A stretch of 64,000 nucleotides of DNA from Synergistales bacterium (GTDB lineage Bacteria; Synergistota; Synergistia; Synergistales; Aminithiophilaceae), in the NCBI GenBank assembly GCA_018433595.1, contig JAHDQY010000003.1, positions 1 through 64,000 of the forward strand. The letters run 5' to 3'. Below are positions 1 to 64,000 of the stretch, in pieces. The notes beneath the pieces were generated by a model that saw only the letters and a list, made by a program, of their open reading frames with translations, did no database searches and was not told the DNA's origin. The position numbers and the translations under genes are program-made. Every line of letters begins with the position of its first letter. The first letter of the stretch is position 1.

Positions 1-353
1 AAGTTCACTGCGTCCATCCCGAACGGGTCCGGAGGGCCCGCGACGAGGCCGGGCCATTGCGGGTGGCCGAAGATCTTGCCCCCATGTTCAAGGCCCTCGG
101 CGATCCGACGCGGCTGCGCCTTCTTCTGGCCCTGCGGGGCGGGGAGATGTGCGTCTGTGATCTCGCCGCCTTCCTGGGGACGAGCGATTCGGCCGTCTCC
201 CATCATCTGCGTCACCTCCGCCAGCTGGCCCTGGTGCGGCGGCGACGGGAGGGGCAGATGCTCTTTTACGCTCTCGATGACGATCACGTCGAGGCGATTC
301 TGAAGATAGGCCTGGAACACCAGGCCCACAGTGAAGGGCGGTCAAACCGATGA
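1..353 (+). CDS. ArsR/SmtB-family metal-responsive repressor (5' end outside window)
   Basis: Winged-helix repressor of the ArsR/SmtB/CadC class. The frame is open from base 3 to the stop at 351-353. The codons before the TTG at 57 encode a Cys/His-containing N-terminal extension (VHCVHPERV), as in CadC-like proteins, so the gene probably starts left of the window. A GDPTRLRLL helix is followed by ELCVCDL-like GEMCVCDL, the CxC metal-sensing segment of the DNA-binding helix, and then DSAVSHHLRHL as recognition helix. The stop overlaps the next start (ATGA), so it is translationally coupled to a metal permease that it probably represses. The inducing metal (Zn, Cd, Pb or As) cannot be told. 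Confidence 0.88.
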   Translation, partial: VHCVHPERVRRARDEAGPLRVAEDLAPMFKALGDPTRLRLLLALRGGEMCVCDLAAFLGTSDSAVSHHLRHLRQLALVRRRREGQMLFYALDDDHVEAILKIGLEHQAHSEGRSNR

Positions 354-1405
354 AAGTTCTTGAAGAACTTCTCCGAAGCTCCCTCTCCATGTTTCTGTCC
401 GCCGCGCCCTTCATGGTTTTCGGCCTCGTCATCGCGGGCCTTCTCAAGGTTCTGATCCGGCCGGAGACGGTGAGCCGCGTCCTGGGGCGGGGGAGGGTGA
501 GCTCCGTTTTGAAGGCCGCCCTCGTCGGCGTGCCCATGCCTCTGTGTTCCTGCGGCGTCCTTCCCGTGGCCCAGTCGCTGGGGCGGCAGGGGGCCACGAA
601 GGGGGCCGTCGCCTCCTTCCTCATCGCCACCCCCGAGTCGGGCGTCGACTCCATCGCCGTCAGCTACGCCCTTCTCGATCCGATCCTGGCCGTCGCCCGT
701 CCCCTGGCGGCCTTCGTCTCCGCCGTCGTGGCGGGGCTGACGATCAACTTCGCTCAGGAACTTCCAGAAGCGGTGATGCCTTCCGCGGAAGGAGGCAAGG
801 GCCGTCGGGAGAGTCTCCTCTCCGGGGTGCGCTACGCTTTTTCCGACCTCTGGGGCGACATGGCCGGGGCCTTTTTCGTCGGCGTCCTCCTCTCGGGAGT
901 CGTGGCGGCCCTCGTGCCCGAAGATTTTCTGGGCCGTTTCCTCGGCGGCGGCCTCCTCTCCATGGCCGTCATGTTCTTCGTCGGCGTTCCCCTCTACGTC
1001 TGCGCCACGTCGTCGACGCCGCTGGCCGCGGCTCTGATCCTCAAGGGCGTCTCTCCCGGAGCGGCCCTGGTCTTCCTCCTGGCCGGACCGGCGACGAACA
1101 TGGCCTCCCTGGCGGTGCTGATCCGGACCCAGGGGAAGCGCTTCGTCGCCCTTTACCTGGCGGTCATCGCCGTCGTCTCCTTTGCCTTCGGCCTCGCCGT
1201 CGACGGCCTCTACGACCTGATGGGCCGTTCTCCGGCGGCGATGATCGGCGAGGCCGGAGACGTCCTGCCCCTCTGGCTTTCTCTGGGGGCGGCGATCCTT
1301 CTCGTCGTGACGGCCCTTCCCGTGCTGGCCCGCCGTTTCCGGCTCTTCCGTCCCGCCTCGACGAAATCATCGGATTGCGGCTGCGGGGGAGCCTGCAGGC
1401 ACTGA
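350..1405 (+). CDS. SO_0444-type Cu/Zn efflux permease (DUF318/ArsP-like)
   Basis: Polytopic permease of 351 aa. The family signature PMPLCSCGVLPVA, with its Cys pair, lies near residues 62-75, and a second half repeats the fold around residues 200-250 (VPLYVCATSSTPLAAAL). The C terminus is a short Cys/His-rich tail (DCGCGGACRH) that could bind metal. Family members export Cu/Zn or organoarsenicals. The start ATG overlaps the stop of the ArsR repressor, so the two form a sensor-exporter operon. Which metal is exported is inferred from family and neighbour only. Confidence 0.85.
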   Translation: MKVLEELLRSSLSMFLSAAPFMVFGLVIAGLLKVLIRPETVSRVLGRGRVSSVLKAALVGVPMPLCSCGVLPVAQSLGRQGATKGAVASFLIATPESGVDSIAVSYALLDPILAVARPLAAFVSAVVAGLTINFAQELPEAVMPSAEGGKGRRESLLSGVRYAFSDLWGDMAGAFFVGVLLSGVVAALVPEDFLGRFLGGGLLSMAVMFFVGVPLYVCATSSTPLAAALILKGVSPGAALVFLLAGPATNMASLAVLIRTQGKRFVALYLAVIAVVSFAFGLAVDGLYDLMGRSPAAMIGEAGDVLPLWLSLGAAILLVVTALPVLARRFRLFRPASTKSSDCGCGGACRH

Positions 1406-1442
1406 TTCCCCCCAAGAGCGAATCGAAAGGCAAAGGGCCTCT

Positions 1443-1474
1443 TTTATCGCAAAAAAGAGATCTTTTGCGATAAA
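1443..1474. promoter_or_regulatory. 12-bp perfect inverted repeat between permease and TauE-like gene
   Basis: Arms TTTATCGCAAAA (1443-1454) and TTTTGCGATAAA (1463-1474) flank an 8-nt spacer. It starts 38 bp after the permease stop and ends 47 bp before the next start. There is no trailing T-run and the stem is A/T-rich, so a protein-binding operator is as likely as a terminator. Confidence 0.5.
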
Positions 1475-1521
1475 CTCTTGAAAAGGACCGCTGTCAAGAG
1501 CCGTTCGTCAGGAGGGGTTTC

Positions 1522-2247
1522 GTGGAGTTCTTTCAGGCGGGATTACCCATCTTTCTCGGCGGCCTCCTCCAGGGCTGCACCGGCTTCGGATTCTCTCTTC
1601 TCGCCGTTCCCCTGCTCCTTCTCTCTTTTCCGGGAGCCGTCGTCACCCCCTTGCTCGTTCTCCTCAGCCTGGCCATGAATTTCGCCGTCTGGTGCGACTG
1701 CCGGTGTCGCTTTTCAGGGAGGACCCTTGCCGGCCTTCTCCTGGGGGGCGTCGCGGGGCTGTTGCCGGGGATGTGGGCTCTTGCCGTCCTCCCCGTCCGG
1801 GGCTTTCGCTTCGCCGCCGGTCTCATCGTGGCGGCTTCGGCGCTGGCCCTGCTCTCCGGTTTTCGCCGTCCCCTGACGCCTCGGGGGGGCTGCCTTTTCT
1901 CCGTCGGTCTCGCGAGCGGCTTTCTCAACGGAAGCCTCTCCATGAGCGGCCCGCCGGTGATCCTCTTTCTGGCCAATCAGGATGTCGGCAAGAACCTTTT
2001 CCGCTCCACCCTGGCCAGCTATTTCCTGAGCCTCAACGTGGTCACAGCGGCGCTCTTCCTTCTCCGGGGCATGATCGACGCTTCGTTGCTCCGACTCGGT
2101 CTTGCCGGTCTGCCGGCTCTCCTGGCCGGAACGGGGCTGGGCATTCTCCTGGCCCGCCAGGTTCCCGAGGGGGTCTTCCGGCGTCTCTCCCTCGCCCTTC
2201 TCGTGCTCATGGGGCTCAGTCTGACGGTCACGGCCCTCAGAAGCTGA
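1522..2247 (+). CDS. TauE/SafE-family sulfite/anion exporter
   Basis: Integral membrane protein of 241 aa with about eight hydrophobic segments. The N-terminal GGLLQGCTGFGFSLLAVPLL is the typical TauE/SafE (DUF81) opening, and a second-half repeat appears near GLASGFLNGSLSMSGPPV. Members are proposed to move sulfite, sulfoacetate or other anionic sulfur compounds across the cytoplasmic membrane. GTG start, chosen because AGGAGGGG lies 4 nt upstream (1510-1517). A palindrome at 1443-1474 may regulate it. The substrate is unknown. Confidence 0.85.
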   Translation: MEFFQAGLPIFLGGLLQGCTGFGFSLLAVPLLLLSFPGAVVTPLLVLLSLAMNFAVWCDCRCRFSGRTLAGLLLGGVAGLLPGMWALAVLPVRGFRFAAGLIVAASALALLSGFRRPLTPRGGCLFSVGLASGFLNGSLSMSGPPVILFLANQDVGKNLFRSTLASYFLSLNVVTAALFLLRGMIDASLLRLGLAGLPALLAGTGLGILLARQVPEGVFRRLSLALLVLMGLSLTVTALRS

Positions 2248-2274
2248 CGCCGCCGCTGGAAGGAGGTCTTCGGC

Positions 2275-3528
2275 GTGATAGCGCCTTCCCTGGTCGAGAG
2301 GATTTTCTCGGCTTCCAACATCGAACGGTGGAACGATCATCCCCGTCCCATCCAGTTCACCGAAATGGCCAAACAGGCCCACAAGATGATCATCGCCTAT
2401 GTCGTCGCCCGAACCGAGGAAGATCGGGGCGGGACCGTCGACTGGGGACGGCTCGTCGAGGGCGGCATCTTCGAGCTTCTGCACCGTGTCGTGCTCACCG
2501 ACATCAAGCCCCCCGTCTTTCATCGCATGATGGCCGAGCAGGGCGACAAGGTGAACCGCTGGGTCCTGCATCAGCTCGAAGAGGATCTGGCCGGCCTTGC
2601 CGGCGGCTTTCTCGGCCGGTTCCGGCGCTACCTTCTTGATGCCGATTACTGCAAGGCGGAGAAGGTGCTCCTCAAAGGGGCCCATTACATGGCCACCCAG
2701 TGGGAGTTCGATCTCGTCTACGATTTGAGCCGCCCCCTTTCGGGGATCGAAAAGACCCGTGAGGAGATCGAGTCCCAGATCAACGAACACCGCAATCTGG
2801 CCGCCATCGAAGAGATGCTCTTCCAGCGCGGTCTCGGCGGCGGGCGGAACCGGGGGATCTACGAGTTCGTCGACCTCGTCGGTCAGCTCCGCTTCCAGAA
2901 GCGCTGGGCCCAGACGCCCCGCATCCCCCAGACGTCGGTGCTGGAGCACCTTCTCTTTGTGGCCATCCTCTTCCATCTCGTCGCCGTCGAGATCGGGGCG
3001 TCGGAGCGGCGCCGCGTCGGCGGCTTCCTGGGCGGGCTCTTCCATGACCTGCCCGAGGTGCTGACGCGGGATATCATCTCTCCCGTCAAGAACTCCATCG
3101 AAGGACTGGACGAGCTGGTCAAGGAGTACGAGCGCCAGGCCATGGAGGAGCGGATCTACCCTCTCCTTCCCCGGCACTGGCAGAGGGAGCTGCGTTTCTT
3201 CACCGAAGAGGAGTTCGCCAACAAGGTCCGCTTCCCTTCGGGAGAGCAGCGCCGCGATCTCTCCTTCGACGAGCTGGAGGCTCTCTCCCTTCGGGAGGGG
3301 GTCCTTCCCCTGGACGGCAGGATCCTCAAGTCCTGCGACAAACTTGCGGCCTACATCGAGGCCTCCTTCTCCATCAGGACGGGCATCACCTCCCGGGCCC
3401 TTCTGCAGGGGATGGCCAACACCGATGCCGCTGCAGAACATCGGAACCTGACCGTAGGCGGCTTCTCCTTTTCGACCCTTTTCGACGCCTTCCGTGTCGA
3501 TGCAGACCACAATGGTCAAAGCAGCTGA
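2275..3528 (+). CDS. HD-domain metal-dependent phosphohydrolase (HD_3/YfbR-like)
   Basis: Protein of 417 aa with an HD-superfamily core in the second half: TSVLEHLLFVAILFH followed by GGLFHDLPEVLTRDIISPVK, which supplies the His and His-Asp metal ligands. This arrangement resembles HD_3 proteins such as the 5'-deoxynucleotidase YfbR, but the protein is about twice as long and has an extra N-terminal helical half. GTG start with AAGGAGG about 9 nt upstream. It follows the TauE-like gene by 27 bp and may be cotranscribed. The substrate is unknown; a nucleotide phosphatase is the default family inference. Confidence 0.75.
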   Translation: MIAPSLVERIFSASNIERWNDHPRPIQFTEMAKQAHKMIIAYVVARTEEDRGGTVDWGRLVEGGIFELLHRVVLTDIKPPVFHRMMAEQGDKVNRWVLHQLEEDLAGLAGGFLGRFRRYLLDADYCKAEKVLLKGAHYMATQWEFDLVYDLSRPLSGIEKTREEIESQINEHRNLAAIEEMLFQRGLGGGRNRGIYEFVDLVGQLRFQKRWAQTPRIPQTSVLEHLLFVAILFHLVAVEIGASERRRVGGFLGGLFHDLPEVLTRDIISPVKNSIEGLDELVKEYERQAMEERIYPLLPRHWQRELRFFTEEEFANKVRFPSGEQRRDLSFDELEALSLREGVLPLDGRILKSCDKLAAYIEASFSIRTGITSRALLQGMANTDAAAEHRNLTVGGFSFSTLFDAFRVDADHNGQSS

Positions 3529-3617
3529 AAAAAGAAGATACGAAGAGATCGAGCCCTGAAAGGTGCAATAATTTCTGATAATCGTGATTTAGCGACTTTC
3601 AAGGCATCTCCAGACAT

Positions 3618-3646
3618 TTGACTTTTGCTGACCTTCTGACTATCCT
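3618..3646 (+). promoter_or_regulatory. Sigma70-type promoter of hsp20
   Basis: TTGACT (3618-3623), a 17-bp spacer and TATCCT (3641-3646), about 45 bp before the hsp20 start. No CIRCE element is present. Confidence 0.65.
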
Positions 3647-3665
3647 TGATCTAGGTTCGATCAAG
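3645..3665. promoter_or_regulatory. HAIR-like (HspR-type) inverted repeat over the hsp20 transcription start
   Basis: CTTGATC (3645-3651), a 7-bp spacer and GATCAAG (3659-3665). The published HspR operator HAIR is CTTGAGT-N7-ACTCAAG, so arm length and spacing agree exactly and five of seven bases match in each arm. It starts inside the -10 box and covers the expected transcription start, a position suited to repression. Confidence 0.5.
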
Positions 3666-3691
3666 ATCACTCAGTCAAGGAGGTATGCGTC

Positions 3692-4126
3692 ATGAGAAGT
3701 CTTGCCCGTTGGTCCAAGCCGAGCGTCTTCTCTCTTTTCCCGGAGGTGGATGACTTCTTCCGCAGCTTCAACAACCTCTACTCCGCTTCCGGTCGCGATC
3801 TGCCCATCGAGATCTACGAGGAGGGCGGCGATGTTTTCGTGAAGATCGACGCCCCCGGCTACGCCCCTAAGGATGTGGAGATCCGCCTCTTCGCCGACCG
3901 GATTCTCGTCAGGGGAAAGACCGAGTCGGAAGAGCAGGTCGCGGAGGGTCAGGAGGGACGGACCTACCACTGCTGCCGCCGCCGCCGGGAGCTCAACTAC
4001 AGCCTGGGGCTTCCCGCCGAGATCGACCCCGACGGAGCCGAGGCGAAATTCGACAACGGAGTCCTTTCCCTCAGGCTGCCGAAAAAAGCCAGGGAAGAGG
4101 GACGTCTCCTCCAGCTGGAAGACTGA
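3692..4126 (+). CDS. Hsp20/alpha-crystallin family small heat-shock protein
   Basis: ATP-independent holdase chaperone of 144 aa, a normal length for the family. The alpha-crystallin domain spans roughly residues 30-135 (DLPIEIYEEGGDVFVKIDAPGY to FDNGVLSLRLPKK), including the conserved GVLSLRLPK strand; the N-terminal arm is short. The start ATG was chosen over an out-of-frame ATG at 3684 because it opens the family-like reading frame and has AAGGAGG about 9 nt upstream. Its own promoter and a HAIR-like operator suggest heat-stress control by an HspR-type repressor not seen in this window. Confidence 0.92.
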   Translation: MRSLARWSKPSVFSLFPEVDDFFRSFNNLYSASGRDLPIEIYEEGGDVFVKIDAPGYAPKDVEIRLFADRILVRGKTESEEQVAEGQEGRTYHCCRRRRELNYSLGLPAEIDPDGAEAKFDNGVLSLRLPKKAREEGRLLQLED

Positions 4127-4139
4127 TCCGCGTGTCCGA

Positions 4140-4187
4140 GCAGGACGAGCAAAAGGGCGCCTTGAGGCGCCCTTTTGCTCGTCCTGC
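4140..4187. terminator. Bidirectional terminator between hsp20 and the LD-carboxypeptidase gene
   Basis: Perfect 22-bp stem (4140-4161 with 4166-4187) and a TTGA loop. The inner part reads AAAAGGGCGCC-loop-GGCGCCCTTTT, so each strand has a short U-run inside the hairpin, a classic bidirectional terminator placed between convergent genes. Confidence 0.85.
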
Positions 4188-4207
4188 CGTCTTGAGGCCC
4201 CTTTTTT

Positions 4208-5143
4208 CTAGATCAGGCCGGATTCGACGACGGTCAGCGTTCCCTTCGTTCCGTCGACGACGGCCCGGGCGCCCAGGGGCAGGGTGACCTTTTTCGGCCC
4301 GTGGCCGAAGGGGGCGTTGACGACGGTGGGCTTCCCGACGGGGGCGACGACGGCCTCGAAGATTTCGGAGAGGGTGAAGGTCCGCTTCGGGTCTTTGGCC
4401 TTCAGGTTGGTGAATTGGCCCAGGACGATGGCCGCGACGTCGTCGAGCTTCCCCGCCAGGCGGAGCTGAAAGAGCATGCGATCGATGCGGTAGAAGGGTT
4501 CGTCGGTATCCTCCAGGATGAGCACCCTCCCCCTGGTGTCGATCTCCCAGGGAGTTCCCAGGAGGGAACAGACGAGAGCCAGATTCCCTCCGACAAGCTC
4601 GCCCTCGGCGGTGCCGCCGACGAGGCCTTCCATGGCCGGGGCCCCCTCGAAGGGGAGGATCTCCCCCGGAGGGGTTCTGTCGGTCAGGGCCCGGATCAGA
4701 TGGTCCTCGACGTAGCCGGAGAAGCGGCCGTCGAGGAATTCGGTGACGACCATGGGGCCGTGAAAGGTGCAGAATCCCCCGATCAGGTTGAACATCTGAT
4801 GCAGGATGGTGATGTCGCTGTAGCCCAGAAAGATCTTGGGGTGGGCGGCGATCGTTCTCATGTCGAGCAGAGGCGGCAGGCGGATGGCGCCGTCGCCTCC
4901 GCGCAGGCAGAAAAGGGCCTTCACGTCGTCGTCGCCGAAAAGCTCGTTCAGATCGCGGGCCCGAAGCTCCTCGGGCCCTGCCATGTAGCCCAGGGTCGCG
5001 TGGCAGCTCCGGCCGAGCCGGACGGAGAAGCCCATTTTCTTGACGGCTCTGACGGCACCTTCGACGGCTTCGGGTGACGAGGGGCTGGAGGGGGCGACGA
5101 GGCCGACGAGATCGCCGGGGCTGAGGGGACGGACCTTGCGCAC
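4208..5143 (-). CDS. ldcA: S66-family LD-carboxypeptidase (murein tetrapeptide carboxypeptidase)
   Basis: Cytosolic serine peptidase that removes the terminal D-Ala from murein tetrapeptides. The S66 triad is visible: Ser in FLGYSDIT, Glu in VLILEDTDEP and His in APFGHGPKK. The opening VRKVRPLSPGDLVGLVAPSSP is typical. The GTG at 5143 was chosen, with a GGAAG motif 8-12 nt upstream; an in-frame start at 5206 would add 21 atypical residues. It is divergent from the dpp-like operon, and the YkfA homologue in the B. subtilis dpp-ykf locus is of the same family, so muropeptide recycling is the likely role. Confidence 0.88.
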   Translation of the reverse strand: MRKVRPLSPGDLVGLVAPSSPSSPEAVEGAVRAVKKMGFSVRLGRSCHATLGYMAGPEELRARDLNELFGDDDVKALFCLRGGDGAIRLPPLLDMRTIAAHPKIFLGYSDITILHQMFNLIGGFCTFHGPMVVTEFLDGRFSGYVEDHLIRALTDRTPPGEILPFEGAPAMEGLVGGTAEGELVGGNLALVCSLLGTPWEIDTRGRVLILEDTDEPFYRIDRMLFQLRLAGKLDDVAAIVLGQFTNLKAKDPKRTFTLSEIFEAVVAPVGKPTVVNAPFGHGPKKVTLPLGARAVVDGTKGTLTVVESGLI

Positions 5144-5367
5144 GAAAAACACTTCCTTTCTTCCGATCCTGTCGCCGGAGGAGCACCTTCCCCTGCCTAC
5201 ACTCAAGTTAATGGGATCGGGGGAATTGCCTTTCCCGGGACAGTGCGGTAAGGTGAATATTGAATATCTTTGGCGCGTTTATACAAAAACGATAGGACAG
5301 AGACCGTCTTTGTCAAGGGCCTTGCCGAAGCCGATCATCGCCGATGAGCTGAAGAGGGGGGAAGGGG

Positions 5368-6288
5368 TTGGCGCGTTTTCTGCTCCATCGCTTCATCTCG
5401 GTGTTGCTGACGATCTGGGCCGTCGTGACGGTGACCTTTCTCATGATGCACGCCGTTCCGGGAGGTCCCTTCCAGCAGGAAAAACAGCTTCCCGACGCCG
5501 TGATCCAGGCCCTTGAAGCCAAATATCACCTGAACGACCCCCTGCCCAAACAGTATCTGGACTACCTCAAGGGCATTCTGACCTGGGATCTCGGCCCCTC
5601 CTTCCAGAAGATCGGCGTCTCCGTCGAGGAGATGATCGGCCAGAGCTTCCCCGTCTCGATGGAGCTCGGCCTTCTCGTCGTGATCGTCGTGCTTGCCCTG
5701 GGTGTCCCCCTCGGCGTTCTCGCGGCGGTCCAGCGGGGCCGGGTCTTTGATCAGTTCATCCGCTTTGTGGCCACCCTGGGCCAGACCATCCCCAGCTTCG
5801 TCCTGGCCACGCTGCTCATCTACATCTTCAGCGCCAGGCTCCGCTGGTTCCCCTCCTTCGGTCTCCGCACGTGGAAGCACTATGTCCTGCCCGTGGCGGC
5901 CCTCGGCGGCTACTCCCTCTCCTTCGTGCTCCGTCTCACCCGCTCGACGATGGTCGAGGTCCTCCAGCAGGATTACATCCGAACGGCCCGGGCCAAGGGC
6001 GTTCCCGAGGGGGCGGTCATCTTCCGCCATGCCCTGCGGAACGCCCTCATCCCCGTCGTCACCTACATCGGCCCCCTCATCGCCGCCATCATCACCGGAT
6101 CTTTCGTCGTCGAGAAGATCTTTGCCATCCCCGGCATGGGCAAGTTCTTCGTCGAAAGCGTCTCCAACCGCGACTACACGGTGCTCATGGGGCTGACCCT
6201 CTTCCAGTCGATCATTCTCTGCGTGGCCATCCTGGCCGTCGATCTTCTCTACGGGCTCCTTGATCCGCGGATCAAGGTCGGCAAGTGA
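5368..6288 (+). CDS. dppB: Peptide ABC transporter permease, DppB/OppB type
   Basis: First inner-membrane subunit of a peptide importer, 306 aa with about six membrane segments. The N terminus LLHRFISVLLTIWAVVTVTFLMMHAVPG is typical of the family. The EAA loop that docks the ATPase is near residues 190-222 (DYIRTARAKGVPEGAVIFRHALRNALIP). TTG start preceded by GAAGAGGGGG. It heads a tightly packed operon that continues with DppC, DppD, DppF, a binding protein and murein-peptide enzymes, which suggests muropeptides as substrate. Confidence 0.92.
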   Translation: MARFLLHRFISVLLTIWAVVTVTFLMMHAVPGGPFQQEKQLPDAVIQALEAKYHLNDPLPKQYLDYLKGILTWDLGPSFQKIGVSVEEMIGQSFPVSMELGLLVVIVVLALGVPLGVLAAVQRGRVFDQFIRFVATLGQTIPSFVLATLLIYIFSARLRWFPSFGLRTWKHYVLPVAALGGYSLSFVLRLTRSTMVEVLQQDYIRTARAKGVPEGAVIFRHALRNALIPVVTYIGPLIAAIITGSFVVEKIFAIPGMGKFFVESVSNRDYTVLMGLTLFQSIILCVAILAVDLLYGLLDPRIKVGK

Positions 6289-6301
6289 GGGGGTGTCGGC
6301 C

Positions 6302-7261
6302 ATGACCCCGGCACCTCAGGGCCAGTCCCCGTCTCCGGCCTCGGCCGATCTCGTCCCGGCCCGTCTCTGGGAGCCCATCCCGGCCTCGGAGCAGCAGGGA
6401 GAACGCATCGACCGGCCCAGCCTGACCTACCTTCAGGACGCCTGGGAGCGCTTCCGCCGCAATCCGACGGCCCTCTTCGGCCTGCTGCTTCTCGTCGTCA
6501 TCTTCTCCTTCGCCCTTTTGGGCCCCGTCCTGTCGAGTCACTCCTACCGGGAGCAGAACCTCGACAGGACCTACGAGTTCCCCAGCGCCGAACACTGGTT
6601 CGGGACGGACGCCCACGGGAGGGATCTCTTCGTCCGCGTCATGATCGGCGGCCGCATCTCCCTTCTCGTCGGGATCATCGCCACGGCCACGAGCTGCGTC
6701 ATCGGCGTCCTCTACGGCGGCTTCTCGGGCTTCATGGGCGGTCGCTGGGACAACATCCTCATGCGGATCGTCGACGTGGCCTCGACGATCCCCCTCATGC
6801 TCTATTCGATCCTGCTCATGGTCCTTCTCGGGACGGGGCTGCACAACATCCTGATCGCCCTGGGCCTCGTCTACTGGGTGGGCATGGTCCGCATCGTCCG
6901 CGGCCAGGTCCTCTCCCTGAAGGAGCAGGAATTCGTCCTCGCCGCCCAGGTCCTGGGGGCGAGGAAGTGGCGCATCCTGACGCGCCACCTCATTCCCAAC
7001 GCCATGGGGCCCATCCTGGTGACGGCGACGATGATGATCCCCGGCGCGATCTTCACCGAGTCCTTCCTGAGCTTCATCGGCATCGGCATCTCGGCCCCCA
7101 TGGCCTCCTGGGGCTCCCTCTGCGCCGACGCCCTCGGGGGACTCCGGTCCTATCCCTACCAGCTCTTCTTCCCCGCTGCGGCGATCTGCGTGACCATGCT
7201 GGGCTTCAACTTCGTCGGCGACGGCCTTCGCGATGCCCTTGACCCGAGGCTCCGCAAGTGA
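6302..7261 (+). CDS. dppC: Peptide ABC transporter permease, DppC/OppC type
   Basis: Second permease subunit, 319 aa. It has the OppC N-terminal segment (SLTYLQDAWERFRRNPTALF), the HWFGTDAHGRDLFVRV motif and an EAA loop with a conserved His-Pro context (EFVLAAQVLGARKWRILTRH). The start is taken as the ATG at 6302, 14 bp after the dppB stop, rather than an upstream in-frame codon inside dppB. It pairs with DppB to form the membrane pore. Confidence 0.92.
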   Translation: MTPAPQGQSPSPASADLVPARLWEPIPASEQQGERIDRPSLTYLQDAWERFRRNPTALFGLLLLVVIFSFALLGPVLSSHSYREQNLDRTYEFPSAEHWFGTDAHGRDLFVRVMIGGRISLLVGIIATATSCVIGVLYGGFSGFMGGRWDNILMRIVDVASTIPLMLYSILLMVLLGTGLHNILIALGLVYWVGMVRIVRGQVLSLKEQEFVLAAQVLGARKWRILTRHLIPNAMGPILVTATMMIPGAIFTESFLSFIGIGISAPMASWGSLCADALGGLRSYPYQLFFPAAAICVTMLGFNFVGDGLRDALDPRLRK

Positions 7262-7274
7262 GGAGGGGCGGGCG

Positions 7275-8351
7275 ATGACGACGAGCCAGGAACTTCTGGC
7301 CCCCTCGCAGGGGGCTCCATCGGGAACCGAGGCTCCGGAGCTGCTGCGCCTCGAAGGACTCTCCACCTCCTTTTTCACCCATGTCGGCGAGGTGAAGGCC
7401 CTGAGGGGGATCGATTTTGCCCTTCACGAGGGGGAGGCCTTCGGAATCGTCGGCGAGTCGGGCAGCGGCAAGAGCGTGACGGCCCTGTCCATCATGGGCC
7501 TTCTGCCCCATCCGGGGCGCGTCACGGAGGGGAAGGTCCTCTTTCGGGGGGAGAACCTCCTCGGCTGGAGCGAGAGGAAGATGCGCTGCCTCCGCGGCGA
7601 CGACCTGGCCATGATCTTTCAGGACCCCATGACGAGCCTCAATCCCGTCTTCACCGTCGGGGACCAGATCGTCGAGGTCCTCCGTCTCCACCGGAAGATC
7701 TCGAAGAAGGAGGCCTGGGAGCGGGCCGTCGAGGGGCTCCGCCTCGTGGGGATTCCCTCGCCGGAGAGGCGGGCCCGCCAGTACCCGCACCAGTTCAGCG
7801 GCGGCATGCGACAGAGGGCGATGATCGCCATGTCTCTGGCCTGCGAGCCGTCGCTCCTCATCGCCGACGAACCGACGACGGCCCTGGACGTGACGATCCA
7901 GGCCCAGATGCTCGATCTCATGAACGCGATGAGATCGAGCATCGGAACGGCCGTCATCCTCATCACCCATGACCTCGGCGTCGTCTCCGAGGTCTGTGCC
8001 CGCATCCTCGTCATGTACGGCGGCCAGGTCATGGAGGAGGCTTCGGCGCAGGACCTCTTCGACGAGCCTCTCCACCCCTACACGATGGGGCTGCTCCGGG
8101 CCCTTCCCGGCTACGGAATCAGGAGGCGAGGGCAGAGGCTGGTGCCCATCCCGGGATCGCCGCCGGATCTGCTCCGTCCTCCCAGGGGCTGCCCCTTCGT
8201 CGAGCGCTGCCCCAGGGCCCTGCGGATCTGCCGGGAGCGGCCCCCCCGCCTCTACGGCCTCCCCAAGGGGAGACGGTCGGCCTGCTGGCTTCACGATGAC
8301 GGCGCGCCGGAAGCCCTCCGGCTCGGGCTGCGGAAAGGGGCGATAGGATGA
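7275..8351 (+). CDS. dppD: Peptide ABC transporter ATP-binding protein, DppD/OppD type
   Basis: Cytosolic ATPase of 358 aa. Walker A is GESGSGKS at residues 60-67, the ABC signature is FSGGMRQR and Walker B is [12 protein letters not shown]. The C-terminal oligopeptide-transporter extension carries the family Cys motif ([15 protein letters not shown]). The ATG at 7275 was chosen, with GAGGAGGGG upstream; an upstream in-frame codon lies within dppC. Its stop overlaps the dppF start (ATGA), indicating translational coupling. Confidence 0.93.
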
Positions 8352-9337
8352 CCTTTCTCGGGGCCGGCGAAAAACCCCTGGTCGAGGTGAAGGGGCTGGC
8401 CAAGCATTTCCCCGTCAGACAGGCGGGGCTTCTCTCCCGTCCCAGAATGCTCCGGGCCGTCGACGGCGTCGATTTCTTCATCGCCCGCGGCGAGACGCTG
8501 GGGCTCGTCGGGGAGTCGGGCTGCGGCAAGTCGACGACAGGACGGCTCCTCGTGCGCCTTTACGAGCCGACGGCGGGCCAGATCCGCTTCGACGGCGTCG
8601 ACGTGGCCGGCCTGGCCGAGAGGGAGTTCCTGCCCTACCGGCGGCGGATGCAGATGATCTTCCAGGATCCCTATGCCTCGCTGAATCCGCGCATGACCGT
8701 CGGGGACATCGTCGGTGAGGCCCTGGACATCCACGGCCTCGCCCGCGGGAAGGGCCGGCTCGAACGGGTCCACGAACTTCTGGGCCGGGTGGGGCTCAAC
8801 CCCGACCATGCCATGCGCTACCCTCACGAGTTCAGCGGAGGCCAGCGCCAGCGCATCGGGATCGCCCGCGCCCTGGCCGTGGACCCCGAGTTCGTCGTCT
8901 GCGACGAGCCCATCTCGGCCCTCGACGTCTCCATCCAGGCCCAGGTGGTGAACATGCTGGAAGACCTGAGGGAGCAGTTCGGCCTGACCTACCTCTTCAT
9001 CGCCCACGATCTCTCCATGGTCCGCCACCTGGCCGACAGGGTGGGCGTCATGTACCTGGGCCGGATCGTCGAAATGGCCCCGAAGGAGGAGCTTTACGCC
9101 CATCCCCAGCATCCCTACACGCAGGCCCTGCTCTCGGCCATTCCCGTCATCGGCGGCCAGGGAAGGGGCAGCCGCATCGTCCTAGAAGGAGACGTTCCCA
9201 GCCCTCTCGATCCTCCTTCGGGCTGTCTTTTCAGAACCCGCTGCCGCTATGCCGAGGCCCGGTGCGCCGAGGAAAACCCGGCCCTGACGGAGATCGCGCC
9301 CCGCCACTGGGCGGCCTGCCGGCGTTTCGGGGCCTGA
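8348..9337 (+). CDS. dppF: Peptide ABC transporter ATP-binding protein, DppF/OppF type
   Basis: Second ATPase of the importer, 329 aa. Walker A is GESGCGKST, the signature is FSGGQRQR and Walker B is [12 protein letters not shown]; the Q-loop [17 protein letters not shown] is the usual OppF form. The C-terminal extension has the [15 protein letters not shown] motif. It overlaps dppD by 4 bp. The two ATPases should heterodimerise on DppB/DppC. Confidence 0.93.
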
Positions 9338-9476
9338 CCGCCCGGGATCATCGAAGACGAGACCCCTTTGACCGGCGAAAGGAGGGACGCCTGTCGCAGA
9401 ACCGACAACGAAAGGCGCCGCCGTCGAACACGCAGCGAGGAAAGACAACCATGAACGGTGATAGGGAGGGAATCTG

Positions 9477-11069
9477 ATGAAACGATCCGTTGTCCTGTTG
9501 CTTGTTGTCGCCCTCACGGGGCTCTGCGTCGCCCTTCCGGCGACCGCCTCGGAGCAGGTCCTCCGCTACAACCTGGCCCGGGAGCCGAAGACGCTCGATC
9601 CCGTCCTGAACGGCGATCTCGTCGGAGGATTCGTCATCGAGCACTGCTTCGAAGGTCTCCTGAGAGACCGCAACGGCGAACTCGTGCCGGGCATCGCCGA
9701 GTCGTGGACCCTCTCGGAGGACGGCAAAACCTACACCTTCAAGCTCCGCGACGCCAAATGGTCCGACGGCAAGCCCGTCCGGGCCCAGGATTTCGAGTAC
9801 TCCTGGAGACGTTCCCTCGACCCCACGGTGGGATCGGGCTACGCCTTCATCTTCTACTACATCAAGGGCGGCGAGGCCTATTACAAGGGCGAGGGCAAGG
9901 CCGAGGACATCGCCATCTCCTGCCCCGACGACAAGACCCTCGTCGTCACCCTCGAGAACCCGACGCCCTATTTCCTCAACCTCGTGGCCTTCATGGTCTT
10001 CATGCCCGTCCGGGAGGACGTGGTGTCCGAGGCCCCCGACAACTGGGCCCGCAAGACCGAGACCTACCTCTGCAACGGTCCCTACAAGATGACCACCTTC
10101 CGTCCCGACCTGGTCGTTCTCGAAAAGAACCCCCACTACTGGGACGCGGCCGACGTCAGGCTGCCCCGGATCGACGCCGTCGTGATCCCCGAGCATTCGA
10201 CGGAGCTGACGGCCTTCGAGAACGGCGAACTCGACATCCTCGAGAACGTTCCCATCCAGGAACTGCCGCGGGTCTCCAAGATGGAGGGTTACGTGGCCTA
10301 CCCGCGGATCGTCTCCTTCTTCTACACCGTCAACACGACCCGGAAGGTCCTCGACGACGTGCGGGTCCGCAAGGCCCTCGCTCTGGCGATCGACCGCAGG
10401 GCCATCGTCGAAAAGGTCCGCCAGAGCTCGGAAATCCCCGCCTGCGGCCTCGTCCCCGAGGGACTGAAGGACAGCACCGGCGCCGATTTCAGCCGCACCT
10501 CCGGCACCTTCGGCCTCGATCCGGAAGGAAAGGCCAAGCCCGAGGAGGCGAAGAAGCTCCTCGCCGAGGCGGGCTACCCCGACGGCAAGGATTTCCCCAA
10601 GTTCACCCTCCTCTACAACACGGCCGACGACCACAAGGCCCTGGCCGAGGCCGTCCAGGAGATGTGGCGCAAGAACCTGGGCATCACCGTCGAGCTGGCC
10701 AACCAGGAATGGCAGGTCTACGCCAGCACCCGCCGCGAGGGCAACTACGACATCGGCCGGGGCAACTGGTGGGGCGACTATCCCGACCCCATGACCTTCC
10801 TGGAGATGTTCACCACCGGCGCCGGCACCAACTGGCCCCGCTGGAACAACGCCGAGTACGACGGCCTCATCCAGCAGGCCCGGGAGCTCTCGGGAACGGC
10901 CCGGGATGAGGTCATGTACAAGGCCCATGCCCTCTTCATGGAGGACATGCCGATCCTGCCCCTCTTCTTCCCCGTCGACGACTGCGTCATTCCGCCCTAC
11001 CTGAAGGGACTGGAGCGGACCATGATGGGCACCTGGTACATGGGGAACGTCGTCATCGAGGGGCGCTGA
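9477..11069 (+). CDS. Peptide-binding protein of the ABC transporter (SBP family 5)
   Basis: Extracytoplasmic solute-binding protein of 530 aa. A signal peptide occupies about residues 1-25 (MKRSVVLLLVVALTG, then ATASEQ as likely cleavage region) without a lipobox Cys. The body is a DppA/OppA-type fold (EPKTLDPVLNGD, ESWTLSEDGKTYTFKLRDAKW). The gene lies 139 bp after dppF with AGGGAGG upstream. Given its neighbours it may bind murein peptides like MppA, but general di- or oligopeptide binding is equally possible from sequence alone. Confidence 0.9.
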   Translation: MKRSVVLLLVVALTGLCVALPATASEQVLRYNLAREPKTLDPVLNGDLVGGFVIEHCFEGLLRDRNGELVPGIAESWTLSEDGKTYTFKLRDAKWSDGKPVRAQDFEYSWRRSLDPTVGSGYAFIFYYIKGGEAYYKGEGKAEDIAISCPDDKTLVVTLENPTPYFLNLVAFMVFMPVREDVVSEAPDNWARKTETYLCNGPYKMTTFRPDLVVLEKNPHYWDAADVRLPRIDAVVIPEHSTELTAFENGELDILENVPIQELPRVSKMEGYVAYPRIVSFFYTVNTTRKVLDDVRVRKALALAIDRRAIVEKVRQSSEIPACGLVPEGLKDSTGADFSRTSGTFGLDPEGKAKPEEAKKLLAEAGYPDGKDFPKFTLLYNTADDHKALAEAVQEMWRKNLGITVELANQEWQVYASTRREGNYDIGRGNWWGDYPDPMTFLEMFTTGAGTNWPRWNNAEYDGLIQQARELSGTARDEVMYKAHALFMEDMPILPLFFPVDDCVIPPYLKGLERTMMGTWYMGNVVIEGR

Positions 11070-11086
11070 TCTCGACCGACCCGACT

Positions 11087-11120
11087 CAGGGCGTCCGATC
11101 CCCGGGGACCGGACGCCCTG
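11087..11120 (+). terminator. Hairpin after the peptide-binding protein gene
   Basis: CAGGGCGTCCG and CGGACGCCCTG form an 11-bp stem around a loop that is itself palindromic (CCCCGGGG). There is no U-run, so it may act as a partial terminator or as a 3' stabiliser that lets the binding protein be made in excess. Confidence 0.6.
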
Positions 11121-11151
11121 GCCCGACATCGGAAGGAGGCGGAAGGAAATC

Positions 11152-11970
11152 GTGAAGGGTCTGGGGATCGACGAACGCTGTGACGCCGCCGGAGGGACGG
11201 TGGCGGTTCTGCTGCAGCGCTGCCGCGACGGCAGGGTCCTCTACCGCCGGAACGCCGAGCGTTCCCTGGCCGCGGCGAGCACCATCAAGGTCCTCCTTCT
11301 GGCGGCCCTCCTCGAAGAGGGCCTTCCCTGGGAGGAACGGATCGCCGTCGACGAGGCCGAGAAGGTTCCCTACAGTCTGGTCACCCTCCTCGACAACCCC
11401 GTCTGGTCCCTGGGCGACCTGGCCCGGCTCATGATCCTCGACAGCGACAACACGGCCACCAACGTCCTTCTCGACCGCGTCGGCATGGAACGGGTCAATG
11501 AGAGGGGGCGCCGCATGGGGCTGAAAGGCACCCTTTTCCGGCGCAAGATGATGGACCAGGCTGCTGCCGCGGCGGGCAGGGAAAACGTCACCACCCTGGC
11601 CGACCAGGCCCGCCTCTGGGGGCTGCTGTGGGCCGTCGCCTGTCAACAGGCGTTGCCGGAAGGGATGTCTCCCCGCCTCTGGGGCGGGGCCGACGGGGCC
11701 AGGACGGCGCTGGAGATTCTCGGACACGTCCGGACCGACTCCATGCTGCTGCGCTATTTCACCGAAGAGGAATGTCCTCTCGCCCACAAGGCGGGGGGGC
11801 TCCCCTACGCGCGCCACGAGGCGGGTCTCTTCTTCCCCCGCTCTCCCGAGGGGGCCGATTATTTCTTCGGCGTCTTCACCGCGGGGCTGAGCGAGCCCCT
11901 GGCCAAGGAACTGATCGGACGCCTTTCGCGCGACGTCTACGAGACGAGAAAGGAGTGGCTCCATGACTGA
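11152..11970 (+). CDS. Class A beta-lactamase-fold serine hydrolase, no signal peptide
   Basis: Protein of 272 aa with beta-lactamase/DD-peptidase motifs: STIK (SxxK) at residues 43-46, SDN at 98-100 and a KAG near 207 in place of KTG. No clear equivalent of Glu166 of class A enzymes is visible, so efficient beta-lactam hydrolysis is doubtful. No signal peptide is present, so it should be cytosolic. GTG start with AAGGAGG upstream. It sits between the importer and the YkfC/YkfB-like genes, which suggests an amidase or peptidase acting on imported cell-wall fragments; this role is inferred from context. Confidence 0.75.
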   Translation: MKGLGIDERCDAAGGTVAVLLQRCRDGRVLYRRNAERSLAAASTIKVLLLAALLEEGLPWEERIAVDEAEKVPYSLVTLLDNPVWSLGDLARLMILDSDNTATNVLLDRVGMERVNERGRRMGLKGTLFRRKMMDQAAAAAGRENVTTLADQARLWGLLWAVACQQALPEGMSPRLWGGADGARTALEILGHVRTDSMLLRYFTEEECPLAHKAGGLPYARHEAGLFFPRSPEGADYFFGVFTAGLSEPLAKELIGRLSRDVYETRKEWLHD

Positions 11971-12766
11971 CGGCGTCATCTCGCTGCCCCTCTGTCCCCT
12001 CTTCCTGGAGGCGAGGGAGGGGAGCGAACGGTCCGACGAGGTGCTCTACGGCAGTGCCGTCACCGTTCTCGACGAGCGGGAGGGCTGGCTCCGGCTGCGC
12101 ACCCGCTACCGCTACGAGGGTTTCGCCCGGCCCGGCATCTTCGACGGCGGCGACGTGAGCCGCTGGGAGGAGGAGGCCCGACAGGTCGTGATCCGCCCCT
12201 TCGCCGACGTCATGGACCGCCCCGCCTACCGCGCCACGGTGCTCCTTGCCCTTCCGCGAGGGGCGCTCCTGGCCGGAGGCGTCCCCGTCGAGGACGGCCA
12301 GTGGCTCGAGGTGCTTCTCGTCGACGGACGGAAGGGTTTCGTCCGGGCCGAGGCGCTCCGGAATCAGCGGCTCTGGAACGAAGAGGGGCAGGAGAAGACC
12401 CGCGATCACCTCGTCGCCGACGCCCTCGCCTATCTGGGGACGGCCTACCGCTGGGGCGGCAAGACGCCGGAGGGCATCGACTGCTCGGGCCTCTGCTTCA
12501 TGACCTACCAGCTCAACGGCCTTGCCATCTACCGCGACGCCGTCGTCAGGGAGGGCTTTCCCGTCCGCCCCATCGCACCGGAGAGGGCCGAAAGGGGAGA
12601 CCTGATCTACTGGCCCGGCCATGTGGGCCTCTATCTCGGCGGCGGCCGTTACGTCCACTCGACGGGCAAGTCGGGCGGCACGCTGGTGAACTCCCTGCGC
12701 CCCGGCGACGACGACTACCGGGAAGACCTGGCTCAGACCATCGCGTCCTGGGGGAGTGTCTTCTAG
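11963..12766 (+). CDS. NlpC/P60 gamma-D-glutamyl-L-diamino acid endopeptidase (YkfC-like)
   Basis: Cysteine peptidase of 267 aa that probably cuts the gamma-D-Glu-diamino acid bond in murein tripeptides. Two SH3b-like regions (about residues 1-55 and 75-130) precede the NlpC/P60 domain (about 145-265). Catalytic residues are visible: Cys174 in GIDCSGLC, His220 in WPGHVGLYLG and His232 in YVHSTG. No signal peptide, as in the cytosolic YkfC. It overlaps the preceding hydrolase gene by 8 bp. With the epimerase that follows, it reproduces the ykfC-ykfB order logic of B. subtilis. Confidence 0.88.
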   Translation: MTDGVISLPLCPLFLEAREGSERSDEVLYGSAVTVLDEREGWLRLRTRYRYEGFARPGIFDGGDVSRWEEEARQVVIRPFADVMDRPAYRATVLLALPRGALLAGGVPVEDGQWLEVLLVDGRKGFVRAEALRNQRLWNEEGQEKTRDHLVADALAYLGTAYRWGGKTPEGIDCSGLCFMTYQLNGLAIYRDAVVREGFPVRPIAPERAERGDLIYWPGHVGLYLGGGRYVHSTGKSGGTLVNSLRPGDDDYREDLAQTIASWGSVF

Positions 12767-12842
12767 CGCAAGAAAGCCGCTTCAGGGGACCTTCTCTCCC
12801 CGATCTTCCGGGGACTAGCGACGGTGAAAGAGGGCGATAAAC

Positions 12843-13919
12843 GTGATTATCCGTGCCATGGCCACCAGGCGTCTCTGTATTCCCCTCCGGCGCCCCTTCA
12901 GGACGTCCCGCCGGTCTGTCGACTGCCTTGAGGACATCGTCGTCACCGTCGAGACCGACGGCGATCTTCGGGGACTGGGAGCGGCCCCGCCGACGGGGCT
13001 CGTCACGGGCGACACGGCCGGGTCCATCACGGCGGCCCTGGCCGATCACATCGCCCCGGCCCTGATCGGCCGCGACGCCGAAGACCTCGAAGGCAACCTG
13101 GCCGTCCTGGAGCGATCCGTCGTCGGCAACAGCAGCGCCAAAGCCGCCGTCGACATCGCCCTTCACGACCTCTGGGCCAAGATCCAGAACCGCCCCTTGT
13201 GGGCCCTCTTCGGGGGGACGGGACGGGCCATCGCCACGGACATCACCATCAGCCTCAACGGCCCCGACGAGATGGCCCGCGATGCCGTCCAGGCGGTCCG
13301 GGACGGCTACGAGGCCCTCAAGATCAAAGTCGGTGCCGATGCCGACCTGGACATGACCCGCATCGGCGCCGTCCGGGAAGCCGTCGGGTCCGGTCCGTCG
13401 CTGCGCCTTGACGCCAATCAGGGCTGGATGCCCCGGGAGGCGGTGAGGCTCCTCGATGCCATGGCCGAGGCCGGCTTCGCCGTCGAACTCGTCGAACAGC
13501 CCGTCGCCGCCCATGACCTGGAGGGCATGGCCTACGTGACGGCCCACAGTCCCGTGCCCGTCGTGGCCGACGAGAGCGTCTGGACGAGCCGGGACGCCCT
13601 GGAGGTCTTCCGGCGCCGTGCGGCCGACCTGGTCAACGTGAAGCTCATGAAGTGCGGCGGCCTGGCCGAGGCGAAACGCATCATCGCCCTGGCCGAGACC
13701 TTCGGCGCCGGCGTCATGTTCGGCTGCATGCTGGAAGGCAAGATCAGCGCCGCCGCCGCCGTTCACCTCGCCTCGGCCCGGAGGGCCGTCACCGTCATCG
13801 ACCTTGACGGTCCCCTCCTCTGCAGCGAAGACCCTTACGAAGGCGGTCCCCGCTTCATCGGCCCCGAGATCATCCCCTCGACGGAGCCGGGCCTGGGTAT
13901 CTCCGGGACCAGATCTTAG
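12843..13919 (+). CDS. L-Ala-D/L-Glu epimerase (dipeptide epimerase, enolase superfamily)
   Basis: Protein of 358 aa of the muconate-lactonising subgroup. Motifs include LKIKVG (KxK, catalytic Lys), DANQGW and VEQPV (metal ligands), ADESVW and VKLMKCGGL (second catalytic Lys). It converts L-Ala-D-Glu from murein peptides to L-Ala-L-Glu so that ordinary peptidases can finish the job. GTG start. It lies 76 bp after the YkfC-like gene and is the last intact gene of the murein-peptide operon. Specificity for Ala-Glu is inferred from context; related enzymes act on other dipeptides. Confidence 0.87.
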   Translation: MIIRAMATRRLCIPLRRPFRTSRRSVDCLEDIVVTVETDGDLRGLGAAPPTGLVTGDTAGSITAALADHIAPALIGRDAEDLEGNLAVLERSVVGNSSAKAAVDIALHDLWAKIQNRPLWALFGGTGRAIATDITISLNGPDEMARDAVQAVRDGYEALKIKVGADADLDMTRIGAVREAVGSGPSLRLDANQGWMPREAVRLLDAMAEAGFAVELVEQPVAAHDLEGMAYVTAHSPVPVVADESVWTSRDALEVFRRRAADLVNVKLMKCGGLAEAKRIIALAETFGAGVMFGCMLEGKISAAAAVHLASARRAVTVIDLDGPLLCSEDPYEGGPRFIGPEIIPSTEPGLGISGTRS

Positions 13920-13942
13920 GAGCGGACCAAAAACAGAATAGC

Positions 13943-14068
13943 GCCCAAGGCCGGACGCCCATCAGGGAGGCTCTCCGCAATCGCGACGAGGAGGCTCTTC
14001 ACGAGGTCCTGACGAAGCACATCCGCCAGAGCGAGCGCTACATCCTCGAGCGTTATTGGAAGGCGTAA
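13943..14068 (+). pseudogene. Remnant of a GntR/FCD-family regulator (C-terminal end)
   Basis: The frame ending at the TAA of 14066-14068 reads PIREALRNRDEEALHEVL and then KHIRQSERYILERYWKA, which matches the last helix region of FCD-domain GntR regulators (AIRxRDxEAAxxxMxxHI). There is no start codon, HTH or upstream domain. It is a decayed fragment immediately after the epimerase gene. Confidence 0.6.
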
Positions 14069-14134
14069 ATTTTTTGCCCACTGTCAGTATATAGACAGGA
14101 TTCGATACACATTCATTGCGCGCAACAAAGAGTT

Positions 14135-14590
14135 GTGATGAACAAGCCCCTGCTCTGGGTCATAGACGTAGAGTGGCCTGACGACGACGTGGAAAAGGAG
14201 CTTCTCCGAGGCGCCTTCCTCGAAGTCGAGATCCGTTTTTCCGGCAACGACTACGGTGACGATCTCGCCGATTTCGGCTGGAAGGCCGACGGCATTCTCT
14301 GTCAGATCGACGTCGACATGCCCGGGGAAGACGATCGAGCGTCTCGGGCGGTGTCGGATCATCTTCCGTCTTCTCCGTTCCCGTGATCGCCTCCATTGAT
14401 CACGGGAACAAGAGAATCGCGACCGATGGCCGGGCCATCGAGGAGGGCCTGTGGGGCGCCTTGGCGGTGAAGGAGCCGGTACGCCGCATCCGTGGCGCCA
14501 CTCTTTTCATCGTCGGGCTTGGCCGCATCGGAAGTGCCGTCGCCGCCAAGGCGCTGGGCCGAGGCGCCTCTTGCGGCCCGAGGCGGCACG
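14135..14590 (+). pseudogene. Frameshifted and internally deleted D-2-hydroxyacid dehydrogenase
   Basis: The N-terminal part (KPLLWVIDVEWPDDDVEKEL, FSGNDYGDDL, ADGILCQIDVDMPG) resembles the catalytic-domain start of D-2-hydroxyacid dehydrogenases. The frame shifts near 14320, where the plus-one frame continues as KTIERLGRCRII. A third segment from about 14391 reads VRRIRGATLFIVGLGRIGSA, the NAD-binding GxGxxG motif, and then degenerates. About half of the expected protein is missing. A perfect 12-bp inverted repeat (14377-14388 with 14398-14409) sits at the deletion joint. The gene is clearly non-functional. Confidence 0.7.
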
Positions 14591-14640
14591 GCGAGCTTCT
14601 TCCTGAAATCGCTGCAACGGGAAGCCTCGTTTCATCGAAG

Positions 14641-14668
14641 TGTCAACCTATGCCTTCAATGATTGACA
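14641..14668. promoter_or_regulatory. BirA-like dyad overlapping the bio promoter
   Basis: TGTCAACC (14641-14648), 12 bp and GATTGACA (14661-14668); arms match at seven of eight positions. The half-site resembles the TTGT(A/T)AACC type of BirA operator, but the spacing is shorter than in the classical sites I recall, so the identification is tentative. The right arm contains the -35 box of the bioY promoter. Confidence 0.4.
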
Positions 14669-14691
14669 TATCGATCCGGGGCGGTTATTTT
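14663..14691 (+). promoter_or_regulatory. Promoter of the bioYBDA operon
   Basis: TTGACA (14663-14668), 17-bp spacer, TATTTT (14686-14691), about 60 bp before the bioY start. Confidence 0.6.
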
Positions 14692-14753
14692 GAGATCTGT
14701 CCTGCGCAGGCTTTTCCGTTGCAACGACTTCTTGAGGAAAGCGGGGTTTTATC

Positions 14754-15311
14754 GTGGATTCGGCGGACCGGCACAACTGGGTTGCGGCGGCTCTTTTTGC
14801 CGCACTGACGGCTCTGGGGGCCTTCATTCGCATCCCCATTCCCTTCGTCCCCTTCACGCTTCAGTTCTTCTTCTGCTCTCTTGCGGGCTTTCTCCTCGCC
14901 CCCCGATGGGCCTTCCGCTCCCAGCTTCTCTACGTCGCTCTGGGGCTTGCGGGGCTGCCCGTCTTCACCGGCGGAGGCGGACCGGCCTACCTCCTGCAGC
15001 CCACCTTCGGCTATCTGATCGGGTTCTGTCTCTGTGCCCCCGCGACGAGTTTTCTGGCCAGACGATGGAAGCAGAGCGTCGTCGGCGCCTTCTCGGCCTC
15101 CCTGGCCGGCCTGGCCGTCGTCTATCTTGTCGGCGTTCCCTGGCTCTGGGGCGTCTATCGCTTCTGGCTCCAGGATCCGAGGGGCGTCCTCTGGGCCGTG
15201 ACCTACGGTTTCCTGGCCTGCGTCGGAGGCGATCTTTTGCTCTGCGCTCTCATCGCCGTCGTCTCCCGCCGCCTTGCCGTCCTTCTTCGAGGCGAGGTCC
15301 TTCCGTCATGA
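14754..15311 (+). CDS. bioY: Biotin transporter BioY (ECF S component)
   Basis: Substrate-binding membrane subunit of an energy-coupling-factor biotin importer, 185 aa with about six membrane segments. Family motifs include ALGAFIRIPIPFVPFTLQ near the start, GLAGLPVFTGGGGPAYLLQP and PTFGYLIGF. GTG start; the nearest Shine-Dalgarno-like sequence is GAGGAAA or the GGGG closer to the start. It is the first gene of bioY-bioB-bioD-bioA, so uptake and late biotin synthesis are co-expressed. No ECF ATPase or T-component gene lies next to it; shared EcfAAT subunits are presumably elsewhere. Confidence 0.93.
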   Translation: MDSADRHNWVAAALFAALTALGAFIRIPIPFVPFTLQFFFCSLAGFLLAPRWAFRSQLLYVALGLAGLPVFTGGGGPAYLLQPTFGYLIGFCLCAPATSFLARRWKQSVVGAFSASLAGLAVVYLVGVPWLWGVYRFWLQDPRGVLWAVTYGFLACVGGDLLLCALIAVVSRRLAVLLRGEVLPS

Positions 15312-16270
15312 TCCGCTCCGTCGGCGAAGTTCCGGGACGCCTTTTCGACGGTTTTTCCCTCTCCCGAAAAGAGGCTCTGGCGATCTACCGTGAGGCTCCG
15401 ACGGAAGAGCTTCTCTCCGCAGCGGCCCGTGTGCGGCGGCGTTTCGGCCGCAGGGGCGTCTCCTTATGCGCCATTCACTCCGTCCGGAAGGGCCGCTGCG
15501 GAGAGGACTGCCTCTTCTGCGCCCAGTCGTCGAGGAGCAGGGCCCTGCTCGGCGAGGATTCCTTTTCCGACGAGGCCCTTCTGGAGCGGGCAAAGGCCCT
15601 GGAAGCTGCGGGCGTCCGCCGTCTCTCTCTCGTGGCGTCGGGAAGGGGACCGGGCGGCGACTTCGAGCGCTGGCTGGAGCTCCTTTTCCGTCTCCGCCGC
15701 GAGACGACACTCTCCCTCTGTGCCTCTTTCGGTCTCATCGATGGGGGGCAGGCCCGCCGCCTCAGGGAGGCGGGGCTTTCCCGCTACCACTGCAACCTGG
15801 AGACGTCGGAGCGCTTTTTTTCTTCCGTCTGCCGCTCCCACTCCTTCAGCGACAAGGCCGCCACTCTCCGGGCCGCCCGTGAGGCGGGACTCTCCCTCTG
15901 TTCGGGGGGGATCGTCGGACTCGGCGAGAGCGACTCGGACCACGTCGATCTCGGCCTCGCGCTGGCCGATCTGGCCGTCGACTCCGTTCCCGTCAATCTC
16001 CTTCACCCCATCGCCGGAACCCCTCTTGCCTCCCGTCGTCGTCCCGGGGTGGAGGAGGCGCTCCGTTTCTGCGCCCTCCTTCGCTTGCTCCTCCCCCGAA
16101 GCCGCATCCGCCTCGCCGGGGGACGGACGGCTCTGGGGAAAGCGGTCGCGACGGCTCTTTCCAGCTCCGTCGATGCCCTCCTGACAGGCGACTACCTGAC
16201 GACGACGGGAAGTTCCGTCGCTGCCGATAAGGCCCTTCTGGACTCGCTGGGACTGGAGGTGGCGTCGTGA
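15308..16270 (+). CDS. bioB: Biotin synthase
   Basis: Radical SAM enzyme that inserts sulfur into dethiobiotin, 320 aa, normal length. The SAM cluster is Cys64-x3-Cys68-x2-Cys71 in GRCGEDCLFCAQSS. Further family motifs are YHCNLETSERFF, GIVGLGES and NLLHPIAGTPL. The ATG at 15308 overlaps the bioY stop (ATGA). An in-frame opening runs further upstream through bioY but has no support. Confidence 0.93.
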   Translation: MIRSVGEVPGRLFDGFSLSRKEALAIYREAPTEELLSAAARVRRRFGRRGVSLCAIHSVRKGRCGEDCLFCAQSSRSRALLGEDSFSDEALLERAKALEAAGVRRLSLVASGRGPGGDFERWLELLFRLRRETTLSLCASFGLIDGGQARRLREAGLSRYHCNLETSERFFSSVCRSHSFSDKAATLRAAREAGLSLCSGGIVGLGESDSDHVDLGLALADLAVDSVPVNLLHPIAGTPLASRRRPGVEEALRFCALLRLLLPRSRIRLAGGRTALGKAVATALSSSVDALLTGDYLTTTGSSVAADKALLDSLGLEVAS

Positions 16271-16959
16271 GATCCCTTTTCGTGGCCGGGACGGGGACCG
16301 ACGTGGGCAAGACGGCCATGGCCGCGGCCCTCGTCGTGCGCCTGCGCCGGGAGGGGGTCGACGCCGGGTGGTTCAAGCCCGTCGGCACGGGGCGCAACGC
16401 TCCCGACGTGGCCGCCGTCAAGGAAGCCACGGGGCTCGCCGACGAGGCGGAGCTGATGTCTCCCCTTCTCTACGGCCCTCCGCTGTCGCCTCATCTGGCG
16501 GCCCGTCTCGACGGCAAGTCCTTTGACTGGCAGGCGGTGGAGCGGGCCTGGCGGGAGCTCGGCTGCCGTCACGATCTTCTCGTCGTCGAGGGGGCGGGAG
16601 GTCTGGCGGTCCCTCTCGATGACGGAAGCGACGATCTTGTCGTCGACATCCCCCTTCGCCTCGGCCTGGAAGGGATTCTCGTCGGCCGGGCGGGCTTGGG
16701 CACCGTCAACGAAACCCTTCTCTCGGCGGCCTTTGCCGTCTCGCGGGGGCTGATCTTCCGGGCCGTCGTGCTCAACGGCGCCCGAGGGGAGGTCTGCGAG
16801 GACGACAACGCCCTCCAGGTCGCCCGCTTTTCGGGGCTTGCCGTGGCGGGCCTCTTCCCTCATGTCGACGGCGGTCTTGCCTCTCCGGCTTTTTTCGAGG
16901 CCGCCGAGGCCTTTTTCCCCCTCTCCCGGCTCCGGGAGTGGTTCGATCTCGATCGGTGA
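16267..16959 (+). CDS. bioD: Dethiobiotin synthetase
   Basis: ATP-dependent carboxylase that closes the ureido ring of dethiobiotin from DAPA and CO2, 230 aa. P-loop GTGTDVGKT at residues 8-16, KPVGTGR for substrate binding and VVEGAGGLAVPL are all conserved. GTG start overlapping the bioB stop by 4 bp, so translation is coupled. Confidence 0.93.
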   Translation: MRSLFVAGTGTDVGKTAMAAALVVRLRREGVDAGWFKPVGTGRNAPDVAAVKEATGLADEAELMSPLLYGPPLSPHLAARLDGKSFDWQAVERAWRELGCRHDLLVVEGAGGLAVPLDDGSDDLVVDIPLRLGLEGILVGRAGLGTVNETLLSAAFAVSRGLIFRAVVLNGARGEVCEDDNALQVARFSGLAVAGLFPHVDGGLASPAFFEAAEAFFPLSRLREWFDLDR

Positions 16960-16979
16960 AGGTGAAAGGAGCCGCAACG

Positions 16980-18320
16980 ATGAGCGTAAAAGATCTCCAG
17001 CGCCGCGATCTGGCCCGCATCTGGCATCCCTGTTCCCAGATGAAGGATTACGAGGCCCATCCCCCCTTTGTCGTCGACCGGGGGGAAGGTGTCTGGCTCT
17101 ACGACGTCGAGGGGAGGCGTTGTCTCGATGCCGTCTCCTCCTGGTGGGTCAACCTTTTCGGCCACAACAACGATCGTCTCAACGGGGCGTTGCGCCGTCA
17201 GGCCGAGAAACTGGCCCACTGCATCTTCAGCGATTTCAGCCACGGTCCGGCCATTGAGCTGGCCGAGAGGATTGTCACCCTGGCACCTCCCGGCCTGGAG
17301 AGGGTTTTCTTCGCCGACAACGGGTCGGCCGCCGTCGAGGTGGCCCTCAAGATGAGCTTTCAGTATCACCGCCTTCGGGGTGACGCCGGGCGCAAGACGT
17401 TTCTCTCCTTCTCCGACGGCTATCACGGCGAGACGCTGGGGGCGCTGGCCGTCGGAGGACTCGGCCTTTACGGCGCCGTTTTCTCCCCTCTGATGATGGA
17501 GACCCTGAAGGTCCCGTCGCCGGACTGCTTCCGCTGTCCCTACGGACGAAAGCGGGAGGCTTGCGACGTCCCTTGCTTCGAAGCCATGGAGCGCTGTCTC
17601 GCCGAGAGGGGACGGGAGATCTGCGCCGTCATCGTCGAGCCTCTCCTGCAGGGGGCGGCGGGGATGAAGGTCTACCCGCCGGCCTACCTGGCCAAACTCC
17701 GTCGCGCCTGCGACGAGGCGGGCGCCCATCTCATCGCCGATGAGATCGCCGTAGGCATGGGGCGGTCGGGGACGTTCTTCGCCTGCGAGCAGGCGGCCGT
17801 CACCCCCGATTTCCTCCTCGTCTCCAAGGGGATCACCGGCGGCTATCTCCCCCTCTCCCTCGTCGTGACGACGGAGGAGGTCTACCGGGCCTTCTACGGC
17901 GATTACAACGAGGGGAGGGCCTTCCTTCACAGTCACAGCTACACGGGCAATGCCCTGGCCTGTGCCGTGGCCTGCGAGACGCTGAACCTCTTCGATGAGG
18001 GAATCCTCGAGGTCAACCGGGTCAGGGGCGCCTTCATCGAAGAGGCTGTCCGAAGCCGGTTCGAGGGGCACCGCCACGTCGGCGAAATCCGCCGCCTCGG
18101 CATGGTGACGGCCGTCGAGCTCGTCGAGGGACCGGGCGGGAAAGCCTTCGACCGCTCTTGCCGCGTCGGCCATTCCGTCTATCGCAGAGCCCTGGAAAGG
18201 GGGGTGCTCCTGCGCCCTCTCGGCGATGTCCTCTACTTCATGCCTCCCTACGTCATTTCCGACGAGGAGGTCCTCTTCATGGCCGGTCGCGCCGGTGAGG
18301 CCCTTGAGGCGACGCTCTGA
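16980..18320 (+). CDS. bioA: Adenosylmethionine-8-amino-7-oxononanoate aminotransferase
   Basis: PLP-dependent class III aminotransferase making DAPA from KAPA, 446 aa. The PLP Lys is K283 in VSKGITGGYLPL and the PLP-ring Asp is D254 in IADEIAVGMGRSG. IWHPCSQMKDYE at the start is a BioA hallmark. A Cys-rich insert (about residues 183-199) is seen in many anaerobe BioA proteins. The ATG at 16980 has AAAGGAG upstream and lies 20 bp after bioD. bioF, bioC and bioH are not in this operon, so early steps must be encoded elsewhere or precursor must be imported. Confidence 0.93.
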   Translation: MSVKDLQRRDLARIWHPCSQMKDYEAHPPFVVDRGEGVWLYDVEGRRCLDAVSSWWVNLFGHNNDRLNGALRRQAEKLAHCIFSDFSHGPAIELAERIVTLAPPGLERVFFADNGSAAVEVALKMSFQYHRLRGDAGRKTFLSFSDGYHGETLGALAVGGLGLYGAVFSPLMMETLKVPSPDCFRCPYGRKREACDVPCFEAMERCLAERGREICAVIVEPLLQGAAGMKVYPPAYLAKLRRACDEAGAHLIADEIAVGMGRSGTFFACEQAAVTPDFLLVSKGITGGYLPLSLVVTTEEVYRAFYGDYNEGRAFLHSHSYTGNALACAVACETLNLFDEGILEVNRVRGAFIEEAVRSRFEGHRHVGEIRRLGMVTAVELVEGPGGKAFDRSCRVGHSVYRRALERGVLLRPLGDVLYFMPPYVISDEEVLFMAGRAGEALEATL

Positions 18321-18338
18321 AAAAAGAGTGCCGTCCTG

Positions 18339-18368
18339 TTGACAGCTGACTTTTTGTGAGGGTATAAT
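18339..18368 (+). promoter_or_regulatory. Strong promoter before the GyrI-like gene
   Basis: TTGACA (18339-18344), 18-bp spacer, consensus TATAAT (18363-18368). It starts 18 bp after the bioA stop, so the downstream gene has its own transcript with a leader of about 175 nt. Confidence 0.75.
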
Positions 18369-18374
18369 CTCAAA

Positions 18375-18552
18375 TGAAATCCAAAAGACAACTTTATGGG
18401 GGTGACAAGGGCCTGTCCCGGTGCGGCGGCGTGAAAAACCGCAGCCGGGTGGCAGCTGGAAGAGCGGGTGCGAAAGGGAAGAGAGCGGAGTGTCCTTGAA
18501 GCGTGTGAGCCCTGCGGCGGCTCCGATCGAGGCGGAAAGAGCAAAGGAGTGG
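18375..18552 (+). ncRNA. Structured 5' leader of unknown class
   Basis: Between the promoter and the GyrI-like start there are about 175 nt. A GGGTGACA...TGTCCC hairpin comes first, then a 10-bp stem with one bulged G formed by CCCGGTGCGG and CCGCAGCCGGG, then purine-rich RNA up to the AAAGGAG ribosome site. I compared it by memory with cobalamin, c-di-GMP, ydaO, ZTP, fluoride, SAM, THF, Mn and guanidine cores and found no match. A 41-codon open frame (18374-18499) could start at the first transcribed ATG but has no ribosome site. Confidence 0.35.
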
Positions 18553-19023
18553 ATGGCTGTGACGCTGGCTTTTGAGATAAAAGAGTACCCCCAGGCCCAG
18601 GTGACGAGCGTTCGGCAGATGACCTCTCTGGCCGAAATCGCCGAATTTCACCAAAAAAGCTATCCGAGACTCGAAGCCCATCTCAGGAAGCACGGCGCCT
18701 CCATGACCGGGGCCCCCTTCACTCTCTATCACTGCGAATCCTTCGACCCGGCCCGCATGGATGTCGAGATCTGCATTCCCACGGAGAGGGCGCTCCCCGA
18801 GGAGGAAGGCATCCTCTCACGGGTTGTCCCCGCCTTCAAGGCCTTTGCCACGACCCATGTCGGCAGCTATGACAGGCTCTGCGAGACCTGGGAGGCCCTT
18901 GAGACGAAAATGAAGGAGGAAGGCCGTGTCGGCGGGACTCCCGGCATCGAGGTCTATCTCACCGATCCGGAGAAGCTCCCCGTGGAAGAGTGGAGGACGG
19001 AGGTCGCTCTCGCCCTCCGCTGA
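18553..19023 (+). CDS. GyrI-like small-molecule-binding domain protein
   Basis: Stand-alone GyrI/AraC effector-binding fold of 156 aa. It begins MAVTLAFEIKEYPQAQVTSV, has the two beta-alpha-beta-beta repeats expected of SHS2 domains and ends in the typical IEVYLTDPEKLPVEEWRTEV strand. Related proteins bind hydrophobic or cationic drugs, or act as gyrase inhibitors (SbmC). No DNA-binding domain is attached. The ATG at 18553 was chosen for the AAAGGAG just upstream; a longer in-frame reading would translate the structured leader. Role unknown; xenobiotic binding is the family inference. Confidence 0.8.
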   Translation: MAVTLAFEIKEYPQAQVTSVRQMTSLAEIAEFHQKSYPRLEAHLRKHGASMTGAPFTLYHCESFDPARMDVEICIPTERALPEEEGILSRVVPAFKAFATTHVGSYDRLCETWEALETKMKEEGRVGGTPGIEVYLTDPEKLPVEEWRTEVALALR

Positions 19024-19060
19024 GAAGATCTCGCCCTCTTTTTCTCAAGGTCATCGGTTG

Positions 19061-19089
19061 CCCCCTCGCGGTGTCTTGCCGCGAGGGGG
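19061..19089 (+). terminator. Hairpin after the GyrI-like gene
   Basis: Perfect 11-bp stem CCCCCTCGCGG / CCGCGAGGGGG with a 7-nt loop, 38 bp after the stop and before the next gene. There is no U-run, so termination strength is uncertain. Confidence 0.6.
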
Positions 19090-19154
19090 CGACTGTGATT
19101 TAGTGGGAGAACAGATGACTTGGATCCGTTTGCAGGGGAGGCTGCCTTTTCAAG

Positions 19155-20696
19155 ATGAAGAAAATCGCATGGGTTTTGGGTGTCGCCGCCGCAGTTCTGT
19201 CGGGGTTATGGGCTCATCGGTGGCTTCAGGAAGAGCCTCCCCGCCCGGAGCTTTTCATGAGCCGCGGCCTTGCAGGCGATCTGGAGGCGACGGTCCGCGT
19301 CGACGATGCGGCGGCTCTGGGAGAAGCCTTCGGTCCGGTCCTGAACGCCCTGGCCGAAAGGATGGAGGGCGAGGATCCCTTGCCGAGCCTGATGATTCTC
19401 CGCCTCCGCGATGCCTCGACCCGTCTGGGTTCGGCCGTTTTGCGCCTTGCCCTCTCCGGGAAGGGCGAGACGGTCGGTCTGGAAGGCGCCTATGCCGTCA
19501 ACGACCCCGAGCCGGAAGCGTTCGCCAGGGAATTTCTTCTTCAGGTGGCCGCCACCTGCGGCGACCTCGCCATGGAGCCTTTTTCCGACGACCTGGGCCC
19601 TCACGTCAAGGCGCTGGTCCGTCTGGAGGATGAAAAACGCCTCGTCGCCGCCTGCTTCGCTCTTTGGGAAAGCCGGGGCGGCAAGGCCTCTCTCCTGGTC
19701 TCATCGACGGCGGAGGGGCTTCGGCGCATGGTCGAGGCGGCTTCGGACGAGACGAAGCGGTACCGTTTCGACGGCCCCCCTTCGGGGCTGATCGAAGCGG
19801 CCTTCTCCCTCTCCCGGGAGTTTGTCGAGGCCGAGGACCTGTTTACCGGACGACGCCTGTCGGGAGAAGGCCGACTGGTCTTCTTGGCCGCCGTCGACCG
19901 GGAGGCGCCGGATTGGCTTCTGCGGCTGCGGACCAACGCCTGGGAGCTTCTGGCCGCCGACGAAGAGAAGGGGCGGTTCCGCCCCCTGGGGGCGACGGCG
20001 CCCCTTGTCGGTGCTGATCCTCTCATCGCCGTCGCGGCCGGCCATGGCGCTCTCTTCAGTGACGAGACCCTGTCGCCGCTTTTCGAAACGGGAGAGATGA
20101 GCGACCTCCTCGGTCTGGTCGGCGATCTCCTTCCCCTCACCGGGAACGAGGTGAAAGCCCTTCTCGACGGCCCTCTCGCTTTCGCCGTCGCCGGAAGAGC
20201 CCGGTCGCCTCTGGGCGAGACGCCGGGAGCCTACCTCCTTTTCCAGCCCTCAAGCGCCGACCTGGCTGAAAAGGTCGTGGCAAGGGTCTGCGAGACGGCC
20301 TTCCCGATTCCTTTCGGCGAAGTGGGGGCTCCGGGCTGGTCCCGGGCCGTCAGCCTCAGGGCCTTCGCCGATGTCACCGTCGCCGCCGGCGAGGGGCGCC
20401 TTCTCGTCGGCTTCCTTTCTCCGTCTCAGCTGGCCCTGACGCCGACGACAGGATCTCCTTTCAAGGAGATCCTCGACCCCGAAAACCTGGGCGGCCTCTA
20501 CGTCTCCGTCAGGGAACTCGATGAAAGCGTCGGAGAGCTTCTCTCCCGCCTCTCGCTCCTCGGCGCCGACGTGGAGGGGACGGTCGAGGTCTTCAGAACC
20601 TTTGCGGCGGAGGTGGACGCCTTCTCCATCCGTATCGTCTCGCCCGGCGAAATGCTGGTGCGGGTGGTCCCCAGACAGACAGGGGAGGAACGCTGA
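19155..20696 (+). CDS. Large exported or membrane-anchored protein of unknown function
   Basis: Protein of 513 aa that I do not recognise. Residues 1-24 form a signal peptide or anchor (KKIAWVLGVAAAVLSGLWAH). The remainder is soluble, alternating Leu/Ala-rich helices with acidic segments, with no Cys clusters, catalytic motifs or repeats that I can identify. Its weak resemblance to DUF3352-like exported proteins lies only in overall layout. It stands between a hairpin and a malY-like gene 19 bp downstream, with which it is probably cotranscribed. No function is proposed. Confidence 0.7.
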   Translation: MKKIAWVLGVAAAVLSGLWAHRWLQEEPPRPELFMSRGLAGDLEATVRVDDAAALGEAFGPVLNALAERMEGEDPLPSLMILRLRDASTRLGSAVLRLALSGKGETVGLEGAYAVNDPEPEAFAREFLLQVAATCGDLAMEPFSDDLGPHVKALVRLEDEKRLVAACFALWESRGGKASLLVSSTAEGLRRMVEAASDETKRYRFDGPPSGLIEAAFSLSREFVEAEDLFTGRRLSGEGRLVFLAAVDREAPDWLLRLRTNAWELLAADEEKGRFRPLGATAPLVGADPLIAVAAGHGALFSDETLSPLFETGEMSDLLGLVGDLLPLTGNEVKALLDGPLAFAVAGRARSPLGETPGAYLLFQPSSADLAEKVVARVCETAFPIPFGEVGAPGWSRAVSLRAFADVTVAAGEGRLLVGFLSPSQLALTPTTGSPFKEILDPENLGGLYVSVRELDESVGELLSRLSLLGADVEGTVEVFRTFAAEVDAFSIRIVSPGEMLVRVVPRQTGEER

Positions 20697-20715
20697 GTCA
20701 CAAGGAGGAATCACC

Positions 20716-21891
20716 GTGGATCTGGAAAAGACAGCCTTTGATCACATCATCGAACGTCGCGGCACCGGCTCCATGAAATGGGACCTGGCCGAGCCGGACC
20801 TTCTTCCGCTCTGGGTGGCCGACATGGATTTCGAGGCCCCGGCCGCCGTCAAAGAGACCCTCATCGAGAGGGCCCATCACGGTATTTTCGGCTACGGGGC
20901 TCCGGCTCCCGGCTGCGACGAGGCCGTTGTGGGGTGGCTCCGCCGCCGCCAGGGGTGGTCCGTCACGACGGAGCAGCTCTCCTTCTGCCCCGGAGTGATC
21001 CCCGCCGTTAGCCTTCTGATCCGCCTCTTCACCCTTCCGGGTGAGGGCGTCATCGTTCAGACTCCCGTCTATTATCCCTTCTACGACTGCATCAGCCGGA
21101 ACGGGCGGCGCATCGTCGAAAACCCCCTCGCCTTTGACGGGAAGCGCTACGTCATGGACTTCGACGACCTGGAGCGCAAGGCCGCCGACTCCCGGACGAC
21201 GGCCGTTATCCTCTGTAGCCCTCACAACCCCGTTGGACGGGTCTGGACCGAGGAGGAGCTTCACCGTTTCGGCGAAATCTGCCTCCGTCACGGTCTTTTC
21301 GTCATCGCCGACGAAATCCACGGGGATCTCGTCTACCGCCCCAACCGGCAGATCCCCTTCGCCTCTCTCGATGAGGCCTTCGCCGCCTCGTCGGCCCTCT
21401 GCATCGCTCCGAGCAAGACCTTCAACCTGGCGGGGCTCCAGTTTTCGATGGTCGTCATGGCCGACAAGCAGAGGCGGGAGCGCTTCCGCGACGGGCTTCT
21501 CGCCCTGGGGTTGAAGCGTCCCAACATCTTCGCCCAGGTCGCCGCCGAGGCGGCCTACCTTCACGGCGAACCCTGGCTGGAGGGCCTGCTGGCCTACCTT
21601 GAGGGCAACATCGCCTTTTTGCGCGACTTTCTGGACCGAAGGCTGCCGGAGCTTCGCCTCATCGAGCCCGAAGGGACCTACCTCGCCTGGATCGATTGCC
21701 GGGCCCTGGGGCTTTCCTCCCAGGAGCTGGAGGTGCTCATGCTCCGCGACGCCAGGGTCTGGCTCGACGAGGGGTACATTTTCGGTGATGCCGGGGCCGG
21801 CTTCGAACGCATCGTCCTCGCCTGCCCCCGGAAGGTCCTCGAAGAGGCGCTGATGCGGATCGAAAAGGCGGTCAGGGCCCTTCCCCGCTGA
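20716..21891 (+). CDS. MalY/PatB-type PLP-dependent C-S lyase or aminotransferase
   Basis: Class I/II aminotransferase-fold protein of 391 aa in the MalY/PatB group, which commonly cleaves cystathionine or Cys (beta-C-S lyase). Motifs: LPLWVADMDFEAP near residue 30, CSPHNPVGRVW, DEIHGDLVY and the PLP Lys in APSKTFNLAGLQ. The GTG at 20716 has AAGGAGG 8 nt upstream; the longer in-frame extension is inside the preceding gene. The gene ends 20 bp inside the convergent DUF4130 gene, with no terminator between them. Confidence 0.88.
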   Translation: MDLEKTAFDHIIERRGTGSMKWDLAEPDLLPLWVADMDFEAPAAVKETLIERAHHGIFGYGAPAPGCDEAVVGWLRRRQGWSVTTEQLSFCPGVIPAVSLLIRLFTLPGEGVIVQTPVYYPFYDCISRNGRRIVENPLAFDGKRYVMDFDDLERKAADSRTTAVILCSPHNPVGRVWTEEELHRFGEICLRHGLFVIADEIHGDLVYRPNRQIPFASLDEAFAASSALCIAPSKTFNLAGLQFSMVVMADKQRRERFRDGLLALGLKRPNIFAQVAAEAAYLHGEPWLEGLLAYLEGNIAFLRDFLDRRLPELRLIEPEGTYLAWIDCRALGLSSQELEVLMLRDARVWLDEGYIFGDAGAGFERIVLACPRKVLEEALMRIEKAVRALPR

Positions 21892-22630
21892 ATCCGACCC
21901 CGCTTTCCCCTGAGGGGTGCTCCACGAGATGCTTCCAGTAGCGGCGGGGCATCCGGTTTCGCTGAAGCCTTTCGTTCCTCCGGGCCTCGTTGGTTGCGGC
22001 GGAGAAGTAGGTCTGCCAGAGAAGAGGCGGAGTCGGGTCGTCGTCACCCGCCGGAGCTTCGGAGCGGGGCAGCGCTGTCAGGCGGAAGTGTCCGCCGCGG
22101 CAGAGGGCGGCAGCTTCCCGCCTCAGGTCGTGGATGATCCTGTCGTCATCGGGAAAGCGTCCGGCGAAATGGCGTCCCAGGAGGGGGAGAACTCCGTGGT
22201 CGGGTTCGCAGGGGGCGTACCAGAGCGCTCCGTGGCGGGAGAAACGGAGGAACCCCGCCAGGCGGTGAGCTTCGACGCTGACGGCCCGGGCCAGGATGTG
22301 GACGGCTCGGACGGCGGGATGGCCGTGATCGTCGAGCAGATCGGCCCCGACGGTGAAGGCCCTCCGGCAGTAGGCCACAAAAAGCCCTTCGCTGAAGGGC
22401 GTTCCCGAAAGGGAGGCCAGCCACAGCCGCCGCAGGACCTCCCCCGACGAAGCTGCGACGAGACGCTCCCGGAAGAGGCGGGCCCGCTCCGGGTCTGTCG
22501 CCACGTCCTCCTCGAAAAGGAACGCCGCCTTTCCCTTCGACGGGGCGACGGCGTCCGATCCAGATCCCAGGGCCTCGTCGAGGGCGCAGAGAAGCCCCTC
22601 GAAGGTGTCGTCATAGCGGACGGTTCTCAT
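21872..22630 (-). CDS. DUF4130/TIGR03915-type DNA repair protein
   Basis: Protein of 252 aa of the family always found beside the TIGR03916 radical SAM protein, proposed to act in DNA modification or repair. It begins MRTVRYDDTFEGLLCALDEA, a typical opening, and the C-terminal region (YFSAATNEARRNERLQRN, MPRRYWKHLVE) is characteristic. The ATG at 22630 overlaps the stop of the radical SAM gene (ATGA), so the two are translationally coupled. The reaction has not, to my knowledge, been established. Confidence 0.82.
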   Translation of the reverse strand: MRTVRYDDTFEGLLCALDEALGSGSDAVAPSKGKAAFLFEEDVATDPERARLFRERLVAASSGEVLRRLWLASLSGTPFSEGLFVAYCRRAFTVGADLLDDHGHPAVRAVHILARAVSVEAHRLAGFLRFSRHGALWYAPCEPDHGVLPLLGRHFAGRFPDDDRIIHDLRREAAALCRGGHFRLTALPRSEAPAGDDDPTPPLLWQTYFSAATNEARRNERLQRNRMPRRYWKHLVEHPSGESGVGFSGEGP

Positions 22631-23841
22631 GGGAAAAGCCGCAGCTGCCGGCTCGCGATGTCGGGCCCGTCGGCCAGGTGCCGCCGCAGCCCTTCGGGGC
22701 CGAGGTGGGCTTCGCCGAGAAAGCGGCCGTTGCAGGTCAGGAAGTGGCGGGCCCGCTTGAGGGCCAGGCCGAGCCGGGGGAGATCGTCGGCTTCGAGACG
22801 CCTCGTCCGGCGGGCTTCGACGATGCGGCGGGCCGTCGTCCGCCCCAGGCCGGGCACGCGAAGCAGCTCCTTCTCGTCGGCACCGTTCACCTCCAGAGGG
22901 AACCGCTCCGGATGGCGCAGGGCCCATCGGGCCTTGGGGTCGAGATCGTCGTCGAGAAGCGGGTCGTCGGCGCCGAGAAGCTCGTCGACGTCGAAACCGT
23001 AGAGGCGGAGAAGCCAGTCGGCCTGGTAGAGGCGGTGTTCCCGGCGCAGCGGCGGTGGTCGGTCCGGGGCTGGGAGGTAGGGGCTGGAGCCGACGGGCAT
23101 GTAGGCCGAATAGTAGACGCGGCTGAGGCCGAAGCGGCGGTAGAGGGCCTGGGTGAGGGTGAGAATGGTCCGGTCCGTCTCGGGCGAGGCGCCGACGATG
23201 AGCTGCGTGCTCTGGCCGACGGCGGTTAAGGGGGCCCGGGGGGATTTTTTGCGTGCCTCGGCCCCTTCGGCAAGGGCGGTCGCCAGCGTCGCCATGGGGC
23301 CCAGAATGGCTTCGGCGCTTTTCTGGGGTGCCAGCCGTCGGAGGCTCTCGGCCGAGGGAAGCTCGATGTTGACGCTGACGCGATCGGCGTAGCGGGTCAC
23401 GAGGCGGACCAGCTCGGGGGGGGCACCGGGGATGACCTTGGCGTGAATGTAGCCGCTGAAGCGGTGGACGGTTCGGAGCAGCTTCAGCGTCGCCACGATG
23501 CGTTCCATGGTGGCGTCGGGGGAGCCGACGACGGCGGAGCTCAGGAAGAGCCCCTCGATGTAGTTGCGGCGATGGAAGGCCAGGGTCAGCTCGGCCAGCT
23601 CGGCCGGGGAGAAATCGGCCCGCTCCACGTCCGATGAGGCCCGGTTGAGGCAGTAGGCGCAGTCGTAGCTGCAGCGGTTGCTGAGGAGAACCTTGAGGAG
23701 GCTGACGCAGCGGCCGTCGGAGGTCCAGCTGTGGCAGACTCCGCCCAGGGAGGCTCCCCGCCTGGAGCTGCCGCTGGAGGAGCAGGAGGCGTCGTGGCGG
23801 GCGGCCTCGCCGAGCAGGGCCAATTTACGCTCTCTGTCCAT
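22627..23841 (-). CDS. Putative DNA modification/repair radical SAM protein (TIGR03916 type)
   Basis: Radical SAM protein of 404 aa. The [4Fe-4S] motif is Cys57-x3-Cys61-x2-Cys64 (SNRCSYDCAYC); extra Cys residues lie upstream at 20, 36 and 45. The C-terminal part holds a helix-hairpin-helix-like segment (LLRVPGLGRTTARRIVEA), which suggests DNA contact. ATG start with GGAGGGG upstream. A 35-bp palindrome directly precedes this ribosome site. It forms a two-gene operon with the DUF4130 protein. Confidence 0.85.
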   Translation of the reverse strand: MDRERKLALLGEAARHDASCSSSGSSRRGASLGGVCHSWTSDGRCVSLLKVLLSNRCSYDCAYCLNRASSDVERADFSPAELAELTLAFHRRNYIEGLFLSSAVVGSPDATMERIVATLKLLRTVHRFSGYIHAKVIPGAPPELVRLVTRYADRVSVNIELPSAESLRRLAPQKSAEAILGPMATLATALAEGAEARKKSPRAPLTAVGQSTQLIVGASPETDRTILTLTQALYRRFGLSRVYYSAYMPVGSSPYLPAPDRPPPLRREHRLYQADWLLRLYGFDVDELLGADDPLLDDDLDPKARWALRHPERFPLEVNGADEKELLRVPGLGRTTARRIVEARRTRRLEADDLPRLGLALKRARHFLTCNGRFLGEAHLGPEGLRRHLADGPDIASRQLRLFP

Positions 23842-23853
23842 GTCATCCCCTCC

Positions 23854-23888
23854 GCCGCATATGATAACAAAATGTTATCATATGCGGC
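23854..23888. promoter_or_regulatory. 35-bp near-perfect palindrome upstream of the radical SAM repair genes
   Basis: Arms GCCGCATATGATAACA (23854-23869) and TGTTATCATATGCGGC (23873-23888) are fully complementary, separated by AAA. It ends 1-2 nt from the Shine-Dalgarno sequence of the minus-strand gene and lies between divergent genes. It could be an operator or an mRNA hairpin controlling ribosome access. It does not match LexA boxes. Confidence 0.65.
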
Positions 23889-23992
23889 TTCCCCGTTCCA
23901 GCTTTTCCGTGAAAAAACGAGACCCTTTCGCCCCTTTCTCTCTCCTGAGGTAGAATACACATGTGGAAAGAATCCTTCCCAAGGAGGTCATC

Positions 23993-25120
23993 GTGCGCGC
24001 CATCACGCTCATCGTCGTCTCCGTTATCCTGTCCCTTGCCGTCGGAGGGGGAGCCAGCCTGCTCCTTCGCGATATCGACAGGGGAACCCCCGTGGCTCTC
24101 ATCTTCGAGGAAGAGGGGCCGGGAGCCGCTTTGGGGCAGGGCCTCAAGCAGACGCTTCTTCGGATCATCGACGATTGCCGGGAACAGAAGATCGCACGCT
24201 ACAACCCCCTGCTTTTCTCTTCGGTCAATCTCGACGACGCCGTCCGCCAGGCTGCCGAAGCCGGTGCCGTGGCGATTCTGGGCGGGGGGACGTCGACCTT
24301 CACAGGCCGCCTGCTTCTGGCCGCCGAAAAGGGGCGCATCGCCTGCATCTCGCCGACGGCCAATTCCGAGCGTCTCGCTCTGGCGGGGGACCGTCTCTAC
24401 CGCGTTCTCGGCAGCACCGGAGCCCGGGAGCTGGCCCGATTTGCCGCCCAGGAGGGCTTTTCCGACTACATCGTCCTCGCCGACGGCGAGAACTACCAGT
24501 TCGTCGACTCCTTCCTTCAGGACTTCGTCGAAGTTCACGGTGAGGCGCCGCTGGAGGTTTTTCACCTCAGCCAGGGCCTGAACCTCGATCAGGTCGTGAA
24601 GCTTCTCGACAGCGGCCTTCGGTTCCGGGGGGCCCTGATCCTTCTTCCCGACTTCTACTCCGTCCTTGCCGTACAGCTTCTTCGCGATTTCTGGCCCGGC
24701 CTGACCATCGTCCTCTCCGACTGGGGTGTCTCGGACCAGTCGGCGCGCCTCATGGGGGCCTCCGGTCAGAATGTCTGGGGCATCTCCTTCTTCGCCCCTG
24801 AAATGGAGCCGCACCTGGAACCTCTCGCCCAGAGGCTGACGGAACGCTACGGGACAAGGCCGCCTTTCGAGTTCCTCGGCCCCGCCCACGCCGCCCTGGC
24901 CATGCTCGATCAGGCCGTCAAGGTCAGCGGAACCGTCAAAGGCGGCGTCGCCTCCGCCCTGTCGTCCATGTCCCGCGTCGACCGGTGGGGGTGGAGCTTT
25001 GACGTCGACAGGGCCGGTGACGGTGTTCACCCTCTTTGTGTCATCCAGTTCCTGAAAGGCCGGTGGCAGACGGTGGAAGTCCTTCCTCCGCTGACCGCCG
25101 GAGGCAGCCCGTGTCCGTAG
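23993..25120 (+). CDS. Periplasmic ligand-binding protein, branched-chain amino acid type
   Basis: Exported protein of 375 aa with a type I periplasmic-binding fold. The N-terminal hydrophobic segment RAITLIVVSVILSLAVGGGASLLL is a signal or anchor. Binding-fold elements include VALIFEEEGPGAALGQGL, AVAILGGGTSTFTGRLLLAA and ACISPTANSERLALAG. GTG start chosen because AAGGAGG lies just upstream (23981-23987). No permease or ATPase is adjacent, so it may serve a distant LIV-type transporter or be a sensor. Ligand unknown. Confidence 0.75.
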   Translation: MRAITLIVVSVILSLAVGGGASLLLRDIDRGTPVALIFEEEGPGAALGQGLKQTLLRIIDDCREQKIARYNPLLFSSVNLDDAVRQAAEAGAVAILGGGTSTFTGRLLLAAEKGRIACISPTANSERLALAGDRLYRVLGSTGARELARFAAQEGFSDYIVLADGENYQFVDSFLQDFVEVHGEAPLEVFHLSQGLNLDQVVKLLDSGLRFRGALILLPDFYSVLAVQLLRDFWPGLTIVLSDWGVSDQSARLMGASGQNVWGISFFAPEMEPHLEPLAQRLTERYGTRPPFEFLGPAHAALAMLDQAVKVSGTVKGGVASALSSMSRVDRWGWSFDVDRAGDGVHPLCVIQFLKGRWQTVEVLPPLTAGGSPCP

Positions 25121-25153
25121 CGGTCCGGCTGAAGGTCCCCACGAACAGGAGCG

Positions 25154-25208
25154 TCCCCATGGAGAGAGGGGGGCCGTCTGAAAGACGGCCCCCCTCTCTC
25201 CATGGGGA
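25154..25208. terminator. 25-bp perfect hairpin between convergent genes
   Basis: Stem 25154-25178 with 25184-25208, loop TGAAA. It lies between the ligand-binding protein gene (+) and the TusA-like gene (-). It has no U-run on either side but its stem is extremely stable; a bidirectional terminator is the natural reading. Confidence 0.75.
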
Positions 25209-25225
25209 TGGAGTGATGTCGCGGC

Positions 25226-25447
25226 CTACCGCGTCAGGATGACGCGGTAGGTGCCGTCGCCTTCCTCCTCGCTGCGGCAGTTCCACCCCTGGCTTCGGGC
25301 GAAACGGCCGACGTTTTCCCTGGCCGTGACGGTGTCGACAAGGACCTCGACCTGACCCGAGGAGGCCTTTGCGAGGGCCGCCCGCGTCTCCAGGACGGGC
25401 TGAGGGCAGGAGAGCCCCCGGGCGTCGACGATAAGGCTGTCGCTCAT
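25226..25447 (-). CDS. TusA/SirA-family sulfur carrier-like protein
   Basis: Small cytosolic protein of 73 aa with the TusA fold. The conserved Cys14 sits in DARGLSCPQPV (CPxP motif), the site that carries a persulfide or selenide in characterised members. It starts 23 bp after the YedE-type transporter and is cotranscribed with it. The YedE-TusA-like pair is often linked to selenium metabolism in anaerobes; sulfur trafficking is the alternative. Confidence 0.88.
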   Translation of the reverse strand: MSDSLIVDARGLSCPQPVLETRAALAKASSGQVEVLVDTVTARENVGRFARSQGWNCRSEEEGDGTYRVILTR

Positions 25448-25470
25448 GATCTTCCCTCCCTTGGGTGGAA

Positions 25471-26559
25471 TCAGATCTTCTCTCGCATCAGGAAGCCGAC
25501 GGAGAGGCAGAAGGCCATGCCCGTCACGAAGGCTCCCAGAGCGAAAGGAGTCGCTCCGGCGGGAGAGCTGGCCAGGCTGAAGTTGTGGGCGATTCCCGCC
25601 CCCACGAGCATGCCCAGGACGAAGACGGCGGCGTCGCCGTCGCCTTCGCCGCTCATGATGAGCTGCCGTCCCGGGCAGCCTCCGGCGAGGGTGAAGGCCA
25701 GCCCCGAGAGGACCATGCCGAGGAAGTTCCAGACCTGGGAGGTGTGGGCCACGGGCTGTCCCTCGAAACCGGGTTTGAAAAGCCCCAGAGCCAGGGAGGT
25801 CACGAAGGCCGCGGCGATGAAGGCGAGGACGCCTCTTGCCAGATGGGCGTCGCGGAGCATGACGAGATCTCTCAGGGCGCCTACGGTGCAGAAGCGGCTT
25901 CTCTGGGCCAGCCAGCCCACGAGAAGCCCCACTCCGAGGGCCATGATCAGCGGGGCGTGCTGGGAGCCGGGGCCGCTGGAGGAGAAGAAGACGGCGCTCT
26001 TCCCCTCTTCGCCGAAGCTCGGCGCGATGACGAGCAGAGCCAGCAGGCCTACGGCGGCAACGGGCATGAACAGCCCCGACGCCTTGGCCGAGCCGTAGCT
26101 GCGGCCGAGGCTGAAGCCCTTCCAGAGGAAGGCGATGCCGATGGCGATGCCGCCGATCAGCCCGGCGATGCCCGCCAGGGCGTTCCAGTCGCCTCCGGCC
26201 AGGCGGAGATAGGCTCTCCAGGGACAGCCGAGGAAGATGAGGGCTCCGATCATGGCAAAGATCCCCAGGAAGAAGCGGATCACCGGAGAAGAACCCGACC
26301 GGGGCCGGTATTCGCCGAAGATCCATGCCGAGAGGAAGGAACCGACGATGAAGCCCGGGATTTCAGGGCGCAGGTACTGGACGACGGCGGCCCGGTGAAG
26401 GCCGAGGGCTCCGGCGATGTCGCGGGTGAAGCAGGCGACGCAGATGCCCATGTTGCCGGGGTTGCCTTTCCAGACCAGGAGGGGGGCCAGAATGCCGACG
26501 ATGGCCCCCGTGATGACGGGGCCGAAACGGGACATCAGGATGCGGTTGATGCTTTTCAT
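25471..26559 (-). CDS. yedE: YedE-family putative selenium (or sulfur) transporter
   Basis: Polytopic membrane protein of 362 aa with two YeeE/YedE-like halves. Conserved Cys residues lie in GNMGICVACFTRDIAGA, FLGCPWRAYLRL, RSRFCTVGALRDL and LAGGCPGRQL. Related YeeE takes up thiosulfate; the longer YedE form is annotated as a selenium transporter in many anaerobes. The ATG at 26559 was chosen, with AAGGAG 11 nt upstream; an in-frame GTG at 26583 would lie before that ribosome site. A TTGCCA/TATAAT promoter drives it. Confidence 0.85.
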   Translation of the reverse strand: MKSINRILMSRFGPVITGAIVGILAPLLVWKGNPGNMGICVACFTRDIAGALGLHRAAVVQYLRPEIPGFIVGSFLSAWIFGEYRPRSGSSPVIRFFLGIFAMIGALIFLGCPWRAYLRLAGGDWNALAGIAGLIGGIAIGIAFLWKGFSLGRSYGSAKASGLFMPVAAVGLLALLVIAPSFGEEGKSAVFFSSSGPGSQHAPLIMALGVGLLVGWLAQRSRFCTVGALRDLVMLRDAHLARGVLAFIAAAFVTSLALGLFKPGFEGQPVAHTSQVWNFLGMVLSGLAFTLAGGCPGRQLIMSGEGDGDAAVFVLGMLVGAGIAHNFSLASSPAGATPFALGAFVTGMAFCLSVGFLMREKI

Positions 26560-26668
26560 GACCGATCGGACTCTCCTTGTCACGAGATGGGGGATCTCTG
26601 ATCCCGTCGGAACGAAACGGTGACGCCTTGCCGGATCGAGCGGGCCTCCTTTTTATTTTGTTATAGAT

Positions 26669-26697
26669 ATTATAGATATTCAGCATAAAATTGGCAA
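26669..26697 (-). promoter_or_regulatory. Promoter of the yedE-tusA pair
   Basis: On the minus strand TTGCCA (26692-26697), 17-bp spacer and consensus TATAAT (26669-26674). The -10 lies in a 9-bp tandem repeat, TTATAGATA twice (26661-26678). Confidence 0.7.
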
Positions 26698-26706
26698 TCG
26701 GCCCCC

Positions 26707-26736
26707 TTGGTGAAGAGGGGAAAAGCATCGTACAAT
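26707..26736 (+). promoter_or_regulatory. Promoter of the dipeptidase gene
   Basis: TTGGTG (26707-26712), 18-bp spacer, TACAAT (26731-26736), 44 bp before the start codon and divergent from the yedE promoter. Confidence 0.55.
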
Positions 26737-26779
26737 ATACAGATCGGTGTGATGCCATCACGAAACCTTTAAGGAGAGG

Positions 26780-27808
26780 ATGTCCTTGGAGAGTCATGAC
26801 GAGGGGAGGGACCTTCTGGAGCGCCTCTTTGTGGCCGACGCCCATTTCGATCTGCCCCTGATGGTTCTTGCGCGGAGGCGGTCGGGAGAGCGCCGGGTCA
26901 TCGAGCGCCACTACCTCGAAGGCCTGCGGCGCGGCGGCGTCGATCTTCTTGTCTGCTCTCTTTTCGTCCCCGACGCGTTTCTGCCCGAGATGGCCCTGCG
27001 CCACGCCCTGGATCAGGTCGCGGCCCTTCGCGAGGAGGAGGCCGAATCGCCCCATGCCCTGCGTCTCTGTCGCAACGTCGATGACATCGAGGCGGCCGGG
27101 GCCTCGGGACGCCTGGCCATGATCCTCTCCTTCGAAGGGGCCGAACCCCTGGGGACCGACCTGGGCCTGCTGCGGGTTTTCCACGATCTCGGCGTCCGGG
27201 GGCTGGGGCTGACCTGGAGCCGCCGCAACGCGGCCGCCGACGGCTGTCATTTTCACGCCGTCCCCGAAGGACGCCGCGGCGGACTCTCGGCCTTCGGCGT
27301 CGCCCTGCTGGCCGAGGCGCGCCGTCTCGGCTGCTATCTCGATGTCAGCCACCTCAACGACGAGGGCTTCTGGGATGCCCTCGAACATTTCGACGGCCCT
27401 GTCATGGCCTCCCACTCCAACTGCCGCTCCCTCGTTTCCGTGCCCCGCAATCTGACGGACGAACAGATCGTGGCCCTTGCCGGACGGCAGGGTCTTGTGG
27501 GGATGAACGCCTGCAGTCGTTTCGTCGCCTCCTGTGACAGGCCCGACATCGACGCCCTCATCGACCACGTCGATCATGTCGTCGGTCTCGTCGGAATCGG
27601 ACAGGTCTGTCTCGGCCTCGACCTCTGCGACTCCCTCCCTGCCCCCGACCTCTCCTCCTCCCTGGACGCCTTCGATGTCGTCGATACTCACGGAGCTCTC
27701 GGTTACCTGGCCTCGGCAATGCTGCGCCGCGGCTATGGAGAAGGCGATATCGCCGCCATCTTCGGCGGCAATCTTCACCGCTTCCTGAAAGGAGCCCTGA
27801 CCTCATGA
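26780..27808 (+). CDS. Membrane dipeptidase-family (M19) peptidase
   Basis: Zinc dipeptidase of 342 aa. Metal-site motifs: ADAHFDLP (HxD), ILSFEGAEPL (Glu bridge), LDVSHLND and VMASHSNCRSL. No signal peptide, so it acts in the cytosol, as do most bacterial M19 enzymes, which often prefer dipeptides with a C-terminal D-residue. AAGGAGAG precedes the ATG. It overlaps the M23 peptidase gene by 4 bp. In a peptide-fermenting organism it could finish degradation of imported peptides. Confidence 0.9.
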   Translation: MSLESHDEGRDLLERLFVADAHFDLPLMVLARRRSGERRVIERHYLEGLRRGGVDLLVCSLFVPDAFLPEMALRHALDQVAALREEEAESPHALRLCRNVDDIEAAGASGRLAMILSFEGAEPLGTDLGLLRVFHDLGVRGLGLTWSRRNAAADGCHFHAVPEGRRGGLSAFGVALLAEARRLGCYLDVSHLNDEGFWDALEHFDGPVMASHSNCRSLVSVPRNLTDEQIVALAGRQGLVGMNACSRFVASCDRPDIDALIDHVDHVVGLVGIGQVCLGLDLCDSLPAPDLSSSLDAFDVVDTHGALGYLASAMLRRGYGEGDIAAIFGGNLHRFLKGALTS

Positions 27809-28596
27809 GTGAGCCTTTGCGTCGCCCCGTCCCCGCCAGGCTCGGCCGCTTTGCCTTTTTGGTCTTTCCCGCCCTTTTCTTTCTCCTCCTGTCTTCCCCT
27901 TGCATCGCCTCCGACGGCCTTCCCTGGAAGGAGTACCGCCTTTCACCCGGCGAAACCGCGACCGAAGTCGCCCTTCGCTTCAGTCTCTCCGAACACGATC
28001 TTCTCTGGGCCAACGATTTCCGGGACGAGAATTCCCTCGAGGCGGGGATGACCCTGCTCATCCCCAAATCGGGGGCGGAGCTGCTGGCCACGCTTCTGGA
28101 GGTTCGGGCGAGGGGCCGAGGGGAGACGACGGAGGAGCTCCACGTCGGGAAAAAGGAGGGCTTCACCTTTCCCGACATGAACAGGAAGGCCTTCGCTTCC
28201 ACGGGGGATCTCCACGACAGCCAGAGGGAACAGGCCTTCATCTGGCCGCTCAAGGGCAAGGTGAGCTCTCCTTTCGGCCGCAGGGGACGCGGCTTTCACA
28301 ACGGCATCGACATCCCGGCTCCCAAGGGCACGGCCATCGTCGCCGCCCGGTCGGGACGCGTCGTCTCCGCCGGCTCGATCCGGGGCTACGGCCGCGTGAT
28401 CCGCATCGATCACGGCAACGGCGTGGAAACCCTCTACGCCCACTGCACGGCCCTCCTCGTCAAAAAGGGGGAGTGGGTCCGCCAGGGACAGAAGATCGCC
28501 ACCGTCGGCCGTACCGGAAAGGCCACCTGTGACCATCTGCACTTCACTGTTTTCGTCGACGGCAAGGCCAGAGATCCCATGGGCTACCTTCCCTGA
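27805..28596 (+). CDS. LysM-containing M23 metallopeptidase (murein endopeptidase)
   Basis: Exported protein of 263 aa. A hydrophobic segment at about residues 14-33 (FAFLVFPALFFLLLSSPCIA) is a signal or anchor. A LysM-like domain follows (YRLSPGETATEVALRFSLSE). The C-terminal M23 domain keeps HNGIDIP (HxxxD) and DHLHF (HxH), the four metal or catalytic residues, so it should be an active peptidoglycan hydrolase. ATG overlaps the dipeptidase stop. Confidence 0.9.
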   Translation: MSEPLRRPVPARLGRFAFLVFPALFFLLLSSPCIASDGLPWKEYRLSPGETATEVALRFSLSEHDLLWANDFRDENSLEAGMTLLIPKSGAELLATLLEVRARGRGETTEELHVGKKEGFTFPDMNRKAFASTGDLHDSQREQAFIWPLKGKVSSPFGRRGRGFHNGIDIPAPKGTAIVAARSGRVVSAGSIRGYGRVIRIDHGNGVETLYAHCTALLVKKGEWVRQGQKIATVGRTGKATCDHLHFTVFVDGKARDPMGYLP

Positions 28597-28649
28597 AGAG
28601 ATGTCATGCCTGAAGAACCGGGGGGGCGGAAGCCGAAAAAGACCGCAGC

Positions 28650-28871
28650 AACGTTTTCCTGACGGCGTTCAAGTCTGCGGCCGGTTTTGCGGGCAACCGC
28701 GTCGCCATGGTGACCGCCGCCGTCTCCATCCTTTCCAAGAGATGGCTCTTCCGTTATACCCGGAAGGCTTCGGAGCATCTCCCGAGCCAGGCTCTCCGGG
28801 CAAAGGCCTGGGATCATCCGGTTCCGACGCCCTCTCCCACTGACCGCTCTGAGCCTGGCCGGCTCTCCTGA
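28650..28871 (+). pseudogene. Fragment of a cation diffusion facilitator (CDF) transporter
   Basis: The frame reads NRVAMVTAAVSILSKRWLFR, then YTRKASEHLPSQALRAKAWDH, which matches the CDF-family segment between membrane helices 4 and 5 (SIxxKExLyryt...SxALxAdAwHhrsD). The metal-binding HxxxD is destroyed after WDH, and both ends of the gene are missing. It is a relic of roughly 60 codons. Confidence 0.6.
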
Positions 28872-28937
28872 ACTCGACGACGGTCACGGCGGAGCGGAAG
28901 GGGGGCCTCCCCATCACAACGGTCCGGGCTCTCGAGG

Positions 28938-28966
28938 TTGTTCCGGAGAAGGGGAGGAGCTATAAT
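28938..28966 (+). promoter_or_regulatory. Promoter of the first EamA gene
   Basis: TTGTTC (28938-28943), 17-bp spacer, consensus TATAAT (28961-28966), 41 bp before the ATG. It lies after the CDF relic in a 411-bp stretch with no intact gene. Confidence 0.7.
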
Positions 28967-29007
28967 CCCTCTGATGCATGTAATGTTTTGGCAGCGGAGG
29001 GATGGCC

Positions 29008-29919
29008 ATGAAGGTTTCGCGTCAACAGGGGCTTGGGTTCGTCGTTTTCGCCGGGCTGCTCTGGGCGGTCCTTGCCCCGGCAGGGAAGATGCTCATTCAG
29101 TCGGGCGTGGAGGCGCCGACGATCGCCTTTTTCCGCGTCGCCGTCGTCCTGGCTCTTGCGGGGCCCTTTCTCCTGATTCACCGGCGGGAGGCGCTCAAGG
29201 TGACGCCCTCCCAGATCGGTTTTCTCGTCCTCTACGGAGGTTTCGGCATGGCCGCCAGTTACGTGGGCTACCTGATGTCGCTGCGCTGGCTTTCCGTTCC
29301 CTTCGCCCTGCTCCTGCACTACACGTTTCCTCTCATGACCCTTCTCGGAGCCGCCCTGATCACGGGAGAGCGGCCCCTGAGGCATCAGATCGCGGCGGCC
29401 GCCCTGATCCTTTCCGGCGTGGCTTTCCCCATGTTCGCGTCCGACGCCCTGCTCTCGGGCTGCTTTTCGCCTCCGGGCCTTCTCTGGGGGCTTCTGGCGG
29501 CTCTGGCCATGGCCCTTCAGTCTCTTTACGGACGTCTGGCGGGAAAGGGCGGGGGAATGGTCTCGACGACGACACTCTTCTTTTACGCCCATCTTTTTGC
29601 CGGTCTCTGGCTGGGGCTGGGAAAGTCGATCGGGCCGGGCTGGTCCGACCTGGCTCTCATCAGCGGGAGGCAGTGGCTGCTCATCGCGGCCTTGGGGGTC
29701 TTCGGCAGCCTCCTCCCCTATGCCGTCTTCTACCTGGCCCTCCGTTACGTCGACGCTTCGACGGCGAGTCTTGCGGCGACGGTGGAGATCGTCGGCGGCG
29801 TCGCGATGACGGCCTTCCTGCTGGGACAGATTCCTCAGTGGGCCGAGGTGGCCGGCTGTGCCCTGATCATCGGCGGGCTTCTCCTCAACGCAAGGGTTCC
29901 CCAGGCTTCGAGAGCCTAG
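29008..29919 (+). CDS. EamA-family (DMT) transporter, first copy
   Basis: Ten-helix drug/metabolite transporter of 303 aa with two EamA repeats (about residues 8-138 and 155-290). Members usually export amino acids or other small metabolites. The ATG at 29008 was chosen over that at 29002 because GGAGG (28996-29000) is properly spaced only for the former. A second EamA gene follows 46 bp downstream, probably in the same operon. Substrate unknown. Confidence 0.88.
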   Translation: MKVSRQQGLGFVVFAGLLWAVLAPAGKMLIQSGVEAPTIAFFRVAVVLALAGPFLLIHRREALKVTPSQIGFLVLYGGFGMAASYVGYLMSLRWLSVPFALLLHYTFPLMTLLGAALITGERPLRHQIAAAALILSGVAFPMFASDALLSGCFSPPGLLWGLLAALAMALQSLYGRLAGKGGGMVSTTTLFFYAHLFAGLWLGLGKSIGPGWSDLALISGRQWLLIAALGVFGSLLPYAVFYLALRYVDASTASLAATVEIVGGVAMTAFLLGQIPQWAEVAGCALIIGGLLLNARVPQASRA

Positions 29920-29965
29920 GGGCCGTTCCGGGGGCCGGTTTCGTGGCGGAGAAAGGAGGGGACAG

Positions 29966-30877
29966 GTGGCGGATAAAGGGCTATCGAAGCTTCAGACGCT
30001 GGCAGCGGACGGAGCCATGCTTCTCATCGCCCTCGTCTGGGGGGGCGGCTATCCTGTCACGGACTATCTCCTTCAGCATCTTTCCCCTCTCTGGGTGCTG
30101 GCCTTCCGCTTCACCTTCAGCGCCACTCTGCTGACGCTCCTCTTCCACCGGAGGCTTCGCCGCGTCGATCGGAGCGACCTCGTCGGCGGGGCTCTCGTGG
30201 GACTCCTCGTCTCCGTCCTCTTCCTCTGTCACGTCTGGGGGCTCAAGCTCTCGACGCCGGGCAAGCAGGCCTTCATCGCCGGGACGAACGTCGTCATGGT
30301 CCCCTTCCTTTTCGCCCTCTTCTACCGCCGCCTTCCCTCGCGCTGGGCCCTGGGCGGGGCGGCGGCGACGACGGCGGGGCTTCTCGTCATGGCCTTTTCC
30401 CCGGGGATGCGCTTCAACGCCGGGGACGCCCTGTCGGCTGTCATGGCCCTCCTGATCGCCCTCCATTTCATCGCCCTCGGCTTCTTCAGCCGCCGCATGG
30501 ATCCCTTCGCCCTGACGGTGATCCAGATCGACGTGGCCTGTCTCGTCCTTGCCGCCGCGGCCCTTTTCCTGGAGCCCTTCCCCGGCTTCCGTCTGACGCC
30601 GCCTCTTTGGGGCGGCATCCTCTTCGTCTCCCTCGGGGCGACGGTGCTGGCCTTTCTCGTCCAGACCGTGGCCCAGCGTTACACTCCCGAGACCCACGCC
30701 GCCATCCTCCTCTCCCTCGAAAGCCCCTTCGGCTTCCTCTTGGCCATCGTCATGGGGCGCGACCGATGGAACGCCCAGTTCGCCCTGGGCGGTCTCCTCG
30801 TCCTTGCCGGCGTCCTTCTGGCCGAGTGGGAGTCTTTCTCCGCGTTGAAATCTCCTTTGCCCGATTCCGAAAAATAG
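29966..30877 (+). CDS. EamA-family (DMT) transporter, second copy
   Basis: Ten-helix DMT transporter of 303 aa with two EamA repeats; LIALVWGGGYPVTDYLLQHL and FIAGTNVVMVPFLFALFYR are typical of the first repeat. It is not a close copy of the preceding transporter, so this is not a recent duplication. GTG start with AAAGGAGGGG upstream. A 6-bp stem hairpin (30885-30902) separates it from the convergent gamma-glutamyltransferase gene. Substrate unknown. Confidence 0.88.
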   Translation: MADKGLSKLQTLAADGAMLLIALVWGGGYPVTDYLLQHLSPLWVLAFRFTFSATLLTLLFHRRLRRVDRSDLVGGALVGLLVSVLFLCHVWGLKLSTPGKQAFIAGTNVVMVPFLFALFYRRLPSRWALGGAAATTAGLLVMAFSPGMRFNAGDALSAVMALLIALHFIALGFFSRRMDPFALTVIQIDVACLVLAAAALFLEPFPGFRLTPPLWGGILFVSLGATVLAFLVQTVAQRYTPETHAAILLSLESPFGFLLAIVMGRDRWNAQFALGGLLVLAGVLLAEWESFSALKSPLPDSEK

Positions 30878-30907
30878 CCGGGTTCCGGCGGCCTTGCGCC
30901 GGGAGAC

Positions 30908-32518
30908 CTACCAGGCGGCGATGGCTCCGTCGGCTCGGGGTTCCGTCCCTCCGGCTAGGCTCCCCTCGCCGGTGCGCCAGATGATCTGTCCCCGGCCGAA
31001 GGAGGTCGACTCCAGGACCGGTCTCACGTCGTGGCCGCGCCGGGCCAGTCCCAGAGCCGCCGGGTGGGGAAAGCCCGGCTCCACCTGGACGGTCTTGCCC
31101 GATGTCCATTGCCAGCGTGGCGCGTCAAGGGCCTCCTGGGGATTGAGGCCGAAGTCGACGCTGTTCATGACGACCTGGACGTGGCCCTGGGGCTGCATGA
31201 AGGCCCCCATGACGCCGAAGGGCCCCAGGGGCTTGTCGCCTCGGGTCAGGAAGCCGGGGATGATGGTGTGGTAGGGGCGCTTGCCCGAAGCCAGAGCGTT
31301 GGGGTGGCGCGGGTCGAGGCTGAAGCCGAGTCCCCTGTTGTGGAGGGCGATGCCCGTTCCGGGGACGACGAGGCCCGAGCCGAAGCCGCGGAAGTTGCTC
31401 TGGATGTAGGAGACCATCGTCCCCTCCCCGTCGGCGGCGGCGAGATAGACCGTCCCCCCCTGATCGGCCAGGGAGCCCTCGGGGGGGAGAGCCTTGTCGG
31501 GTCTGATGAGAGCCCGACTTCTGGCGGCGTGATCGTCGCTCAGAAGCTCCTCCAGGGGGATGTCGGCGAAGCGCCTGTCGGCGATATGGCGGGCCCCGTC
31601 GGCGAAGGCCAGCTTCATCGCCTCCAGCTGGAGATGGAAGGTTCCGGGATCGTCGCGATAGGTGCAGTCGAAGCCTTCAAGGATCTTGAGGGCCAAAAGG
31701 ACCACCAGACCCTGTCCGTTGGGCGGGATCTCCCAGACGCGGCAGTCCCGGTAATCGACGCCGAGGGGTTCGACCCATTCGGGCCGGAAGGAGGCCAGAT
31801 CCTCCTTTTTCAGCCAGCCTCCCGTTGCATCGGAGAAGGCGACGATCCGCCGGGCCAGCCCGCCCTCGTAGAAGTCCCGTCCCCTCGATTCGGCGATGAT
31901 CTCCAGGGTCCGGGCCAGGTGGGGAGCTCGGAAAAGTTCGCCGGGCCGGGGCGCCCGTCCCCGGGGGCAGAAGGTCCCGAACCAGGGGCGGAAGGGCTCG
32001 CCCTTCAGTTCGTCGGCAAAGCGGGCTGCCGCCCTCTCCCAGAGAAGGGCCACATTGGGCGCCACGGGGTGTCCCTCTTCGGCGTAGGTGACGGCCGGGG
32101 CGAAGAGCTGCGACAATGGGAGCCTGCCGTAGCGCTCGCTCAGAGCGGCCCAGGTGGCCGGCGCACCCGGCACGGTGACGGCCGGCCAGCCAAAGGCGGG
32201 GAGCTTCGTCAGCCCCCGGGAGCGGAAGAATTCGCCGTCGAGGGCCGCCGGAGCCGGTCCGCTGCCGTTGATTCCCTCAAGGCGTCCCTCGTGCCAGACG
32301 AGAGCGAAGGCGTCGCCGCCGACGCCGTTGGACGTCGGCTCCAGGACGGTCAGGCTCACCGCCGCCGCCAGGGCGGCATCGACGGCGTTGCCGCCTTTTT
32401 TAAGGATCTCCAGTCCGGCCTGGGCCGCCAGGGGGTGACTCGTGGCCACCATTCCGCGGGAGCCGAAGACGACGTTCCGCCTTGACGGGTAGCGGTAGGT
32501 CAGGGCGTCGAAATGCAC
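30908..32518 (-). CDS. Gamma-glutamyltransferase-family protein (Ntn hydrolase)
   Basis: Protein of 536 aa made as a proenzyme. The catalytic Thr356 lies in ADQGGTVYLAAADGEG, where autocleavage would give a small subunit of about 180 aa. The start SRGMVATSHPLAAQAGLEIL and NGVGGDAF are typical. No signal peptide is present, so unlike E. coli Ggt it should be cytosolic, like the YwrD group. GTG start after GAGGAGGGG. It may hydrolyse gamma-glutamyl compounds; the substrate cannot be told. Confidence 0.88.
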   Translation of the reverse strand: MHFDALTYRYPSRRNVVFGSRGMVATSHPLAAQAGLEILKKGGNAVDAALAAAVSLTVLEPTSNGVGGDAFALVWHEGRLEGINGSGPAPAALDGEFFRSRGLTKLPAFGWPAVTVPGAPATWAALSERYGRLPLSQLFAPAVTYAEEGHPVAPNVALLWERAAARFADELKGEPFRPWFGTFCPRGRAPRPGELFRAPHLARTLEIIAESRGRDFYEGGLARRIVAFSDATGGWLKKEDLASFRPEWVEPLGVDYRDCRVWEIPPNGQGLVVLLALKILEGFDCTYRDDPGTFHLQLEAMKLAFADGARHIADRRFADIPLEELLSDDHAARSRALIRPDKALPPEGSLADQGGTVYLAAADGEGTMVSYIQSNFRGFGSGLVVPGTGIALHNRGLGFSLDPRHPNALASGKRPYHTIIPGFLTRGDKPLGPFGVMGAFMQPQGHVQVVMNSVDFGLNPQEALDAPRWQWTSGKTVQVEPGFPHPAALGLARRGHDVRPVLESTSFGRGQIIWRTGEGSLAGGTEPRADGAIAAW

Positions 32519-32652
32519 GGAAGACCCCTCCTCGGGATAGTATTTTGTCCATCATACACTTCTTCTCAAGGGCCCCTGAAAGACGCATACTGGGGAAGGA
32601 GCATTGCAAAGAGGCCGCGAGGCGGCCGCAACCCCGAAAGGAGCCTGATCTT

Positions 32653-34047
32653 GTGAACGTCTTCGAGCTCTACCGTCTGGCTGTCGATCGTGTCCCCGCC
32701 TATCGAGCCTATGTCGAGAACTGTTGCGGCCGCCTTCCCGAGGTGACCTCTCTTGAGGAGCTGGGCTCTCTCCCCCTGACCTCCAAGACCGACTACATCA
32801 AGGCTTTCCCTCTGGAGGAGCTCTGTCTGGACGGCACCCTGAAGGGGAAGCATGTCCTCTGCCGCAGCTCGGGGACGAAGGGCAGACCCCTCTTCTGGCC
32901 CCAGCTCCCCGAACAGGAGCGCTACGTGGCCGACTGGCTCTACAGCGACCTCGACGAGTCCTTCGGCATCTCAAGGCACCCACTCTTCGCCGTCGTCTCC
33001 CTGGCGCTGGGCTCCTGGATCAGCGGTGAGCTCACCTCCTGGGGGCTCCGCAATCTCGGCGTCCAGAAGGGGGGCCTCACGATGGTCACGCCCGGCCTCG
33101 ACCTGGACGAGGCCATCGATCTCATGGGGGCCTTCGCGGGACAGTTCGCCGGAACGGTCCTCTACAGCTACCCCCCCTTCGCCCGGACCATCCTCGAAAA
33201 GGCCGCCGACCGCGCCCTCCCTCTGGCCTCCTACCGCATGGGGCTCCGCCTGGCCGGAGAGGGGTACAGCGAGCGCTACCGGGACCGTCTCAATCGCCTC
33301 ATGGGCTACGAGCCCGGGGACCTTCACAGCATCGTTTCCGGCTACGGCTCGACCGATTTCGGAAGCCTCGGCAAGGAGACGACGCTGGCCATTGCCATCC
33401 GCCGCTGCCTCTACGAGCAGGGGCTGGCCCGGGCCGTCCTGGGCAGGGATGAGATTCCCTCCCTCTGTCAGTACGACCCCTCGGTCTTCCACGTCGAACT
33501 CGACGGTGAGGAGCTCGTCGTCTCCAAGTATCAGGCTGTCCCCCTTCTGCGCTACCGCACGGGCGACCGGGCGACCCTCATCGGCTACGACGAGATGATG
33601 GAGCGTCTCCGCTCTGCCGGGGCCGATCCGATGGAGCTTCTCGCCCGACGGGGCGGCGATCTCTCTCGGGTCCGCGAGCTGCCCTTCGTGCTCGTCTGGG
33701 GCCGCGTCGACGGCGGCGTCACCTTCTACGGCGCCAACATCCTCGTCGAGCAGATCCGGGAGATCGTCGAGGGCCAGGATCTTTTCCGGGCCTCCTGCAC
33801 GGGGCAGTTCCAGATCCGCAGAAAAGAGAGCGCCGAGCTGGAACCCGTCCTGGAGATCCTTCTTGAGCCCCGCACCGGCGGCGGTGACGTCGAGGCCCTG
33901 GCCGGACTCATGGCCTCCTGCCTCGCCGCGGCGAGCGCCGAGTATGCCGCCATACGGGCGAGGCAGGGCGACAAGGCCCTGCCTCGGATCCGCTTCGTCG
34001 ACGACCGGGAGCTCTTCGGCGGCACCAAGTTCCGCTACGTCGGCTAG
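32653..34047 (+). CDS. PaaK-like adenylate-forming (CoA ligase-type) enzyme
   Basis: ANL-superfamily protein of 464 aa related to phenylacetate-CoA ligase and to capsule-biosynthesis CapK. Motifs: LCRSSGTKGRPLFW (ATP P-loop, with Lys in place of the usual Thr), VSGYGSTDFGSLG and LRYRTGDRATL. A C-terminal domain covers about residues 360-464. The GTG at 32653, preceded by AAAGGAG, was chosen; the upstream in-frame extension overlaps the promoter region of the divergent gene. Acid substrate unknown. Confidence 0.8.
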   Translation: MNVFELYRLAVDRVPAYRAYVENCCGRLPEVTSLEELGSLPLTSKTDYIKAFPLEELCLDGTLKGKHVLCRSSGTKGRPLFWPQLPEQERYVADWLYSDLDESFGISRHPLFAVVSLALGSWISGELTSWGLRNLGVQKGGLTMVTPGLDLDEAIDLMGAFAGQFAGTVLYSYPPFARTILEKAADRALPLASYRMGLRLAGEGYSERYRDRLNRLMGYEPGDLHSIVSGYGSTDFGSLGKETTLAIAIRRCLYEQGLARAVLGRDEIPSLCQYDPSVFHVELDGEELVVSKYQAVPLLRYRTGDRATLIGYDEMMERLRSAGADPMELLARRGGDLSRVRELPFVLVWGRVDGGVTFYGANILVEQIREIVEGQDLFRASCTGQFQIRRKESAELEPVLEILLEPRTGGGDVEALAGLMASCLAAASAEYAAIRARQGDKALPRIRFVDDRELFGGTKFRYVG

Positions 34048-34078
34048 AGCCCTCTCGCTCCGGCCTCTTTCGGGCGGG

Positions 34079-34591
34079 CTAAAATTTCGAGGCCAGCTCC
34101 CGGAGGGCCTCGCCGTCGACGCGATTCAAGAGGAAGCGTTCTTGGGGCCGGGCCCCGATGGAAAGATAAAACTGGCGGGCCGAGGTGTTCCAGGTCAGGA
34201 CGCCCCAATCGAATCGGCCTCCGTCATGCTCCAGCGTCAGGCGGGCCAGGTAGGCCAGCAGAGTCGTTCCGAATCCCCGTCCTCGCATCTTCGGGCGGAC
34301 GTAAAGATCTTCCAGGTAGAGCCCCGGCTTTCCCTGGAGGGTGGAGAAATTGTAGAAAAAGACGGCGAAGCCGACCGGTTCTCCCTCGAAGCAGCCGAAA
34401 AGGACCTCCGCCGCAGGTCTCTCGCCGAAGAGATTCTCCCGGAGGAGCTCCTCGGTGGCCGTCACTTCCTGAGTCAGCCCCTCGTGCTCGGCCAGCTCGA
34501 CGATGAACCGAAGGATCAGAGGCACCTCGTCGGCCTTGGCCGATCGGATCGTGAAGCCGGGAATCTTCGTGGCGATCTCCTTTTTCGTCAT
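34079..34591 (-). CDS. GNAT-family N-acetyltransferase (diamine acetyltransferase-like)
   Basis: Acetyl-CoA-dependent transferase of 170 aa. Motif A is visible as LEDLYVRPKMRGRGFGTTLL (Q/RxxGxG/A for CoA), and the order FTIRSAKADEVPLIL... VGFAVFFYNFSTLQGKPGLYLEDLYV is that of spermidine/spermine-type acetyltransferases. A polyamine or thialysine-like substrate is a family inference. It is convergent with the PaaK-like gene (31 bp apart) and divergent from ywbE. Confidence 0.87.
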   Translation of the reverse strand: MTKKEIATKIPGFTIRSAKADEVPLILRFIVELAEHEGLTQEVTATEELLRENLFGERPAAEVLFGCFEGEPVGFAVFFYNFSTLQGKPGLYLEDLYVRPKMRGRGFGTTLLAYLARLTLEHDGGRFDWGVLTWNTSARQFYLSIGARPQERFLLNRVDGEALRELASKF

Positions 34592-34676
34592 GATCTCCTT
34601 CTTTCTCCTCTTCGTTTCGAAGCGGAACCGGGACCATTATACTGGGACGGGATTCTCGGCGGAGGAGGCGAATCGG

Positions 34677-34889
34677 TTGGAAGGAACGGTCCGACAGAAA
34701 ATCGGGAGGGGAATGAGGGTCCGCGTCGTCCGTAAAGAGGACCAGGCGACGGGGCGCCTTACCGAGGGGATCGTCAGGGATCTGCTGACGAAAAGTCCGA
34801 CCCACCCCCGCGGGATCAAGGTCCGCCTCGAAAGCGGTGTCGTCGGCAGGGTCAAGGAGATCCTTGACGATCAGGACGTCTCCGGCTGA
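34677..34889 (+). CDS. ywbE: YwbE-family small basic protein (DUF2196)
   Basis: Protein of 70 aa, the usual size for YwbE. The core reads KIGRGMRVRVVRKEDQATGR, LTEGIVRDLLTKSPTHPRGI and KVRLESGVVGRVKEI, which is the whole DUF2196 signature. TTG start with GGAGGAGG 8 nt upstream; longer in-frame readings would overlap the divergent acetyltransferase. Function is unestablished; the SH3-like basic fold suggests nucleic-acid contact. Confidence 0.85.
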   Translation: MEGTVRQKIGRGMRVRVVRKEDQATGRLTEGIVRDLLTKSPTHPRGIKVRLESGVVGRVKEILDDQDVSG

Positions 34890-34895
34890 AGGCGA

Positions 34896-34927
34896 CCGGG
34901 GCGCGGGCGCGTTGGCCCGCGCCCCGG
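34896..34927. terminator. Hairpin between ywbE and the lyase gene
   Basis: Perfect 13-bp G+C-only stem CCGGGGCGCGGGC / GCCCGCGCCCCGG with a 6-nt loop, between convergent genes. No U-run on either side. Confidence 0.7.
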
Positions 34928-34980
34928 AAACCCGGCTGGCGTGGTGATCCCGCCGGGATGAGACGCCGGAAGGCCCCGGC

Positions 34981-35871
34981 CTACTCGACGAACCGGGGAA
35001 GATACTCCTTCTCCAGCTCCCGGAACAGGCCGAATCCCACGAGGTCTTTGAAGTCGGAGAAGGCGGCGACGAGGTCGGTCCTGCCTTCGGCGATCCGGTC
35101 CCCCTTGATGGCGTTCAGATACTCCACCATTCCCCGGACCGCGGCAAAAAGAGGCCCCACGGGAACGCTCACCCGTCCCACGCCGAGTTCCCGGAGGGTG
35201 TCGATGGAGACGAGGGGCGTTTTCCCCCCAACGACGGCGTCCATGAGGTTGATGCTTACGGGGGCTTTGATCTCCTTCACGGCCTGTTCGATCTGCTCCA
35301 CCGAGCGGGGGGCCTCGACAAAGACGAGGTCGGCGCCGGCGTCGGCATAGGCGTTCCCCCGCCGTATGGCCTCTTCGATGCCCTCCACGGCGATGGCGTC
35401 CGTGCGGGCGTTGATGACGAAATCGGGATCGAGTTCCTCCTTGGCCGCCTTGCAGGCCTTGATCTTCAGCACCATCTCCTCCAGGGGGATGATCTGTTTC
35501 CCCTCCAGGTGCCCGCAACGCTTGGGGAACACCTGATCCTCGATGTTCATTCCTGCCGCTCCCGCCTTGATGAACTCCTTCGTGACGTACATGGCGTTGA
35601 TGCTGTTGCCGTACCCCGTGTCGGCATCGGCCATGACGGGGATGCCGACGGCGTCGACGATGTTTTTGGTGAAGTGGACCACGTCGCTGAAGCCGATGAA
35701 GGCCATGTCGGGCAGGCCGAGATAGGTCGCCGACAGGCCGAAGCCGCTGACCTGGAGGGCCCTGAAGCCGCTCTGTTCGATGAGTTTGGCCGAGATGGCG
35801 TCGTGGGCCCCCGGGCAGACAAGGGCCTTCCGTTCGAGGATCATGTTCTTGAGCATCGTTGTCTTTTTCAC
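34981..35871 (-). CDS. Isocitrate lyase/PEP mutase-family C-C lyase (methylisocitrate or dimethylmalate lyase-like)
   Basis: TIM-barrel lyase of 296 aa. Diagnostic motifs: MADADTGYGN (metal-binding) and IEDQVFPKRCGHLEGKQ with the catalytic Cys of the KRCGH loop, which identifies true 2-hydroxyacid lyases such as PrpB and dimethylmalate lyase rather than PEP mutase. Products would be pyruvate plus a second acid (succinate, propionate or similar). It is the last gene of the ten-gene operon, 17 bp after the TRAP permease. The aconitase-like genes and the absence of a methylcitrate synthase argue for an imported substrate. Confidence 0.88.
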   Translation of the reverse strand: MKKTTMLKNMILERKALVCPGAHDAISAKLIEQSGFRALQVSGFGLSATYLGLPDMAFIGFSDVVHFTKNIVDAVGIPVMADADTGYGNSINAMYVTKEFIKAGAAGMNIEDQVFPKRCGHLEGKQIIPLEEMVLKIKACKAAKEELDPDFVINARTDAIAVEGIEEAIRRGNAYADAGADLVFVEAPRSVEQIEQAVKEIKAPVSINLMDAVVGGKTPLVSIDTLRELGVGRVSVPVGPLFAAVRGMVEYLNAIKGDRIAEGRTDLVAAFSDFKDLVGFGLFRELEKEYLPRFVE

Positions 35872-35888
35872 GGCACAGCTCCTCCTCG

Positions 35889-37808
35889 CTAGATCGAATT
35901 GGACCCTTCCGATGGGGTCCCTTTGGCGCCGGAGAGAATCTTCCGGTCAAGAAGAAAGGCGAGTCCCGCAATGGCCAGGCCTGCCGCGGATGGAGCCGTT
36001 CCCGGGAAGAGAAGGAGCAGGCCGCTGAGAACGAAAGCTCCGCAGATCAGGGGGTTCAGGCGTTCCCTGTGGCTGAACAGCCCGTAGGCGATGCAGACGG
36101 CGCCGATGAATCCCGTCGTCCCGTGGGCGAGGATGTCGGCAAAGGGTGCTCGGGAGACAAGCGCCGGGTTGAGGGCGAAGAAATAGGGGAGAATGAAGGC
36201 CACGGCCCCGAGCCGCACTGCCATGAAGCCCGTTTTGACCCAGTCCGCCTTTGCGATGCCCGCAGCGGCGACGGCCGCCGTGCAGGTCGGAGGAGTGACC
36301 CCTCCGAGGATGGCCCAATAGATGAAGAAAAGGTGTGCCGCCACGGGATCGATGCCCAGGCGGAGCAGGGGCGGCACGAGGATGGAGACGGAAAGGACGT
36401 AGGTGGGCACTACGGGCAGCGATGTTCCGAGGAGGAAGGGGACTGCCGTGGCGATGAGGAGGGAGAGGTAGAGATTGCTCCCTCCGATCTGGAGGATGAC
36501 CCCGCTGATCTTGGGGGCGATGCCCGTGAGGCCGATGAGGTTCACGAGCATGCTTACGGAGACGAGAATGGGGGCGATCTGAGCCACGTCGCGCCCTCCC
36601 TCGGAGAGGGCGGAGACGATCAGCCTCATCGTTTCGCGGAACTTCCCCTTCACGATGCCCAGGGCGAAGAAGACGGCCAGGGCGGAGACGCAGGCGTAAA
36701 ACCCGGCCAGCTGCAGCGGCTGTCCTGCTGCGATGAGATAGAGGAGCACTCCCGTGGGGATGATGAGCCCCGCCATCCGCTCCACCGTCAGGATCTCCCT
36801 CCATAGGGGAATTTCCTCGGAGGGGAGCCTGTCGATCCCCATGCGCACCGTCCGGAAGTGGACTCCGCAGAAGACGCCGGTGTAGTAGAGCAGGCAGGGG
36901 AGAAGAGCGTAGCCGATGATGTGAAAGTAGGAGATGTTCAGGAATTCCGCCATCATGAAAGCGCTGATGCTCATGATGGGCGGCGTGATTCCTCCTCCCG
37001 ACGAGGCGATCGCCTCGACGGCCCCGGCGAACTCGGGCTTGTAGCCCATTTTTTTCATGAGCGGAATGGTGTAGTTTCCCGTGACCATCACATTGGCCAC
37101 GGAGCTGCCCGAGATGCTCCCGAAGAGGGCGCTGGAGACCACGGCGGCCTTTGCGGGACCGCCCGTGAAGCGACCGGTGATGGCCAGGGCGATGTCGATG
37201 AAGGTCCTTCCGCCTCCCGTGGCGGAAAGGAGGGAGCCGAAGATGATGAACATGGAGATGAAGGTGGCCGACATGCCGGTGACGCTCCCGTAGATCCCGA
37301 GAGGGGAGTAGTAGAGGGAATTGATGACGAACTCGAGGTCGATCCCCTTCAGCTTCCACATTCCGGGGAAGGCTTCACCGGTGAAGATATACCCCAGAAG
37401 GAGGGCGACCATCAGGGGAATGGCCGGTCCCACGCTCCTGCGGGCCGACTCGAGGACGAGGAGCATGAGGGCGATTCCCAGGGCGATATCGAGCCTTCCC
37501 GCACCGGTGGTTCCCATGTAGATGTCCAGCGTTTTCACGAAGGCGTTGAGATTGGCGACGATCAGAACCGCGATGAGAAGAATCTCCAAGGGAGCGATCC
37601 CCTCTTCGGGAGGCGCGTCGTCCTTTTTCTTCAGGAAGGGGAAGTTGAGGAGGGCGATGGAGAGGCCGATGGCCACGTGGATCGCCCGAAACTGGATGTC
37701 CAGGAGGTCGGTGAGAAAAATGGGCGCCAGAAGTTGGAAGATCGCGAGAAAGAAGCCGAGAAAGAAAAGAACCTTTGTCTTCATCCTTCCGATGGGTGAC
37801 AACAACAC
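35889..37808 (-). CDS. TAXI-type TRAP transporter fused permease (4TM/12TM)
   Basis: Membrane protein of 639 aa combining the small (about residues 10-150) and large (about 160-560) TRAP subunits, as is usual for TAXI systems. Large-subunit motifs: SSALFGSISGSSVANVMVTG, SSGGGITPPIMSISAFMMAE and GGVTPPTCTAAVAAAGIA. TRAP systems use a sodium or proton gradient to import organic acids. GTG start with GGGAGGG 7-8 nt upstream; the ATG at 37784 is too close to its ribosome-like motif. It partners the TAXI binding protein encoded just upstream. Confidence 0.93.
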   Translation of the reverse strand: MLLSPIGRMKTKVLFFLGFFLAIFQLLAPIFLTDLLDIQFRAIHVAIGLSIALLNFPFLKKKDDAPPEEGIAPLEILLIAVLIVANLNAFVKTLDIYMGTTGAGRLDIALGIALMLLVLESARRSVGPAIPLMVALLLGYIFTGEAFPGMWKLKGIDLEFVINSLYYSPLGIYGSVTGMSATFISMFIIFGSLLSATGGGRTFIDIALAITGRFTGGPAKAAVVSSALFGSISGSSVANVMVTGNYTIPLMKKMGYKPEFAGAVEAIASSGGGITPPIMSISAFMMAEFLNISYFHIIGYALLPCLLYYTGVFCGVHFRTVRMGIDRLPSEEIPLWREILTVERMAGLIIPTGVLLYLIAAGQPLQLAGFYACVSALAVFFALGIVKGKFRETMRLIVSALSEGGRDVAQIAPILVSVSMLVNLIGLTGIAPKISGVILQIGGSNLYLSLLIATAVPFLLGTSLPVVPTYVLSVSILVPPLLRLGIDPVAAHLFFIYWAILGGVTPPTCTAAVAAAGIAKADWVKTGFMAVRLGAVAFILPYFFALNPALVSRAPFADILAHGTTGFIGAVCIAYGLFSHRERLNPLICGAFVLSGLLLLFPGTAPSAAGLAIAGLAFLLDRKILSGAKGTPSEGSNSI

Positions 37809-37880
37809 AGCACATCCCTCCCGAGAGGTTCCCGGCCGCCGATGGGAAGCGCGGCCGGGAGAGATAGGGGACTGTCGTTG

Positions 37881-38906
37881 CTACGGCTTGTACTCCGGCG
37901 GGATGAACCTTTCGGGCACCTCAATGCCCTTTTCCTTGGCGTACCGTATCAGCCCCGCATGGGCGGGAACGACGTCGTCGCCGGCGTTCCTGAAATAATC
38001 CGCAACGGGGTCAAATCCCTTCACCGGGCCGTAGGCGGCGGCGATCTCGTCGAAACCCTCCACGTAGGCCTTCACGATCTGATAGCCGATCTCCTCAGGC
38101 AGGGCCGATGTGGCCACCGCTCCGGCGATGGGACACTCCTCCCAGATGGGACCCACTTCGGGGAATTCCTTGATGCTCCCCTTCTCTCGCTTCAGGAAGG
38201 TCATGTAGGGAATGACCTCCTGTATCTTCTTGACGTCCTCTTCCGAATAGCCGATCACGGTGAGGGGGGTGGTCAGGTTCACCTCGATCAGCGAGGCATC
38301 CATGTTGTTCAGGCCGCTGGATTTCTGCAGGCCGACGATCCGCTTCTCCTTGAGGGCGCTGATGGCGTCGCCCAGGGCCGAAGGGACGAGCTGGACCTTG
38401 TGGCCGAGAATGTCGTTGTACTGTGCCACGTAGGCGGCTGAGGCGGAGCCGGGGATTCCGGGAGAGAATTTCTTCCCCTTGAGGTCTCCGAAGGCGGTCA
38501 CTCCCGAATCCTTGCGGACGTAGAGGCGGTCGGCGAAGATGTTTCTCAGGAAGAGCCAGCGGACCTCCTTGAAGGGCTTGCCCTCGAAACCCTCGATGCC
38601 CTTGTAGAGCTGCAACGATCCCGGAAGGTCGATGGCCATGGCGAAGTCGAAGACGCCCGAACTGATCTTTCGGAGGTTGTCCATCCCCGCGCCGCTTTCC
38701 ACGACGGTGACCTGGATGCCGTTATCGGCCTTGTTGATCACGTTTGCCGCGGCGACGCACCAGGCGTACACTCCCGAGGTGGAAGAGGTGCTTCCCATGT
38801 TCAGGTGAACCTCGGCGCCGGCGGCGCCGGCGGCCCCGGCGAAGAGCAGGGCCGCTAGAAATATCGCGAGCGTCGCTGCGGAGAAGACGCCTTTCTGGAA
38901 CCTCAT
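37881..38906 (-). CDS. TAXI-family TRAP transporter solute-binding protein
   Basis: Exported binding protein of 341 aa. Signal peptide about residues 1-30 (VFSAATLAIFLAALLFAGAA, cleavage near AGAAGAE). The mature part begins VHLNMGSTSSTSGVYAWCVA, the TAXI signature, followed by VVESGAGMDNLRKI and FSPGIPGSASAAY. The ATG at 38906 has AGGAGGG upstream; an earlier in-frame start lacks one. TAXI proteins bind glutamate, 2-oxoglutarate or other carboxylates. It follows a 179-bp non-coding gap containing repeats, which may allow separate expression. Confidence 0.92.
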   Translation of the reverse strand: MRFQKGVFSAATLAIFLAALLFAGAAGAAGAEVHLNMGSTSSTSGVYAWCVAAANVINKADNGIQVTVVESGAGMDNLRKISSGVFDFAMAIDLPGSLQLYKGIEGFEGKPFKEVRWLFLRNIFADRLYVRKDSGVTAFGDLKGKKFSPGIPGSASAAYVAQYNDILGHKVQLVPSALGDAISALKEKRIVGLQKSSGLNNMDASLIEVNLTTPLTVIGYSEEDVKKIQEVIPYMTFLKREKGSIKEFPEVGPIWEECPIAGAVATSALPEEIGYQIVKAYVEGFDEIAAAYGPVKGFDPVADYFRNAGDDVVPAHAGLIRYAKEKGIEVPERFIPPEYKP

Positions 38907-39085
38907 CTTCAGATCCCTCCTGTCAGTCTCTCTCAAACCGCTTTCGAGAAAAGGCTTCCCGCAGGGGTTCCGGTCGCTTTCTGCCTGGAATCACGTCGGT
39001 GCGTTCTTCCATAGCTTCCGTCCCCTATGGTGTTTCGGTCGCTTTCTGCCTGGAATCACGCTCCTTTTCTTCTTCTTTCCCGGCA
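38907..39085. repeat. 25-bp direct repeat pair in the gap before the TAXI binding protein gene
   Basis: The same 25 bp, starting CGGTCGCTTTCTGCC and ending GGAATCACG, occurs at 38971-38995 and 39036-39060, 65 bp apart. A 12-bp hairpin (39072-39100) beside it overlaps the last codons of the hydratase small subunit. The gap has no gene. It may be an mRNA-processing or stability region separating enzyme and transporter expression. Confidence 0.7.
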
Positions 39086-39592
39086 TTACCGGGAAAGAAG
39101 GTACGTTCCGTTCTTTTTCAGATACGCCACCAGGCCGCCCTCCCTGAGGATGTCGAGCATCACCGGGGAGAGGGGAGTCAGGGGTATGATTTTCCCTCTG
39201 TCGGGAAGCTCCACGACGTTTTTTCCGAGATCGACGAGAAGGCTGTCTCCCTCCTCGATCTCCCCGGTATCGCAGAGGAAGGCGGGTATGCCCTGGTTGA
39301 TGGCGTTCCGGAAGAAGATTCTCGCATAGGACTTCGCGAGGATGGCGCCGATCCCGGCGTGCTTGATGGCGATGGGGGCCTGCTCCCTGGAGGAGCCGCA
39401 GCCGAAGTTCCGCCCTGCCGCCACGATGTCTCCCGGGAGGACCTTTTTCGCAAATCCCGGCGCGATGTCCTCGAAAACATGTTCCGCAAGGGCGGCGAAA
39501 TCGAGGGTTTTCGTGTACTTGCCGGCGATGATGTAGTCCGTGTTGATGTCGTCGCCGAACGTGTGAGCCCTTCCCTTCAGAACGCTCTCCAT
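39086..39592 (-). CDS. Aconitase-type hydratase small subunit (LeuD/DmdB-like)
   Basis: Swivelling domain subunit of 168 aa. Motifs: GRAHTFGDDINTDYIIAGKY and GRNFGCGSSREQAP are the classical small-subunit signatures; RIFFRNAINQGIPAFLCD follows. With the large subunit it makes an isopropylmalate isomerase/homoaconitase-type enzyme. The short split form is that of archaeal-type LeuCD and of dimethylmaleate hydratase. ATG with AAGGAGG upstream, 16 bp after the large-subunit gene. No leuA or leuB lies nearby, so leucine synthesis is unlikely. Confidence 0.9.
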   Translation of the reverse strand: MESVLKGRAHTFGDDINTDYIIAGKYTKTLDFAALAEHVFEDIAPGFAKKVLPGDIVAAGRNFGCGSSREQAPIAIKHAGIGAILAKSYARIFFRNAINQGIPAFLCDTGEIEEGDSLLVDLGKNVVELPDRGKIIPLTPLSPVMLDILREGGLVAYLKKNGTYLLSR

Positions 39593-39608
39593 CTTTCGCC
39601 CCTCCTTG

Positions 39609-40868
39609 TCATGAACGGAGATACTTCCGGGGATCGGTGATCTTCCCCTCAAGGGCGCTGGCGGCGCATGTGGCGGGGGAGGCGAGATAGATCTCCGCCT
39701 TGTTGTTGCCCATCCGCCCCTTGAAGTTCCGGTTCGCCGTGGAGATCACCCTTTCGCCGTCGCCGGGGACGCCGAGATGGGTGCCCGGGCAGGGGCCGCA
39801 CCCCGGCGGCAGGAGGGTCGCTCCCGCCTCGACGAGCTGCGCGATGATCCCCTCGGCGAGGGCCTCCGTCAGCACCTTGCGGGAGGGGGGGCAGACCAAA
39901 AGCCGGCAGTTTCCCGAGATTCTCCGGCCCGCCAGGACCCGGGCCGCGATCCGGAGGTCCTCCAGCCGTCCGTTGGTGCATGTGCCGATGTAGGCCTGGT
40001 GGATCTCCGTCCCCGTCACCTCGGTCACCGGGACGACCGAATCCACCGAGTGGGGGCGGCTCACCTGGGGGGGGATGGCCGACGCGTCGATCGCCACCTG
40101 CGAGGCGAAATCGGCGTCGTCGTCGTCCCACAGGGGCTTCGGGACGGGCCCTCCCAGGGCCTTGAGATGGGCGAACGTCTTTTCGTCCGCCTCCATCAGG
40201 CCCGCTTTCGCCCCGCATTCGATAGCCATGTTGCTCAGGGTCATCCGCTCCGAGAGGGACATCTCCCGTACGGTCTCTCCGCAGAGGGAGAGGGCGAGGT
40301 AATCGGCGCCGTCCGATCCGATCTTCCCGATGAGATGGAGCATCAGATCCTTGGCGCAGGTCCCCTCGGGCATGGCTCCCCGGAACTCCACCTTCATGGT
40401 TCCAGGAACGCGGAGCCAGAGTTTCCCCGTGAGCATCACGCCGCTCATGTCCGTCGACCCGATCCCGAAGGCGAAGACGTTCAGGGCGCCGTAGGTGCAG
40501 GTATGGGAGTCGGCTCCCACGGCGAGACCACCGGGGGCGACGAGCCCCTGTTCCACCACCAGCTGGTGGCAGACGCCTTCTCCGGCGTCGAAGAGGGGGA
40601 TCCCCTGAGAGGAGGCGAAGCTCCGGAGAAGCGCGTGGAGGTTGCTGATCCTCTCGTTGGGGCTCGGCGTGGCGTGGTCCAGCACGATCACCATCTTCGA
40701 CGGGTCCCACACCCGCTTTCTCCCGTATTCTTCGAAGGCCTTGATGGCGATGGGGCCCGTGGTGTCGTGGATCATGGCCAGGTCGACATCGGCGATGACG
40801 AAATCCCCCGCCTTCACCTCTTCGTGGACGTGTGCCGATACGATCTTTTCAGCCGCCGTCTTTCCCAC
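39609..40868 (-). CDS. Aconitase-type hydratase large subunit (LeuC/DmdA-like)
   Basis: [4Fe-4S] subunit of 419 aa, the length of the LeuC2/DmdA group. Cluster Cys residues are in YIGTCTNGRLEDLRIAA and PPGCGPCPGTHLG; HTCTYGALNVFAFGIGSTD is also diagnostic. The GTG at 40868, preceded by AAGGAGGG, was chosen; upstream in-frame codons overlap the MmgE/PrpD gene. It should dehydrate or hydrate a 2- or 3-hydroxy di/tricarboxylate. The small subunit follows directly. Confidence 0.9.
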   Translation of the reverse strand: MGKTAAEKIVSAHVHEEVKAGDFVIADVDLAMIHDTTGPIAIKAFEEYGRKRVWDPSKMVIVLDHATPSPNERISNLHALLRSFASSQGIPLFDAGEGVCHQLVVEQGLVAPGGLAVGADSHTCTYGALNVFAFGIGSTDMSGVMLTGKLWLRVPGTMKVEFRGAMPEGTCAKDLMLHLIGKIGSDGADYLALSLCGETVREMSLSERMTLSNMAIECGAKAGLMEADEKTFAHLKALGGPVPKPLWDDDDADFASQVAIDASAIPPQVSRPHSVDSVVPVTEVTGTEIHQAYIGTCTNGRLEDLRIAARVLAGRRISGNCRLLVCPPSRKVLTEALAEGIIAQLVEAGATLLPPGCGPCPGTHLGVPGDGERVISTANRNFKGRMGNNKAEIYLASPATCAASALEGKITDPRKYLRS

Positions 40869-40888
40869 GCCGCCGTCCCTCCTTCGCC

Positions 40889-42274
40889 TCAGCTTCTTGT
40901 CGAGAGGAGCCGGGTGAGTTCGTTGAAGTTCTCCAGCTCTTCCAGGTTGAGGACGGCGTCGACGATTCTGTCCACCTGTTTGCCGTCGGGAAGGGCTTTC
41001 CCGGCGAGGGTCCGGAACTTCCACAGCAGCTCCTCGGGGGTGAAGGGATTCTTCGGGTGCCCCTTGGGGAAGGTTTCCTCGAGGTTGAAGACCTTTCCGT
41101 TTTTCAGGTGCACGTCGACCTTGACGGTGTACCGGAGGTGCCGGGGGAGTTTCTCGATCTCTTCGTCGTGAACCACTTCCACCTTCTTGGCGAACTCGAG
41201 GATTTTAGGATCCTTGATCTTTTCCTCCGTGAACTGGTCGATGAAGGCGTTCCCCTCGAGCAGCGTGACGGCGCAGACGTAGGGGTGGCTGAGCTGGGCG
41301 GCCACCACGCTGGTGATGGCGTCGGCGTCGACGGAGTATTTGTGGGTGATCGACGTGGTGTGGGCCACCACCTTCCCGATGTCGTCGGGCCTGATTTCGG
41401 GGTGGTCCTCCCGGAACTTCCGCAGGGCGCCGATGGTGGTGTGCTTGCTCCTGCAGGTGGAGTAGAACTTGAGGCCGACGCCCAGAAGCTCCCATCGCGA
41501 GCCGAGTTCGCCGCTGGTCCGCTCCACGTCGTAGACATCGTCGGTGAAGCAGTTGTAGAACCCTCCGAACTTGTTCTCGAAGACGTCCTCGATGCCGGTG
41601 AAGCCCTTCTGGGCGAGGAGGGCGCCGAGGATTGCCCCTTCGGACGTCTTGGAGGGGACGATGCGCTTCGCCATGGAGGCGAACTGCACGGCCTGGAGGC
41701 CTCCCGACCAGTTCCCGGCGATGCCCATGGCGTGTCCCATCTGCTCGGGAGTGAGACCGAGCATTTTCCCCACCCCTGCGGTGGAGCCGAAGGGGCAGCA
41801 GGTTCCCGTGTTGTTCCACCCCTGGTGGGCGATCTCCATCCCCACGGGGGCCGCCACCCGGCAGGCCACCTCGTAAGCCAGGGTCGCGGCCGTGAGGAAC
41901 TCCTTTCCGCTCAGGGTCCCCAACATCTCGGCGAAGGCGGTGATGCATCCCAGAACGCCCGTGGAGACGTGGATGATGCCGTCGGTATGGGTGTCGTCAA
42001 GCTCGAAGGAGTTGATGGCCGACCCGTTGAGCATCATCGCGGCGACGACGGAGGTCTTCCTGTCCGTCCCCCAGATGGAGGCCTCCTGCCTGTCGGTGCG
42101 GTTTTCCAGCACCTCCCGGTAGATCCGCATCCAGGGCGTGGTCGAGCCGAAGAGCCCGCAGCCGTAGCAGTCGAGCATCACCTGCTTCAGGTGGCTGAGG
42201 ACTTCCGAGGGGATCTCCTCGTAGCGGAGTTCCGACGAAAACGTCGACAGGCGTTCGTTGATCCTGTCCATCAT
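40889..42274 (-). CDS. MmgE/PrpD-family protein, third in operon
   Basis: Protein of 461 aa of the 2-methylcitrate dehydratase/aconitate decarboxylase/iminodisuccinate epimerase family. Typical elements: MMLNGSAINSFELDDTHTDG near residue 90 (usual H/E-LDDxH), WNNTGTCCPFGSTAGVGKML and YSTCRSKHTTIGALRKF. ATG with AAGGGGG upstream. The same frame stays open far upstream through the neighbouring genes, but that part does not look like protein. One of three divergent paralogues here. Family members act on small branched carboxylates without cofactors. Confidence 0.88.
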   Translation of the reverse strand: MMDRINERLSTFSSELRYEEIPSEVLSHLKQVMLDCYGCGLFGSTTPWMRIYREVLENRTDRQEASIWGTDRKTSVVAAMMLNGSAINSFELDDTHTDGIIHVSTGVLGCITAFAEMLGTLSGKEFLTAATLAYEVACRVAAPVGMEIAHQGWNNTGTCCPFGSTAGVGKMLGLTPEQMGHAMGIAGNWSGGLQAVQFASMAKRIVPSKTSEGAILGALLAQKGFTGIEDVFENKFGGFYNCFTDDVYDVERTSGELGSRWELLGVGLKFYSTCRSKHTTIGALRKFREDHPEIRPDDIGKVVAHTTSITHKYSVDADAITSVVAAQLSHPYVCAVTLLEGNAFIDQFTEEKIKDPKILEFAKKVEVVHDEEIEKLPRHLRYTVKVDVHLKNGKVFNLEETFPKGHPKNPFTPEELLWKFRTLAGKALPDGKQVDRIVDAVLNLEELENFNELTRLLSTRS

Positions 42275-42291
42275 GGTGCATTCCCCCTTCT

Positions 42292-43659
42292 TCAGATGTG
42301 GAGCAGCTTCGCGAAGGAGCCGATCTCCTCGCGGGCGTCGATGGCCATGGCGGCGGAGAGGATCTCGTCCGCCCTCTTTCTGGGGATCACATCTTCGGTG
42401 ATGTCCCGGAATTTCTCGAAAAGCTCCTCGTCTGACAGGGGGTTTTCGGGATCTCCCTTGGCATGGTCGATGCGGGTGGAGGCGCCCTCGCCCTTCCGGC
42501 CCCGGATCTCGACGATCATTGATCTCGGATTGGGGTAGAGCCTTTGGATCTCGTCGTCCACCTCGATCCGGACGAGATCTGCCACGCGCCGCACCCGGGG
42601 GTCGGCGACGGCTTCCTCCTCGTACTCCCGGAGCCCCGCCCTGCCGCGGACGATGATGGAGGCGATGCCGTACTGGATGCTCAGGCGGGCGTGGAGGGGG
42701 GTCCTGTAGTCGGGAATGTCCGACCCCTGTTTGGCGTTGCGGTGGGTGCGCACCGTTATGGATTCGATCTCCTCGGGGAGGAAGCGGTGCTGTTCCAGGT
42801 CTTTCTGCGTCGCCTCGATGGCGTAGTGGACGTAGCGGCACGAACAGAAGGGCTTGAAGTAGATGCGCAGGAGATGCCAGTCCGTCCCGAGCCCCCCGTC
42901 GACGACGGAGAGGTCGGCCTTTTCGGTGAAGCAGTGGAAAAAACCCAGCCGCCCCTCGAGAATCTCCGAGGGTCCCGTCATGCCGTCCCTGGCGAGCATG
43001 GCGCTGAGGATGCCGTTTTTCGCGGCGTTGCCCGAGTGGAGATGCTTTGAAATGGAACCGTCGATCTCGTACTGGTTGATCCCCGAGGCCAGGCTCCCCG
43101 CCAGGCCGAGGGCGTTGACGGTGACGTCGGCCGAAAGGCCGAGGATCTTTGCGGCGGCGGCGGCGGTCCCGAAGGTCGCAACGGTTCCCGTGGGGTGGAA
43201 GCCCCGGAGGTAATGGCCCGGGTTGATGGCCGTCCCGATGCGGAGGGAGACTTCGTATCCCGCCACGATGGCCTCGATGAGGCGCTTTCCGGAAACGCCT
43301 TCGGCTTCCCCGAGGGCCAGACATGCCGGGACGATGGACGCTCCGGGGTGATAGGTGGCGTGTTTCGAGCCGTCGTCCAGCTCCAGGGCATGAGACGCCA
43401 TACCGTTCACCAGCGCCGCCGTCATGGCCGACCGCCGGAGGGGACTTCCCGCGATGACGGCCTCGCCTCTTTCTTCGAGCCTCTCGGCGAAGCCTCTCCC
43501 CGCCTGTCCGGTCAGGGAGAGGCGGCTTCCGGCGAGCAGGGCTCCCGAGGTATCGGCCAGGCAGCGCCGGGCCTGGGAAATCACTTCCTGAGGGAGAAAG
43601 TCGAAACGCAGCGACGCAGAGAACTCGGCGAGCCTTTCCGTCAGGGTGGCCACGGGCAT
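42292..43659 (-). CDS. MmgE/PrpD-family protein, second in operon
   Basis: About 455 aa. Family elements: LVNGMASHALELDDGSKHA, YHPGASIVPACLALGE, GFHPTGTVATFGTAAAAAKI and FCSCRYVHYAIEATQ. Three possible starts lie close together (GTG 43662, ATG 43659, GTG 43653); the last has the best spacing to GAGGGG, but ATG is given here. It begins 6-15 bp after the DUF4387 stop. It resembles the first MmgE/PrpD protein of the operon more than the third. Confidence 0.87.
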   Translation of the reverse strand: MPVATLTERLAEFSASLRFDFLPQEVISQARRCLADTSGALLAGSRLSLTGQAGRGFAERLEERGEAVIAGSPLRRSAMTAALVNGMASHALELDDGSKHATYHPGASIVPACLALGEAEGVSGKRLIEAIVAGYEVSLRIGTAINPGHYLRGFHPTGTVATFGTAAAAAKILGLSADVTVNALGLAGSLASGINQYEIDGSISKHLHSGNAAKNGILSAMLARDGMTGPSEILEGRLGFFHCFTEKADLSVVDGGLGTDWHLLRIYFKPFCSCRYVHYAIEATQKDLEQHRFLPEEIESITVRTHRNAKQGSDIPDYRTPLHARLSIQYGIASIIVRGRAGLREYEEEAVADPRVRRVADLVRIEVDDEIQRLYPNPRSMIVEIRGRKGEGASTRIDHAKGDPENPLSDEELFEKFRDITEDVIPRKRADEILSAAMAIDAREEIGSFAKLLHI

Positions 43660-43665
43660 CACCCC

Positions 43666-43992
43666 TCACTCTTCCCAGGGAACTTCCAGAGAGAAGAGGG
43701 GGGCGTACTGCTGGCAGCCGTACACGTCCGTCTCGCCGGGACCGCCGCTGGGGCTCTTCCTCTGGATGTTGGCCTTGATGCCCATTCCGGCGTCGAAGAA
43801 CATGAAATCGAGGATCTTCTCTTCGGGCAGATCGTAGGCGTCGGCCACGGCCTTCCGGGTGATGGTCCCCGACGCCTTCACCTTCTCGTAGACCTCGCGG
43901 TCGGCGAAGATGATCTCCAGGGTGATCATGAAACTGCCGGCGTTCTTGCTCCGGATCGTTCTGGCCAGGTCGCAGATGTTTTTCGTCTTCAT
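43666..43992 (-). CDS. DUF4387 protein (AtuA-associated)
   Basis: Protein of 108 aa with the complete DUF4387 pattern: LARTIRSKNAGSFMITLEII, ADREVYEKVKASGTITRKAV and FFDAGMGIKANIQRKSPSGG. This family co-occurs with DUF1446/AtuA proteins, sometimes fused to them, so the two probably form one enzyme. Here the partner gene is two positions upstream, separated by an MmgE/PrpD gene. It overlaps that gene by 4 bp. Biochemical role unknown. Confidence 0.88.
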   Translation of the reverse strand: MKTKNICDLARTIRSKNAGSFMITLEIIFADREVYEKVKASGTITRKAVADAYDLPEEKILDFMFFDAGMGIKANIQRKSPSGGPGETDVYGCQQYAPLFSLEVPWEE

Positions 43993-45386
43993 GGCGTATG
44001 GAACCTCCCGAAATGATCAAGAATATGGCGGTACTCCACCCTGTCCATGGCGGAGTCCACGCAGATTTTCCAGAGTCCCTCCACGAATTCCGGCGGGTAA
44101 TAGGGCGCGAGCATGGCCGTCAGTTTTTCCGTCAGGTCGCCGTCGGTCACGGGGTTTTCCGGCTCCCCCTTGGCCACGGGAACGGCCTTTTCGAAGCTCC
44201 GGCCGTCCTTCAGGACCAGGCGGAGCCAGGCCCCTCTCTCTTCAGGGTAGACGGCGTTCATCCGCTCGTCCTCATCGATCGTCACCGCCGCGGCGACGCG
44301 CCGCAGCTCCTCGTCCCGAAGCAGCTCGGGCGTGTAGTCCTGGAGGGTCACGTTCCCCTTTCTCAGGGCGACGGCGAGGGAGAAGGGCATGCTGAACATG
44401 GCCTCCTCGAAGGTGTCGGGAAGAAAGACCTGCCCCACCTCGACGATTCCCAGCCGGTAGGTCCTCACGGAGAGGGATTCCACCTCCCTCTCGGTGCATC
44501 CCAGGGCGGACCGTGCCTCCCTGGCCAGGTCAATGGCGGCGTGGCAGTGTCTGCAGGTGGGGTAGAGCTTGGTGTAGGTCAGGAGGATCTCCCAGCGCCG
44601 CCCCAGCTCTCCCGTGAGGGCTTCTTCCGAGCACTCCCCGGCGCACATGGCCTTGAACCAGCCGTGATGTCCCTCGAAAAGGGTCCGGGGGGATTTCGCC
44701 CCCCTCAGAGCCAGCTCCGAGGCGAGCACTCCCGCCAGGGCGGCCTTCCCCGGCTGAAGCGGCTTGATGCCCGGATGATCGTGGAGCATCTCCTGCAATC
44801 CCGCGCTCTGGAGGCCGCCCATGGAGACGGCGTAGGCGAACCGGTCGGCGGGAAGGGCGAGAATGGAGGCGCATCCGGCCGCCGCGCCGAGAGTGCCGCA
44901 GGTCCCTGTGGAGTGGAAGCCCCGCTTCAGGTGGGAGGGGTTGATGGCCCTCGCCGCCCGAAGCATGACGTCGTAGCCGATGACGATGCCCTTCAGGATC
45001 TCGGGGAAAGAGACGCCCCTCTTCTCGCCGAGGGCGAGCACGGCCGGAATGACGGCGACGGCCGGATGGGAAGTCCCCCACCGGTGCCCGTCGTCGAGCT
45101 CGATGGAGTGGGCCATGACTCCCATGGCCATCGCCGCGCCGGGAGCCGGGACTTTCGCCCCGTCGCAGAGGATGGTGGCCTCCTCCCTGCCGCCGATCTC
45201 CCTGGCGTAGGCGTTGCAGATTGCCGCGAGCTCTCCTTCCTTGAATCCGGCGGCGGTCTCGCAGAGGAAATCCATGAGAACTCTCCGCGCCTTTTCCATG
45301 ACCTCCTTCGGAATGTCTCCGGGCTCAAGGGGCGCGTAGAAGTCCGCCAGCCTCGTCAGAAGGGTGTCCGTGACGTTCGCTTCCAT
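43989..45386 (-). CDS. MmgE/PrpD-family protein, first in operon
   Basis: Protein of 465 aa. Family elements: GVMAHSIELDDGHRWGTSHP, AVAVIPAVLALGEKRGV, KRGFHSTGTCGTLGAAAGCA and YPTCRHCHAAIDLAREA. Its stop overlaps the DUF4387 start and its start is 4 bp from the DUF1446 stop, so it is embedded in the AtuA/DUF4387 pair. Dehydratase, isomerase or decarboxylase activity on a branched carboxylate is possible; the sequence does not choose between them. Confidence 0.88.
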   Translation of the reverse strand: MEANVTDTLLTRLADFYAPLEPGDIPKEVMEKARRVLMDFLCETAAGFKEGELAAICNAYAREIGGREEATILCDGAKVPAPGAAMAMGVMAHSIELDDGHRWGTSHPAVAVIPAVLALGEKRGVSFPEILKGIVIGYDVMLRAARAINPSHLKRGFHSTGTCGTLGAAAGCASILALPADRFAYAVSMGGLQSAGLQEMLHDHPGIKPLQPGKAALAGVLASELALRGAKSPRTLFEGHHGWFKAMCAGECSEEALTGELGRRWEILLTYTKLYPTCRHCHAAIDLAREARSALGCTEREVESLSVRTYRLGIVEVGQVFLPDTFEEAMFSMPFSLAVALRKGNVTLQDYTPELLRDEELRRVAAAVTIDEDERMNAVYPEERGAWLRLVLKDGRSFEKAVPVAKGEPENPVTDGDLTEKLTAMLAPYYPPEFVEGLWKICVDSAMDRVEYRHILDHFGRFHTP

Positions 45387-45390
45387 GGGC

Positions 45391-46779
45391 TCAGGCTCCC
45401 GAGACGGTCTCGAAGGAGTACCGGAAGATGGCGGGATCGAGAGGGTCCTCCAGGGTGAGGAGATGGTCCACCGTCCACTGGTAGCACTTGTTCTTCGGGA
45501 AGAGCGGTTCGTCGGTGAGGAGGGCCACCGACCCGCCGGAGGAGTTCATCTGTCCCGGGTAGCTCATGTAGAAGAAGCGGAACTTGGCGCACTTGGCTAC
45601 GGAGGTGGCCAGCTCCAGATCCTTGGAGATGACCTCGATGACGATGGCCACTTCGTGGGAGAGGGTCGTTTCCACGGGCTCGTTCTCCTTCATCACGGCG
45701 TTTTGCCCGTAGGTGTGGAAGAAGAGCTCGTACTGATCGTCCCGTGCCGGGCCGATGATGTCGGAGACTTTCGCCCGCGTATCGGCGAGGATCCGGTCGA
45801 GATTGGCGATGGCCCGGGTGTCCCGGATGCCCACCAGGTGGTAGACCCGGTGTCCCGCCTCGCCGGCCCCTTCGAGCTTCACCTTGTAGCTGCCGTCGGG
45901 GGAGGGGACGAAGAGGCTGCCCGACACCTTGCAGATCCGATCCGTCTGGGCCTCGTACCGGCTGGCGTGCATATCCAGAATGCCCCCCGGCAGGGCCTGG
46001 ATGAAGGGGTTGGTCCGCTCGTACATGGAGTGGGCCGCCACGCTGTGAGGGGTTGCCTGCTGGTCGGGGTGCATGGGCTCGATGGTGAAGTTGTCGTCGT
46101 AAACCGTGGCGATGATGGACTCCTTCACCTTCTGGGGCCAGCAGACCAGGGAAGCGCACTCGGCCGCCTTGCCCATGTGCAGGCTGATCCCCCTGTCGAA
46201 GCCCCTGAAAATCGGATAGGCGGCCAGAACGGCGTCGTCGCAGGCCCGCCCGGCGATGATGACGTCCGCCCCCTCGGCCAGGGCGTGAGCGATCTGTTCC
46301 ACCCCCATGCTCGCCGTGACGTTGGTGGTGTTGTCCAGCACCTCGTCGGAGAGGGGGAAGGAGGCTCCCAGCGGCTCCGTTCCGCCTTTCCTGACGCGCT
46401 CCCGCAGCGTGTCCAGGGGGATCTGGGAGTAGATGAGGGCCATTTTGAAAGGTTCCATCTTCCGCTCCCGGGCCACCGTCCGGATGATGTCGGCGTAAAG
46501 GTCGACCCCCCTGTCCGTCCCCGTGGTGCTGCAGGACCCCACGATCATGGGGACCTTCTTCTTTCGGGCCTCGACGAGAGTGATCTCCAGATCGTGCCGC
46601 TCCCACTCGATGGGGTTGTGGGGCTTGTCGGCCCCCAGAAAGGTGGGGCCGGCATCGGCGGTCCCGGCGTCGGCGGCGAAACAGTCGATGTCTCTCTTGA
46701 CGCCTTCGTAAAAGGTCCCCTTTTCGATGATGTTGTCTCCCAGGTTGCCCGTCGAAACCAGCAGAGAAACTTTCCGCAT
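45391..46779 (-). CDS. AtuA/DUF1446-family acyclic terpene utilisation-like protein
   Basis: Protein of 462 aa. It has an AtuA-like N terminus (VSLLVSTGNLGDNIIEKGTF; ADAGTADAGPTFLGADKP) and the ADVIIAGRACDDAVLAAYP motif. AtuA was named from terpenoid catabolism, but many members stand in unrelated carboxylate clusters and no reaction is firmly known. It is the first gene of the operon, after a leader of nearly 390 nt, with GGAAGGGGA before the ATG. Pairing with DUF4387 supports one two-part enzyme. Confidence 0.87.
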   Translation of the reverse strand: MRKVSLLVSTGNLGDNIIEKGTFYEGVKRDIDCFAADAGTADAGPTFLGADKPHNPIEWERHDLEITLVEARKKKVPMIVGSCSTTGTDRGVDLYADIIRTVARERKMEPFKMALIYSQIPLDTLRERVRKGGTEPLGASFPLSDEVLDNTTNVTASMGVEQIAHALAEGADVIIAGRACDDAVLAAYPIFRGFDRGISLHMGKAAECASLVCWPQKVKESIIATVYDDNFTIEPMHPDQQATPHSVAAHSMYERTNPFIQALPGGILDMHASRYEAQTDRICKVSGSLFVPSPDGSYKVKLEGAGEAGHRVYHLVGIRDTRAIANLDRILADTRAKVSDIIGPARDDQYELFFHTYGQNAVMKENEPVETTLSHEVAIVIEVISKDLELATSVAKCAKFRFFYMSYPGQMNSSGGSVALLTDEPLFPKNKCYQWTVDHLLTLEDPLDPAIFRYSFETVSGA

Positions 46780-47140
46780 CGAGATATCCCCTTCCGTGGT
46801 CTGATAGTGTCCGGTGCCGTTCCCGATTTCCGAAAAGAAGCCCTGCGCCCTCCGCCCGGACTGTGCGGCGGCAGGGCGCCCCTCCCCGAGGGATCGTCAT
46901 CCGAAAAAGAGCACGTCGACATCGGCAAGGCCCTGTTCCGGGACGGCCAGGAAGCGGCCTGGAGCGTTCAAGGCGGCGGCGTTGAGCGTAGATGGAGGGC
47001 GATGAATGGGCTTACAATGGCAGCGATCGGTGCCGCGGATCTTCCGGGCCCGGAGCGGACCATGAGGCGGAGACATCGGCGACGAGAGAGCCCCGGCTCG
47101 TTTTCCCGGCGGATCCTTCAGGGCTGAACGGAGAAGATTT

Positions 47141-47162
47141 TTTCGGAAGTTCACTTCCGAAA
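47141..47162. promoter_or_regulatory. Operator O1: 22-bp palindrome of the NrpR type (GGAA-N6-TTCC)
   Basis: TTTCGGAAGT (47141-47150), TC, ACTTCCGAAA (47153-47162): perfect 10-bp arms. Its core GGAA-GTTCAC-TTCC fits the operator known for Methanococcus NrpR. It lies about 6-27 nt downstream of the predicted start of the carboxylate operon transcript, where a bound protein would block transcription. Confidence 0.65.
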
Positions 47163-47174
47163 CTTTACGAGAAC

Positions 47175-47204
47175 ATGATACCCAAGCAAACGATATGTTG
47201 TCAA
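47175..47204 (-). promoter_or_regulatory. Promoter of the ten-gene carboxylate operon
   Basis: On the minus strand TTGACA (47199-47204), 18-bp spacer, TATCAT (47175-47180). Predicted start near 47168. Confidence 0.7.
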
Positions 47205-47226
47205 GGGGAAGAAAGGATGTTATAAA
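47198..47226 (+). promoter_or_regulatory. Promoter of the NrpR-like regulator
   Basis: TTGTCA (47198-47203), 17-bp spacer, TATAAA (47221-47226). Its -35 shares six bases with that of the opposite promoter. Confidence 0.65.
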
Positions 47227-47297
47227 CAAACGCAGCAATTGCAAGCATTCTGGAGGAGGCGCCATGAAAAAATCCCCATCGGGCGCGGAGGCAAGTG

Positions 47298-47315
47298 ACG
47301 GAATCCTATTTCCGT
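47298..47315. promoter_or_regulatory. Operator O2: second GGAA-N6-TTCC site before the regulator
   Basis: ACGGAA (47298-47303), 6 bp, TTCCGT (47310-47315). Located about 48 bp before the regulator start codon and inside its leader; suited to autoregulation. Confidence 0.55.
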
Positions 47316-47362
47316 AGTCTGAAAAAGCAGAAAGACCCTATTTCTAGTGATGGAGGCCTCTC

Positions 47363-48367
47363 ATGCTTGAGATTGAAGAGTATCCCGAAACGGTTGTCGA
47401 AATCATGAGGATCCTGTATTTCTCGGGGAAGTTGCAGACCTCGGGAGATCTTCGTGAAGCCCTTGAAAAGAAGGGGATCGGGGTGGAGTCGCGGACGATC
47501 CGGTATCACCTGACGAACCTCGAAAAGAACTCCCTGGTGCGGCGGTTCGGAAATCGGGGGGTGCTGCTCACCGGCAAGGGGGTCGAGGAGGCCAAGATGC
47601 TTTTGGTCTTCGACCGCGTCGGCGGCCTGGCCATGGAGACGGAACGCCTCTCCCTGGACTGCGACTACACCCCCCAGCGGGGGCGGGGGAGCATCATGGT
47701 GAATACCCTTCTCGTCGACGAAGGCAGAACGGCCGAGGCGCTGAGGATACTTGAAGCGGCCGCGGAAAGCGGCGTCATCATCTCGTCCCGCCTCGGAATC
47801 CTCGGCCCCGGCGAACGGATGTGGAACTGCGAGGTTCCCCCGGGGAAAAACGCCCTTATCGGCGTTTCCGGCAGGAACTACGACATTCTGCTTCAGCAGG
47901 TGAGGATACCGACGGAGACGAGCGCCACCGTCCTTTATCGCATAGAGGGGAATCGGCCCAAGGGCATCGCCGAAATCCTCTCCCATGCGGGGACGACCAT
48001 CAGCCCCGGGGAGCTGCTCATCCGGGGGAAGTACACTTCCGTTTCGGAGGTGGTCAAAGGCGGCTGCGGCCTCGTCACCGCAGCGATCAAGACCTTCCCC
48101 TTCGTCTACTTCGACGAAGTGAGGAGGATCATGGACAGCCTCGACAGGAGCCTCTTTTCCGGCCTGATGGAGATCAAGGCGCAGATCCCCCAGCCCTACC
48201 GGATGTCCTACAAGGACAGAAGCAAAGGCTACATGCTCGTCTACGGCGGCGCCAACTTCTTCGCCCCCCTGGTGGAAAGGGGCATCGCCGAAAGGCTCTT
48301 CATCAGTCACAGCCTCTATGAGGCGGAGCGCATGATCCCGATCGGCGAGCTGATCGGGGCCTTCTGA
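47363..48367 (+). CDS. NrpR-family (DUF128) transcriptional regulator with winged helix
   Basis: Protein of 334 aa. Residues about 1-70 form a winged helix (VVEIMRILYFSGKLQTSGDL, then VESRTIRYHLTNLEKNSLVR), and residues about 75-310 are one NrpR/DUF128 effector domain (GRGSIMVNTLLVDEG; GCGLVTAAIKTFPF). Archaeal NrpR represses nitrogen genes and releases DNA on binding 2-oxoglutarate. Here the single-domain version is divergent from a carboxylate operon, so a 2-oxoacid or pathway carboxylate is a plausible effector. A third GGAA-N6-TTCC site (48027-48040) lies within the gene. No Rossmann or nitrogen-metabolism genes are near. Confidence 0.85.
   Translation: MLEIEEYPETVVEIMRILYFSGKLQTSGDLREALEKKGIGVESRTIRYHLTNLEKNSLVRRFGNRGVLLTGKGVEEAKMLLVFDRVGGLAMETERLSLDCDYTPQRGRGSIMVNTLLVDEGRTAEALRILEAAAESGVIISSRLGILGPGERMWNCEVPPGKNALIGVSGRNYDILLQQVRIPTETSATVLYRIEGNRPKGIAEILSHAGTTISPGELLIRGKYTSVSEVVKGGCGLVTAAIKTFPFVYFDEVRRIMDSLDRSLFSGLMEIKAQIPQPYRMSYKDRSKGYMLVYGGANFFAPLVERGIAERLFISHSLYEAERMIPIGELIGAF
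48027..48040. promoter_or_regulatory. Intragenic GGAA-N6-TTCC site (O3)
   Basis: GGAAGTACACTTCC inside the regulator coding sequence; apart from the two central bases its core equals that of O1 (GGAAGT..ACTTCC). It could be an auxiliary site for looping or a coincidence. Confidence 0.35.
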
Positions 48368-48482
48368 AGCGCTTCAGGAGGGTGGGCTGAAAGGCCTTCC
48401 GGTTCGGACCTGACCGGGGTGGCGTGCTCGGAGTGCGGGCCGATGTGCAGCAAGGGGCGCAGTCCCTTGGGGTTTTCGTGAA

Positions 48483-48527
48483 AGGCAAAGAGGAGGGGGA
48501 GCCTTAGGCTCCTCCTCCTCTTTGCCT
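48483..48527. terminator. Bidirectional hairpin between the NrpR-like gene and ilvD
   Basis: 21-bp stem (48483-48503 with 48507-48527, one G-T pair) and TTA loop; a T6 run follows 10 nt later on the plus strand. Between convergent genes. Confidence 0.75.
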
Positions 48528-48547
48528 GACGACGGTTTTTTGCTTTC

Positions 48548-50209
48548 CTACCGGTCGAAGACGGCTCCCCGGGCTCCGGAGGTGACGAAGGCCCGGTAGC
48601 GCTCGAGGAAGGAGCTTTTCGTCTCGGGCAGACGGGGTTTCCAGGCCTGACGGCGGCGCTGGAGCTCCTCTTCGGAGACGGCCAAGTGGAGGCGCCGGGC
48701 GGGGATGTCGATCTCGACGGTGTCGCCCTCTTCGACGAGGGCGATCAGTCCGCCCGTGGCGGCCTCGGGGGAGACGTGGCCGATGGAGGCGCCTCGGGAG
48801 GCTCCGGAGAAGCGGCCGTCGGTGATGAGGGCCACGGAGCGGTCCAGGCCCATGCCGGCCAGGGTGGCCGTGGGCGTGAGCATTTCCCTCATGCCGGGGC
48901 CGCCCTTGGGACCTTCGTAGCGGATGACGACGACGTCGCCGGTCTTGATCCGGCCGGCCATGATGGCCTCCGTGGCGGCCTCTTCGCCGTCGAAGACGCG
49001 GGCCGGTCCGCTGTGGGCCATCATCTCGGGGGCGACGGCCGACTGTTTGACGACCGATCCGTCCCGGGCCAGATTGCCCGTGAGGACGGCGATGCCGCCC
49101 TGGGTGTGGTAGGGGTCGTCGAGGGGTCGGATGACGGCCTCGTCGGTGACGGCGACGCCCTTGAGGTTTTCGGCGACGGTCCGGCCCGTGACGGTGAGAG
49201 TCCCGCCGTCGATGAGGCCCTTTTCGAGGAGGCGGGCCATGACGGCCTGGACGCCGCCGGCGGTGTGGAGATCCTGGATGTGGTGGCTGCCGGCGGGGCT
49301 CATGCTGCAGAGGTGGGGCGTCCTGGCGCTGATGGCGTCGAGCTCGGCCAGGGTCAGCTCCACGCCGGCGGCGTGGGCCACGGCGGGAAGGTGGAGCATG
49401 GTGTTCGTCGAGCCGCCCAGGGCCATGTCGACGGCGGCGGCGTTGAGGAAGGCCCGCTTGGTGAGGATCTGGCGGGGCGTGATGTCCTTTTCGAGGAGCA
49501 TCATGACGTACCGGCCCGCCTCCTTGGCCAGGCGGTCCCGGGCGGAGAGGACGGCGGGGATGGTGCCGTTGCCGGGCAGGGCGAAGCCCAGGGCCTCCAT
49601 CATGCAGTTCATCGTGTTGGCCGTGAACATGCCCGCGCAGGAGCCGCAGGTGGGGCAGCAGGCGTTCTCGACGGCCTCGACCTCGGCGTCGTCGATGAGG
49701 CCCGCCGTCCTCTTGCCGACGGCCTCGAAGGCGTTGCTCAAGTCGATGTCCTTCCCCTTGTGGTGGCCGGCCAGCATGGGGCCTCCGCTGATGATGATGG
49801 CGGGGATGTCCAGTTCGGCGGCGGCCATGGCCATGCCGGGGATGATCTTGTCGCAGTTGGTGAGCAGCACGAGGGCGTCCAGGGCGTGGGCTCGGGCCAT
49901 GACCTCGACGGAGTCGCGGATCAGTTCGCGGCTGGGGAGGGAGAACTTCATCCCCTCGTGGTTCATGGCGATGCCGTCGCAGATGCCGATGGTGGGGAAC
50001 TCCAGCGGCAGGCCTCCGTGGGCGTAGACGGAACTTTTGATCCCTTCGGCGAGACGGTTCAGGTGAGTGTGGCCGGGGATGATCGAATTGTAGGCGTTGA
50101 CGACGCCGATCCAGGGCCGGGCGATTTCCCATTCGGTGAAACCGGAGGCTCTAAGCAGGGAACGGTGGGGGGCCCGAGCGAGACCTTCTTTTGCCTGGTT
50201 GCTTTTCAT
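48548..50209 (-). CDS. ilvD: Dihydroxy-acid dehydratase
   Basis: Fe-S enzyme of branched-chain amino acid synthesis, 553 aa, normal length. Signatures: [17 protein letters not shown] (Cys ligand) and [20 protein letters not shown] (second ligand region); [15 protein letters not shown]-type motif near the C terminus ([19 protein letters not shown]). The ATG at 50209 with GGAG upstream was chosen over a GTG three codons earlier that overlaps the ribosome site. Other ilv genes are absent; it is divergent from a GntR regulator with FadR-type sites between, so a sugar-acid dehydratase of the same family is an alternative. Confidence 0.9.
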
Positions 50210-50252
50210 GGGGGTCACTCCTTCAGATCGACCACGCGGAGGGTTCGGGAAT

Positions 50253-50276
50253 TTGGTTCAACCAAGGTTCTACCAA
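50253..50276. promoter_or_regulatory. Two overlapping FadR/GntR-type operator half-palindromes
   Basis: TTGGTTCAACCAA (50253-50265) is a perfect TGGT-N3-ACCA site; a second, GGT-TCT-ACC, overlaps it (50264-50276). They lie between ilvD and the GntR gene, as expected for a FadR-subfamily autoregulator. Confidence 0.6.
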
Positions 50277-50350
50277 TAATGGAAAGTATTATAGTATTCT
50301 TCTGGAAGGGCCGCAAGGACCGGAAAAAGACGACCGAAGGAGAGAGCGCC

Positions 50351-51082
50351 GTGGAGACCAAACGCAAGGCTCTTATTGAAAAGATGACGGCCTGGATCGA
50401 CGAAGGCAGGTACCGCTCCGGAAGCCGTCTTCCTCCGGAGCGGGAGCTGGCCGTCGAGCTGAGGGTGAGCCGCAACCTTCTCCGTGAGGCGCTGATCGCC
50501 CTGGAGTGCCTGGGCTATCTGGAGCTTCGAGGGAGAGAGGGCATCTTCGTCCGCTGCGGCGATGTTTCCGACGTGGCCGCCAGCCTTCGGCCCGCCTCCC
50601 TCTGGCCCTCCAGAGCCATGGATCAGCTCATGGAGGCCCGTTCCATCGTTGAAGTGCCCGCCGCAGCTCTGGCGGCCCGGCGGCACAACGACAACGAGGC
50701 CGACCGCCTGAGGGTCTGCCTGGAGCGTCTCGAAGCTCTCCATCGCCGGGGCGAGGCCTGGGGCGGCGAGGGCGCTCACTGGGATTCCCTCCTCCATCGC
50801 ACCGTCGTCGAGGCCGCCCACAACGACGTGCTCCAGCGCATCTACGAAGGGCTCTCGGAGGCGATGGAGCGCCACATCGGTCAGAGCCGACGGAGGCTCT
50901 TCTCCCGCCTCGAATGGCCCGACATCGTTCTGGCGCAGCATCGGGAACTCGTCGAAAGCATCTGTTCCGGCGACGGAGAAAGGGCCTCGGCGGTGGCGAA
51001 GGAGCATATCGAGCGGGCTCTGGCCGAACATCGTCGCCTGAGGGAGACGTCGGATTCCTCCGATCGCTCTTGGGTCTCTTGA
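50351..51082 (+). CDS. GntR-family regulator, FadR subfamily (FCD domain)
   Basis: Protein of 243 aa. Winged helix at about residues 5-70 (YRSGSRLPPERELAVELRVS, RNLLREALIALECLGYLELR) and an all-helical FCD effector domain (about 90-230: MEARSIVEVPAAALAARRH, HWDSLLHRTVVEAAHNDVL, QHRELVESICSGD) with the usual Asp/His metal-site context. GTG start with GAAGGAGAG upstream. Longer open readings in the same frame run back through ilvD but are antisense to it. It probably controls ilvD and itself; the effector is presumably an organic acid. Confidence 0.88.
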   Translation: METKRKALIEKMTAWIDEGRYRSGSRLPPERELAVELRVSRNLLREALIALECLGYLELRGREGIFVRCGDVSDVAASLRPASLWPSRAMDQLMEARSIVEVPAAALAARRHNDNEADRLRVCLERLEALHRRGEAWGGEGAHWDSLLHRTVVEAAHNDVLQRIYEGLSEAMERHIGQSRRRLFSRLEWPDIVLAQHRELVESICSGDGERASAVAKEHIERALAEHRRLRETSDSSDRSWVS

Positions 51083-51142
51083 CAACAGCCAAGACTGATG
51101 AAATCATAAATTAGTAATAATTTAAGATTGGAGGTGTCCCGG

Positions 51143-51331
51143 ATGATCTGCGCCTATGCCGGTATGGAGGGAAAGAAGCTTGAGGCGTTGCAGCGCGCCG
51201 AAAAGGATATGGGGCGGACTCTTCTGGCTTTCAGCTGCCAAGACGTCAAGCCCGCGTCCCTTTCGGAGGAGCAGGTGGGGCGCATCAGGACCCTGGAAAA
51301 GGAGCTCGGCGTCGTCGTCGTCGCCCTTTAG
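51143..51331 (+). CDS. Small protein of unknown function, 62 aa
   Basis: Starts MICAYAGMEGKKLEALQRAE and ends LEKELGVVVVAL; mixed alpha/beta composition, two Cys (residues 3 and 38), no signal peptide or helix-turn-helix. I do not recognise it. Gene-like features are a well-spaced GGAGG before the ATG, a codon bias like its neighbours, a TTGACA (51079-51084) upstream with a weak -10, and a terminator 62 bp after the stop. It stands alone between the GntR gene and the convergent YitT gene. Confidence 0.65.
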   Translation: MICAYAGMEGKKLEALQRAEKDMGRTLLAFSCQDVKPASLSEEQVGRIRTLEKELGVVVVAL

Positions 51332-51393
51332 GGCGCCTCCCCGCGAAAGGGGGAGCGGCAGCCGGTTCTTGCCTGTGGTGGCAATATCAAGAG

Positions 51394-51429
51394 AAGGGGA
51401 GCCGGCCTCCGAGGAGGCCGGCTCCCCTT
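51394..51429. terminator. Bidirectional hairpin between the 62-aa gene and yitT
   Basis: Perfect 16-bp stem (51394-51409 with 51414-51429), loop CGAG, with AAGGGG at the left end and CCCCTT at the right. Between convergent genes; no long U-run. Confidence 0.75.
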
Positions 51430-51457
51430 GCTGGTGTGTTGGGGGGGAAGGTCTCTT

Positions 51458-52354
51458 TCATCCCTCCCTCTTCCAGGGCTTGAAGCCTTGGCCGACGACC
51501 TCCGAGGCGTCGCTTACGGCCATGAAGGCGCGGGGGTCGAGGGTGGCGAGGAAGCGCTTCAGTTCCACGGTCTGGCGCTGGGTCATGAAGGACATGAGAA
51601 CGATCCGCCTCTCGCCGGTGTAACCTCCCTCGCCGTGGAGAAGGGTGACGCCCTTGCTCAGGTTCTCGGTGACGAAGCGGCGCACCTCGTCCATCCTGGA
51701 GGTGATGACGAAGACCTGCTTCCGCCGGTCGAAGGATTTGAGGACGCTATCCATGACGACACCCACCGTGTACATGCTCAGGAGACCGTAAAGGGCGTTT
51801 TCCAGTCCTGTGACGAAGGACGAGAGGGTGAGAATGACGGCGTTGATGTAGAAAGAATACATCCCCACGTCGACGCCGAAGCGGCGGTTCAAGGTGATGA
51901 CGATGATGTCGGTTCCTCCCGTCGAGGCGCCGGCCAGAAAGACGAGGCCGACGCCCGCTCCCTTGATGACGCCGCCGAGGATGGCGGCCAGCAGGGGCTC
52001 GCTGAGGTGGGGGTAGGGAAAATACTTCAGGATTTCAAGGGCGGCCATGGAGAGGACGACCGAATAGGCCGACCAGCCGACGAAACGGGGAGAGAGCGCC
52101 TTCCAGGCCCAGAGGAAGAGGAGGCCGTTGACGGCTCCGAGGAGCCACGAGGGGGAGATGCCCCAGAGATAATTGCTCAGAACGGCCAGCCCCGTTATCC
52201 CGATGTCGGGGAAACGGTAGGGGAGGGTGAAGGCGACGATGCCGATGCACATGACGATCGTTCCGCTCGTGACGAGTGTGAAGGTTTTCCCTTCCCGCCT
52301 CAAGAAGGGGAGGAGCCGCTCGGGTTTGAAGAAAGAGGGTTTTTTCCGCTCCAA
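51458..52354 (-). CDS. YitT-family membrane protein (DUF161 plus DUF2179)
   Basis: Protein of 298 aa: five to six membrane segments in the first two thirds, with YRFPDIGITGLAVLSNYLWG and the family motif FLAGASTGGTDIIVITLNRRFG, then a cytosolic DUF2179 domain (QVFVITSRMDEVRRFVTENL; KGVTLLHGEGGYTGERRIVL). TTG start with AGAGGAGG 8 nt upstream. Transport function is suspected in the family but the substrate is unknown. Confidence 0.88.
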   Translation of the reverse strand: MERKKPSFFKPERLLPFLRREGKTFTLVTSGTIVMCIGIVAFTLPYRFPDIGITGLAVLSNYLWGISPSWLLGAVNGLLFLWAWKALSPRFVGWSAYSVVLSMAALEILKYFPYPHLSEPLLAAILGGVIKGAGVGLVFLAGASTGGTDIIVITLNRRFGVDVGMYSFYINAVILTLSSFVTGLENALYGLLSMYTVGVVMDSVLKSFDRRKQVFVITSRMDEVRRFVTENLSKGVTLLHGEGGYTGERRIVLMSFMTQRQTVELKRFLATLDPRAFMAVSDASEVVGQGFKPWKREG

Positions 52355-52502
52355 TTGATGAACCTCCTCTGCTCTTGAGGCTCATCGTCTCAAGGCCGCC
52401 TCAATGTAAGGCAGTTGGTGAAGCTTTTCAAGCCCCTTTGTCGATGGGGGGCCCGCTCCGGCGGCCGGGGTTGTGGTAGATTGAGTGGCGAGATCCTTTC
52501 CT

Positions 52503-52525
52503 GACGGCGGTTTTTTGCCGCCGTC
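52503..52525 (+). promoter_or_regulatory. Hairpin in the leader of the DUF1847 gene
   Basis: GACGGCGG / CCGCCGTC, perfect 8-bp stem with loop TTTTTTG, 36 bp before the start codon. The U-run is in the loop, so it is not a standard terminator. Confidence 0.4.
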
Positions 52526-52561
52526 GTCATTGAGGTGCTGACTTTTCGAGGAGGCCTGACG

Positions 52562-53146
52562 ATGCGCTGTCACGATTGCGACGAGAAAAGCTGTTCCCAG
52601 GGAAACCCCTGCCGTCCTACCGACAGTCTCCCTCTCTACGGCGACGAAGAACGGCAGGTTATGGCCGCAGCGGCCGAAGTGGAGACCCTTTACTATGGAG
52701 ACCTGAACCGCTTCCAGGAGATCTGCGAGTTTGCCCGCCGGCTGAAGGTGACGCGGATCGGCCTGGCCTTCTGCCTCGGCCTGGCCGACGAGGCCCGCCT
52801 CTTCGGCCAGGCCTTCGAGGCGGCGGGATTCGAGATCCGCTCCGTCTGCTGCAAGGTGGGCGGCCTCACCAAGGAGGAGATGGGCATGCCCCGCCGCCCC
52901 TGGGTCGGCCCCTTGTCCTGCAACCCCGCCGAGCAGGCCCGCATCCTCGACGGGGAAGGGTGCGGCCTGCTCGTCGTCATCGGGCTCTGCGTCGGCCACG
53001 ACACGGTTTTCTACCGTCACGCCAAGGCTCCCGTGACGACTCTCGTCACCAAGGACCGGCGCCTCGGCCACAATCCTGTCGCCGCCGTCTCCTGTCCCTA
53101 TATCCGAAAGCGCCTCAACGAGGCGCCCAGGGAGCGCCAGGCCTAA
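52562..53146 (+). CDS. DUF1847 Cys-rich protein
   Basis: Protein of 194 aa with an N-terminal Cys cluster (MRCHDCDEKSCSQGNPC) and further conserved Cys (SVCCKVGGL; SCNPAEQA; GLCVGHDTVFYRHAKAPVTT). The family is widespread in anaerobes and probably binds metal or an Fe-S cluster, but its function is unknown. The ATG at 52562 with GAGGAGG upstream was chosen. Its stop overlaps by 4 bp the stop of the convergent permease gene, leaving no room for a terminator between them. Confidence 0.85.
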   Translation: MRCHDCDEKSCSQGNPCRPTDSLPLYGDEERQVMAAAAEVETLYYGDLNRFQEICEFARRLKVTRIGLAFCLGLADEARLFGQAFEAAGFEIRSVCCKVGGLTKEEMGMPRRPWVGPLSCNPAEQARILDGEGCGLLVVIGLCVGHDTVFYRHAKAPVTTLVTKDRRLGHNPVAAVSCPYIRKRLNEAPRERQA

Positions 53147-53873
53147 TCGATCCAGCGGCGGTTGATGGCACGCAGGCAGAGAAGGGCCAGAATCATGCAG
53201 AGGGCGGTCAGCCGGGCCAGAGATGATGCCGTTGAAAAGAGGATCTCTTCGCCCAGGGCCCCTCGGAGAAGATCCGCTCCGTACGTTGGCGGCAGGATGT
53301 AGGAAAGACTCCGAAGGGGGAGGGGAATCCGCTCCAGAGGGAAGAAGAGGCCGCAGAGAAAAACCATGGGGAAGCGGAAGAAGTTGGAGAGAGTCTGAGC
53401 TTCGAAGACCTCCTGGACGGAGACGGCGACGAGCAGTCCCAGAAAGGCCGAGCTGAAGGCCAGCAGCAGGCAGGCCGTCAGGAGCCGGGCGGCACCTGAC
53501 GCTTCCAGGGGAATGTAGAAGGCTGCGAGGGCGAGGGGGACCAGGGCGTTGAGAGTGCCGAAAAGGATGGCCCCCGACGTCTTGGCCAGAACGAGCAGTC
53601 CCAGTGGGATGGGCGCCTGAAGGAGCCGCTCGAAGCTTTTGCCCTTGCGCTCGAAGGTGACCGTCACGGCCAGCATGGACGTGGTCCCGAAAAGGACCGA
53701 AAGGGTCATGACCCCGGGCAGGAGACTTCGGATGTCGATGGGGTCCTGGGAGCGCAGGAAGAACATGAGCGTCCAGGCCAGAGGAAAGAGGAGCCCCCAG
53801 CTCAGGTTGGGCGGCTTGAGGTAGTAGGATCTTACGTCTTTGATCAGAATGGCCCGGAAGGCGATCCAGCGCT

Positions 53874-53877
<4 letters not shown>
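53143..53877 (-). CDS. ABC-2 type exporter permease
   Basis: Membrane subunit of 244 aa with about six helices and the ABC-2 pattern: GVMTLSVLFGTTSMLAVTVT, FERKGKSFERLLQAPIPLGL, FPMVFLCGLFFPLERIPLPL (typical C-terminal ABC-2 signature). It overlaps the ATPase gene by 4 bp and is the third gene of arsR-ATPase-permease. A drug, antibiotic or lipid exporter is likely; the substrate is unknown. Confidence 0.88.
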
Positions 53878-54834
<957 letters not shown>

Positions 54835-54845
<11 letters not shown>

Positions 54846-55143
54846 GGAGATCCCCCCGGAGGCCTTCTTCGATCCGGCTTTCTTCCCAGAAATCTCTCAA
54901 ACGATCCAGACCGTCTCTGAAAGCCTCGTCGTCGCGGCGGTAATGGACGAAGAGCCCTCGCTTGTCGTCTTGCACCAGGCCCTGTTCCCGAAGAAGGCGA
55001 AGATGCTGAGAGGTCGCCGCTGCCGATAGTCCCAGGTGCCCCGCCAGGGCGTTGACGCAGAGCGGATGACTGCCGAGAAGGCGCAGAATTTCCAGGCGCA
55101 CCGGCGAGGCCAGGGCACGGCAGAAGGTTTGCAGGTCTTTCAA
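54835..55143 (-). CDS. ArsR-family repressor of the exporter operon
   Basis: Winged-helix protein of 102 aa: LASPVRLEILRLLGSHPLCV, then LAGHLGLSAAATSQHLRLLR as recognition helix and the wing DDKRGLFVHYR. It lacks the CxC metal motif of classical ArsR (only one Cys, in LCVNAL), so it probably senses something other than a soft metal. A palindrome over its own promoter (55192-55208) suggests autorepression. Confidence 0.88.
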
Positions 55144-55179
55144 GGGAATCGTCTCCCTTCTATTTTGGCATTTAAGATA

Positions 55180-55208
55180 ATACTAAAACAGTTGTCTCCT
55201 TAAGACAA
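55180..55208 (-). promoter_or_regulatory. Promoter and palindromic operator of the arsR-ABC operon
   Basis: On the minus strand TTGTCT (55203-55208), 17-bp spacer, TAGTAT (55180-55185). TTGTCT-N5-AGACAA (55192-55208) is a perfect 6-bp-arm palindrome covering the -35. Confidence 0.55.
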
Positions 55209-55312
55209 GGCCGTCGCGAGGCCGGTTTTTGGGGCGGTCCCCTTTTGCTGCCGGAAGTGGTAGGCTTGGCCTCAATAAAGACCGGAAAAAGATCGGCAGG
55301 AGGTGCTGTGCC

Positions 55313-56587
55313 ATGAGTGTCGACGACGTGATTTCGATGCGCCGTCTCTTTCATCGCCATGCCGAGCGGGGTTGGGAGGAGTTCTGGACGACGGCCTTCG
55401 TCGCCTCCCGTCTGGAGGCGCTGGGCTTTCGCCTTTTCCTCGGCTCCGAGGCCGTCGAGGAGCGGTCTGCCATGGGGCGGCCCGGCGGAGATCGGCTTGC
55501 AGAGGCCCGAAAGAGGGCCCTCGCCTGGGAGGCCGATGCCGCCCTGATCAATCGCATCGGCGACTGGACGGGCGTCGTGGCCCTTCTCGATACGGGGCGC
55601 CCAGGGCCCGTGACGGCCTTCCGCTTCGATCTCGATGCCGTCGAAACGCCCGAGTGCCGCGAGAGGGGGCACCGTCCCTTCGACGAGGGCTTCGATGCTC
55701 TCGACGAGAAGGTGGCTCATGCCTGCGGGCACGACGGCCACCTGGCCATGGGGCTGGCCCTGGCCTCCAGGCTGGTCTCCCGCAAGGAAAGCCTTTCAGG
55801 ACGCTTCAAGCTTCTCTTTCAGCCCGCCGAGGAGGGAGTTCGGGGCGGCAGGGCCATGACCGAAAAGGGGCACCTCGACGACGTCGATTTCCTCTTCGGC
55901 CTTCATCTGGCCGGAGAGTTCGCAAGCGGCGTCGTCGGCGCCGGCTGCAGCGACTTTCTCTGCACCACCAAAGTCGATGCCTTTTTCCGGGGTGTGGCGG
56001 CCCATGCCGGAATGGCTCCCAACGAAGGGCGCAACGCCCTGCTTGCGGCGGCTACGGCCGTCCTGGGACTTCACTCCATCGCTCCCCATCACGAGGGCGC
56101 GAGCCGCATCAACGTCGGTCTCCTTCGGGCCGGGACGGGGCGCAATGTCGTCCCTGAGAGGGCCGAGCTTTTCTTCGAGACGCGGGGACGGACTTCGGCC
56201 ATTGATCGCTACGTCTACGAGCGGGCCCTCGAAGTCCTCGACGGGGCGGCCCGGACCCAGGGGGTAACCGTCGAAAGCCGCCTTGCCGGAGGGGCCGTCG
56301 ACGCCCGAAGCCATCCCGACCTTGTCGCTCTCGTCGCCGAGAAGGCCTTGGCCGTCGACGGAATCGACCATGTCGAGAGAGAGGGGCGTATCGGCGGCAG
56401 CGAAGATATCTCCTGGATGATGCGCCGCGTCGAGGAGCGGGGCGGCAAGGCCTGTTACTTCATCGTCGGCGCCGACAGAACGGCGGGACACCATCACGGC
56501 CGTTTCGACTTCGACGAGGCCGTCCTTCCCCGAGGCGTCGCCCTGTTGGTGGCTCTCGCCGAGGCCGTTGGAGGCGACAGGGGATGA
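55313..56587 (+). CDS. M20-family amidohydrolase (AbgA/AbgB-like)
   Basis: Zinc or manganese amidohydrolase of 424 aa. Metal-binding segments: RFDLDAVE, VAHACGHDGHLAMGLALA, FQPAEEGVRGG and DRTAGHHHGRFDFDEA. The insert EADAALINRIGDWTGVVALL and IGGSEDISWMMRRVEERGGK resemble aminobenzoyl-glutamate hydrolase subunits. The ATG at 55313 has AGGAGG 9 nt upstream; the longer in-frame start is unsupported. No partner subunit or transporter is adjacent, so the substrate (an N-acyl amino acid or dipeptide-like compound) is open. Confidence 0.87.
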   Translation: MSVDDVISMRRLFHRHAERGWEEFWTTAFVASRLEALGFRLFLGSEAVEERSAMGRPGGDRLAEARKRALAWEADAALINRIGDWTGVVALLDTGRPGPVTAFRFDLDAVETPECRERGHRPFDEGFDALDEKVAHACGHDGHLAMGLALASRLVSRKESLSGRFKLLFQPAEEGVRGGRAMTEKGHLDDVDFLFGLHLAGEFASGVVGAGCSDFLCTTKVDAFFRGVAAHAGMAPNEGRNALLAAATAVLGLHSIAPHHEGASRINVGLLRAGTGRNVVPERAELFFETRGRTSAIDRYVYERALEVLDGAARTQGVTVESRLAGGAVDARSHPDLVALVAEKALAVDGIDHVEREGRIGGSEDISWMMRRVEERGGKACYFIVGADRTAGHHHGRFDFDEAVLPRGVALLVALAEAVGGDRG

Positions 56588-57009
56588 AAGCGGTTTTCTT
56601 CAGCAGATGCCTGGAGTGTGAAGTTCCGCACATATGGCTGCTGTTTGTTGTATGATACATATGTCTTCTCAAACGGCGAGACACGAGAGTTTTCCTGTTT
56701 GATTTTGCGGGAGCCTGCAATCGATTCCCCCTTTCGGATCCTGTAAAAGACCTTTCGGTTTGCGCCCCGCAAAGAGAGTCTTCCAAAATAGGACCCAATC
56801 AGCCCAAGGTCAGGGCCTCTCCAGAAAACTCCATGACAGAGAGGTTCCGTGTGGGCTGTCAAAATATAAAAAGGTGGTTAAACTTCAGGCATTATTGAAA
56901 TGCCTGTGGTGTCGCAGAAGTAGGGCTTTTATGTTTTTGGCCTTGGATGATTTTGGAGAATGACAGGGTTATCCAAGGCGACGTGGCCGTTTTTGTAGGG
57001 GGAATTGCT
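56588..57009. other. A+T-rich non-coding stretch before the acquired radical SAM gene
   Basis: This 422-bp region has no gene I can support. It contains two CATATG copies (56631-56636, 56658-56663) around a possible -10 TATGAT (56651-56656), and an 8-bp-arm palindrome CAGGCATT-N5-AATGCCTG (56886-56906). Base composition falls steadily towards the gene that follows. Confidence 0.5.
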
Positions 57010-58389
57010 ATGAAAAACGCAAGGCAACTAATTGGTAGTGCGGTGATCAGTGAGGGGTTGAAGTATATAAAAAAAGACCCGATGAGAAATATTTCGAAAC
57101 TTATTGAATGGGCTGGGGAAATCGTCATTTTAGAAGAACACAAAGGATATTTAAGAAGTTTCAAGGAAATAATTGCAAAACCTGACAGTAATTGGTATAA
57201 GTTGACAGAAAGATTTTTTAATGAATTATCAACAAACACCAAGAAAAAGTTTTTGATTAATTACGTTGTTAACTCGGGTATGATTGGAATACCTATAAAA
57301 AATAAACTCCAGGAAAAACATGATTGCAATATTCCTTGGGCTATTTTAATAGATCCGACGTCTGCATGTAATTTAAAATGCACGGGTTGTTGGGCCGCCG
57401 AGTATGAAAAAACGGATTCAATGAGCTTCGAAACTCTTGATAGAGTGATACAGGAAGGCAAGGACATTGGGATCTATATGTACATATATTCTGGCGGAGA
57501 ACCCCTTATAAGAAAAAATGATCTGATAAAACTTGCGAAAAGACACAGCGATTGCGCTTTTTTGGCATTCACAAATGCAACTCTCGTGGATGAGGACTTT
57601 TCTGGAGAGTTGGGCGATATCGGTAATTTGGGTCTGGCTATAAGCATTGAAGGAAACGAAGAAGAGACGGATTCGCGTAGAGGCCATGGAACTTATGGGA
57701 AAATTATGAGAGCAATGACGTTGTTGCAAAAAGAAGGCGTCATGTTTGGCTTTTCTACTTGTTATCATAAGCACAACACTGATTCCGTTGGGTCCGAAGA
57801 ATATATTGACAAAATGATTGAAAAGGGATGTATGTTCGGATGGTATTTTACCTATATCCCAATAGGCAAAAACGCTGTTGTGGATTTGATGGCAACACCG
57901 GCACAAAGAGAGTATATGTTTTATAGCGTAAGGAAAGCCAGAAAAAAGAAGCCAATATTTATTTTGGATTTTTGGAATGATGGATATTATGTTGACGGAT
58001 GCATAGCGGGCGGTAAAAATTATTTGCACATCAACGCCAATGGTGATGTCGAGCCGTGTGCCTTTATACATTACTCGAATGTGAATATCAACGAAGTGAG
58101 TTTGTTGGAGGCTCTTAAATCTCCCATATTCAGGCAGTACAGGTCGCATCAGCCGTTTAATGACAATGACTTGAGACCTTGTCCCCTTCTGGATAATCCT
58201 GAAAAATTAAGAGAAATGGTTCATAATGCCAAAGCCAGATCCACGCAGCCTATCGATGAGGAATCCGTTGAGGACTTGACTTCCAAGACCGAGGAAGCGG
58301 CAAAGAGGTGGGCCCCTGTGGCGGAAAAGCTCTGGGGTGACCTGAAAAACGAGTCGAAAAACCCCCGGCAACGGGATTTCTGTAGCTGA
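57010..58389 (+). CDS. Radical SAM/SPASM-like protein in an A+T-rich gene
   Basis: Protein of 459 aa. The radical SAM cluster is Cys120-x3-Cys124-x2-Cys127 in DPTSACNLKCTGCWAAEYEK, followed by MYIYSGGEPLI. A SPASM-like second cluster is suggested by DGCIAGGKNYLHINANGDVE, PCAFIHYSN and LRPCPLLDN. The gene is far richer in A+T than its neighbours, with Lys/Asn/Ile codons, except for the last 150 bp. ATG at 57010 with AGGGGG upstream. No partner peptide or maturase gene is next to it, so the substrate is unknown. Recent transfer from a low-G+C anaerobe is likely. Confidence 0.85.
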   Translation: MKNARQLIGSAVISEGLKYIKKDPMRNISKLIEWAGEIVILEEHKGYLRSFKEIIAKPDSNWYKLTERFFNELSTNTKKKFLINYVVNSGMIGIPIKNKLQEKHDCNIPWAILIDPTSACNLKCTGCWAAEYEKTDSMSFETLDRVIQEGKDIGIYMYIYSGGEPLIRKNDLIKLAKRHSDCAFLAFTNATLVDEDFSGELGDIGNLGLAISIEGNEEETDSRRGHGTYGKIMRAMTLLQKEGVMFGFSTCYHKHNTDSVGSEEYIDKMIEKGCMFGWYFTYIPIGKNAVVDLMATPAQREYMFYSVRKARKKKPIFILDFWNDGYYVDGCIAGGKNYLHINANGDVEPCAFIHYSNVNINEVSLLEALKSPIFRQYRSHQPFNDNDLRPCPLLDNPEKLREMVHNAKARSTQPIDEESVEDLTSKTEEAAKRWAPVAEKLWGDLKNESKNPRQRDFCS

Positions 58390-58475
58390 GGAACGCTGAT
58401 ATCTCCTTGCCGTCTGCATCCTGGACAAGGCGGTGCTGCGGGTGCGGAAGAGATCCTGAGGCGATGAGGCGGCTT

Positions 58476-58533
58476 CGGCGATCGTTGATCTGCCGCTGTC
58501 TGGAGTGGGCCGGGACCCGTTGGGGATCCCGGC
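58476..58533 (+). repeat. 58-bp block shared with the metQ leader (copy A)
   Basis: These 58 bp align without gaps to 62723-62780 with about 51 identities. It contains the hairpin below. Unlike copy B it lies upstream of the promoter of the next gene, with no Met-rich leader reading frame before it, so it looks like a degenerate or re-used copy. Confidence 0.7.
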
Positions 58534-58538
58534 CCACT
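58504..58538 (+). terminator. Terminator after the radical SAM gene
   Basis: Stem AGTGGGCCGGGA (58504-58515) with TCCCGGCCCACT (58527-58538), extended inside by CCC/GGG with one bulged A, then TT. About 115 bp after the radical SAM stop. Confidence 0.65.
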
Positions 58539-58593
58539 TTATGGTGTAAGAAACGACGAACGGCAGCCTGCTCGACTCCGCCAGAGCCTTTCC

Positions 58594-58622
58594 TTGACAA
58601 GCAGTCCAACAAAAGGCATAAT
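58594..58622 (+). promoter_or_regulatory. Promoter of the NitT/TauT-type transporter operon
   Basis: TTGACA (58594-58599), 17-bp spacer, CATAAT (58617-58622), about 65 bp before the first gene. Confidence 0.7.
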
Positions 58623-58688
58623 TCTTATGTCAAATTATTATATTATCGAGAGAGGGGTCATCGTTCAATCATGAGGAGGGGTCATTCG

Positions 58689-59798
58689 TTGAAGCGTTTC
58701 CTGGGGAGCACGTTGGTTCTGGTTCTTGTCGCTCTTTGCGCGGGGGTGGAACCTCAGCCTGCTGCCGCCGATGACGTTCCGATCATCCGCATGGCCTGGG
58801 GTTTTGATCTTCATGCCACGATTCTGCTTGTCGCGGCATCACGGGGTGAGGCCTTCCGGGACGGCGGAGTCTACCTCAAGACCGTCGCCGACAAACAGGA
58901 ATACGAGCTTTATTCCGGCGACGAGAAGCTTGCCATCTTCCAGATGATCGTCACCAAAGGCAGCTCCGAATCGGCCGTCATGCTGGGCCAGAAGCAGCTC
59001 GACTGCTGCGTCAACTCCAGCACGGGGATGATGTTCGCCCTCGACTCGGGGACGCCCATGAAGATCCTCTGCCCCATTCACGTTGACGGCATTGCCCTCG
59101 TCTTCCCCAAAGAGACGGAGTGGTACGGCTGGGAGAGCCTGAAGAGCTTCATCGAAAAATCCGAGAATCCCGTCCGTCTCGGCTATCACTCTCCCGTCAG
59201 CGCTCCCCGCGTCGTTCTTGAGACGGCCCTCCGCGAGGCGGGCCTCACCGTTACGGAAGACCCCAACGATGCCGAGGCCGACGTGCTCCTCGTCGATCTG
59301 AAGGGATCGCGGAATCTTCTCACGGCCTTCACGGGGCAGCAGGTCGAGGGATGGGTCGGCCCCTCCCACTACCCTGAGACGGCCGAGGTTCAGGGAATCG
59401 GCAAGATCGTCCTTCACCTCAAGGACTTCCCTCCCCAGGGACAGTGGTATGACTTTCCCTGCTGCGTCTTCGCCGCCCGGGAGGATTCCATCGAGGCCCA
59501 TCCCGAGGTCTATCAGGCCATGACGACGCTCCTCAAGCACAGCGCCGAGTGGTGTGCCGCCAACGGAAAAGAGGCGGCGGCCATAGCCGCTGAGGTCATC
59601 GGCATTCCCGCCGAGGCGGCCGAGGCGGCGACGATCGTCTACACGACGACGCCCACCGAGAAGTGGCGCGAGGGCATCAAGCTCTATGTCAAGGTCATGG
59701 GCGACATCGGCAAGCTGGAAAAGAACCTGAAAGGCAAGAGCTACGAGGATATCGCTCCCGTCTTTTTCGACTTCCGCTTCATCGAACAGGCGCAATAG
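58689..59798 (+). CDS. NitT/TauT-type ABC transporter substrate-binding protein
   Basis: Exported binding protein of 369 aa. Signal peptide about residues 1-26 (FLGSTLVLVLVALCAGVEPQ, then PAAADDVP). The body has the SsuA/TauA/ThiY-like fold (PIIRMAWGFDLHATILLVAA; QLDCCVNSSTGMMFALDSG). TTG start chosen for the GGAGG 9-10 nt upstream; an ATG at 58671 in the same frame precedes that site. First gene of SBP-permease-ATPase-rhodanese. The exported rhodanese suggests a sulfur-containing ligand (sulfonate, thiosulfate or similar). Confidence 0.85.
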   Translation: MKRFLGSTLVLVLVALCAGVEPQPAAADDVPIIRMAWGFDLHATILLVAASRGEAFRDGGVYLKTVADKQEYELYSGDEKLAIFQMIVTKGSSESAVMLGQKQLDCCVNSSTGMMFALDSGTPMKILCPIHVDGIALVFPKETEWYGWESLKSFIEKSENPVRLGYHSPVSAPRVVLETALREAGLTVTEDPNDAEADVLLVDLKGSRNLLTAFTGQQVEGWVGPSHYPETAEVQGIGKIVLHLKDFPPQGQWYDFPCCVFAAREDSIEAHPEVYQAMTTLLKHSAEWCAANGKEAAAIAAEVIGIPAEAAEAATIVYTTTPTEKWREGIKLYVKVMGDIGKLEKNLKGKSYEDIAPVFFDFRFIEQAQ

Positions 59799-59806
59799 GA
59801 CTTTGA

Positions 59807-59824
59807 GGGGGCCTTCGGGCCCCC
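59807..59824 (+). terminator. UUCG-capped hairpin after the binding-protein gene
   Basis: GGGGGCC-TTCG-GGCCCCC, 7-bp stem and a stable TTCG tetraloop, 8 bp after the stop and within the operon. Probably raises binding-protein expression over the permease by stabilising the upstream mRNA or by partial termination. Confidence 0.65.
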
Positions 59825-59846
59825 TTCCTCCGGAGAGGTGGCTTTT

Positions 59847-60683
59847 ATGGGGCGTTTCTTTCTCAAAGGTGCCATGTCGCTCATCCTTCCCCTCTGCCTG
59901 CTGCTGGCCTGGATGCATCTGGCGGGGGCCATCGACAACCCCATGGTTCTCCCTCCCCTGAGGGATGTCTTCAGCCAGTTCCTGCACCCCGGGAAAAGCG
60001 TGATCGGTCTCGGGTCACTTTTCCAGAACGTGGCCGTCAGCCTCGTCCGAGTGACGGCAGGCTACTTCGTGGCTGTACTCATCGCCTTGCCTCTGGGCAT
60101 CCTCATGGGTGCCTCCAGCCGGGCCCACGGCCTGTTTCAGGGGCTCATAGGCCTTCTGCGGCCCGTTCCGCCCATCGCCTGGGTGCCTCTGGTTCTCTCC
60201 TGGTTCGGGATGACCAGTTTCGCCACTCTCGTCGGGCTGCGATCGGGGCCGCACTACGTCTACCTCAGCAACTTCAAGATGTCCATGCTCTTCATCATCT
60301 TCCTCGGTGCCTTCTTTCCCGTCGTCACCAGCGCCGTTCACGCCGTTCAGAGTGTCCCCAGGACCTATGTCGATTCGGCCCGCGTTCTCGGAGCCCGGCG
60401 AAGAGATCTTTTCTGGAAGGTCCTCCTTCCAGGTGCAGCCCCGACTCTGGTCAACGGCCTGCGTATCGGCATGGGGTCGGCCTGGACCTCTCTCGTTTCG
60501 GCGGAGATGCTCCCCGGGAGCATCTCCGGCGTGGGCTACCTCATCACCCACGCCTATGAGCTGGCCCGCATTGATCTGGTCATGACGGGGATGATGTCCA
60601 TCGGTGTCATCGGCGCCTTTCTCGATATGGTCTTCCGCCTGTTCGGCGAAGAGCGCTTTGCCTGGCAGCACCAGGTCAAATAG
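59847..60683 (+). CDS. NitT/TauT-type ABC transporter permease
   Basis: Inner-membrane subunit of 278 aa with about six helices. The family pattern LRPVPPIAWVPLVLSWFGMT and the EAA loop RTYVDSARVLGARRRDLFWK are clear. The ATG at 59847 has GGAGAGG 8 nt upstream; an in-frame GTG at 59838 overlaps that site. It works with the binding protein upstream and the ATPase 9 bp downstream. Confidence 0.9.
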   Translation: MGRFFLKGAMSLILPLCLLLAWMHLAGAIDNPMVLPPLRDVFSQFLHPGKSVIGLGSLFQNVAVSLVRVTAGYFVAVLIALPLGILMGASSRAHGLFQGLIGLLRPVPPIAWVPLVLSWFGMTSFATLVGLRSGPHYVYLSNFKMSMLFIIFLGAFFPVVTSAVHAVQSVPRTYVDSARVLGARRRDLFWKVLLPGAAPTLVNGLRIGMGSAWTSLVSAEMLPGSISGVGYLITHAYELARIDLVMTGMMSIGVIGAFLDMVFRLFGEERFAWQHQVK

Positions 60684-60692
60684 GAGCTGACG

Positions 60693-61478
60693 ATGGGACA
60701 GGTCCTGGCCGTCAGAAACCTCAATAAAGCCTTTCTTTCGGAGAAAGGAACCTCCGTCGATGCCCTGCAGGACATCGATCTCGTCGTCGACGAAAACGAA
60801 TTCGTCTGCCTCCTCGGCCCCTCGGGGTGCGGCAAGTCGACGCTTCTGCGCATCGTTGCCGGTCTGGAACATCCCTCGTCGGGAAGCGTCGTCTATCGGG
60901 GAGAAGCGATAGAGGGACCGGGAAGGGAGAGAGGCATGGTCTTTCAGGAGTACTCCCTCTTTCCCTGGAGAACCATTCTGGACAATATCGGTCTGGGGCT
61001 CGAGTTTTCCGGAATATCGGCGGAAAAGAGGCGTCGTCGCAGCGAGGAGTATCTGGCTCTGGTCGGACTGGAGCGTTTCGGCTCGGCCTATCCTCACGAA
61101 CTTTCGGGCGGCATGCGCCAGAGGGCGGCCATCGCCCGTGCCCTGGCGAACAACCCCGACCTTCTTCTCATGGACGAGCCCTTCGGGGCACTCGACGCCT
61201 ATACCCGTATCCTTCTTCAGCAGGAGCTGCTCCGAATCTGGCAGGAGCGGCGGAAGACGATCCTCTTCGTCACACACGGTGTCGATGAAGCTGTTTTTCT
61301 CGCAGACCGGATCGTCCTCATGAGTTCCAGTCCCGGAAGAATCTGTCGCACCTTTTCCGTCGATATGGACCGCCCACGGAAGAGAAAGGATCCCCGTTTC
61401 GGCCAGCTGACGGATACGATTCTCGAGGAGCTGAACGCCGAGACCCTTGCCGGGGGAGAGTCCTTTTCTCCGGTCTGA
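60693..61478 (+). CDS. NitT/TauT-type ABC transporter ATP-binding protein
   Basis: ATPase of 261 aa. Walker A GPSGCGKST, Q-loop MVFQEYSLFPWRTILDNIGL, signature [19 protein letters not shown] and Walker B LLLMDEPFGALDA; H-loop in LFVTHGVDEAV. Typical SsuB/TauB length. ATG 9 bp after the permease stop. Confidence 0.92.
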   Translation: MGQVLAVRNLNKAFLSEKGTSVDALQDIDLVVDENEFVCLLGPSGCGKSTLLRIVAGLEHPSSGSVVYRGEAIEGPGRERGMVFQEYSLFPWRTILDNIGLGLEFSGISAEKRRRRSEEYLALVGLERFGSAYPHELSGGMRQRAAIARALANNPDLLLMDEPFGALDAYTRILLQQELLRIWQERRKTILFVTHGVDEAVFLADRIVLMSSSPGRICRTFSVDMDRPRKRKDPRFGQLTDTILEELNAETLAGGESFSPV

Positions 61479-61543
61479 GGGCAGAGGTGTCTGTCGTTGC
61501 CCCAGTCCGTTGTCGATTCCCATCAGTCAAAGGAGGAGCAGAA

Positions 61544-62329
61544 ATGAAACGATCCGTTGCAGGGGAAGGTCTCCGTCTCTCGCTGTTTCTTGTTCTCTCC
61601 GTCTTTTTTGCCGTGCCTCTCTGGAGCGGGGGGCCCGGTGCCCCTTCTTGCGCTTCGGCGGCCATCGAAACCGTCGACAGGGCCTATGTGAAGGCCAACA
61701 AGGATAAAAGCGGTTTTGTCCTTGTCGATGTTCGTTCCGCCGAGCAGTATGACGGCAAACGCTTTTTCGCCAGCGGCGTCACAGGAGGGCATGTCGCGGG
61801 AGCCGTTAACGTGCCCAGCGCCGTTCTGGAAAGTTCTTCCGTCGCCGATCTGACCGTTCTTGGCCTGGGAGTGGAGAAGACGATCCTTCTCTACTGCAAC
61901 ACGGGGGCCACCAGTCTCGCCGCGGCCCGATCCCTGGAGGCCAAGGGGTATACGAAGCTCAAGAACTATGCGGGCAGCATGGGTGACTGGGGGGCCGATC
62001 CCGCAGAGACGGTCGTCATCGCCGGTCTTGAACTTGACCCGGGCGGGACGGGAACCGTTGCCGTCGACATCCCCGAAGGTCTGTCCGTCACGTGGAGCGT
62101 CACTCAGGGCAAAGCCGTCGTCGACCTGAGTGGTACGACAGGTGCCTCCGTCCAGGTCCGGGCCCTCCAAGCCGGAGAGGCGACGCTGAAAGCGGTTCTT
62201 CCCGATCAGGCTTCGGTCGAGAGTGTCGTCACCGTCTCCGGCGGAGCCTCAGGCGGCGGTGGCTGTGAAATGGGGTTCCTTCCCGCCGTCGCACTGCTTT
62301 TTGTCCCCCTTCTTTTCCTCCGGAAATAA
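61544..62329 (+). CDS. Exported rhodanese-domain protein with Synergist-CTERM sorting signal
   Basis: Protein of 261 aa. An N-terminal signal peptide (LSLFLVLSVFFAVPLWSGG) is followed by a rhodanese domain (about residues 45-160) with active-site Cys in LLYCNTGATSLA, then an Ig-like beta domain (about 165-235). The tail is a Gly-rich GGGGC motif, a hydrophobic stretch (MGFLPAVALLFVPLLFL) and Arg-Lys, the Synergist-CTERM layout. It should be anchored and processed at the cell surface. AAAGGAGG precedes the ATG. Last gene of the transporter operon, suggesting sulfur-atom transfer outside the membrane. Confidence 0.88.
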   Translation: MKRSVAGEGLRLSLFLVLSVFFAVPLWSGGPGAPSCASAAIETVDRAYVKANKDKSGFVLVDVRSAEQYDGKRFFASGVTGGHVAGAVNVPSAVLESSSVADLTVLGLGVEKTILLYCNTGATSLAAARSLEAKGYTKLKNYAGSMGDWGADPAETVVIAGLELDPGGTGTVAVDIPEGLSVTWSVTQGKAVVDLSGTTGASVQVRALQAGEATLKAVLPDQASVESVVTVSGGASGGGGCEMGFLPAVALLFVPLLFLRK

Positions 62330-62556
62330 TGAGAGAAGAAGTCCTTCCGCCTCAGACGGAAACCGGAAGGGTCTCTTGCCGACGGCTTGTCGAAAAAAAG
62401 AGGAGGCTTCCTGTATGGCACGGTCTGTGCATCTGATGGGGCTGCCCGGCTTCCGTTGCCTTCGTGGGCTCGCCCCTTTCACCCGTCGATGACATTTTCC
62501 CTGTCCCCTTAAGGGGCGACATTATCCCTGTCCGGCCACATGCGATGAGGTTTGAT
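62330..62556. other. Non-coding region with hairpin, small open frame and direct repeat
   Basis: After the rhodanese gene a CCTTCCG...CGGAAGG hairpin may end its transcript. An AGAGGAGG motif then precedes a 25-codon frame (62415-62492) starting MARSVHLMG; it has no recognised features. Two 16-bp repeats, GACATTTTCCCTGTCC (62491-62506) and GACATTATCCCTGTCC (62518-62533), flank a CCCCTTAAGGGG palindrome. Function unknown. Confidence 0.35.
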
Positions 62557-62585
62557 TTGACAAAAGGGGCAGGACTCCGTAGAAT
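62557..62585 (+). promoter_or_regulatory. Promoter of the metQ leader transcript
   Basis: TTGACA (62557-62562), 17-bp spacer, TAGAAT (62580-62585). It drives a leader of about 220 nt ahead of metQ. Confidence 0.75.
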
Positions 62586-62648
62586 GCCCATCAGCAAGGG
62601 AACGGGAAATTGATAGCATCGCCCGATGAAAGGAAAGGAGGAGTCGCC

Positions 62649-62735
62649 ATGACGCGTCGTATCGACATGATGATGTGCAGCATGATGATGTGCGGCGTCA
62701 GCGGATCTCCTCCAGGAAGGATCGGCGATTGTTGA
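62649..62735 (+). CDS. Met/Cys-rich leader peptide of the metQN operon (28 codons)
   Basis: ATG at 62649 with AAGGAGG 8-9 nt upstream; TGA at 62733-62735. It starts MTRRID, then MMMCSMMMC (codons 7-15), then a Gly/Pro/Ser tail ending in Cys. Six of nine consecutive codons are Met and two are Cys. It lies between a good promoter and an intrinsic terminator in front of a methionine-type importer. By analogy with trp, his and leu leaders, ribosome stalling at the Met codons when Met-tRNA is scarce would free 62719-62726 to pair with the terminator. A functional product peptide is unlikely. Confidence 0.75.
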   Translation: MTRRIDMMMCSMMMCGVSGSPPGRIGDC

Positions 62736-62780
62736 CCTGTCGCTGTCTGGAATGGGCCGGGATCCGGAAGGGATCCCGGC
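62723..62780 (+). repeat. 58-bp block shared with 58476-58533 (copy B)
   Basis: Gapless match to copy A with about 88% identity. It spans the end of the leader peptide frame, its stop codon and the attenuator stem. Confidence 0.7.
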
Positions 62781-62786
62781 TTTTTT
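62756..62786 (+). terminator. Attenuator terminator before metQ
   Basis: Perfect 10-bp stem GCCGGGATCC (62756-62765) / GGATCCCGGC (62771-62780), loop GGAAG, then T6 (62781-62786). It starts 20 bp after the leader stop codon and ends 28 bp before metQ. An alternative pairing of GGATC and GGC (62719-62726) with the left arm is possible and would disrupt it. Confidence 0.8.
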
Positions 62787-62814
62787 GTATCAATCCAATA
62801 GGGAGGGTTCACTC

Positions 62815-63612
62815 ATGAAAAAGGTGTTCGGTTTGGCGGCGCTGCTCGTTGCTCTGGTTTTTTCGGTTACCGCTCCCGCCTCGGCGGAGCTGGAGAAGCT
62901 GAAGGTGGGCGCCACGGCGGGTCCTCATGCGGAGATCCTGGAGTTCGTCAAGGAGGGGGCTCGGGAACTGGGGCTCGAGATCGAGATCGTCGAGTTCAGC
63001 GACTACATCACCCCCAACGCGGCTCTCGATGAGGGAGACCTTGATGCCAACTCCTATCAGCACAAGTTCTTCATGGATACGCAGAACAAGGACCGGGGCT
63101 ACAAGCTCGTCTCCATCGCCAAGACGGCCGTCTGTCCCATGGGCTTCTACTCGAAAAAGCTCAGGAGCATCGACGAGCTGGCTGACGGCGCCACCGTCGC
63201 CGTCCCCAATGACCCCGCCAACGTGGGCCGGGCCCTGGTTCTGCTGGAGCAGAAGGGCTTCATCAAGCTGGCCGACGGCGTCGGCTATGGAGCCTCCGTC
63301 CTCGATGTCGTCGAAAATCCCAAGAAGCTGAAAATCGTCGAGATTGAGGCGCCTCAGCTCCCCCGCTCCCTCGACGATGTCGATCTCGGCGCCTCCAACG
63401 TCAACTACGCCGTCGAAGCCGGTCTCTCCCCTCTTGAGGATGCCCTGCTGCTGGAGGACCCCGCCACGTCTCCTTTCGCCAACATCATCGTCGTGCGTGA
63501 GGCCGACAAGGATCTCCCCGTCTTCCGGAAGCTGATCGCCGCCTACCAGACCGATGCCGTGAAGGCCTTCATGCTGGAGCGCTTCAAGGGAGCCTTCGTC
63601 CCGGCCTGGTAG
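62815..63612 (+). CDS. metQ: MetQ/NlpA-family methionine-binding protein
   Basis: Exported binding protein of 265 aa. Signal peptide about residues 1-23 (VFGLAALLVALVFSVTAPAS, cleavage at ASA-EL); no lipobox Cys, unlike many MetQ lipoproteins. Family motifs: KVGATAGPHAEILEFVKE, FSDYITPNAALDEGDLDANS, YQHKFFMD and AVPNDPANVGRAL. ATG with AGGGAGG upstream. Methionine as ligand follows from family, from metN downstream and from the Met-codon leader. Confidence 0.92.
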   Translation: MKKVFGLAALLVALVFSVTAPASAELEKLKVGATAGPHAEILEFVKEGARELGLEIEIVEFSDYITPNAALDEGDLDANSYQHKFFMDTQNKDRGYKLVSIAKTAVCPMGFYSKKLRSIDELADGATVAVPNDPANVGRALVLLEQKGFIKLADGVGYGASVLDVVENPKKLKIVEIEAPQLPRSLDDVDLGASNVNYAVEAGLSPLEDALLLEDPATSPFANIIVVREADKDLPVFRKLIAAYQTDAVKAFMLERFKGAFVPAW

Positions 63613-63666
63613 GGCAGGGCTCCGGCAGTTTTTTCGAGAACGGCATCAGGAAAGGAGTTCATCGTC

Positions 63667-64000
63667 ATGGCCATTTCCCTTCAGGGGATCACGAAGATCT
63701 TCGGTCAGGGGCCCACGGCCCTGAAGGCTCTCGACGGCATCGACCTCGAGGTCCCCGAGGGGACGATCTTCGGCATCATCGGCTCCAGCGGCGCCGGCAA
63801 GAGCACCCTTGTGCGCTGCGTCAACCTGCTGGAGCGTCCCACGTCTGGAAAGGTCCTCGTCGGCGGCGTCGACTTCACGGCCCTCTCCGAGGCGGAGCTG
63901 CGCATTGCCCGCAAGAAGGTGGGCATGATCTTTCAGTCCTTCAACCTCCTCTCGCGGCGGACCGTCTTCGGCAACGTCGCCCTCCCTCTCGAGCTTGCCC
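63667..64000 (+). CDS. metN: MetN-type methionine ABC transporter ATPase (3' end outside window)
   Basis: The first 111 codons are present. [13 protein letters not shown] is followed by Walker [10 protein letters not shown] and the Q-loop [20 protein letters not shown], where the [11 protein letters not shown] form is characteristic of MetN. ATG with AAAGGAG upstream, 54 bp after metQ. The signature motif, Walker B and C-terminal ACT-like sensor domain lie beyond the edge, as presumably does metI. Confidence 0.9.

Follow-up and report, generated by a model that had tools for sequence, protein, structure and literature searches.

A palindrome at the putative promoter of a TIGR03916-TIGR03915 repair operon in Synergistota is a probable repressor operator

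The window, the whole stretch of 64,000 nucleotides that was analyzed from a Synergistales bacterium, carries a two-gene repair operon and a palindrome in front of it (Table 1). The first gene scores 528.1 bits against the TIGR03916 profile (cut-off 343.5), and the second scores 182.2 bits against TIGR03915 (cut-off 112.25), which bears out the radical SAM repair pair named in the first-pass annotation. The start of the TIGR03915 partner appears to be at 22630, where it overlaps the first gene's stop codon. The palindrome lies between divergent genes, as that annotation stated, and the diverging gene encodes a Peripla_BP_6 domain; we read its start as the GTG at 23993 that follows AAGGAGG. The palindrome also touches the ribosome site as described: it abuts CCCCTCC (23847-23853), the complement of the Shine-Dalgarno sequence GGAGGGG, and the gene begins with an ATG at 23841 on the minus strand. 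No HTH family was found among the eight neighbors of the operon in the window, and the neighbor genes examined included no regulator. Approximately 4.8 kb away from the palindrome, 18421-19023 encodes a GyrI-like protein; the SbmC/GyrI protein of E. coli is linked to the SOS response. DUF4130 is described in the available portion of PMC3765255 as a predicted mutagenesis-related enzyme that goes with SplB-like radical SAM proteins and uracil DNA glycosylases.

Table 1. Features of the repair operon and its upstream region in the window, with the related sites located in other genomes.
Feature	Position	Strand	Basis
TIGR03915 / DUF4130 partner	21872..22630	-	profile match; start from sequence reading
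Radical SAM / helix-hairpin-helix protein, TIGR03916	22627..23841	-	profile match
Shine-Dalgarno GGAGGGG of TIGR03916 gene	23847..23853	-	read from sequence
Palindrome, 16-nt perfect arms, 3-nt AAA center	23854..23888	.	inverted-repeat search
19-bp core (TGATAACATTTTGTTATCA on minus strand), proposed operator	23862..23880	.	recurs in 7 relatives
TAACAT, proposed -10 element, TG one base upstream	23872..23877	-	inferred from sequence
Divergent gene, periplasmic-binding (Peripla_BP_6) domain	23993..25120	+	domain match; GTG start read from sequence
CTAC-N7-GTAG-like sites at S24 genes L172, L177, L178, L179, L180 and at TIGR03916 promoters L140, L142, L144, L145, L147, L148			

An inverted-repeat search of 23000-24600 returned exactly one inverted repeat. 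Its arms, 23854-23869 and 23873-23888, are 100% complementary, and the sequence reads GCCGCATATGATAACA-AAA-TGTTATCATATGCGGC; the perfect 16-nt arms and AAA center reported in the first-pass annotation are thus confirmed. Perfect arms reached at most 14 nt in 25 order-1 Markov windows of equal size. The real window contains three longer perfect palindromes with arms of 26 nt (25154-25208), 23 nt (4140-4187), and 17 nt, and therefore arm length alone is not unique here. The dyad has a P of ~0.03 in a best-dyad scan limited to 9-nt arms and 90 nt upstream. The motif TAAC-N5-GTTA occurs once in the window compared to 0.04 expected from dinucleotide shuffles, and this is its single place in the whole 2.53 Mb genome. 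The 21-bp center of the palindrome likewise has one place in the genome at ≤3 mismatches. A depletion of TAAC-N5-GTTA in the genome (one place versus eight for the reversed pattern) was considered and dropped because the shuffles give 0.04 per 64 kb, or ~1.6 per genome. A wider regulon of GNTAACATTTYGTTANC at ≤3 mismatches was also rejected; the window genome has 9 + 10 matches, not above the reversed-pattern control (8 + 14).

The upstream regions of the orthologues were compared across the order. TIGR03916 relatives are present in 36 of 180 genomes, and at least 80 nt of upstream sequence is readable in 32 of these, which form the basis of the upstream-region counts; the four left out are G070 and G128 (no locus), G129/L149 (no start), and G124 (only 18 nt upstream). 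The core TGVTAAC-ATTTN-GTTABCA, with end variants, precedes the orthologue in 8 of the 32 regions. The carriers are the window genome (G000) and G002 in the window genus; G055, G061, and G064 in g26; and G072, G075, and G076 in g34. The G064 19-mer is identical to the window core, and its TIGR03916 protein is 59% identical; the G002 core has different ends (AGGTAACATTTCGTTATCC). The seven other sites are 79-100% identical to the window core, whereas their flanks are only 15-30% identical over 40 nt upstream and 13-53% identical over 15 nt downstream. The number of dyad pairs kept, out of eight, is 8 in G000 and G064, 7 in G061, 6 in G055, G072, G075, and G076, and 5 in G002. Two of the three congeners, G001 and G003, have a degenerate site, TGGTAAC-STTCA-GTAACTA, that keeps 5 of 8 pairs and in which GTTA has become GTAA. 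Neither the core nor the CTAC-N7-GTAG operator described below was present in 15 of the 32 regions. The first-pass annotation proposed this comparison and held that a lack of conserved symmetry would speak against the element. Retention of the core by seven relatives in three genera shows that symmetry is conserved, although it is imperfect in most of them.

The core follows the repair gene rather than the neighborhood. In the gene tree, a quick-method tree with SH-aLRT support only, a starred, supported branch splits the window genus from g26 and g34. The divergent neighbor also differs between these clades: a gene with a periplasmic-binding domain occupies the position in the window, G001, and G002, and PAS/GAF proteins, mostly with GGDEF, are encoded there in G055, G064, G072, and G076. 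The branch and the change of neighbor together tie the core to the repair gene. A best-dyad search of the 32 regions gave P values of ~0.016-0.033 in G000, G061, G064, G068, G120, and G121. Few dyads are individually notable, and the case for a putative operator rests on recurrence of the sequence.

In its carrier genomes, the core occurs almost exclusively at this promoter. The inner 15 bp, VTAACATTTNGTTAB, has 10 exact matches in the 180 genomes, and 8 are at the TIGR03916 promoter; the reversed-pattern control has 21 matches, all outside the eight genomes with the core. Because the pattern derives from the very sites it recovers, what is informative is how little else it recovers. The other two matches are in genomes that lack a TIGR03916 gene, and both were set aside. 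One (G171) is upstream of dnaA near a sequence resembling a DnaA box, and the other (G084) is inside an open reading frame. The idea that the palindrome itself is a DnaA box was rejected by eye; only the right half of the G002 site resembles one. Second TAAC-N5-GTTA sites were found in several genomes. Each of the three g26 genomes has one (TAACATTGAGTTA), located before an SH3-like reading frame in G055 and G061. The second site in G072 has no recognized regulator beside it, and that in G003 falls within an apparent CRISPR array (L222, contig C1, at about 2,891,863) with the repeat ATTCAAATCGCACCGTTGCGGGATTGAAAC. A self-controlling damage repressor would predict a second convincing core site, and none was found in the window genome or the core-bearing genomes.

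Orthologous promoters elsewhere carry operators of the damage type. Of the named upstream regions, 77 in all, 26 contain an exact GAACN4GTTC, the Gram-positive LexA box, within 150 nt (0.13 expected by shuffling), and 52 contain it at ≤1 mismatch (3.49 expected). The 77 regions are the 78 loci L026-L103 minus L038, which has no start; four are Synergistaceae, and L024 and L025 were excluded as congeners already counted. Six other Synergistaceae (G068, G119, G120, G121, G123, and G125) have CTAC-N7-GTAG 2-5 bases after a TATAAT. A similar site also precedes an XRE-S24 (LexA-like) gene in five of the six: it differs from GCTACGNATNNCGTAGY by ≤1 mismatch in G068 and G120 and by 2 mismatches in G121, G123, and G125, and none was found in G119. 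At ≤1 mismatch, GCTACGNATNNCGTAGY occurs at seven places in the six genomes, all of them TIGR03916 or XRE-S24 promoters; allowing 2 mismatches adds many further places, and none of the six genomes then exceeds its reversed-pattern control. G120 and G121 each have three site-like sequences (≤3 mismatches) with like spacing before the S24 gene, the G124 S24 gene has no upstream site at ≤2 mismatches, and G071 has the S24 gene and the site with no TIGR03916 match. The S24 proteins of G068, G071, G120, G121, G123, and G124 were aligned, and the two that were scanned contain HTH_3 and Peptidase_S24 domains. The alignment has conserved C-A-G, Ser, and Lys positions that resemble those of self-cleaving S24 repressors as presented in the available part of PMC8565304. 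XRE-S24 and CTAC-N7-GTAG together are a candidate small LexA-like circuit that would include the repair pair, and CTACGTATTACGTAG is a candidate operator sequence for the XRE-S24 protein L178.

Other upstream sequences were recorded in the same survey. L163 and L165 (G034 and G040) are a different XRE-S24 gene with a dyad-like TTCGC/GCGAA upstream, possibly a further damage regulator. The Desulfobulbaceae MAG SZUA-575 has two TIGR03916 copies (L054 and L065), each with a repeated TGTAAATACA/TGTATATTTACATTT-like sequence upstream that is perhaps another operator. In a Spirochaetales orthologue (L052), the palindrome ACTATACATATGTATAGT lies directly before the start codon.

The window genus was searched for the known types of damage repressor. 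LexA (TIGR00498) was found in none of the four genomes at E ≤ 0.001; the control search found it in 9 of 14 known genomes. S24 (PF00717) was found in none of these four genomes and in none of the five g26 genomes. The window genome is 99.65% complete and G002 is 82% complete. The g34 genomes do encode S24 proteins, two of them in G075, and the three that were read look by eye like phage-type HTH-S24 repressors. The strict TAAC-N5-GTTA was not found at the g34 S24 genes. A profile of the XRE-S24 proteins, used at E values up to 1, gave only weak HTH matches in G000 (0.02) and G002 (0.015), the former in what looks like a TetR-like reading frame, and no match in G055. Stronger HTH-only matches (2e-13) are found in G001 and G003, the genomes with degenerate sites. 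GAAC-N4-GTTC is absent from the vicinity of the operon, and its sole exact match in the window, at 6590, is at chance level. An S24 repressor is unlikely to own the core in the window genome, and a repressor of another class is possible.

The ribosome-site emphasis of the first-pass annotation found no support. The part of the palindrome that contacts the Shine-Dalgarno sequence, the outer 8 bp of the arms, is found in the window only, with at most one pair common to relatives, and in 10 sequences the start codon lies 18-34 nt beyond the end of the core; a ribosome-site role is therefore not supported. A regulatory function at the repair operon is the supported part of the claim, in view of the core in seven relatives. 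An RNA hairpin controlling translation is very unlikely. The window RNA does fold strongly beside the Shine-Dalgarno sequence (-25.7 kcal/mol, z -7.5), but two folded relatives resemble shuffles (z -1.1 and +0.4), the changes in the dyad are one-sided and not compensatory, and no Rfam family comes near its cut-off. Readings as terminator, mobile repeat, or functionless by-product of replication are more improbable still. The palindrome is not listed by a terminator scan for a stem and T run, and it is single copy at ≤3 mismatches in the genome. The window-only outer arms could have arisen by template switching, but the core recurs well outside the genus.

The symmetry would be incidental if the conserved element were only a promoter with an extended -10 (TG-N-TAACAT). 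The left half fits this idea: GNTAAC is present in 10 of 10 aligned sites (8 core and 2 degenerate), even where the right half has changed, G019 has the left half only (TGATAACAT), and the ATTT spacer and the orientation are invariant in the eight core sites. The right half does not, as GTTA is retained in 8 of the 10 sites across two gene clades with unlike flanks, which a promoter alone would not require; we regard this explanation as distinctly unlikely. The fixed orientation and the survival of TAAC when the right half changes suggest that one half serves as promoter and the other as operator. A promoter scan found no consensus promoter at the operon. The operator could also belong to a local repressor of, for example, the ArsR or TetR type whose signal is not DNA damage. 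ArsR-type operators can look similar, the genome has the site only once, and the searches turned up neither LexA nor an S24 protein. Against this are the LexA boxes or XRE-S24-linked site on orthologues in many lineages and the lack of a regulator gene among the neighbors examined. A local repressor is unlikely, if less so than a promoter alone.

Retention of the core at the same operon in some distant relatives makes it probably a repressor binding site. The favored reading, which we hold with reasonable but not high confidence, is that the palindrome is a double-stranded DNA operator for a repressor, placed over the -10 of the repair operon, with damage as the most likely signal. On the minus strand, the first half of the palindrome would also supply the -10 (TG-N-TAACAT), and the second half would complete the dyad on which a dimeric repressor sits. 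Bound repressor would block RNA polymerase until its removal by a signal, of which DNA damage is the likeliest. We infer the half-site as -10, repression by a bound protein, and damage as the signal. A palindrome at a DNA-repair gene promoter is a mark of LexA/SOS operators, and one is found here at a putative promoter. A more far-reaching proposal, which is possible but doubtful, is that, in Synergistota with no detectable LexA or S24 repressor, the damage response has contracted to a single promoter. A repressor of another class would hold only TIGR03916-TIGR03915 through the 19-bp palindrome, while sister genera use a two-promoter XRE-S24 system and other phyla use LexA. If this is true, damage control of the repair pair would have persisted to an unusual degree, outlasting the replacement of both regulator and operator. 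The pair is widespread, and damage-type operators at its promoter in several phyla tell when cells want it and offer an assay in the form of an inducer search. The core offers a testable single-operator circuit without recognizable LexA in Synergistota, and the sister genera offer a candidate LexA-like repressor together with its operator.

The core can be compared to known damage operators. The LexA box GAAC-N4-GTTC of Clostridia and Coriobacteriia is likewise palindromic and close upstream of the same gene, but it differs in sequence and spacing, and the window genus has no LexA. The CTAC-N7-GTAG site of other Synergistaceae is also a palindrome in the promoter region of the same gene in the same phylum; however, its sequence is different and it is tied to an S24 repressor gene absent from the window genus. 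Canonical LexA/SOS systems place sites at several genes, the regulator gene among them, and the XRE-S24 LexA-like operators also stand at the repressor gene, whereas the core is a single TAAC-N5-GTTA in its genome and is missing from the g34 S24 genes. Among the papers found in literature searches pairing Synergistetes or Synergistota with LexA, none is by its title on the SOS response of the phylum. We take COG4277 to be the TIGR03916 radical SAM family. SOS control of a related glycosylase/radical-SAM operon, COG1573-COG4277, is already published: the accessible text of PMC8565304 places it in Bacteroidetes SOS regulons and also cites Verrucomicrobia and Alphaproteobacteria. The first-pass annotation knew of no regulator for the pair, and this report, with the LexA boxes and the XRE-S24-linked operator on orthologues, corrects that statement. 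The non-canonical LexA sites of Bacteroidetes in the same text, CTAA-N5-TTAG and GGA-N5-TCC, are short N5 dyads like the core, and their regulons include the COG1573-COG4277 operon; these are large regulons under an S24 repressor, whereas the window has one promoter and no S24 protein. In a portion of PMC9380542, vnz_31145 is a LexA-linked radical SAM gene. The main text of PMC4234289, on LexA genes of C. difficile, contains none of the five terms looked for there. UmuDAb/DdrR of Acinetobacter and HdiR of lactococci are LexA-independent damage repressors that the available parts of the sources do not link to the TIGR03916-TIGR03915 pair; UmuDAb and HdiR are S24-family proteins (PMC8565304, in part). 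FddR of Francisella, a genus without canonical SOS, differs from the proposed window circuit in its GTG-N11-CAC site, S24 repressor, and divergent target gene, but according to the excerpted text of PMC13148647 it is a small S24 damage circuit and resembles the window core in forming a very small damage circuit.

Follow-up and report, generated by a model that had tools for sequence, protein, structure and literature searches.

Ten consecutive genes of a Synergistales bacterium (GCA_018433595.1), together with the divergently transcribed gene of an NrpR-type regulator, appear to act as a single inducible unit for the breakdown of a branched organic acid. This acid would have a 1,4-dicarboxylate core and most likely be a C6–C7 tricarboxylate of the aconitate or methylcitrate kind, a reading that we give a probability of about 0.6. 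The genes lie in a stretch of 64,000 nucleotides (JAHDQY010000003.1:1-64000), here called the window, in which all coordinates are counted unless another locus is named. Gene content, conservation, family membership, active-site patterns and promoter/operator architecture were computed; every reaction, the reaction order, the ligand and the substrate are read from the sequence.

In the scheme that we propose, a TAXI/TRAP transporter would import the acid and the MmgE/PrpD proteins would take the proton at C2, with MmgE1 dehydrating and MmgE2 epimerising the free acid. The two-subunit hydratase HydLS would add water to the double bond, giving a 2-hydroxy acid, and two CoA-independent lyases, namely AtuA/DUF4387 (of the citramalate-lyase type) and a PrpB-like lyase, would carry out cleavage, the products being a 2-oxo acid (pyruvate or another) together with acetate, propionate or succinate. 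The NrpR-type regulator would repress through GGAA-N6-TTCC at the transcription start and be released on binding a 2-oxoglutarate-like acid. The logic of import, dehydration/isomerisation, rehydration and cleavage had been put forward in the initial annotation, and the gene families present are consistent with it. At slightly less than even odds, we would go further and see here an undescribed CoA-independent pathway in which two different carbon–carbon lyases and three differently specialised MmgE proteins act on a specific branched tri- or dicarboxylate that is imported, under an NrpR turned from nitrogen control to sensing of this acid. The unit has the following features.

45391–46779, minus strand: AtuA-family protein (citramalate-lyase subunit-A-like), 462 aa; PF07287 2.5e-19, PDB 9erq CmlA 3.5e-71
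43989–45386, minus strand: MmgE1, MmgE/PrpD protein; PF03972 4e-57, full His/Lys active-site set
43666–43992, minus strand: DUF4387 protein, probably the partner subunit in the AtuA-type lyase; PF14330 2.2e-35
42292–43659, minus strand: MmgE2, MmgE/PrpD protein with IDS-epimerase-type Tyr; family match and active-site signature
40889–42271, minus strand: MmgE3, MmgE/PrpD protein in which Asn stands at two active-site His positions; family match and active-site signature
39609–40868, minus strand: HydL, aconitase/IPMI/homoaconitase-type large subunit; TIGR02086 539 bits (cut-off 410), PF00330 2e-99, PDB 4nqy and 4kp2
39086–39592, minus strand: HydS, hydratase small subunit; TIGR02087 197 bits, Aconitase_C 1.2e-17, closest PDB entry 2pkp
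37881–38906, minus strand: TAXI solute-binding protein of a TRAP transporter; TIGR02122 113 bits (cut-off 84), PDB 1us4 1.3e-18
35889–37784, minus strand: fused TRAP permease (DctQM), one gene; TIGR02123 499 bits (cut-off 321), PF06808 1e-77
34981–35871, minus strand: PrpB/PEP-mutase-family lyase with KRCGH; PEP_mutase 7.6e-59, three-residue insertion NLMDAVVGGKTP
47363–48367, plus strand: divergent NrpR-type regulator (HTH_12 and one NRD1_2 region); PF01995 7.3e-42, PF08461 5.6e-11
47145–47158, no strand: putative NrpR-type operator GGAA-N6-TTCC, beginning about 16 bp past the -10 box from which the operon is read
47300–47313, no strand: second putative NrpR-type operator, near the regulator start
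47175–47204, minus strand: promoter-like site of the operon, TTGACA-N18-TATCAT, matching at 11 of 12 positions

The ten genes run leftward from 46779 to 34981 in the order AtuA, MmgE1, DUF4387, MmgE2, MmgE3, HydL, HydS, TAXI, TRAP and lyase, and every part of the ten-gene operon named in the initial annotation was found where it had been placed. Intergenic spacing from AtuA to HydS is -4 to +23 bp, with wider gaps before the TAXI gene (about 180 bp) and before the TRAP permease (about 95 bp). Both the solute-binding protein and the fused permease score above the TAXI-TRAP cut-offs given above. Two separate TRAP genes, at 35947–37359 and 37375–37815, were rejected because that reading uses the wrong frame; a single fused gene encodes the permease, which brings the number of genes to exactly ten. 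The extent first given for the operon, 34981–46779, thus held the right genes but left out the regulator at 47363–48367, which is part of the unit, and the control region at 46780–47362.

A class-wide search with AtuA, covering 183 genomes, gave close copies (at least 77% identity) in 22, the window's own included, and none in the three other genomes of its genus, and this patchy distribution suggests transfer or loss. All ten genes stand in one locus in 15 genomes from nine genera and five families, all of the taxonomic order Synergistales, a count that is a lower bound as loci of further genomes are broken by contig ends. Such recurrence in 15 genomes and nine genera means that the gene set is not due to chance. 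Among the named carriers are several Synergistaceae MAGs, Acetomicrobium sp. and Thermovirga sp.; in genomes of the Acetomicrobium type (genus g3) the set forms two divergently oriented blocks, one running from AtuA to MmgE3 and the other from HydL to the lyase and including the regulator. Outside Synergistales, GBS-1 has nine of the genes and the regulator together, with the lyase about 13 kb off, and an Armatimonadota MAG has eight cluster genes without the transporter. A regulator orthologue adjoins the cluster in GBS-1 and in those Synergistales loci that are not broken by contig ends. No conserved flanking genes were seen, save a small secreted protein at some loci and a few genes among near relatives, and the edges of the unit are therefore well defined. 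The secreted protein, of about 130 residues and with no Pfam match, is encoded at L052 4051–4455, L053 1198–1590 and L091 8746–9135, the last of these in Atribacteria. In genome G024 (L047 3050–3937) the lyase is 86% identical to that of the window and the rest of the cluster 50–78%, suggesting that the lyase alone may have been exchanged.

One locus counts against our reading. The Atribacteria MAG (L091, JAFGSC010000004.1, regions 1883–5533 and 12416–13873) has only TRAP-TAXI-AtuA-MmgE1-DUF4387, and a search of that genome gave no lyase match, so that the two lyases may serve different acids. The neighbours of this core are an MttB-family methyltransferase and a protein of 1216 residues that carries a MutL domain at its C-terminus; being a different context, they may be a clue to what AtuA-MmgE1-DUF4387 does alone.

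The regulator, the only NrpR-type protein of its genome, has the HTH_12 and NRD1_2 domains of archaeal NrpR and is accompanied by the motif GGAA-N6-TTCC, the operator consensus of the archaeal protein. In the control regions, 8,552 bp in all, the motif was found 20 times, at 15 of 21 loci, as compared with a mean of 0.25 sites and at most 3 in dinucleotide shuffles and with 0 or 1 for altered spacings. The site lies next to the promoter, as in archaea, and eight relatives have the same order of promoter and then operator, 10–16 bp from the -10 box; a second GGAA-N6-TTCC near the regulator start is found in the window and in four relatives. We read this arrangement as predicted repression at the operon promoter together with autoregulation. 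Genome-wide, CGGAA-N6-TTCCG occurs five times, with two of these at the cluster, and the other three may be chance since a reversed control pattern was found eleven times. A third GGAA-N6-TTCC lies inside the regulator gene, at 48027–48040. Archaeal NrpR is released by 2-oxoglutarate (PMC4902934), and by analogy the inducer here may be an acid related to 2-oxoglutarate. Whereas archaeal NrpR controls nitrogen genes, this one is found in a bacterium and is dedicated to a carbon-acid operon.

The presence of AtuA/DUF1446 and DUF4387 had been recognised from the start, but the pair had been left without a role. The only solved relative of the cluster AtuA is PDB 9erq, 'Citramalate lyase, subunit A (cmlA)' (3.5e-71); a literature search for a paper on this structure found none. 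DUF4387 accompanies AtuA in every locus read, and in the window it sits between MmgE1 and MmgE2, with only MmgE1 separating it from AtuA. An AtuA-family large subunit paired with DUF4387, the make-up of citramalate lyase CmlAB, also occurs in glutamate fermentation by the methylaspartate pathway: in the Synergistales locus L104 the two genes lie between those for methylaspartate ammonia-lyase and a fumarase-type mesaconase (partner genes recognised by eye), and in Prevotella nigrescens the order is glmS-glmL-glmE-mal-AtuA-DUF4387-fumarate hydratase, the pair occupying in both the citramalate-lyase position of the pathway. A DUF1446 gene stands at that position in Enterobacteriaceae (PMC4682846). 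AtuA/DUF4387 is probably a carbon–carbon lyase of the citramalate-lyase type, and the operon would thus hold two carbon–carbon lyases. The cluster AtuA proteins, 68–92% identical within their own set, do not group with the methylaspartate-context copies, which are 53–56% identical to 9erq (54–56% for L104, L115 and L116), but form a separate clade at 30–33% (about 32%), and their substrate therefore probably differs from that of CmlA. Across the two groups 43 residues are invariant, with many fixed differences between them. Unlike methylaspartate clusters, the neighbourhood of our cluster has no Glm, Mal or mesaconase genes.

The three divergent MmgE/PrpD proteins reported initially (family matches of 2e-69 to 4e-57) are the only ones in their genome, and they have distinct active-site patterns. 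By sequence all three are nearer to IDS epimerase and IRG1-type (cis-aconitate decarboxylase) structures than to PrpD, and none reaches a PrpD equivalog, the PrpD models giving at most 61.5 against cut-offs of 458–950. Known members of the family have a common 1,4-dicarboxylate core and proton abstraction at C2, for which the residues have been listed (PMC12290011). MmgE1 keeps all the listed 1,4-dicarboxylate-binding residues and has no Tyr at the position of Tyr145 of IDS epimerase. MmgE2 keeps them all and also has the Tyr (HYLxGFHPTGT), and so shares both its catalytic Tyr and its carboxylate-binding residues with IDS epimerase. In MmgE3, two of the usual active-site His positions are occupied by Asn in every orthologue, and its structure model (mean pLDDT 64) was too poor for use. 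That the three active sites are distinct and fixed speaks for separate roles without redundancy, and we infer the role names dehydratase for MmgE1 and epimerase for MmgE2. The likeness to IDS epimerase and methylsuccinate isomerase, known members of the same family, ends with a different operon, the missing Tyr of MmgE1 and the two missing His of MmgE3, the last of which also weighs against our overall scheme.

That the hydratase is a two-subunit enzyme of the aconitase type was confirmed by the PF00330 and Aconitase_C matches. HydL and HydS are members of the IPMI/homoaconitase families and reach no equivalog cut-off, whether for LeuCD (LEU2 451 versus 611, leud 162 versus 246) or for HacAB (HacA_Meth 463 versus 550, HacB_Meth 182 and 168 versus 230). 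HydL is best matched by IPMI/citramalate isomerase, and the closest solved structure to HydS is the small subunit of methanogen homoaconitase, 2pkp (3e-46), with SSREQA in both. In homoaconitase, the Arg of the loop YLRT binds the extra carboxylate. HydS has instead GKYTKT in every orthologue read, with the Lys invariant, as compared with YLRT in 2pkp, YLVY in citramalate/IPMI isomerase and YLVT in the LeuD encoded on contig C26 of the same genome. The recognition region of the small subunit sets substrate choice (PMC7308503), and Lys in place of Arg hints at a third carboxylate and thereby at a tricarboxylate substrate, although this argument is indirect. The KYTKT loop is also found in a hydratase of L071 (2983–15635), where it is paired with a related lyase; the same locus encodes a TctABC-like transporter, a further hydratase, an amidohydrolase and two PrpF proteins, and would be a sister pathway, likely for another acid. 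Lyase–hydratase pairs outside the cluster occur in L061 and L062 as well.

These findings also bear on a C5 route, in which an IRG1-like MmgE would decarboxylate aconitate to itaconate/citraconate, HydLS would hydrate this to citramalate, and citramalate would be cut to pyruvate and acetate, the (S)-isomer by AtuA/DUF4387 and its counterpart by the PrpB-like lyase. Structures of IDS epimerase and cis-aconitate decarboxylase are far better matches to the MmgE proteins than PrpD is, the relatives of AtuA/DUF4387 are citramalate lyase, and the best match of HydL agrees with such a route. We nonetheless find it unlikely, with the cluster AtuA clade apart from the methylaspartate-context CmlA by many fixed differences and with a HydS loop unlike that of the citramalate-type isomerase 3vba.

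The lyase, whose KRCGH motif had been picked out initially, was confirmed by its PEP_mutase match and is the only full PEP-mutase-family member of its genome. Its best NCBIfam match is TIGR02317 prpB, with 247.5 against a cut-off of 354. It has CGHLEGK and the three-residue insertion, versus CGHRPNK and TEFG in PrpB; the insertion is common to the lyase subfamily, and paralogues of 40–54% identity are without it, as are PrpB and petal death protein. Judged by this insertion, which PrpB lacks, the cluster lyase is not PrpB. An AF2 model (pLDDT 86) has the ordinary family fold and is closest to petal death protein 1zlp, followed by 2-methylisocitrate lyases and related enzymes, with dimethylmalate lyase (3fa3) further down. 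The tree resolves neither the base of the subfamily nor the cluster copies as one clade, and is thus no proof of a single origin of the cluster lyases.

The host genome (99.65% complete) was searched by family and read directly in chosen stretches only. In agreement with the earlier view that no methylcitrate or citrate synthase is involved, the family search gave no full-length synthase; the only citrate-synthase-family match was a protein of 255 residues on C26 (L012 1402–2169), covering the C-terminal part of the model (positions 123–348 of 357). Its length does not suffice for a citrate synthase, and it may be an enzyme resembling citryl-CoA lyase. PrpF was sought as PF04303, with no match in this genome. 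The lack of a full-length synthase and of PrpF and the sub-cut-off PrpB and PrpD scores rule out the ordinary methylcitrate cycle, as had been maintained; a methylcitrate synthase elsewhere in the genome, named at the outset together with propionate induction as a ground for refutation, was not found by the family search. That cycle (PrpBCD with AcnD/PrpF or AcnB) likewise has PrpD-, aconitase- and PrpB-family enzymes in one operon; ours has no PrpC and no PrpF but a heterodimeric hydratase, three MmgE proteins and an importer. Its lower half might still be imagined to act on imported 2-methylcitrate or 2-methylaconitate, through a PrpD-like MmgE, the hydratase and the PrpB-like lyase, to pyruvate and succinate. 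The three reaction types would come in the same order, the homoaconitase-like HydS loop suits a tricarboxylate and prpB is the best family match of the lyase. Against these stand, however, the low prpB and PrpD scores, the CGHLEGK motif and the insertion, the missing full-length synthase, and two extra MmgE proteins and AtuA/DUF4387 without explanation, making this version rather improbable.

We are equally doubtful of a 2,3-dimethylmalate route, for which the initial annotation had drawn a parallel with nicotinate fermentation. An MmgE would here replace methylitaconate isomerase, HydLS would be dimethylmaleate hydratase, and the lyase would yield pyruvate and propionate. Eubacterium barkeri has the same kind of two-subunit hydratase and KRCGH-family lyase, a likeness at the level of protein family; HydS falls in the LeuD/DmdB small-subunit family, the lyase is near petal death protein, in the fold group of 3fa3, and in L071 a related lyase and hydratase adjoin two PrpF proteins. 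The parallel is in this sense possible, but the genome has no PrpF-type (methylitaconate) isomerase, unlike E. barkeri, AtuA/DUF4387 would be left without a role, and the HydS loop is homoaconitase-like, with Lys where homoaconitase has Arg and IPMI a hydrophobic residue, which suits a third carboxylate over a second methyl group.

That the hydratase might be the genome's only LeuCD, a possibility raised at the outset, and the operon biosynthetic, is very improbable in spite of the IPMI/homoaconitase membership of HydL and HydS, as the importer and two lyases point to breakdown, and LeuCD identity itself is rejected since leuC, leuD and leuB stand together elsewhere, on C26, where the loop is the usual YLVT. 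The same contig has, at about 55750–60000 (L082 10754–15000), tetrahydromethanopterin-type C1 genes, encoding methenyl-H4MPT cyclohydrolase (PF02289, 1e-111), a CitG and pterin-binding fusion and a GXGXG protein. On C11 (L081 6835–14551), two tandem LeuCD-like hydratases are followed by what look by eye like citrate/citramalate lyase subunits (CitDEF-like); this gene group would be a second carboxylate pathway of the organism.

Returning to the inducible catabolic unit, our best guess as to its substrate places an aconitate- or methylcitrate-like tricarboxylate first, the C5 acids itaconate/citramalate next and dimethylmalate third. None of its enzymes attains an equivalog cut-off, which counts against this explanation and means that no reaction is fixed, and the enzymes could also work in the reverse direction, towards synthesis.

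The enzyme families are known; their combination and its control appear to be new. Most genomic MmgE/PrpD, AtuA and DUF4387 proteins are without an assigned reaction, and several of them stand together in this operon, next to an importer with a measurable ligand and a dedicated repressor with defined operators, so that one binding assay could assign functions to many proteins. The predicted DNA-binding sites of the repressor offer a direct way to find the acid, which would reveal the task of an NrpR repressor in a bacterial cell and identify a carbon source of these anaerobes.
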